20,992 nt of DNA from a virus, in IMG/VR virus record IMGVR_UViG_3300021957_000391, positions 1-20,992 of that record, one strand, 5' to 3'. Of the stretch, positions 1 to 20,992 are shown piece by piece. The notes under the pieces are model-generated. The model was not told the DNA's origin and made no database searches. It saw only the letters and a list, made by a program, of their open reading frames with translations. A program made the translations under genes and the position numbers. Each line of letters opens with the position of its first letter. Position 1 is the stretch's first letter.

Positions 1-181
1 TTCTTTTAGACTCTCCAGCTTTAGGTTTGCCAGCAGTACTAGCTCCTTGCTCTCCAAAACGAATAATCTTCTCTTTACCATTTTTACAAGCCTTAACTAT
101 ATGAGACTTTTTAGGGTGTCCCGGTGTACGTTTAGCTTTATTACATGGCATTTTTGCTTTACTGACTGGTTTTCTAGCCAT
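1..181 (-). CDS. Small basic phage protein, DUF6321-like (partial, C-terminus cut by window edge)
   Basis: An open frame begins at ATG 181 and runs off the left edge, giving about 60 residues. It starts MARKPVSKAKMPCNK and continues with RTPGHPKKSHIVKAC, then IRFGEQG and AGKPKAGESKR. It is rich in Lys and Arg, with cysteines at about residues 12 and 33. I recognise this pattern as a conserved protein of unknown function in marine T4-like phages (DUF6321 type); the recognition is from memory of the family and not from a search. A purine-rich AAGAGAT lies just upstream of the ATG and can act as ribosome binding site. It is the last visible gene of the leftward arm, 14 nt after the methyltransferase gene. 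The role is unknown; the basic composition suggests nucleic-acid contact. Confidence 0.75.
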   Translation of the reverse strand, partial: MARKPVSKAKMPCNKAKRTPGHPKKSHIVKACKNGKEKIIRFGEQGASTAGKPKAGESKR

Positions 182-195
182 AGTTATCTCTTTTC

Positions 196-813
196 TTACT
201 TTAGAATATATACAGTATAGTCCCATAAATTATAATCATGTCTAATAACAAATTTTCTAGATAATTGTTCTTTTATAAACCAACTTAATTTATCTACAGA
301 TAGATGAAATAAATCATCTCTTTCATAGTCAACTTGTTTAGACATAACATTAAATATTATACCTTTATTTACATTATTAAATACTAAAGAAACTAATTTT
401 GTCATATGCTCAAACATTTCATTATGACTTAATGTTAATTTCTCAGTAAAAACTCCATTCATTACTGCACAATCTAGTTTTGGTAATGTCCACTCTTCTT
501 GTAGAATATCAATATTATGAAATACAGTTAAAGGATGTTTTTCAGCACATCTATGAAACATAGGTTTTGATAATTCTAAACCTTCATAATAATAATTTTT
601 ATCTTGTTTTACTAAATACTCATAATAGTGTGCTAATCCGCAACCAAAATCTAATACAGAATCTCCACCACAATACTCTACACCTTCAGTCATAATTCTA
701 TATCTAGTATCGGCATCTGCCTTATCTGGCCAATCAACACCTAGATGAGAATCTCCATGTTGTTTATAGCAATTTTCATAATAGTCAACTATAGCTTTAT
801 ACTTCATTATCAT
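196..813 (-). CDS. Class I SAM-dependent methyltransferase
   Basis: A 205-residue protein with a class I methyltransferase core. Motif I is VLDFGCGLAHY at about residues 53-63, the SAM-binding glycine loop. An acidic position follows in YEGLELS at about 76-82, and LDCAVMNGVF at about 113-122 fits motif IV. The N-terminal helix (YYENCYKQHGDSHLGVDWPD) resembles that of small phage methyltransferases placed beside sugar genes. The substrate cannot be read from sequence; a small molecule or glycan is more likely than DNA because no target-recognition domain is present. The 3' end of the preceding SGNH gene overlaps its start by 17 nt. ATG 807 (MKYKA) is an alternative start. No strong Shine-Dalgarno sequence is seen, so translation may be coupled to the SGNH gene. 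Confidence 0.8.
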   Translation of the reverse strand: MIMKYKAIVDYYENCYKQHGDSHLGVDWPDKADADTRYRIMTEGVEYCGGDSVLDFGCGLAHYYEYLVKQDKNYYYEGLELSKPMFHRCAEKHPLTVFHNIDILQEEWTLPKLDCAVMNGVFTEKLTLSHNEMFEHMTKLVSLVFNNVNKGIIFNVMSKQVDYERDDLFHLSVDKLSWFIKEQLSRKFVIRHDYNLWDYTVYILK

Positions 814-1504
814 ATCTTTTAAAATTAAAATGTTGTATTATAGAGTCTACTATAGTCTCTGCGGTTAAGTAATCAAAATGAAAACCATCTCTTGCGGTAT
901 CTATTTGTTCGTATGTAAATATTGTTTTGGACGGATATGTAGGATATGTAAAAGGTATTGTAGTATGATAAATATTAGGAAGTAAAGTATTTACACTATT
1001 AAAACAATCAAAAAATTCTTTATCATCATCATGAGAAGTAGTTAAAGGATCATAATGTATAAACTTCCACGGGTCTTCATAACGTCTATTACGATAACTC
1101 CACATAATTGCTATATACTTAGGATTATAGTTTGAAATAACTTGTTTAGCAATATTTAAAATTAAACGATTAGCAGCTCCATCTATACCTAAGTTTATAC
1201 ATCTCATTTTAGTTTGACTTTGAAGTATAGAAGGCCAGGTATGCTCAAAAGGAGCACCTAATCCTAAAGTAAAACTATCTCCTAAACACCATATTACATC
1301 ACTTAAATCTTTAGGCCATTCACTATCTCTAAAACCTCTAAAATTATAACTATAATTTATTCCATAAGGATAATTTATAAACTGTAGAGGAGTGCAATCA
1401 GGTTGTGTAATAGGATTTGATTTATTTTTTTGATTAGGAAAGCAATCCATACCATCTTCATTAATAGACATAGTACTTTTAAAAGTATAGTTTAAATAGT
1501 CCAT
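797..1504 (-). CDS. SGNH/GDSL-hydrolase-like protein, tandem copy 1
   Basis: A 235-residue protein with SGNH blocks. Block I is CLGDSFTLGLG (GDS near residues 75-77, Ser as nucleophile). A block II-like glycine segment is NLGIDGAANR. Block V is DGFHFDYLTAE, with Asp and His in the D-x-x-H spacing. Where block III normally has GxND there is MWSYRNRR. Residues 1-60 form an extension ending in YNFRGFRDSEWP. No signal peptide is visible, so the product is probably cytoplasmic or virion-associated. Family members hydrolyse or transfer acyl groups on sugars and other substrates; the substrate here is unknown. It is a paralog of the next gene upstream, and their ends overlap by 13 nt at a junction in which the first codons ATG-GAC-TAT overlap the end of the previous frame. 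Confidence 0.8.
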   Translation of the reverse strand: MDYLNYTFKSTMSINEDGMDCFPNQKNKSNPITQPDCTPLQFINYPYGINYSYNFRGFRDSEWPKDLSDVIWCLGDSFTLGLGAPFEHTWPSILQSQTKMRCINLGIDGAANRLILNIAKQVISNYNPKYIAIMWSYRNRRYEDPWKFIHYDPLTTSHDDDKEFFDCFNSVNTLLPNIYHTTIPFTYPTYPSKTIFTYEQIDTARDGFHFDYLTAETIVDSIIQHFNFKRYDNEV

Positions 1505-2196
1505 AGTTTATATTCTTTTTTAAAGTGTTGTATTATAGAGTCTACTATAGGCTCTGCAGTTAAGTAATCAAAATGATGACCATCTCTTCCTAGATCTAGT
1601 ACTTTATACTTGTATAAATTTTTAACAGGTAACTTATAAGTAAGAGGAACAACAGTATTATAAATAGTAGGCAGTAAAGTATTTATACTATTAAAACAAT
1701 TAACAAAATCTTTTATATCATCATTATCTGTAGCTGAAGAATCATAGTGTTTGAAGTTCCATGGGTCTTTATAACGTCTGTTAGGATAACTCCACATAAT
1801 TATCATATATTTAGGGTTGTGTTCGAAAACAATTTGTTTAGCAATATTTAAAATTAAACGATTAGCAGCGCCGTCTATACCTAAGTTTATACAACGTTTT
1901 TTAGTTTGACTTTGAAGTATAGAAGGCCAGGTATGCTCAAAAGGAACTCCCACTCCTTTTGTAAAACTATCTCCTAAACACCATACTACCTCATCTAAGT
2001 TATTAGGCCATTCACTATCTCTAAAACCTCTAGAATTTATACTATAAGAAATTGGATAAGGATAGTTAACCCAATCTTTAACAGAAGATAAAGGTTTTTT
2101 ATTAGGATTTGATTTATTTTTTTCATTAGGAAAGCAATCCATACCCGTGGTGGTAGATAGAGTATTTATTTTAAAAGGATATGTTAAATAGTCCAT
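1492..2196 (-). CDS. SGNH/GDSL-hydrolase-like protein, tandem copy 2
   Basis: A 234-residue paralog of the gene at 797-1504, matching it over the whole length. Block I is CLGDSFTKGVG, the block II region is NLGIDGAANR, the block III position has MWSYPNRR, and block V is DGHHFDYLTAE. The catalytic Ser, Asp and His are therefore all present. The central part (from FEHTWPSILQSQTK to LILNIAKQ) is almost unchanged from copy 1, also at DNA level, whereas residues 10-45 and 150-205 have diverged strongly. This is an uneven pattern for a simple old duplication. The stop overlaps the start of copy 1 by 13 nt, and its own start overlaps the end of the sulfotransferase-like gene by 13 nt, with the same junction sequence at both places. 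The substrate is unknown. Confidence 0.8.
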   Translation of the reverse strand: MDYLTYPFKINTLSTTTGMDCFPNEKNKSNPNKKPLSSVKDWVNYPYPISYSINSRGFRDSEWPNNLDEVVWCLGDSFTKGVGVPFEHTWPSILQSQTKKRCINLGIDGAANRLILNIAKQIVFEHNPKYMIIMWSYPNRRYKDPWNFKHYDSSATDNDDIKDFVNCFNSINTLLPTIYNTVVPLTYKLPVKNLYKYKVLDLGRDGHHFDYLTAEPIVDSIIQHFKKEYKLWTI

Positions 2197-3083
2197 AAAT
2201 TATCTTCTAACATAGCTCTATTATTTATTTGTTGTAAAGTAATTTTTTCAAAGTGATTAGAGGGATAATTATTATAAGTATCTAATAACTCTGTAAAGTT
2301 ACTTATATCTTTTATTTTCTCACTTAAAGTAATTTTTTTTAAAGGAAACTTATTTCTATGTATTAGTAACTCTTGGCGATTTAAAAAATCTATATAATCG
2401 GTAATATCTATAAATTTTAATAGGTCAGTAGTAGAGTACCTACTTAAATCACCATTACGTATACGTAAGGTATTAAATTTATTATACTCTTTTAAAGATA
2501 ATTCTTTATCAGAGGATATATTAAATTCATTTTTAAAAAAAGTATCAGGATCATTTATTAAATCTAAATGTTTTATTTTTTTGTATTTAGGAAAGTATTT
2601 ATCTGCCCATACATAAAAATTTTCAAAGTATTTTAAAGATTCTATAAAAGTACTATTATCAATAGTATAAGATGTTTTATTTTTATCAAGTAGGTAGTCA
2701 TACTTAGTATATACATTTAAAGAAGTTTTTTTAGTAGATTGATGAGTATTACAGTAACTAAGAACCGATTCAAAAGAACATCTATCAATTATATAAATAT
2801 CTTCAAAAAAATAATTACAAAATTTTAGATATTTTTTAGTATTATTACCAAATTCTAAAGATCTATAAGGAGAGCATCTTGCTATAGTACTAGTTGTATT
2901 AGTTGAAAGAGTTTTTATTAAAAAAGGTAGATCTAAAGTAAGATTACATAAATCATGATAATTTTTAGTGGGATGTCCATGATAATTTAAATATACAGTT
3001 AAAGATCTTTGAAAATAAGTACTACCTATTGCATCAGGAGTTAATACTAAAATTCTTTTTAACTTATCAAGATATTTTGACAT
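2184..3083 (-). CDS. Sulfotransferase-like protein
   Basis: A 299-residue protein. The start KRILVLTPDAIGSTYFQRSL has the beta-strand, loop and helix arrangement of the sulfotransferase 5'-phosphosulfate-binding loop (family form: TYPKSGTTWLQ). IYIIDRCSFESVLSY at about residues 95-109 resembles the 3'-phosphate-binding strand and helix, with Arg and Ser in place. The rest is charged and helical, with no membrane segment or signal peptide. Known relatives transfer sulfate from PAPS to sugars, lipids or other acceptors; the acceptor here cannot be told. AAGG lies about 7 nt before ATG 3083. The start overlaps the upstream 61-residue gene by 17 nt and the end overlaps SGNH copy 2 by 13 nt. A P-loop kinase-like protein is the main alternative. 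Confidence 0.55.
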   Translation of the reverse strand: MSKYLDKLKRILVLTPDAIGSTYFQRSLTVYLNYHGHPTKNYHDLCNLTLDLPFLIKTLSTNTTSTIARCSPYRSLEFGNNTKKYLKFCNYFFEDIYIIDRCSFESVLSYCNTHQSTKKTSLNVYTKYDYLLDKNKTSYTIDNSTFIESLKYFENFYVWADKYFPKYKKIKHLDLINDPDTFFKNEFNISSDKELSLKEYNKFNTLRIRNGDLSRYSTTDLLKFIDITDYIDFLNRQELLIHRNKFPLKKITLSEKIKDISNFTELLDTYNNYPSNHFEKITLQQINNRAMLEDNLWTI

Positions 3084-3252
3084 TTTTATACCTTTGTTCT
3101 ATCTCACATACTATTTGCCACTGTCTAGAAGTTAATTGTGGATGTTTTTGTTGAGCTTTTATACACCCTGATATAAAACTTTTCTCTTTATCAGTAAGTT
3201 CTTTGTCTTCAAGAAATATTTTTAATTCTTTTCTAATCCTTCGAGTTACCAT
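3067..3252 (-). CDS. Small helical protein of unknown function (61 aa)
   Basis: The product (MVTRRIRKELKIFLEDK, then ELTDKEKSFISGC, then PQLTSRQWQIVCEIEQRY) is predicted to be almost all helix, with a basic N-terminus. The layout 'helix - LT.KEK.FI - LTSRQW.IV.EIEQRY' resembles short phage and plasmid proteins in which two helices are joined by a loop carrying 'LS.RQ..IL..I...Y'. I do not recognise a named family. It overlaps the 54-residue gene upstream by 20 nt and the sulfotransferase-like gene downstream by 17 nt, so it is embedded in one transcription unit. A purine stretch (AAAAAATGG, with GAAGGATTAG inside its 5' end) makes ATG 3252 the simplest start. A small DNA- or protein-binding regulator is possible, without proof. 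Confidence 0.7.
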   Translation of the reverse strand: MVTRRIRKELKIFLEDKELTDKEKSFISGCIKAQQKHPQLTSRQWQIVCEIEQRYKNVKIS

Positions 3253-3397
3253 TTTTTATATCACTACCTATATTAAAATTGTTTGTATCGGGCAGATCAT
3301 AAATAAAGGGATCAATCTTCATTATTTCTTTCTTCCTAGCTTGAAACTCTTTTTCAAATTTCCAATCGTCATATTTATCTCTAATCCACTTGAGCAT
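3233..3397 (-). CDS. Small conserved-type phage protein, 54 aa
   Basis: A 54-residue frame begins at ATG 3397 and ends at TAG 3233-3235. The sequence begins MLKWIRDKYDDWKFEKEF, continues with QARKKEIMKIDPFIYDLPD, and ends GNSKD. A good Shine-Dalgarno sequence (AGGAGA) lies about 6 nt upstream of the ATG. The start overlaps the end of the 2OG-oxygenase gene by 17 nt, and the end overlaps the next small gene by 20 nt. The arrangement of an amphipathic charged helix followed by 'K.DPFIYD' is one I have seen in short hypothetical proteins of marine T4-like phages; its function is not known. The opposite-strand frame covering this place has no such support. Confidence 0.75.
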   Translation of the reverse strand: MLKWIRDKYDDWKFEKEFQARKKEIMKIDPFIYDLPDTNNFNIGSDIKNGNSKD

Positions 3398-3887
3398 AGG
3401 GATTCTCCTTAGGTGTTAAACATAAAGTGATTCTATAAAAATCACTTAAATTCATGATGCGATGTTTAACACCGCTTTTAATTAAATAACTATGTCCTTC
3501 TCTATAACGATACTGTTTATCATTTTCAAACTCTATAAAACTATTAGCTGTAGAGATAGAAGTTATAACACTATTGGCATAGACATTTGTTTGCTGCATA
3601 TCTACATGCCAAGGTATTTGATTTCTAGGCATTAGTATAGACAAATATAAATCATTTATATTTCGTATAGCAGTATGTTTTTTACAAGTAGTTAACCATC
3701 TTACAATACTTGGAAAATGTTTTATCATAGGAGAAGTATTACCTTCAGTTATAATATCAAAAGATTTCCAAGCATGATGACCATATCTTTCGTTAAATAA
3801 ATGATTACCCATAGTAAAAAACGATATAATTTTATCTAAATCCTCGCTACCTATTTTAGGTAGAGGAATCTGCTTGCAATTTGTCAA
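3381..3887 (-). CDS. 2OG-Fe(II) oxygenase-like protein (Asp/Asn hydroxylase type)
   Basis: A 168-residue double-stranded beta-helix protein. Iron ligands are visible as H94-x-D96 in IPWHVDMQQ and H142 in GVKHRIMN, and R152 in YRITLCL is the likely 2-oxoglutarate-binding arginine. The strands YLSILMPRNQIPWH and SYLIKSG fit aspartyl/asparaginyl beta-hydroxylase and other small dioxygenases. These enzymes hydroxylate proteins or small molecules using O2 and 2-oxoglutarate, releasing succinate and CO2; the substrate is unknown. It is one of two such enzymes in the window, and the other (6799-7371) is not close in sequence. It overlaps the nuclease gene upstream by 32 nt and the 54-residue gene downstream by 17 nt. 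No obvious Shine-Dalgarno precedes ATG 3887. Confidence 0.75.
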   Translation of the reverse strand: MTNCKQIPLPKIGSEDLDKIISFFTMGNHLFNERYGHHAWKSFDIITEGNTSPMIKHFPSIVRWLTTCKKHTAIRNINDLYLSILMPRNQIPWHVDMQQTNVYANSVITSISTANSFIEFENDKQYRYREGHSYLIKSGVKHRIMNLSDFYRITLCLTPKENPYAQVD

Positions 3888-4545
3888 AAGACAATCTCCT
3901 ATTCTTTAATAGAGGTAGAAAAGGTACAGCACTTTGTTCAAAAATAATAGGATCTGCATTATCAATTGTCATAACAATTGCAACATCTTGAATACCTGTA
4001 CCATACATTTCATTATGTGCTACTGCATATGCACATCCTTGAATATAATAATCAGTTATTTGTTTATTACTTTTCTTTTTCTTTGATGTTTTAAAATCTA
4101 TAATAGTAGGTTTTCCACGCCAAATACCTACCATATCTGTTCTACCAGCATATTTATATTTATTAGACCAAAGAACCTGTTCTTGTCCCCAAATCTCTTC
4201 TACACCTTTTTCAGTAGCACGAACTAAGTCACGACTCATTTGAATAACGTCTACAGCTTCTTTATATAATTCATCCCATATATCTTCACCATTGAAATGA
4301 CGTTCAGCATATTCATGTACTAAAGTTCCTCTATCAGTAGCTACTTTAGATACACGAGCAGCCTCTTCTTCTCCTACACGTTCTTTCCATTTCAATAACC
4401 ATGTTTGATCAGAAGTCTTACCTAGTATAGTTGTAATACTAGGATAAGAGCCATCTGGAGTATGATATGTTCTACCTGTTGGTAGTGTGTCAGTAGCACA
4501 ATCAGTAGTATAGGTAAACTTTTTTACTGTTTCCCAGTTATTCAT
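3856..4545 (-). CDS. PD-(D/E)XK superfamily nuclease (phage exonuclease-like)
   Basis: A 229-residue protein with the nuclease motifs of RecB/Cas4-like phage exonucleases. GTLVHEYAE (about residues 73-81) has the motif I His, YAGRTDMVG (132-140) gives the first metal-binding Asp, IIDFKTSKKKK (148-158) is the D-x-K core, and the helix with Q169 and Y173 (IQGCAYAV) completes the fold. The N-terminal YHTPDGSYPSITTILG segment is typical of these phage proteins ('YPSVTTVL'). Members cut or resect DNA during recombination, host DNA breakdown or end processing. It is the only clear DNA-metabolism enzyme in the window and sits oddly among modification enzymes. It overlaps the radical SAM gene by 8 nt upstream and the 2OG-oxygenase gene by 32 nt downstream. 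Confidence 0.85.
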   Translation of the reverse strand: MNNWETVKKFTYTTDCATDTLPTGRTYHTPDGSYPSITTILGKTSDQTWLLKWKERVGEEEAARVSKVATDRGTLVHEYAERHFNGEDIWDELYKEAVDVIQMSRDLVRATEKGVEEIWGQEQVLWSNKYKYAGRTDMVGIWRGKPTIIDFKTSKKKKSNKQITDYYIQGCAYAVAHNEMYGTGIQDVAIVMTIDNADPIIFEQSAVPFLPLLKNRRLSFDKLQADSST

Positions 4546-5536
4546 AATTAATCCAGTCAGTTAGGTTAGATTGAGAGTTACAATGTGCTATAAGTTCTTT
4601 TTTGTCGCTATAGTCAAGGCTAGAAATAGTATCAATAACTTTATTAATTTCTTCCATATAAGCACAGTCTAAATTTCTAGGACGTGTTAATGGAAATATA
4701 TTCCATTTTAAATTATTTTGTTTTATCCATTCTGACATATCAGGCATATCAAATATATTATTTTTATGTAAGGTAGTCTCTACCTTACATGAATACTTAC
4801 TAGCTATATCAATAGCATTTTTTTCTACAATTTTCCATACAGATCCAGAACGAACTCTATCATTAGTACTACCATAACCGTCAATTGACAACCAAAATTT
4901 TATTTGTTTAAAGCGATTAAATAATTTTATATCTATATCAGTTAAGGAGTGCATACAATTAGTTACATACTGTACTGTACATATAGAAGGATTAGGATGT
5001 AAACTTAATAATTCTCTATGTCGTAAAGTCTGTAAAGGTTCTCCTCCTTGAAACTCTATAAACTCTACTGTATTAGGTATGTAATTTATATCAGTATGTT
5101 TATATCCTTTTTTTATAGGAGTACTAGGATTTAATTTTTTAAACCAAGAGCTTGACCATTCAGGACCACACCCGTCACATGTTAAACTACAGATATTATT
5201 TAAACCTATTAATAAATATTTTAAAGACACACTATCGGTAGTATAATTTTTATTCCATTGATTTCTAAAAGATTCTTTACCTATTGATTCTTCATGAAAA
5301 CACTTAGAACATCCAGAAAGTTGTTCTTTATTAGCTTTATTTCTTAGGTCTTTATATACTTTACTATTTAATATATTTTCAGTATAAGACCCAATTGGAT
5401 GCTTAAATCGGCAACAAGGATAGACTATATTATCTGGTCTTACATTTATATGATTAAATAATGCCGCACAATTCGTATTGAGATTGAAGTTCTTTAAGAT
5501 CTTCGACTGTGTTGACAATAGGTTTTCCTTTAGCAT
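4538..5536 (-). CDS. Radical SAM protein with N-terminal auxiliary-cluster-like cysteines (twitch/SPASM type)
   Basis: A protein of up to 332 residues. The radical SAM cluster motif is C116-SLT-C120-DG-C123 (C-x3-C-x2-C), followed by FQGGEPL at about 163-169, the SAM-binding GGE motif, and LSIDGYG at about 217-223. Ahead of the core, C23, C41, C42, C76 and C79 (NCAALFNH, YPCCRF, GCSKC) look like ligands of an auxiliary Fe-S cluster, as in twitch/SPASM proteins, but placed N-terminally. Relatives modify peptides or carry out sugar and alcohol redox chemistry; the substrate here is unknown. ATG 5536 overlaps the carbamoyltransferase gene by 83 nt and lacks a Shine-Dalgarno; TTG 5518, with AAAGGA upstream, is a good alternative start and loses only six residues. 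Confidence 0.85.
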   Translation of the reverse strand: MLKENLLSTQSKILKNFNLNTNCAALFNHINVRPDNIVYPCCRFKHPIGSYTENILNSKVYKDLRNKANKEQLSGCSKCFHEESIGKESFRNQWNKNYTTDSVSLKYLLIGLNNICSLTCDGCGPEWSSSWFKKLNPSTPIKKGYKHTDINYIPNTVEFIEFQGGEPLQTLRHRELLSLHPNPSICTVQYVTNCMHSLTDIDIKLFNRFKQIKFWLSIDGYGSTNDRVRSGSVWKIVEKNAIDIASKYSCKVETTLHKNNIFDMPDMSEWIKQNNLKWNIFPLTRPRNLDCAYMEEINKVIDTISSLDYSDKKELIAHCNSQSNLTDWINYE

Positions 5537-6833
5537 TTAGACTTGTATTTATTAGAATAGATTGACCATGATTTTTACATTGATCTAAAATACGCCATAA
5601 AAAAATATTAGAATCTTGACTAACAACTTGTAGTCTAGCAGAATTATCGTAAGTATTAAATGGACCTTTTTTAATTTTAGATATATTTAACATATAAGGA
5701 CAAGCCTTAATTATATGAAACCATTCAGTAGCTTCTTCTACCTGACATATAGGAGCATAAGGTCTCCATGAATCTTCATCTCTATTTTTAATTTTATTTA
5801 ACTTTTTAATATTATCATCACTTGGCAAACATAGCAAACTACGATTTCCTAAAGCTCTAGGTCCAAATTCAGCTTGCCCCTCAATTACTGCAACTATTTC
5901 ACCTTTTAAAATTTTACTAGCATAGTCATTTGCATGTAGTCCTCTACTACTATCAACACCTAGATAAGGTGTAAAGTGTTTAGGTCTTTCAAGTAACGCA
6001 GCAGCACCTAAAGCACAGCCAGCATCTCCAGCTGCTGGTTGAATTGCTACCTCTTCAAAATTAGTCCAATTTAAGATTTCTGTATTAGCGACACAATTTA
6101 AAGCTACTCCACCAGCATATGCAAGTTTAGTCATACCTGTTTCTTGCTGTAACCAACTAGCCATATTAGCAATAATTGTTTGAGTAACATGTTGAACAGA
6201 TGCCGCTATATCCCAATCTAAAGTACCATAACCTACACCACGTTCTAGATCTTGTAATGCTGTGTAATCACCTTTATGGTCATAGTGTAAAATATTATCT
6301 TTGATATACTTAGACCATTTAGGAGTACCATAAGCTGCTGCTGCCATCACTTGTGACTCATCAGATAAAGGTTGTAATCCTAAAAATCTAGTAGCAGAAC
6401 TATAAAATAATCCTAATGAATTAGGATAGCGCATACGTCGTAGCCATGTAAATTTTCCTTTAGAATATACACCTAATGAAGTAGAAAATTTATTACCTAC
6501 AGTATCTATTACCATAACGGCGCACTCATCCCAATCAGTAGTAATTATAGAACTCATAGCGTGAGATTCATGATGATCTACTAATACAGGCTTAGCCTTA
6601 GTTACTTTTTTAATATCTCTTTTAAATCTTTTATAAGTTGTTTCCTCATAGAATACAGCATAGTCAAAATCTTCGTAAGCATTTTTTAACCAATTGATAG
6701 TATGAATTGGAAAATTATTATCATATTTATTACGAGAAAAACGTTCTTCATGGGATGCTCCCAAAATTATATTATCTTTTATGTTTGCGGCTGCACTATC
6801 ATGATGATAACAGCTTACTCCTAGTATGTTCAT
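5454..6833 (-). CDS. NodU/TobZ/CmcH-family O-carbamoyltransferase
   Basis: A 459-residue enzyme. The N-terminal Kae1-like domain shows GVSCYHHDSAA and VDHHESHA, the metal and carbamoyl-phosphate handling histidines, then VMVIDTVGN and YAGGVALNCVAN. The C-terminal YrdC-like part has EGQAEFGPRALGNRSLL and ends with ILINTSLNAKGKPIVNT, all conserved in NodU. The family moves a carbamoyl group from carbamoyl phosphate, via carbamoyladenylate, to a hydroxyl of a sugar or antibiotic; phage-type homologs can carbamoylate hydroxymethylcytosine. No hydroxymethylase or base-modification gene is seen here, so a glycan or small-molecule target is equally likely. It is shorter than many bacterial members (often over 550 residues) but complete in motifs. 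ATG 6833 is preferred over TTG 6836 because AAAGGT lies upstream at good spacing. Its 5' end overlaps the 2OG-oxygenase gene by 35 nt. Confidence 0.9.
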   Translation of the reverse strand: MNILGVSCYHHDSAAANIKDNIILGASHEERFSRNKYDNNFPIHTINWLKNAYEDFDYAVFYEETTYKRFKRDIKKVTKAKPVLVDHHESHAMSSIITTDWDECAVMVIDTVGNKFSTSLGVYSKGKFTWLRRMRYPNSLGLFYSSATRFLGLQPLSDESQVMAAAAYGTPKWSKYIKDNILHYDHKGDYTALQDLERGVGYGTLDWDIAASVQHVTQTIIANMASWLQQETGMTKLAYAGGVALNCVANTEILNWTNFEEVAIQPAAGDAGCALGAAALLERPKHFTPYLGVDSSRGLHANDYASKILKGEIVAVIEGQAEFGPRALGNRSLLCLPSDDNIKKLNKIKNRDEDSWRPYAPICQVEEATEWFHIIKACPYMLNISKIKKGPFNTYDNSARLQVVSQDSNIFLWRILDQCKNHGQSILINTSLNAKGKPIVNTVEDLKELQSQYELCGII

Positions 6834-7371
6834 CAAAGTACCTTTTGAATATATAAGTTAAATCTGCTTTAGTTTTATTTGAGTAGTTAGGTGTATCTAC
6901 AAAATCTACAAACGCCCATCTAAAGTTATCTACTATAGGCTGTATTCTATGAACCATAAAACAAGGAAATAATACTGTTTTTCCTGGCTTAGGATATATT
7001 CTTGCTATTATATTATCAGGTTCAGGTGCAGAAAAATCTGTTTCTAATACTCTATCACCTTTAGGATTCCAACTTCCTATTTCAAAAGGTTTTCCTTCTG
7101 TTAAATAAACCATATGAGTCCAAAAGCGTCCAGGTCTAGAAGTAGTAAGTCTTTTTTCTGCAAAATCTAGATTATCAAAATGCCATTCATAACCTTCTCC
7201 AGGTTTTAAAAGTATAGCTGATTTACCTGCAAACTCACATTTCCATTGATGTGCATGTTTTATATAATTTGCTGTGCAGTATTTTACAATCTTATCAGCT
7301 TTTTTAGCTATCTCCTCCGAAAATCCGATTTCAACTGCTCTTGTCCACTCATCTGCAATGTAATCTGCCAT
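6799..7371 (-). CDS. 2OG-Fe(II) oxygenase (prolyl-hydroxylase-like)
   Basis: A 190-residue dioxygenase. H64-x-D66 in EWHFDNLD and H141 in FPCFMVHRIQPI are the iron ligands, and R151 in NFRWAFVDF is the 2-oxoglutarate-binding arginine. The strand 'GKTVLFPCFMVHRI' is typical of P4H-like phage dioxygenases. The substrate is not deducible. GGAGGT lies upstream of ATG 7371 and supports this start, even though it makes a 64-nt overlap with the upstream SGNH gene. A second strong purine run, GGAGGAG, occurs inside the frame but no good initiation codon follows it closely. Lying between an SGNH gene and the carbamoyltransferase, it may hydroxylate the same acceptor later carbamoylated, since carbamoylation needs a hydroxyl; this is inference. 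Confidence 0.85.
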   Translation of the reverse strand: MADYIADEWTRAVEIGFSEEIAKKADKIVKYCTANYIKHAHQWKCEFAGKSAILLKPGEGYEWHFDNLDFAEKRLTTSRPGRFWTHMVYLTEGKPFEIGSWNPKGDRVLETDFSAPEPDNIIARIYPKPGKTVLFPCFMVHRIQPIVDNFRWAFVDFVDTPNYSNKTKADLTYIFKRYFDEHTRSKLLSS

Positions 7372-7937
7372 CTTTCAAATACCTCCGAAGCCAATCTCAA
7401 TGCAAGATGATTATGGCCATATTGATTTATATGCCCCTCGCCATCAGCATACTCCTTAGCTAAATCTCTTAAATAATATTCCCAAATACAGGGATGATCT
7501 TTTATCATAGGTTGTTCTATCATATTAGGTCTATATATAGGAATTAACATTAAATTACTAGGATTTGCAATTCCCAAAACAGCTTTTATGAATAAAGCAT
7601 TTGTTCTTTCATACCAAGACATACGAGTAATTTTCTTAAACCATATATCTTGTACTAGTTGACCCCATATATCTTTTTTATTAGACCAACCATAAGGAAG
7701 CAGGTATTCTCCATTTCCTTTAGGATCAGCCCTATGATGATGTCCGATTAACCAAATAACTTTAAAACGATTGACAAGATCATTCTCTATGATATAATTA
7801 GCTTGTGCATCTAAAGTTATACCTGGCTCTTCATAACGGTTTTTTAAACCTAATTGATCAAAAGCAGGTATAGGTGCTTTATCGCTTGGTATTGACCAAG
7901 AATTTCCTACTATAAAGATTTCATTATTTATGTTCAT
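7308..7937 (-). CDS. SGNH-hydrolase-like protein, variant with GNS in block I
   Basis: A 209-residue protein. Block I is FIVGNSWSIP, with Asn in place of the Asp of GDS but Ser kept. The block III position reads IWLIGHHHRADP. Block V is DGEGHINQYGHNHLALRLA, the usual 'H.N..G...LA' pattern, but Asp is four and not three residues before His. The Ser-His pair is therefore present, and the acid residue is displaced or supplied by Asp/Glu nearby. It may be an esterase or acyltransferase, or a divergent non-catalytic member. Its start codon lies 8 nt inside the start of the oppositely oriented SGNH gene at 7930, so the two are divergent with overlapping 5' ends. The end overlaps the 2OG-oxygenase gene by 64 nt. 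Confidence 0.65.
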   Translation of the reverse strand: MNINNEIFIVGNSWSIPSDKAPIPAFDQLGLKNRYEEPGITLDAQANYIIENDLVNRFKVIWLIGHHHRADPKGNGEYLLPYGWSNKKDIWGQLVQDIWFKKITRMSWYERTNALFIKAVLGIANPSNLMLIPIYRPNMIEQPMIKDHPCIWEYYLRDLAKEYADGEGHINQYGHNHLALRLASEVFERWQITLQMSGQEQLKSDFRRR

Positions 7938-8565
7938 TATTGCCTGTGGAGATAGTTATACACAAGGAGAAGGTCTTGAGAAACAAACTCAAGCCTATCC
8001 ATATTTACTAAGTAGTAATATTACCAACTTTGCTCAAAGTGGTGCTTCTGAATATCTTATTACAACACAAATTGAAGAAGCTGTCAAGCTAAAACCTGAT
8101 TTGATTGTTGTAGGGCATACCAGTGAATATAGATGGGAAGTATGGGATGCTCGAAATAAATGTCAACAAGGATTTATAGTAGCTAATCACATAATGAGAA
8201 ACGAAAAATACTATAGAAACTGGATACTATCCGAACAAATATTAGGTAATACTAGAAACATAAAAGAACATAAAGCTGCATGGCATGCAGCAGGAATGTT
8301 ATATTTTTCGGAACAACAACTAGTTCAACGTCTATGGAGTGGTGCAGTAGCCAAACAAATATTACTTGCACAAAGAGCTAATATACCTATGATTCATCAT
8401 TGTTGTTTTCCACATCTACAACCCTTACTAGAAGAATTAACGGATGATTATGTAGAATTTCATTTAGATTTAGAAAAACATAAAGACATGGCCCCAGACA
8501 ATTCTCATGCGGGGGCAAAAAGTCATAAAAAATTAGCGAAGTTGCTCATGGATAAATTCAGCTAG
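7930..8565 (+). CDS. SGNH/GDSL-hydrolase-like protein on the opposite strand
   Basis: A 211-residue protein with clear SGNH features. Block I is IACGDSYTQGEG at about residues 4-15, block II is NFAQSGASEY, the block III position is VVGHTSEYRW, and block V is APDNSHAGAKSHKKLAKLL with D-x-x-H. Catalytic Ser, Asp and His are all present. It is the only rightward gene between 1 and 13883. The beginning (ATGTTCAT) shares its bases with the start of the divergent gene at 7937, and its end overlaps the convergent gene at 8533 by 33 nt. No intergenic space is left for a promoter, so one must lie within the neighbouring coding sequence, or the gene was inverted in place. No Shine-Dalgarno is visible ahead of ATG 7930. 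Confidence 0.85.
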   Translation: MFIIACGDSYTQGEGLEKQTQAYPYLLSSNITNFAQSGASEYLITTQIEEAVKLKPDLIVVGHTSEYRWEVWDARNKCQQGFIVANHIMRNEKYYRNWILSEQILGNTRNIKEHKAAWHAAGMLYFSEQQLVQRLWSGAVAKQILLAQRANIPMIHHCCFPHLQPLLEELTDDYVEFHLDLEKHKDMAPDNSHAGAKSHKKLAKLLMDKFS

Positions 8566-9198
8566 GGCTTTAGTTGCTTTTCTATTAGGATGAACTTGAT
8601 CAGTAGCTGAAGCAAAATATTCAGGGTGTTCTTTCCAAAAATTATGTTTATGCTCCCAAAGTTCCCAAAGTTTCATTGCACCTCTTTTATCATTGTCTGA
8701 ATATTTTTCAAAGTGAGTGTAGTCCCCAAAAATAGTTGTATCTTCAAAATCAGGATAGAAAAATTCAGTGATACTAGGAATCTTGAGATAGCAATTAAAG
8801 TCAGGTTCAATTTTCTCTATACCGCCTAAAAGAATTAATTTATGTTTATACTGATCTAGTACCTTATATTCTAATTCTTTTACTAACTTAATTTTTTCAA
8901 ATAGATCAGTAGTAGTATATGCTCTATGATGTTCTGGAGTTAGATGTTTAAAATCTCGTGTAGCACAAGTCTTAACATATATAACAAAGTCAAACCCTAT
9001 TTCATGACTCATTAAACAACTTAAAGATACAAAATCACCCCAACCAGGATTAGCAGCGTGTGCTACTTCATGACCTAAATCTCTTAAATATCTAGATATA
9101 GAATATTTTTCAGCAAAAGCTCTGGTTTCTTCGGGAGTGAGAGTTGGATCCCACTCCCCTGCTGACCACGAGTCGCCTGTGACCATTATTCTAGACAT
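8533..9198 (-). CDS. SGNH/GDSL-hydrolase-like protein
   Basis: A 221-residue protein. Block I is MVTGDSWSAGEW at about residues 5-16, block II is HAANPGWGD, and the block III position is YVKTCATRDF. Block V is SATDQVHPNRKATKALAEFI, a fully canonical D-x-x-H-P-N arrangement. All catalytic residues are present, so an active serine esterase or acyltransferase is likely. ATG 9198 immediately follows the stop of the DsbA-like gene (9199); ATG 9186 (MVTGDSWS) is an alternative. No Shine-Dalgarno is clear, suggesting translation coupled to the upstream gene. Its 3' end overlaps the convergent SGNH gene by 33 nt, so the two mRNAs are complementary there. Confidence 0.85.
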   Translation of the reverse strand: MSRIMVTGDSWSAGEWDPTLTPEETRAFAEKYSISRYLRDLGHEVAHAANPGWGDFVSLSCLMSHEIGFDFVIYVKTCATRDFKHLTPEHHRAYTTTDLFEKIKLVKELEYKVLDQYKHKLILLGGIEKIEPDFNCYLKIPSITEFFYPDFEDTTIFGDYTHFEKYSDNDKRGAMKLWELWEHKHNFWKEHPEYFASATDQVHPNRKATKALAEFIHEQLR

Positions 9199-9435
9199 TT
9201 AGAGACACGCTGCTACAATATCTTTAATTTCTTCCCATTTTTCCTCTTCTTCTTGTAAATTTTCTTTACGAACAATGGTAGCAATTTTAGTAATAGTTGC
9301 TACAGGAATATCATATTCTGACTTAATATCTTTTTTAAGTTCATTAATAGACTCCCTAATTGCCTCACCTTGAATCATTAGATCTACAATACGTGAGATT
9401 TCTTTACGTAATTCTGCTTTTAGTGCTACTTCCAT
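9199..9435 (-). CDS. DsbA-like double-stranded DNA-binding protein of T4-type phages
   Basis: A 78-residue, highly charged helical protein. The middle, INELKKDIKSEYDIP, followed by TITKIATIVRKEN and an acidic end (EEEEKWEEIKDIV), follows the pattern I know from T4 DsbA (NELIKDIR...ELGVDG...LLALYHKDN...ETEEVVELYD). T4 DsbA binds double-stranded DNA and has been linked to late transcription. The similarity is judged by eye over a short length. AGGA lies about 7 nt before ATG 9435, giving a sound start. It sits 9 nt after the 113-residue gene and directly abuts the SGNH gene. Its presence is one of the better pointers to a T4-like phage genome. Confidence 0.6.
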   Translation of the reverse strand: MEVALKAELRKEISRIVDLMIQGEAIRESINELKKDIKSEYDIPVATITKIATIVRKENLQEEEEKWEEIKDIVAACL

Positions 9436-9444
9436 TTGTTTTTC

Positions 9445-9786
9445 CTAATTTATTAGTTGAAAGGTTTTTCTGATATTCTCAGGTCTTTTTCTTATAAGTT
9501 TATCTTCTGTAAATTTGTCTAAAATATTATTAAAAATATCATGACTTAATGCGGTTATATCATCAGACTTAGTTCCATCTACTAGCAATCTCTGATGAAC
9601 CATGTTCAAAGCAGTTATTAGATTTGCAGAACCAATAGCTCTTGAATCTTTATAATCTCCTTCAGTTCTTGTTTTTACTAACTCCCATGTTTCGTTTTCC
9701 CAAACAGTGTCGTCGTCCTCATCGAATACTTCGATGGGCATACCGCATAGAATTTTCCATACCATATCATCATATTTTGTTGTCAT
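9445..9786 (-). CDS. Small acidic protein of unknown function (113 aa)
   Basis: I do not recognise the family. The product is acidic near the N-terminus (IEVFDEDDDTVWENETWELV) and helical after residue 45, with ANLITALNMVHQRLLVDG, DIFNNILDKF and a C-terminal IRKTFQLIN. No cysteine clusters, membrane segments or catalytic motifs are visible. It is the first gene after the terminator at 9803-9832 and lies 9 nt before the DsbA-like gene, so the two are probably co-transcribed. In T4 the gene before dsbA is 33, the late-transcription co-activator of similar length, but I see no convincing sequence match, so this is only a positional hint. No strong ribosome binding site is seen before ATG 9786. 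Confidence 0.7.
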   Translation of the reverse strand: MTTKYDDMVWKILCGMPIEVFDEDDDTVWENETWELVKTRTEGDYKDSRAIGSANLITALNMVHQRLLVDGTKSDDITALSHDIFNNILDKFTEDKLIRKRPENIRKTFQLIN

Positions 9787-9802
9787 TATTCAATTCACTT
9801 AT

Positions 9803-9832
9803 AAAAAGAGCGTAGCTGTACCAGCTACGCTC
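9803..9832 (-). terminator. Rho-independent terminator for the leftward transcript
   Basis: A perfect 11-bp inverted repeat (arms 9808-9818 and 9822-9832, arm sequence GAGCGTAGCTG, 3-nt loop) is followed on the minus strand by five T residues (the A run 9803-9807 on the plus strand). The stem is GC-rich against an AT-rich background. It follows the stop of the 123-residue gene at 9853 by about 20 nt and lies before ATG 9786. It should therefore end or attenuate the leftward transcript from the SGNH array side, and the DsbA-like genes would need their own promoter or readthrough. Confidence 0.9.
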
Positions 9833-9852
9833 GCACACTCCCTACGGTCGTA

Positions 9853-10224
9853 TTAGGAAGCAATCCAATCATCGCGATAAGGGGATGCATAGAACCAAGC
9901 CAAAGCTGTCTCAACATTTTTAGACGGAGTTCTCCCATCTAAACACTGTTCAAACTCACGTTTGAAGCGTAGCCACGGATTTCTCATATTGTTTACAGGC
10001 TTGATCTGGTCAATCTCACGCTGATTCCAGTGAATACAACGATCCGCATAAGCTGCTTCAATGTTAAGTGAACGCGTAGACTCGAAGAGTTTATCTTTAA
10101 GTATTTCATACAGCTCTACAAAAGCTGCGCTTTTCTCTTCTTCACTCAGCTGTGAAACACATATTCGACGCGCGTTCCTTACTAGATCACGATAACCATT
10201 TTTTGACACAAGTTTAAAGTACAT
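9853..10224 (-). CDS. Unknown protein, 123 aa, less AT-rich than its neighbours
   Basis: I do not recognise this protein. It starts MYFKLVSKNGYRDLVRNARR, has a helical middle with SEEEKSAAFVELYEILKDKL, and a C-terminal part rich in Trp and aromatic residues (WNQREIDQ, NPWLRFKREFEQC, ALAWFYASPYRDDW). No known catalytic motif or membrane segment is visible. GAGGT lies about 6 nt before ATG 10224 and supports this start. The DNA is clearly richer in G and C than the surrounding genes (CGC, CGA and GCG codons are frequent), as is the next gene upstream to a lesser degree, which may mark separate ancestry. It is the last gene before the terminator at 9803-9832. Confidence 0.75.
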   Translation of the reverse strand: MYFKLVSKNGYRDLVRNARRICVSQLSEEEKSAAFVELYEILKDKLFESTRSLNIEAAYADRCIHWNQREIDQIKPVNNMRNPWLRFKREFEQCLDGRTPSKNVETALAWFYASPYRDDWIAS

Positions 10225-10276
10225 AATTTACCTCTTATTAATAGCATAGTTTATAGTTTGTTGCAAATAGAAAATT

Positions 10277-10591
10277 CTACCAATCAGAATCATCTACCAT
10301 TAGTTCCAGATACATTGGTGGGTAGCTAACTTTATCCCTTTTCCAAAATTCGTCGGGATTGTGATGTCTAAATCTAGGAAGCATACGCCAATGAGCATTG
10401 ATTCTACGTACTGCTGAATCATACTCTTCATGAAATAAATTGTCTAAATCCATACGGTCTCTAGCTTCTTCCATCCATTCATGACATTTCCACGGATTCC
10501 AACGTGAAACATTCTCAGCTTCTCGAATTGTACGTTTAATACCCCAGTCTGAATATCCTACGGCATTAAGTGGATTTACAACTCTATCCAT
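10277..10591 (-). CDS. Unknown protein, 104 aa, rich in Trp, Arg and His
   Basis: I do not recognise this protein. It begins MDRVVNPLNAVGYSDWG and contains SRWNPWKCHEWMEEARDRMD, then NAHWRMLPRFRHHNPDEFW and YPPMYLELMVDDSDW. The many Trp, Arg and His residues suggest a compact globular fold. An earlier in-frame ATG at 10624 would add 11 residues, but ATG 10591 has GGAAG about 6 nt upstream and overlaps the stop of the preceding 57-residue gene by 8 nt, so I prefer it. It is followed by a 52-nt gap and then the 123-residue gene, with similar less AT-rich composition. The function is unknown. Confidence 0.7.
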   Translation of the reverse strand: MDRVVNPLNAVGYSDWGIKRTIREAENVSRWNPWKCHEWMEEARDRMDLDNLFHEEYDSAVRRINAHWRMLPRFRHHNPDEFWKRDKVSYPPMYLELMVDDSDW

Positions 10592-10757
10592 TACTTGCTT
10601 CCTTCTCATTATTTCTATAATCAATTAGTATTTCAATAATATAGCGTGCAGCAAAAAACTCACCATAATCTTGTTTCATATCTTCATACTCGTCCATAAC
10701 AAACGGTGCATTTTGATAAAAGAATGTTTTTGCTTCACTTATAGTTGGTCTTTTCAT
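10584..10757 (-). CDS. Small protein of unknown function, 57 aa
   Basis: A 57-residue frame runs from ATG 10757 to TAG 10584-10586. It begins MKRPTISEAKTFFYQNAP, has acidic-aromatic DEYEDMKQDYGEF, a hydrophobic helix AARYIIEILIDY and ends NEKEASNG. AAGGA is placed about 5 nt before the ATG, a strong ribosome binding site. The start overlaps the end of the SGNH gene at 10735 by 23 nt, and the stop overlaps the start of the next gene by 8 nt, as is usual in this operon. No family is recognised. Confidence 0.7.
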   Translation of the reverse strand: MKRPTISEAKTFFYQNAPFVMDEYEDMKQDYGEFFAARYIIEILIDYRNNEKEASNG

Positions 10758-11343
10758 GGTGTTCCTTAATTATATTATATATTTTATCAGCTAACATAAC
10801 ATTTTCTTGTTTTGTCATGTGATTATTTAGTTCATTTTTAAAAGGTGTTGATCTCATAGCGTCTAAAGGTGTATCAGTATTTATACCATTAGAAAACGTA
10901 TAATAAATATCAAAACAAGGTAAATGTATAGCTACTCCTTTATATTTACTTAAAATTGCGTGGTCAAACCAATAAAGTTCTCGTTTAAAACGTTGTTTAG
11001 CTACAGGTATGTTGTGTAGATATTTATAATAAGCATAAGCAGCTTTTGCTATATTATTATGTAAACCTCCTAGCTTGTACATATGATTGTCTAGTTCCCC
11101 TACCATCGCTGAATACTCAGAATTTACGTATAATCTATTAGGGTCAGTCCAGCAAAAGATAGTATAATCAGCTGTATTGTCAAAGGTTTGAATAGCATGC
11201 TCATGAGCAGATCCAGGGTTGCCCCATCCTATGGTAGAAGCATTTAATTTATTAGCTAGTAGTATAGGCCACGAGAAACTACGATCAGCTACTTCAGGTA
11301 CTAGTTGACAAAAAGAGTCGCCACAAAAGTTGATAGTTTTCAC
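10735..11343 (-). CDS. SGNH-hydrolase-like protein, array copy 4 (last in transcript order)
   Basis: A 202-residue member of a four-gene tandem array. Block I is INFCGDSFCQ at about residues 4-13; the block II-like segment is GWGNPGSAHEH; the block III position reads FCWTDPNRLY; the block V region is ELNNHMTKQENVMLADKI. The catalytic His is kept, but the Asp three residues before it is replaced by Leu, with Glu at minus four. A Ser-His dyad, a Glu substitute or loss of activity are all possible. Translation starts at GTG 11343, overlapping the stop of the previous copy as GTGA (4 nt), which implies coupled translation. The substrate is unknown and no signal peptide is present. Confidence 0.75.
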   Translation of the reverse strand: MKTINFCGDSFCQLVPEVADRSFSWPILLANKLNASTIGWGNPGSAHEHAIQTFDNTADYTIFCWTDPNRLYVNSEYSAMVGELDNHMYKLGGLHNNIAKAAYAYYKYLHNIPVAKQRFKRELYWFDHAILSKYKGVAIHLPCFDIYYTFSNGINTDTPLDAMRSTPFKNELNNHMTKQENVMLADKIYNIIKEHHEKTNYK

Positions 11344-11930
11344 GATCTTTCCTTAATTATACTATATAGTTTATCGGCTAGTTCAAAATTCTCTTGCTCT
11401 GTAAAGTGGTTATTTAGTTCATTTTTAACATCTCTTGACCTCATAGCATTTAAAGGTGTGTCAGTATTTATACCATGAGTAAATACATGCTGAACATTAA
11501 AACAAGATAAGTGCACAGCTACTCCTCTATAGTTACTTAAAATTACGTGATCAAACCAGTATAATTCTCGTTTAAAACGTTGTTCAGCTATAGGTATGTT
11601 ATGTAGATATTTATAATAAGCATAAGCAGCTTTTGCTATATTATTATGTAAACCTCCTAGCTGATGAGAAAATCGGCGGCGCTGATTATTCATATTTGCT
11701 GAATAGTCAGGATTTACATATAACCTATTAGGATCTGTCCAACAAAAGACGGTATAATCAACAGTATCATCAAAGGTTTGGATAGCATGTTCAGGAGCAG
11801 AACCAGAACCACCCCATCCTGTAATAGAGGCATTTAATTTATCAGCTAGTAGTGTAGTCCATGACAGACTATAATTATTATCAGACTCTTTCTGACAAAA
11901 AGAGTCGCCACAAAAGTTAATTGTTTGCAT
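11340..11930 (-). CDS. SGNH-hydrolase-like protein, array copy 3
   Basis: A 196-residue paralog. It begins MQTINFCGDSFCQKESD; an ATG four codons further upstream (11942) is in frame, but the array copies all start at M-[QK]-TINF, so 11930 is chosen. It has GWGGSGSAPEH (block II-like), FCWTDPNRLY (block III position) and ELNNHFTEQENFELADKL (block V without Asp at minus three). A purine run, GAGAAAAA, lies before the ATG. Unlike the other array junctions, this copy is separated from the copy upstream by a 77-nt gap carrying a T4-late-like promoter element (11958-11965), so it may begin its own late transcript. It shares with copy 2 the KESD segment after block I and most of the core. Confidence 0.75.
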   Translation of the reverse strand: MQTINFCGDSFCQKESDNNYSLSWTTLLADKLNASITGWGGSGSAPEHAIQTFDDTVDYTVFCWTDPNRLYVNPDYSANMNNQRRRFSHQLGGLHNNIAKAAYAYYKYLHNIPIAEQRFKRELYWFDHVILSNYRGVAVHLSCFNVQHVFTHGINTDTPLNAMRSRDVKNELNNHFTEQENFELADKLYSIIKERS

Positions 11931-11957
11931 AATTTTTCTCAATCATTATTTATTAAC

Positions 11958-11965
11958 TATTTATA
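11958..11965 (-). promoter_or_regulatory. T4-late-type promoter element TATAAATA
   Basis: On the minus strand the gap 11931-12007 contains TATAAATA, identical to the late-promoter consensus of T4-type phages, 27 nt before ATG 11930. A TTGCAT 17 nt upstream could also let it act as a weak sigma70 promoter. The octamer is not rare in AT-rich DNA, but this is one of very few true intergenic gaps in the leftward arm and the element is at the expected distance from the start codon. Confidence 0.5.
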
Positions 11966-12007
11966 CAACTAAAAAGAGAATCATGCAATCATAAAATGAA
12001 TTCTGTG

Positions 12008-12598
12008 TTACATATGTTGTTTAATTATATTATATAGTTTATCAGCTAACATAGCATTCTCTTGCTCTGTAAAGTGGTTATTTAGTTCATTTTTAACATC
12101 TTTTGATCTCATGTCATTTAAAGGTGTATCAATATTTATACCATGAGTAAATACATATGGAATACCAAAACAAGGTAAGTGTATAGCTACTCCTCTATAG
12201 TTACTTAAAATTGCGTGGTCAAACCAGTATAATTCTCTCATATAACGCTGTTTAGCTATAGGTATGTTATGTAGATATTTATAGTAAGCATAAGCAGCTT
12301 TTTGTATATTATTATGCAAACCTCCTAGCTGATGAATTAAGTGATGTAGGTGTCCCATAATTGCTGAATAGTCAGGATTTACATATAACCTATTAGTATC
12401 AGTCCAACAAAAGACGGTATAATCAGCCTCTTCATCATAAGATCTAAAAACATGCTCATGAGCAGCTCCGGGACCACCCCATCCTAGGATAGAAACATTT
12501 AATTTATCAGCTAGTAGAGTAGTCCACGACAAACTACGATTATTAATATCAGATTCTTTTTGACAGAAAGAGTCACCACAAAAGTTAATTGTTTTCAC
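12008..12598 (-). CDS. SGNH-hydrolase-like protein, array copy 2
   Basis: A 196-residue paralog of the neighbouring array members. Block I is INFCGDSFCQKESD; the block II-like segment is GWGGPGAAHEH; the block III position is FCWTDTNRLY; the block V region is ELNNHFTEQENAMLADKL, again without the Asp of D-x-x-H. The start is GTG 12598, overlapping the stop of copy 1 as GTGA, exactly like the junction at 11340-11343; even the preceding bases (GGAAAGATC) are the same. The core from YKYLHNIPIAKQR to ELYWFDHAILSNY is nearly identical to copy 3. The gene ends at TAA 12008-12010, followed by the short promoter-bearing gap. Confidence 0.75.
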   Translation of the reverse strand: MKTINFCGDSFCQKESDINNRSLSWTTLLADKLNVSILGWGGPGAAHEHVFRSYDEEADYTVFCWTDTNRLYVNPDYSAIMGHLHHLIHQLGGLHNNIQKAAYAYYKYLHNIPIAKQRYMRELYWFDHAILSNYRGVAIHLPCFGIPYVFTHGINIDTPLNDMRSKDVKNELNNHFTEQENAMLADKLYNIIKQHM

Positions 12599-13176
12599 GA
12601 TCTTTCCTTAATTATATTATATAGTTTATCGGCTAACATAGCATTTTGTTGTTTTGTCATGTGGTTTGCAATTTCTAAAGTTTTTGGTACATTCATTTTT
12701 CCTGGATTATCTCTTAGTTTATTGATTGGAGTATTAATATTTATATGATTAGTAAATTTATATATAGTAGTAAAGCAGGGAATATGAATAGCTAATCCTT
12801 TATACTTACTTAGCACTATACTATCAAACCAATATAAATCTCTATTATATCTTTCTATTGCTAAATCCATATTGTGTAAGTATTTGTAGTATACGTTAGC
12901 TGCTCCGTATATACGATGTTTATGTTGATCATTTTCTGCTGAAACAATACTCAAGGGATACTTTACATGATATAATCTGTGAGGCTCTGTCCAACAAAAG
13001 ACGGTATAATCAGCCTTTTCATCAAAAGTTTTAATAGCGTGTTCATGTGCTGCTCCGGACTTTCCATATCCTATTATATTAACATTAAGTTTACTAGCTA
13101 ATAAAGTAGTCCATGCAACATCTGGATTTTTTGCAATCCTACAAAAAGAATCTCCACAAAAATTGATTGTTTGCAT
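12595..13176 (-). CDS. SGNH-hydrolase-like protein, array copy 1 (most diverged)
   Basis: A 193-residue paralog. Block I is INFCGDSFCRIA; the block II-like segment is GYGKSGAAHEH; the block III position is FCWTEPHRLY; the block V region is EIANHMTKQQNAMLADKL. It lacks about eight residues between block III and the YKYLHN segment compared with the others, and carries an extra KMNVPKT stretch before block V. It is thus the outgroup within the array. The Asp of block V is missing here as well (Ile at minus three, Glu at minus four), so this loss predates the duplications. Its ATG 13176 overlaps the stop of the sulfotransferase-like gene by one base (TAATG). Confidence 0.75.
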   Translation of the reverse strand: MQTINFCGDSFCRIAKNPDVAWTTLLASKLNVNIIGYGKSGAAHEHAIKTFDEKADYTVFCWTEPHRLYHVKYPLSIVSAENDQHKHRIYGAANVYYKYLHNMDLAIERYNRDLYWFDSIVLSKYKGLAIHIPCFTTIYKFTNHININTPINKLRDNPGKMNVPKTLEIANHMTKQQNAMLADKLYNIIKERS

Positions 13177-13883
13177 TAATAGTCACCTATGGATACAGAT
13201 TGCTCACGTTCTAGATATGTGAGTATAAAAGATCTAACATCATTTATATTTGAAGTAAAATTAAAGTGATTTACAATCCTTTTATACGATAATTCAAATA
13301 TTTGTTCATCTTTAGAAAATAATTTATGTATATCAATATTAAAAGCTAAGGGATTAGTACTAGGTATAGTCATTAATTTTTGATGATACTTATCATACTC
13401 TTCAAAATGTTTTCTCATATCTTGTTTAAACCAATAAGAACGCTGTGTAAAATGTTTTTTTAAGTTAGAAGTATAAATATAAATATAAGGTCTATTCATA
13501 TATTTTATTAATTCTGCGTGCATATATACATAGCATATCAAGTTACTATTTGTAGTATAATAATTTTTTATATGTTCTAAAGATTTATCCGATAGTTCTT
13601 TAGTAATAAACATAGCAGTATGAGCTGTTATATAGTTAACAGTATTAGATCTAGTAGTTCTAGGACATTTCCAAAACCCATCTTGTTTAGGATATTCTAT
13701 AGAAGAACAATTAGGTTTTTTATCCTCATTCATAATGCTACTATCCCACCAAACTTCTTTATGACTAGCTAATATTCTGTAAAGTGCATGACCTCTCATA
13801 CCTTGTGCTGCTAATATGGGAATACATTTATTATCTAGTTGTTCAAAAAATAAATTAACTTTATTACAACATAATTTATTCAT
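13176..13883 (-). CDS. Possible sulfotransferase-like protein
   Basis: A 235-residue protein starting MNKLCCNKVNLFFEQL. PILAAQGMRGHALYRIL at about residues 21-37 has the strand, Gly-rich loop, Arg and helix arrangement of a nucleotide or PAPS loop, and YIYIYTSNLKKHFTQRSYWF at about 133-152 could be the second nucleotide-binding strand with Ser and Arg. The match to sulfotransferases is suggestive only. A longer frame starts at 13997, but ATG 13883 has GGAAG about 9 nt upstream, and the longer form would cross the divergent promoter and the start of the opposite gene. It is the first gene of the leftward arm, overlapping array copy 1 by one base. A minus-strand AATAAATA at 13913-13920 may be its late promoter. 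Confidence 0.5.
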   Translation of the reverse strand: MNKLCCNKVNLFFEQLDNKCIPILAAQGMRGHALYRILASHKEVWWDSSIMNEDKKPNCSSIEYPKQDGFWKCPRTTRSNTVNYITAHTAMFITKELSDKSLEHIKNYYTTNSNLICYVYMHAELIKYMNRPYIYIYTSNLKKHFTQRSYWFKQDMRKHFEEYDKYHQKLMTIPSTNPLAFNIDIHKLFSKDEQIFELSYKRIVNHFNFTSNINDVRSFILTYLEREQSVSIGDY

Positions 13884-13906
13884 ATACTTATACTTCCGTT
13901 TTTGTG

Positions 13907-13935
13907 TTGACCTATTTATTTTGTTATTGTATAAT
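13907..13935 (+). promoter_or_regulatory. Sigma70-type promoter of the rightward arm
   Basis: TTGACC at 13907-13912 and a perfect TATAAT at 13930-13935 are separated by 17 bp, the ideal spacing. It lies in the only divergent gap (13884-13941). The start of transcription would fall near 13942, the A of the ATG of the first gene, so the mRNA may have no leader. Use by the unmodified host RNA polymerase suggests early or host-type expression of the rightward genes. Confidence 0.85.
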
Positions 13936-13941
13936 GACTTT

Positions 13942-14127
13942 ATGTATTTAACTGAAAAAGATTTAAAATTTGAGATTAGACAAGTTAACGCTACCATTAA
14001 TGAGTTAGCGACTGATCAAGCTGGAGATATTAGATACCTCCATCAAGAAGTGGTAGAACTAAAAGAACAAATTCAAATGCTCACTGAACAAGTAGAGTTT
14101 TTAAAGGATAAAATAAATGAGTCATAA
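13942..14127 (+). CDS. Small coiled-coil protein, 61 aa
   Basis: It begins MYLTEKDLKFEIRQVNATI and ends LTEQVEFLKDKINES. From about residue 25 to the end it has a heptad pattern of Leu, Val and Ile (IRYLHQEVVELKEQIQMLTEQV), predicting a coiled coil that would form dimers or bind a partner. The frame is open further upstream, but the strong promoter ends only 6 nt before ATG 13942, so the upstream part would not be transcribed. The stop overlaps the start of the next gene by 11 nt. No named family is recognised. It is the first gene of the rightward unit, and apparently has no Shine-Dalgarno of its own. Confidence 0.7.
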   Translation: MYLTEKDLKFEIRQVNATINELATDQAGDIRYLHQEVVELKEQIQMLTEQVEFLKDKINES

Positions 14128-14377
14128 ATTAGTAGGGTTTGCTGATTCAATAAATTCAGTATATATCCAAAATCAACTACAGTCAATAGCTAATCAAATT
14201 TCTGGACTAGAAATAGAGTTAGCAAATAGAACAGATAGCAGACTTAAAAAATATTGTAAAAAACCTGATAGATTACCCTGTTATATATTATTTCAAAATA
14301 ATGTTCACAAAAATCATATTCATGCTAAGATGACTGAAGACTATGCTTTAAGATGGGTGCGTGGAGCTATTGGTTAA
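14117..14377 (+). CDS. Unknown protein, 86 aa, possible thioredoxin-like C-terminal half
   Basis: The N-terminal half (MSHKLVGFADSINSVYIQNQ, then IANQISGLEIELANRTD) is helical. The C-terminal half, DRLPCYILFQNNVHKN followed by a helix ending YALRWVRGAIG, looks like the end of a thioredoxin fold ('PT.ILFKNG', strand, helix), though no C-x-x-C redox motif is present. That resemblance is weak. AAGGA lies about 9 nt upstream of ATG 14117. It overlaps the coiled-coil gene by 11 nt and ends 8 nt before the radical SAM gene, so all three probably share the promoter at 13907. The function is unknown; an adaptor or virion-linked protein is possible. Confidence 0.65.
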   Translation: MSHKLVGFADSINSVYIQNQLQSIANQISGLEIELANRTDSRLKKYCKKPDRLPCYILFQNNVHKNHIHAKMTEDYALRWVRGAIG

Positions 14378-14385
14378 TACATCTT

Positions 14386-16077
14386 ATGAGCGAAATTATT
14401 CTTTTATCAGATATACCAACGCATTCAAAAGAAACTTATGCAGCCAGATATGCGGGACCGTATGTAGTAAGAAGTCAACTTGAAGTTGCAGGATATGATG
14501 CAATTGTTCTTGACTGGTTTCGTTTTATAAAAGATGAAGATAAATTTTTTGATTATTTTGAAAACTTTATAGATGAAAAAACATTGTGTGTAGGCATAAC
14601 CACTACTTTTCTATTGCCTGAATCAGCAGCTAGTAAGATAGGCTCTGGAATGGGTCAAGTAATACAACATGAAGAAGTAGCTAATATAACTGACGAAACA
14701 GTTGCAGCATCATCATTATATTTATGGGAATGGAGTAATGAAGATCTTACTCCTTGGTTACGTAGGATGCGCAATCTATTAGATAAATATAATAAAGATG
14801 CTAAAATTATATTAGGTGGCCATAGAGTACATAAGATTATACAATTTTCAGATATAGCCCCACCTGACTATTGTGTAGCAAAATATGTAGACTATTTATT
14901 AGCAGGGTATACAGATTTTACAGCAGTTAAGTTGTTAAATAAAATTAAAGCTAAACAAGAAATAAAACCTACAGTTGTAAAAAATGGATTAAAAGTAATT
15001 TCTCCATCAGATTTTGGAGAATGGAAATCTGCTAAAAAACAAGTTCCTGTTAGTTTGTTTTCACATAAAGATGCTATAGAACGTAGACACTGGCTACCCT
15101 TAGAAGTAAGTAGAGGATGTGCTTTTAATTGTAAATTTTGTTCTTATGAAAAACGAGGAACACATAAAAAAGATATAAAACTTTTATATGATGAACTATG
15201 TTATAATTATGATAATTTTGGTACTACTGGATATAATATATCAAGTGACTGTTTTAATGATGACAGACGTTTTGTAGGTAATTGGGCAGAAATGGTAGCA
15301 AAGTTACCATTTAAGTTAGAATGGGTAAGTTTTGCTAGATTAGATTTATTTCATAGATTTCCTGAAACTATGGATGAACTACTAGATAGTGGTTATAGAG
15401 CTGGGTGGTTTGGTATAGAAACATTAAGTCATACAGCAGGAAAAGCAGCAGGAAAAGGGTTAAATCCTGATAGAGTAAAAGAACTTATAGAGATATTTAG
15501 TAAAAAAGGAAAAGATAGATTCTGGTTTACAGCATATTTTATTATAGGATTACCTAAAGAAACTGTTGAAAGTTTAGCAGAAACACTAGAATGGTTAATG
15601 AAACAGAGACTATTAGATGAGGTGCAAGTATCTAGTTTAGGTGTAGCACCTTTTATAGAAGAGTTATCAAGTGTTATAGATTTCTCAGATCACTCAAAAA
15701 TGCCAGAAAAATTTGGTTTTAAAAAATTAACATTTGATCCAGTATTTTATTGGGAACATGATACCATGAATTTTAATCAGTGTAAAACTGTGCAGAAAGA
15801 ATGGGAAGATGCTTTCTATGACCATCCATTTACTAGATTTGGAGGAGGCTCGCACGGAGAGTATCCTAGAATTAGAGACTTAGGACTAGATCATAAACAA
15901 ACAGTAGTCTATCTTAAAACTAAATTTTTACGAGGTAGTAGTATGATTACTGTAGATAAAAAAGCAAAACGTAAATTTAAAGAGGGAGTTATGGATCTCT
16001 CTACAAAAAATGTAGAAAATTACTATAAAAAGATGTTAGAAATAAATGCCAAAAGCAATAGCATGTATACCGCATAA
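14386..16077 (+). CDS. Class-B-like radical SAM enzyme with N-terminal Rossmann-like domain
   Basis: A 563-residue enzyme. The core motif is C245-AFN-C249-KF-C252 within SRGCAFNCKFCSYEKRG, as in B12-binding-domain radical SAM proteins. Further core strands are seen in YNISSDCFND, WVSFARLDLF and GWFGIETLSH, and FTAYFIIGLPKET carries the GLP(K/G)E element. Residues 1-190 resemble a B12-binding-like Rossmann domain (EIILLSDIP..., AGYDAIVLDW, KIILGGHRVH), but the D-x-H-x-x-G cobalamin ligand motif is not seen, so cobalamin need not be bound. Such proteins methylate or rearrange unreactive carbons; the substrate is unknown, and the next genes (aminotransferase, epimerase) suggest a sugar. ATG 14386 is preferred to 14353, which would overlap the gene before. 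Confidence 0.85.
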   Translation: MSEIILLSDIPTHSKETYAARYAGPYVVRSQLEVAGYDAIVLDWFRFIKDEDKFFDYFENFIDEKTLCVGITTTFLLPESAASKIGSGMGQVIQHEEVANITDETVAASSLYLWEWSNEDLTPWLRRMRNLLDKYNKDAKIILGGHRVHKIIQFSDIAPPDYCVAKYVDYLLAGYTDFTAVKLLNKIKAKQEIKPTVVKNGLKVISPSDFGEWKSAKKQVPVSLFSHKDAIERRHWLPLEVSRGCAFNCKFCSYEKRGTHKKDIKLLYDELCYNYDNFGTTGYNISSDCFNDDRRFVGNWAEMVAKLPFKLEWVSFARLDLFHRFPETMDELLDSGYRAGWFGIETLSHTAGKAAGKGLNPDRVKELIEIFSKKGKDRFWFTAYFIIGLPKETVESLAETLEWLMKQRLLDEVQVSSLGVAPFIEELSSVIDFSDHSKMPEKFGFKKLTFDPVFYWEHDTMNFNQCKTVQKEWEDAFYDHPFTRFGGGSHGEYPRIRDLGLDHKQTVVYLKTKFLRGSSMITVDKKAKRKFKEGVMDLSTKNVENYYKKMLEINAKSNSMYTA

Positions 16078-17098
16078 TCATAGATTAAAAGCTCATAGAA
16101 TTGAGTATCTTAAAGCAGTTAATGATGCTATGGATTATCCTTTTCAATCAGAAGATGGAAGAGAACCATCTCCTTCTCATCAACAATTAGAAACTACTTG
16201 TAAACAATATAATCCTATAAAGTATTGGCAATTTACTAACTGTTGTACTGATTCTTTACAAATAGCATTTCATACACTGTGTAAGTTTGGGGATACTGTT
16301 ATTGTTCCTGCCTATGGATGGAGAGCTACAGTAAATGCTCCTAAATTTGTGGGATTAAAAATTATATATTGTGATATTGACAATACAGGAAATGTAGATT
16401 TACATCAATTAGAAGATTTAATTTTAAAACATAATCCTGCTGCGGTACTCATAGTACATAATTTTGGAACAATAGTAGATATATCTAAAATATCTACTGT
16501 TTGTAAAACAAATAATGTTAAAATTATAGAAGATGCTGCTCCTTCTTTTGTGATGAACGAAGATTATGATTATATATTAGGCTATCACTCAGACATGGTA
16601 TGTTTTTCATTTGATTTTACAAAGTCACCAGGATGTTTAGGAGCAGGAGGCGCTTTAGCTACTAACGATGAAGAACTATATAATAAAATTAAAATTATAT
16701 GTTCTCATACATCATCTGAGTATGGTATAGGAACAAAATCGTATTTAGATACAGTATCAGCTTCTGTACTAAATACTGATATAAAATTAATAGAGCAAAA
16801 CAAGTATAGACAGCGTAGAGTCGATATTGCTACTTACTATATAAACAATCTTCCTTATAATTTTTTAAGCGGAAAAAATTACATATTTCATCGTTTTATA
16901 ATTCTAACAGATAGAAATGAAAAACAAACAGTAATTAACAAATTTAAGTCACAAAAAATACTGGCTAAATCTGTATTTCAACCTAATACAAATACTCTTC
17001 CTAGGGCAAATGAGTTTACAGAAACAGCAATTGAACTTCCTTGTCATCAGTTTATTGATATAAATGACTTAAATTCGAGAATTAAAAAGATTTTATGA
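16046..17098 (+). CDS. DegT/DnrJ/EryC1/StrS-family PLP aminotransferase
   Basis: A 350-residue protein of usual family length, slightly short. FTNCCTDSLQIAF (about 63-75) matches the 'GT.AL..AL' phosphate loop; IIEDAAPSF (160-168) has the Asp that binds the PLP nitrogen (D163); CFSFDFTKSPGCLGAGGALAT (186-206) carries the Schiff-base Lys K193 and the GEGGA-like stretch. Family members make amino sugars from nucleotide-linked keto sugars. The place of the usual SFHPTK is taken by SFDFTKSPG, a divergent but complete site. It overlaps the radical SAM gene by 32 nt and the epimerase gene by an ATGA 4-nt junction, so the three are co-translated. It probably makes an amino sugar for a surface glycan. 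Confidence 0.88.
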   Translation: MPKAIACIPHNHRLKAHRIEYLKAVNDAMDYPFQSEDGREPSPSHQQLETTCKQYNPIKYWQFTNCCTDSLQIAFHTLCKFGDTVIVPAYGWRATVNAPKFVGLKIIYCDIDNTGNVDLHQLEDLILKHNPAAVLIVHNFGTIVDISKISTVCKTNNVKIIEDAAPSFVMNEDYDYILGYHSDMVCFSFDFTKSPGCLGAGGALATNDEELYNKIKIICSHTSSEYGIGTKSYLDTVSASVLNTDIKLIEQNKYRQRRVDIATYYINNLPYNFLSGKNYIFHRFIILTDRNEKQTVINKFKSQKILAKSVFQPNTNTLPRANEFTETAIELPCHQFIDINDLNSRIKKIL

Positions 17099-18045
17099 AA
17101 ATACTAATAACAGGAGGATTAGGATTTATAGGTAGTCATTTAGTAGCATCGTTAAGTAACGATCATACAATAGATATTATTGATAATTTTAATGAAGCAT
17201 ATGTAAGTTACAGATTTATTCATAGAGGCACTAGAGGATTACAAGAAGTTAATCCTATAGAAAAAAGACATAAACAGTTAGCTACTAGATATAGGATAGA
17301 TTTAGTTAAAGGTCGATTTAGAAAAATTTATAGACAATGGACTTTTGAAATGAAAGAATCTATAAAGAAAAATAAATATGATTTAATTATAAACTGTGGT
17401 GCACTAAGTGAAGCTATACTAAGTCAATATTTTAAATGCTTTACTCAACATTCGATAGTATCAGGATTTAAGAACATAAAAACATTCTTTCCGGATACTC
17501 CTTGCTTACACATAAGTAGTAGCATGGTTTACGGCACTTGGGAAGGATTAATCGACGAGCAATGCTCTTTAGGAAGTGTAGACCTATATGGACGTTGTAA
17601 AATAGAAGCAGAGAAAGCCCTAAGCAAAACAGATGTGTGTCTTCGCCCAATACATGTTTACGGTATGGGTGATGGTAAGTATCCAATATGGATGAATATA
17701 GAAAGACAAATGGCTATTAATAAGCCAGTTCTAATAGAACGAGCAGGTTGTATCTATATTAACGATTTTGTGTTGACAGTAAAAAATATTATAGACAAAT
17801 GGAATCCAGGAGCGTATAATATTTCATATGACTTTACTCGCGATCCTGATGCTATTAAAGCAGCGTACCCTAAATCTTTTGAAACTAAAGAGAAATTAGG
17901 TCCAACAGGTAAAAAAAGAGGATTACTCTTATCAAATAAACTTAAACAGACTTTTGATTTCGACTATAAGTTTAGAGATTATGAGTCTACTATCAAGGAT
18001 TATTACGAACAGTATGAAAAATATGAAAGCAAGACCCAGAAATAA
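17095..18045 (+). CDS. NAD-dependent epimerase/dehydratase (extended SDR)
   Basis: A 316-residue protein. ILITGGLGFIGSH (3-15) is the NAD(P)-binding GxxGxxG loop; DIIDNF (27-32) ends the second strand with the ribose-binding acidic residue; LHISSSMVYG (138-147) has the catalytic Ser; Y165-GRC-K169 is the YxxxK pair; CLRPIHVYGMGDG (182-194) fits the substrate-loop strand. This is the nucleotide-sugar epimerase/dehydratase fold, acting on UDP-, GDP- or dTDP-sugars. A charged insert between residues 42 and 85 (RGTRGLQ..., RHKQLATRYR) is longer than usual in this position. It overlaps the aminotransferase by 4 nt (ATGA), and its 3' end overlaps bS21 by 23 nt. It probably supplies the keto or epimerised sugar for the aminotransferase. 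Confidence 0.85.
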   Translation: MKILITGGLGFIGSHLVASLSNDHTIDIIDNFNEAYVSYRFIHRGTRGLQEVNPIEKRHKQLATRYRIDLVKGRFRKIYRQWTFEMKESIKKNKYDLIINCGALSEAILSQYFKCFTQHSIVSGFKNIKTFFPDTPCLHISSSMVYGTWEGLIDEQCSLGSVDLYGRCKIEAEKALSKTDVCLRPIHVYGMGDGKYPIWMNIERQMAINKPVLIERAGCIYINDFVLTVKNIIDKWNPGAYNISYDFTRDPDAIKAAYPKSFETKEKLGPTGKKRGLLLSNKLKQTFDFDYKFRDYESTIKDYYEQYEKYESKTQK

Positions 18046-18379
18046 TGGTATAAAAACAATGACTATCTTTGTTCGTAATAACGACATAGATAAAGCTATG
18101 CGTATTCTAAAAAAGAAACTTCATAATGAAGGTATGACTAAAGAATTGCGTGAAAAAAGACACTTTACTCCTCCTGGAGAAAAACGTAGACTAGCTGCTA
18201 AAGCAGGTAAAAAACGATGGCATAAAAAACGTGAACAAATAGAACAGCAAATGATTCGTAATGAACTAAATGCTATGAAAAAAAATAGGAATAAAAATAA
18301 AAATGTTTCCAGACAGAATCAAAATACAAATAGAGCACAAAAAGGAAATGGTACATCTAGGTCTAAGAGTAACAGATAA
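18023..18379 (+). CDS. rpsU: Ribosomal protein bS21 (phage-encoded) with long C-terminal tail
   Basis: The segment MTIFVRNNDIDKAMRILKKK, then EGMTKELREKRHFTPPGEKRR and LAAKAGKKRWHKKRE, follows the bS21 pattern (V.VR..E....AL...K......G...E.....YE.P...R.....A..R). bS21 sits on the 30S platform beside the 16S 3' end and helps initiation; phages of abundant marine bacteria are known to carry it, apparently to change host ribosomes. From ATG 18023 the protein has 118 residues, against about 70 in bacteria. Residues beyond about 70 form an Asn/Lys/Arg/Gln-rich tail (NAMKKNRNKNKN...). ATG 18014 and ATG 18059 are alternative starts; 18023 gives MKARPRNNGIKTMTIF, the usual form of phage copies. No Shine-Dalgarno is evident. 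It overlaps the epimerase gene by 23 nt. Confidence 0.88.
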   Translation: MKARPRNNGIKTMTIFVRNNDIDKAMRILKKKLHNEGMTKELREKRHFTPPGEKRRLAAKAGKKRWHKKREQIEQQMIRNELNAMKKNRNKNKNVSRQNQNTNRAQKGNGTSRSKSNR

Positions 18380-18608
18380 TCACGTACAAAATATTATAAT
18401 GCCTATTAGAGAAATGATTAAAATTTGTATGCCTTCAACTAAAAAATATGAATGGACTATAGGAACAATTTATTGGCAGTTTTATAGGAAAACAGATTAT
18501 ATAAAACTATTTTTTAAAACCGAATCTGTAGATTTTCATTGGAGATTTAGTCATGAAGAATGGGATGCTGTTGTTAAAGATCTATTAGTAAAAGTAAAAG
18601 ACAGTTAA
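18348..18608 (+). CDS. Unknown protein, 86 aa
   Basis: From ATG 18348 the product begins MVHLGLRVTDNHVQNIIMP, then IREMIKICMP, a middle rich in Tyr, Trp and Phe (KYEWTIGTIYWQFYRKTDY), and ends HEEWDAVVKDLLVKVKDS. It appears to be a small mixed alpha/beta protein with alternating strands at residues 35-65. I recognise no family. The frame is open back to ATG 18303, which would overlap bS21 by 77 nt; AAAAGGAA directly before ATG 18348 marks a purine-rich site, though closer than usual. It is followed by a 63-nt gap with a promoter. The start is uncertain. Confidence 0.6.
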   Translation: MVHLGLRVTDNHVQNIIMPIREMIKICMPSTKKYEWTIGTIYWQFYRKTDYIKLFFKTESVDFHWRFSHEEWDAVVKDLLVKVKDS

Positions 18609-18615
18609 TGTATTC

Positions 18616-18644
18616 TTGCTAACTGGTTAATCATTGTATATTAT
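18616..18644 (+). promoter_or_regulatory. Probable sigma70-type promoter before the WYL_2-like gene and tmRNA
   Basis: TTGCTA (18616-18621) and TATTAT (18639-18644) are 17 bp apart. Transcription would begin near 18651 and leave a leader of about 20 nt that holds GGAG (18662-18665), 6 nt before ATG 18672. An overlapping TATAAT is at 18650-18655. This would drive the small genes and perhaps the tmRNA. Confidence 0.55.
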
Positions 18645-18671
18645 AGATATATAATAAATATGGAGATAACA

Positions 18672-18923
18672 ATGAGAGCCTTTAAAGGAACATTTAAAAA
18701 GAAGAACGGTGAGTCAAGAGATATGCTATTTGCTAAAATTTCTGATCTACCACAAGCGTTTCTTGACTCAGAGATAGGTCATGGAGCAGGTTCTGAGCAA
18801 ACATACGCAGAAGGTATGGAACTAGTTTGGGATTTAGAAGCAGACAACTATAGAGTCTTTAATTGGGCAACTATAGAGTCTGACCCAAAGGAGCTATCCA
18901 TTGACGAAAGTTATTTTACCTGA
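18672..18923 (+). CDS. WYL_2-like (SH3/Sm-like fold) small phage protein
   Basis: The 83-residue product starts MRAFKGTFKKKNGESRDM, then LFAKISDLPQAFL, and later MELVWDLEADNYRVFNWATI. The order 'F.FKKKDG..R.M', 'LP', 'VWDLE...WR.F....I' resembles the WYL_2 family (small SH3-like barrel, function unknown) common in phages; the assignment is by eye. ATG 18660 is in frame, but GGAG at 18662-18665 lies inside that start and points to ATG 18672. The end overlaps the next small gene by 23 nt. A role as a small nucleic-acid-binding or regulatory protein fits the fold, but it is inference. Confidence 0.7.
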   Translation: MRAFKGTFKKKNGESRDMLFAKISDLPQAFLDSEIGHGAGSEQTYAEGMELVWDLEADNYRVFNWATIESDPKELSIDESYFT

Positions 18924-19047
18924 TGACGATGAGATCGAAGGATCAATAGAAGAAGATCATGTGTTAGTAAAATCTGCTACTATTAATTTTGAAGAACTAA
19001 AAAGACTAGCTAAACAAAGTGCTTTGAAGAAGCAAGACGAAAGCTGA
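18901..19047 (+). CDS. Small acidic protein, 48 aa, TTG start, next to the tmRNA
   Basis: The frame TTG 18901 to TGA 19047 encodes (M)TKVILPDDDEIEGSIEED, then HVLVKSATINFEELKRLA and KQSALKKQDES. The start is supported by AAGGAG at 18888-18893, 7 nt upstream of the TTG, the best ribosome binding site in this area. The first half is acidic, the end basic and helical. It overlaps the WYL_2-like gene by 23 nt. Its 3' end runs into the acceptor piece of the permuted tmRNA: the last 27 bases or so encode protein and probably also RNA structure. No family is recognised. Without the tmRNA context it could be dismissed as noise, but spacing, overlap and composition fit a true gene. Confidence 0.7.
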   Translation: MTKVILPDDDEIEGSIEEDHVLVKSATINFEELKRLAKQSALKKQDES

Positions 19048-19083
19048 ACTGGACTCGGGGGCAGTACCCGACAGCTCCACCAT

Positions 19084-19170
19084 AGATACACTATTAACAA
19101 AACAGCCTTGGTTGGCTCACGAGACAATATGCATCCCTTGTTCGTTCGTGAAAAACACTATAGTGTATCT
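19084..19170 (+). repeat. Inverted repeat framing the tmRNA intervening segment
   Basis: AGATACACTAT (19084-19094) and ATAGTGTATCT (19160-19170) are perfectly complementary over 11 bp. In the precursor RNA they extend the acceptor stem, holding both tmRNA halves together. Inside are AGCC/GGCT and CACGA/TCGTG small hairpins. The segment starts right after CCA, so 3' and 5' end processing must remove it. Confidence 0.88.
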
Positions 19171-19261
19171 TTGATGGGGCTGAAATAGGATCGACAGGTA
19201 GTGTATAGTTAAGTGGAGAAGCAGGTGTGCAAACAACCTTAATCGTAAGACAACTACAAAT

Positions 19262-19306
19262 GCAAATGATAATTTTGCGCCTACAGGTTATGCTCTAGCA
19301 GCTTAG
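19262..19306 (+). other. tmRNA tag reading frame
   Basis: GCA AAT GAT AAT ... GCA GCT TAG encodes ANDNFAPTGYALAA and a stop. The resume codon is taken as GCA 19262 because AND(N/E) is the usual beginning. With the Ala carried by the tmRNA the added tag would be AANDNFAPTGYALAA. The ALAA end is the signal recognised by ClpXP-type proteases in bacteria. Confidence 0.9.
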
Positions 19307-19368
19307 CACTGGTGGGTATGGGTTCCACCTAGAAACAGAACGGGCCTCTAATCATAATGAGAAATAAA

Positions 19369-19935
19369 ATGAATAAATTATATATTCTAGGAAACGGAAG
19401 TTTTGCTCAAGAAGTATTTGAGCAAATAATTGTGGCTAATCAAGTTAAGAATTTTGGAGGCTTTATCATATTAAAGAATGATAAAGCTTTTTGTATAGGA
19501 GAAGAAGGCGCAGAAGCTTTTACCTATCCACCAGAAGCTCAACTTATTCTTGGTACTGCTAACCCTCAGTGGAGAACACAATTCTATAACCACTTTTTAG
19601 GTTATTATGAACTCAATATTAATCACTGGCCTAATATGTCAGCACCTAACTCTTATCAGTCATTAAGTTCTACTGTTGGAATAGGTAATCTATTTTTAAT
19701 GTATTCATTAGTAAATGCTAATACTCAAGTAGGTAACTTTAATTTATTATGTACGTACTCATCTATTAGTGTTAATTGTGCAATAGGTAATCATAATGTG
19801 CTATCTCCTTATTCTTCTATATCTAAAAACGTATGTATAGAAAATAGTAATTTACTTGAATCAGGAGAGATACTTTTTGAAGACCTTGAAAGTGACTGTA
19901 TATTAACTAATGGTGTAGTATACGCTAATGATTAA
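19369..19935 (+). CDS. PglD/NeuD-like sugar O/N-acyltransferase (left-handed beta-helix)
   Basis: A 188-residue protein. The N-terminus MNKLYILGNGSFAQEV is the Rossmann-like nucleotide-sugar domain of PglD/NeuD ('ILGAGG.A.EV'). From about residue 98 hexapeptide repeats follow: VGIGNL, NANTQVGN, VNCAIGNHNVLS and ENSNLL, forming the left-handed beta-helix. These enzymes acetylate amino sugars such as bacillosamine or sialic acid with acetyl-CoA. The catalytic His of PglD (in 'H.A.I...') is not evident, and the repeats are irregular, so activity is uncertain. ATG 19357 is an alternative start, four codons earlier. It follows the tmRNA directly and overlaps the WbqC-like gene by 8 nt. Confidence 0.7.
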   Translation: MNKLYILGNGSFAQEVFEQIIVANQVKNFGGFIILKNDKAFCIGEEGAEAFTYPPEAQLILGTANPQWRTQFYNHFLGYYELNINHWPNMSAPNSYQSLSSTVGIGNLFLMYSLVNANTQVGNFNLLCTYSSISVNCAIGNHNVLSPYSSISKNVCIENSNLLESGEILFEDLESDCILTNGVVYAND

Positions 19936-20602
19936 AATAGCAGTAATGCAACCTTATGCATTTCCTTATTTTGGTTATTTACAACTCATGAAGGCTGTAG
20001 ATCACTTTGTATTTATGGATGATGTTACTTTTATTAAAAAGAGTTGGATGAATAGAAATAAACTTATTGCTAATGGTCAAGAGCAGATCTTTACTATCCC
20101 TGTTAGTAAGATTTCTCAGAATAAAAAAATTAACGAACATTATATTAGTTCTCAATGGTCTACAAAATTAATTAGGTCAATTCAACATAACTATCAGAAA
20201 AGTCCGTATTTTGAAGAATACTCTGTTCATCTTTTTCCACTTATAAAAGAATTAGAAGATAAAAAATTTTCAGATGGTTGTGTTTTAATTTTTGAAACTA
20301 TAGCAGATATACTTAATATAACATCAAAATGGCATTTATCTTCATCATTTGACGTAGAACATTTAAAAGCAGAACAAAAAATTATTACTATATGTAATGA
20401 ATTAGATGCAGATATGTATATAAATCCTATTGGAGGATTGAGTCTTGATTTTTATACTCAAGATATATTTAATCCAATCCAACTACGTTTCATCAAACGA
20501 CAAGATTCACTGTCTTCTACTTCTATAATAGATTTATTATTTAGTGTAGGAGCAGAAGAACTTCGTAATAATATAGATAAATATGAATTGATAAGTAAAT
20601 GA
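19928..20602 (+). CDS. WbqC-like family protein
   Basis: A 224-residue protein with the family's typical start: IAVMQPYAFPYFGYLQLMKA, then VDHFVFMDDVTFIKKSWMNR and NKLIANGQ. The middle (YFEEYSVHLFPLI) and the end (LDADMYINPIGGLSLD...F) also fit WbqC. The biochemical role of WbqC is not well defined; genes of this family lie in O-antigen and other surface-glycan clusters beside amino-sugar enzymes, sometimes with acyltransferases and methyltransferases as here. Soluble, with no membrane segment. It overlaps the acyltransferase gene by 8 nt and the methyltransferase gene by an ATGA 4-nt junction. Length is close to the family's norm. Confidence 0.88.
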   Translation: MIKIAVMQPYAFPYFGYLQLMKAVDHFVFMDDVTFIKKSWMNRNKLIANGQEQIFTIPVSKISQNKKINEHYISSQWSTKLIRSIQHNYQKSPYFEEYSVHLFPLIKELEDKKFSDGCVLIFETIADILNITSKWHLSSSFDVEHLKAEQKIITICNELDADMYINPIGGLSLDFYTQDIFNPIQLRFIKRQDSLSSTSIIDLLFSVGAEELRNNIDKYELISK

Positions 20603-20992
20603 CTACAAAAGCTTTACATGAAATTTTTACAGCAAAAGCTGGTATAAGTACTATGGACAGACATTCAATGAGTGATATGGCTACACATTTTGACGCCTTA
20701 AGAGAATATGCATCTGATTGTAATGTAATTCATGAGCTAGGTGTCAGAGAAATAGGATCATCATGGGCTTTCTTAAAAGGATTATCAGAAAAAGGTAATG
20801 CTATGGTTACAATAGCTGAAGATCGTAGAAGATTAGAAATGTCCCCTATTACAGCTTTAGTATCTATAGATCATGTACATCCTGATAAATTTGCAGGAGA
20901 AGGAACTTTAGCAGAGTTTCAAAAACATGCAATAGAAAATAATGTGCATCATGAATTTATTGAATCTAGTTCTCTAGATGTAAATATTGAAA
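20599..20992 (+). CDS. SAM-dependent methyltransferase, CmcI-like (partial, cut by right edge)
   Basis: The open frame from ATG 20599 runs to the window end (about 131 residues seen). SDMATHFDALREYASDCN, then VIHELGVREIGSSWAFLKGL, is the SAM-binding motif I region of CmcI/glycan-type methyltransferases ('E.GV..G.ST..FL'). VTIAEDRRRL has a Glu/Asp that could bind the SAM ribose, although it is in an unusual place. The ATG overlaps the stop of the WbqC-like gene by 4 nt (ATGA). These enzymes are often O-methyltransferases or hydroxylases of sugars and polyketides; the substrate is unknown. The C-terminal half is not in the window. Confidence 0.7.
   Translation, partial: MTTKALHEIFTAKAGISTMDRHSMSDMATHFDALREYASDCNVIHELGVREIGSSWAFLKGLSEKGNAMVTIAEDRRRLEMSPITALVSIDHVHPDKFAGEGTLAEFQKHAIENNVHHEFIESSSLDVNIE

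Follow-up and report, generated by a model that had tools for sequence, protein, structure and literature searches.

The window analyzed here comprises 20,992 bases and represents an entire IMG/VR virus fragment originating from a marine phage. All nine SGNH-like open reading frames proposed for it in the first-pass annotation were recovered, each featuring a Ser block of the GDS or GNS type, a late His and, close to where GxND would be expected, a segment ending in Arg. The motifs quoted for these genes were also found, namely CLGDS with WSYRNR, CLGDS with WSYPNR, VGNS with GHHHR, CGDS with GHTSEYR, TGDS with KTCATR and, for the genes of subfamily A, CGDS combined with WTDPNR (twice), WTDTNR or WTEPHR. 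The encoded proteins consist of 193–235 amino acids and are stand-alone single domains without fibre or spike parts; eight of the genes are located on the minus strand and one (7930–8565) on the plus strand.

Based on all-against-all comparison, the nine proteins were divided into five subfamilies, A to E. Subfamily A, showing mutual identities of 50–77%, includes A1 (also termed S6; 10735–11343, minus strand; GDS10, G44, T66DPNR70 and H175) and the tandem paralogues A2 (S7; 11340–11942, minus), A3 (S8; 12008–12598, minus) and A4 (S9; 12595–13176, minus). Subfamily B consists of B1 (797–1504, minus; GDS77, SYRNR, RDGFH) and B2 (1492–2196, minus; GDS, SYPNR, RDGHH), which are 66% identical to each other. 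The remaining subfamilies are represented by one gene each within the window, namely C (7308–7937, minus; GNS, GHHHR and a late GH), D (7930–8565, plus; CGDS, T64SEYR68, PDNSH) and E (8533–9198, minus; TGDSWSAGEW, KTCATR, DQVHPNR), the starts of C and D overlapping head-to-head. Pfam searches yielded matches of B and D to Lipase_GDSL_2 with E-values of 1e-4 to 3e-3 (1.3e-4 for B2 and 2.4e-4 for D) and of E to Lipase_GDSL (E 0.009), all of them below threshold, so that the curated cut-off was reached by none of the nine proteins. Neither A nor C had any Pfam match, and PHROGs together with Pfam failed to place either of them.

The genes surrounding these open reading frames mostly encode putative metabolic enzymes. 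ST1 (2184–3083, minus) is the upstream neighbor of B, is syntenic in relatives and has no Pfam match; its N-terminal GSTYFQRS stretch appears sulfotransferase-like by eye only. It is followed by genes for an Asp/Arg hydroxylase-type 2OG oxygenase (3381–3887, minus; PF05118, E 1.8e-9), a SPASM Fe-S domain protein (4538–5536, minus; PF13186, E 3.5e-6), a NodU/TobZ-type carbamoyltransferase (5454–6836, minus; PF02543, E 2.6e-42, and PF16861, E 2.5e-37) and a 2OG-Fe(II) oxygenase (6799–7371, minus; PF13640, E 3.5e-7). A DsbA-like (T4-type) transcription regulator (9199–9435, minus; PF11126, E 8.8e-4; phrog_639, E 4.3e-7) is a conserved neighbor, and ST2 (13176–13997, minus; no Pfam match) flanks the A array. 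Furthermore, radical SAM, DegT aminotransferase, epimerase and WbqC genes are present in the window.

In order to gather relatives, viral contigs were screened and iterated HMM searches were performed over the open reading frames of 245 loci, i.e., the window and 244 others. Profiles seeded with A or B converged at 205 and 203 sequences, respectively, and reached D and E with E-values of 1e-22 to 1e-64, so that these four subfamilies coalesced into a single family of 205 sequences; the same reading frames in reversed form gave no match at E<1. Searches seeded with D only or E only remained inside their own subfamilies, and the joining of the four subfamilies therefore hinges on the diversity of the A and B profiles. 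For D, 104 viral relatives were confirmed. Relatives of B came from loci that had been retrieved with other queries. Viral contigs scanned for conserved peptides of B itself gave no match, because the chosen patterns lay in a variable N-terminal part. Profile-profile comparison supported the pairs A-B (E 2.6e-5) and A-D (E 3.1e-5) and, weakly, A-E, for which the GDS and Arg segments were in register. No match was obtained between C and any other subfamily by this method, and the search seeded with C converged alone at 73 sequences, never meeting A, B, D or E in either direction over the 245 loci. Judged by their sequences, eight of the nine proteins (A, B, D, E) are thus assigned to one uncharacterized virus-encoded family with predicted SGNH fold, which is widespread in aquatic viruses. 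The initial view that all nine proteins form one subfamily sharing a modified block III holds for these eight but not for C.

Conservation was evaluated for the 205-sequence family and for 68 representatives obtained by clustering at 70% identity and including all eight window members. Gly and Ser of the GDS block are completely conserved (Ser in 100% of 203 sequences), and the block II Gly and the late block V His are present in 98% of 204 and 98% of 145 aligned sequences, respectively. Block III carries Thr in 92% and Ser in 7% of the 205 sequences, and the Arg four residues further on occurs in 100% of them; this Arg is therefore as conserved as the nucleophile. The resulting pattern [T/S]xxxR was identified in 66 of the 68 representatives, and no conserved Asn was found among these at any of the three positions between T/S and R. 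According to the alignments, the block III Asn of GxND is lost in the A/B/D/E family, with [T/S]xxxR present instead. The Asp three residues before the late His (DxxH) occurs in B, D and E and is missing from the A copies of the window and from C, as well as from 37 of the 43 representatives outside the D, E, B and GCS groups; catalysis by A and C would therefore need a dyad.

AlphaFold2 models were calculated for S6, using 68 sequences, and for C. The S6 model reached a pLDDT of 93.4 and a pTM of 0.90, and its best PDB matches were E. coli TesA and other GDSL enzymes (probability about 1.0, and 1.0 for TesA; TM up to 0.58; TesA 5tif, E 5e-4). Profile-to-PDB searches likewise retrieved the lysophospholipase L1-like esterase 9otv (E 2e-4) and TesA (E 3e-4). 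In the model, Ser10 follows strand 2–7, Gly44 follows strand 35–39, T66–R70 follows strand 60–65 and the last helix is preceded by H175, an arrangement matching that of SGNH enzymes. Hence, A is predicted to adopt the SGNH (flavodoxin-like) fold and, as far as topology indicates, the Arg does not lie away from the predicted active site. Alignment of the family with TesA by hhalign paired CWTDPNR with GGNDGLR, placing Thr66 on TesA Asn73 and Arg70 on TesA's own Arg77 by means of a two-residue gap; an ungapped reading from the strand puts Pro68 on Asn73, the register of block III being ambiguous by two residues. Since both registers lack Asn, this residue is gone either way. Block V of E aligns with DGIHPNR of TesA.

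For C, structure prediction gave a less definite picture than for S6. The model has a pLDDT of 80, with values below 50 for residues 68–85, which begin at the Arg segment. Its first three Foldseek matches are SGNH enzymes at weak E-values of about 0.04–0.06 (OatA, E 0.037), and hhalign of C against TesA yielded nothing. Within the C family, block I reads GNS, a block II Gly was not located, His169 is invariant and the segment GHHHR is nearly so; the second C copy in the contigs L106 and L108 features GHFHC, the Arg thus being replaced by Cys in paralogue L106:3-560. These data are suggestive of a possible SGNH-like fold for C.

Both the SGNH superfamily and SGNH domains in uncultured phages are already known. 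Compared to the SGNH/GDSL hydrolase superfamily (Pfam clan CL0264, e.g., TesA), the viral family is alike in the predicted fold of A, the GDS of block I, the Gly of block II, the His of block V and, in B, D and E, the DxxH motif, but it differs in featuring [T/S]xxxR instead of the block III Asn and in the absence of the Asp from A and C. A precedent for an Arg-based oxyanion hole in place of Asn is provided by the DHHW family, since in Bacillus cereus PatB1 the Arg guanidinium is located in the oxyanion hole and replaces the block II Gly (PMC9487903); in contrast, the viral family retains this Gly (98%) and carries its Arg in block III. In SASA/NanS sialate O-acetylesterases, block III also lacks the usual Asn, reading (H)QGE in SASA, and NanS has no block V Asp (PMC9487903). 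The (H)QGE motif is not in the motif list of the viral family, where [T/S]xxxR is found at this place, and no precedent for [T/S]xxxR in block III was encountered in the cited review or in the literature searched.

Among viral structures, the nearest BFVD matches to the A model are the 'SGNH_hydrolase domain' proteins A0A6J5L776 and A0A6J5P3X5 of uncultured Caudovirales phages (E 8.2e-10 and 1.7e-10; TM 0.68–0.73), and the S6 model generally matched proteins of uncultured phages that are either unnamed or annotated as 'SGNH_hydrolase domain'. These are likewise uncharacterized; unlike the situation in the window, such numbers per phage are not on record for them. The cultured pelagiphage Mosig encodes one homolog, the hypothetical protein Mosig_00086, which shares the Arg segment (WTQNQR) and the late His and is located beside genes for an aminotransferase, a MoaA-like protein and a carbamoyltransferase, close to VrlC. 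It differs from the window proteins in being a single copy of about 246 amino acids and in featuring GCS, with Cys for the Asp of GDS. In pelagimyophages, the VrlC-gp14 island was described as a cluster for host recognition in which LPS genes are abundant (PMC7029224). In the distant T4-like lineage L168 (gp23 present), SGNH genes again occur together with SPASM radical SAM, carbamoyltransferase and DegT genes. The neighborhoods in L168 and Mosig support a function in glycan tailoring without proving it.

Searches of GenBank phages by tblastn and megablast gave no match to A, B or E of the window or to the region, and two further family members also found nothing there; D matched only chance pieces in Klebsiella phages. 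The pelagiphage HTVC008M, the cyanophage S-SSM7 and AG-345-L05 are without the family at E<=0.001. No relative of A was retrieved from GTDB genomes by means of two short peptide patterns, a result with which bacterial homologs would still be compatible.

A copy-number survey showed nine genes in the window versus a maximum of four at any of the 244 other loci, and records of 34–139 kb contained one to four A/B/D/E family matches each. The postulated lineage-specific expansion applies to A (four copies) and B (two copies) as recent local events, but not to the nine genes as a whole: a single expansion was rejected, as many phages carry conserved C, D and E genes in one copy each and C is not joinable by sequence. 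C, D and E are old singletons that dozens of related contigs from marine viruses have retained together as a conserved block. The A array lies between h115 and ST2/DegT, and in distinct relatives providing 3 kb of room or more, this site is empty in 14 cases and occupied by a single copy in seven, compared to four copies here; ST2 lies directly beside h115 in relatives without A. In the phylogenetic tree, S6, S7, S8 and the L001 ortholog of S6 form a clade (100/99), and S9 branches outside as an older paralogue. An assembly artefact was rejected as explanation for the A array, the copies differing by 23–50% at the protein level.

In relatives, B is a single gene between ST1 and a methyltransferase gene. 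In the window, the sequence at the B2/B1 junction, CTATGGACTATTTAA, is an almost exact repeat of the one between ST1 and B2, TTATGGACTATTTAA, and B is therefore considered to have undergone in-line tandem duplication. B2 is the orthologous copy, sharing 88% identity with the only B of L028, where the gene order is the same, and B1 represents the extra, faster-evolving copy (63%), its 3' junction with the methyltransferase gene matching that of single-copy relatives. At similar dS values (0.36–0.48), omega amounted to 0.18 for the S6 ortholog pair, 0.39–0.41 for S6/S7/S8 and 0.62 for B1/B2. The paralogous copies thus appear to evolve under relaxed or diversifying, yet still constrained, conditions. 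A set of related activities, one of the earlier suggestions for the high gene number, is plausible given the faster protein evolution of the paralogues than of the ortholog at equal synonymous distance, but a variable recognition system and a multi-part complex found no support here.

Regarding the genomic context, C adjoins D in 78 of 78, the 2OG oxygenase gene in 70 of 70 and the carbamoyltransferase gene in 67 of 67 related loci with room; these four genes form a constant block, which includes E in part of the lineage. From family membership, conserved residues, the A fold, this neighborhood and the variation in copy number, we infer that the A, B, D and E proteins may be soluble Ser-His(-Asp) acyl esterases or acyltransferases, in which [T/S]xxxR would replace GxND in a variant block III and which would tailor a sugar or glycan put on or changed at the cell surface. 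This is the preferred reading and is proposed tentatively, with somewhat less than even confidence. The invariant Arg, perhaps together with Thr/Ser, would stabilize the oxyanion or hold an anionic acceptor. Partners in the tailoring pathway would be the carbamoyltransferase, the 2OG oxygenases, the radical SAM enzymes, the DegT aminotransferase, the epimerase and WbqC, and the substrate would most likely be a sugar, a glycan or a similar metabolite. No glycosyltransferase was recognized in the window, and the link to glycans therefore rests on neighbors of broad specificity. C and D, with E in part of the lineage, may carry out a fixed step as a constant pair, and the accessory, duplicated A and B proteins probably diversify the acyl group or its position. 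It is possible, and on the unlikely side, that the family constitutes a virus-specific SGNH branch in which [T/S]xxxR forms a new oxyanion-hole or anion-binding arrangement, amplified in tandem at one locus (zero, one or four copies) to diversify the acyl decoration of a surface glycan in conjunction with the carbamoyltransferase module.

Three other interpretations were weighed. Loss of the Asp in A and C and the fast divergence of the copies would suit catalytically weak or dead SGNH-fold binders, i.e., a lectin-like, superinfection-exclusion or anti-receptor set duplicated to diversify recognition. This appears improbable in view of the retention of Ser, Arg, Gly and His described above for the 205 sequences and of omega values below 1 throughout.

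Modification of phage DNA was considered as well: the carbamoyltransferase and the 2OG oxygenases would generate hypermodified bases such as 5-carbamoyloxymethylcytosine, and an acyl step on the base would be completed or undone by the SGNH-like proteins. Carbamoylation of 5hmC has been described for phage carbamoyltransferases belonging to the same Pfam families (PMC8670742), and carbamoyltransferase and 2OG oxygenase genes are the constant neighbors of C. However, the 5hmC carbamoylation system is paired with a thymidylate synthase homolog (dCMP hydroxymethylase), and such a homolog (PF00303) was present in none of 11 related records, two of them contigs of 111 and 139 kb in length; all of these records are possibly incomplete fragments. 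Moreover, the 2OG oxygenase belongs to PF13640 and was not matched as TET/JBP, and DegT, the epimerase and WbqC point to sugars, which renders this explanation quite improbable. Phage tail proteins can carry SGNH domains, two of the 68 family members weakly match a tail-fibre PHROG and the Mosig copy lies near VrlC, but tail-associated depolymerases or deacetylases stripping O-acetyl groups from host capsule or LPS are very doubtful given that all nine proteins are stand-alone domains without fibre or spike fusion, that none of them matches a tail family in PHROGs and that their neighbors are metabolic enzymes.

Four residues define the SGNH enzymes. A large viral family in which three of these are retained, the Asn is dropped in nearly every member and an Arg is fixed would add to the known solutions for constructing an oxyanion hole. 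Furthermore, the invariable association with genes for a carbamoyltransferase and a 2OG oxygenase represents a pathway that can be tested in abundant marine phages, and the locus harboring zero, one or four copies offers a natural comparison for what extra copies do.

The single-copy gene D (7930-8565, plus strand), encoding a member of the SGNH-fold family, is located on the strand opposite to its neighbouring genes. Its start overlaps that of C (7308-7937, encoding the GNS...GHHHR protein) by 8 bp (7930-7937) and its end overlaps that of E (8533-9198) by 33 bp (8533-8565), a layout that was conserved in relatives. In related contigs, a second tandem copy of C was observed, featuring GHFHC in place of GHHHR and thus having lost the Arg (L106:3-560, L108:13-600 and L230:4436-5023).

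Two-copy tandem arrays of the SGNH-fold family were also found in other viral lineages (L196:9257-10612, L197 and L200:10001-11204). Furthermore, T4-like contigs harbour a related branch in which GGCSFTFG replaces GDS and block III reads W[ST]xxSRYDW (L165:15384-16193, L168:16350-17159 and L180:14922-15731); these genes adjoin radical SAM/SPASM genes.

Each expanded array in the window is bordered by one further protein (encoded at 2184-3083 and 13176-13997), neither of which matched Pfam or PHROG entries. Both feature glycine-containing stretches at the N-terminus that, as judged by eye, may resemble sulfotransferase phosphate-binding loops.

Moreover, the phage encodes a permuted two-piece tmRNA of the alphaproteobacterial type (18971-19349, plus strand; RF01849, 102.8 bits; RF04321, 113.7 bits) specifying the tag ANDNFAPTGYALAA. 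Several relatives carry a tmRNA at the equivalent position with varying tags (ANNNFAPTGYALAA, ANENFAPKAYALAA and ANDNFVAEDYRQAA), and permuted two-piece tmRNAs are already known from marine myophages (PMC9004378). Based on the type of its tmRNA, an alphaproteobacterial host is suggested for the phage.
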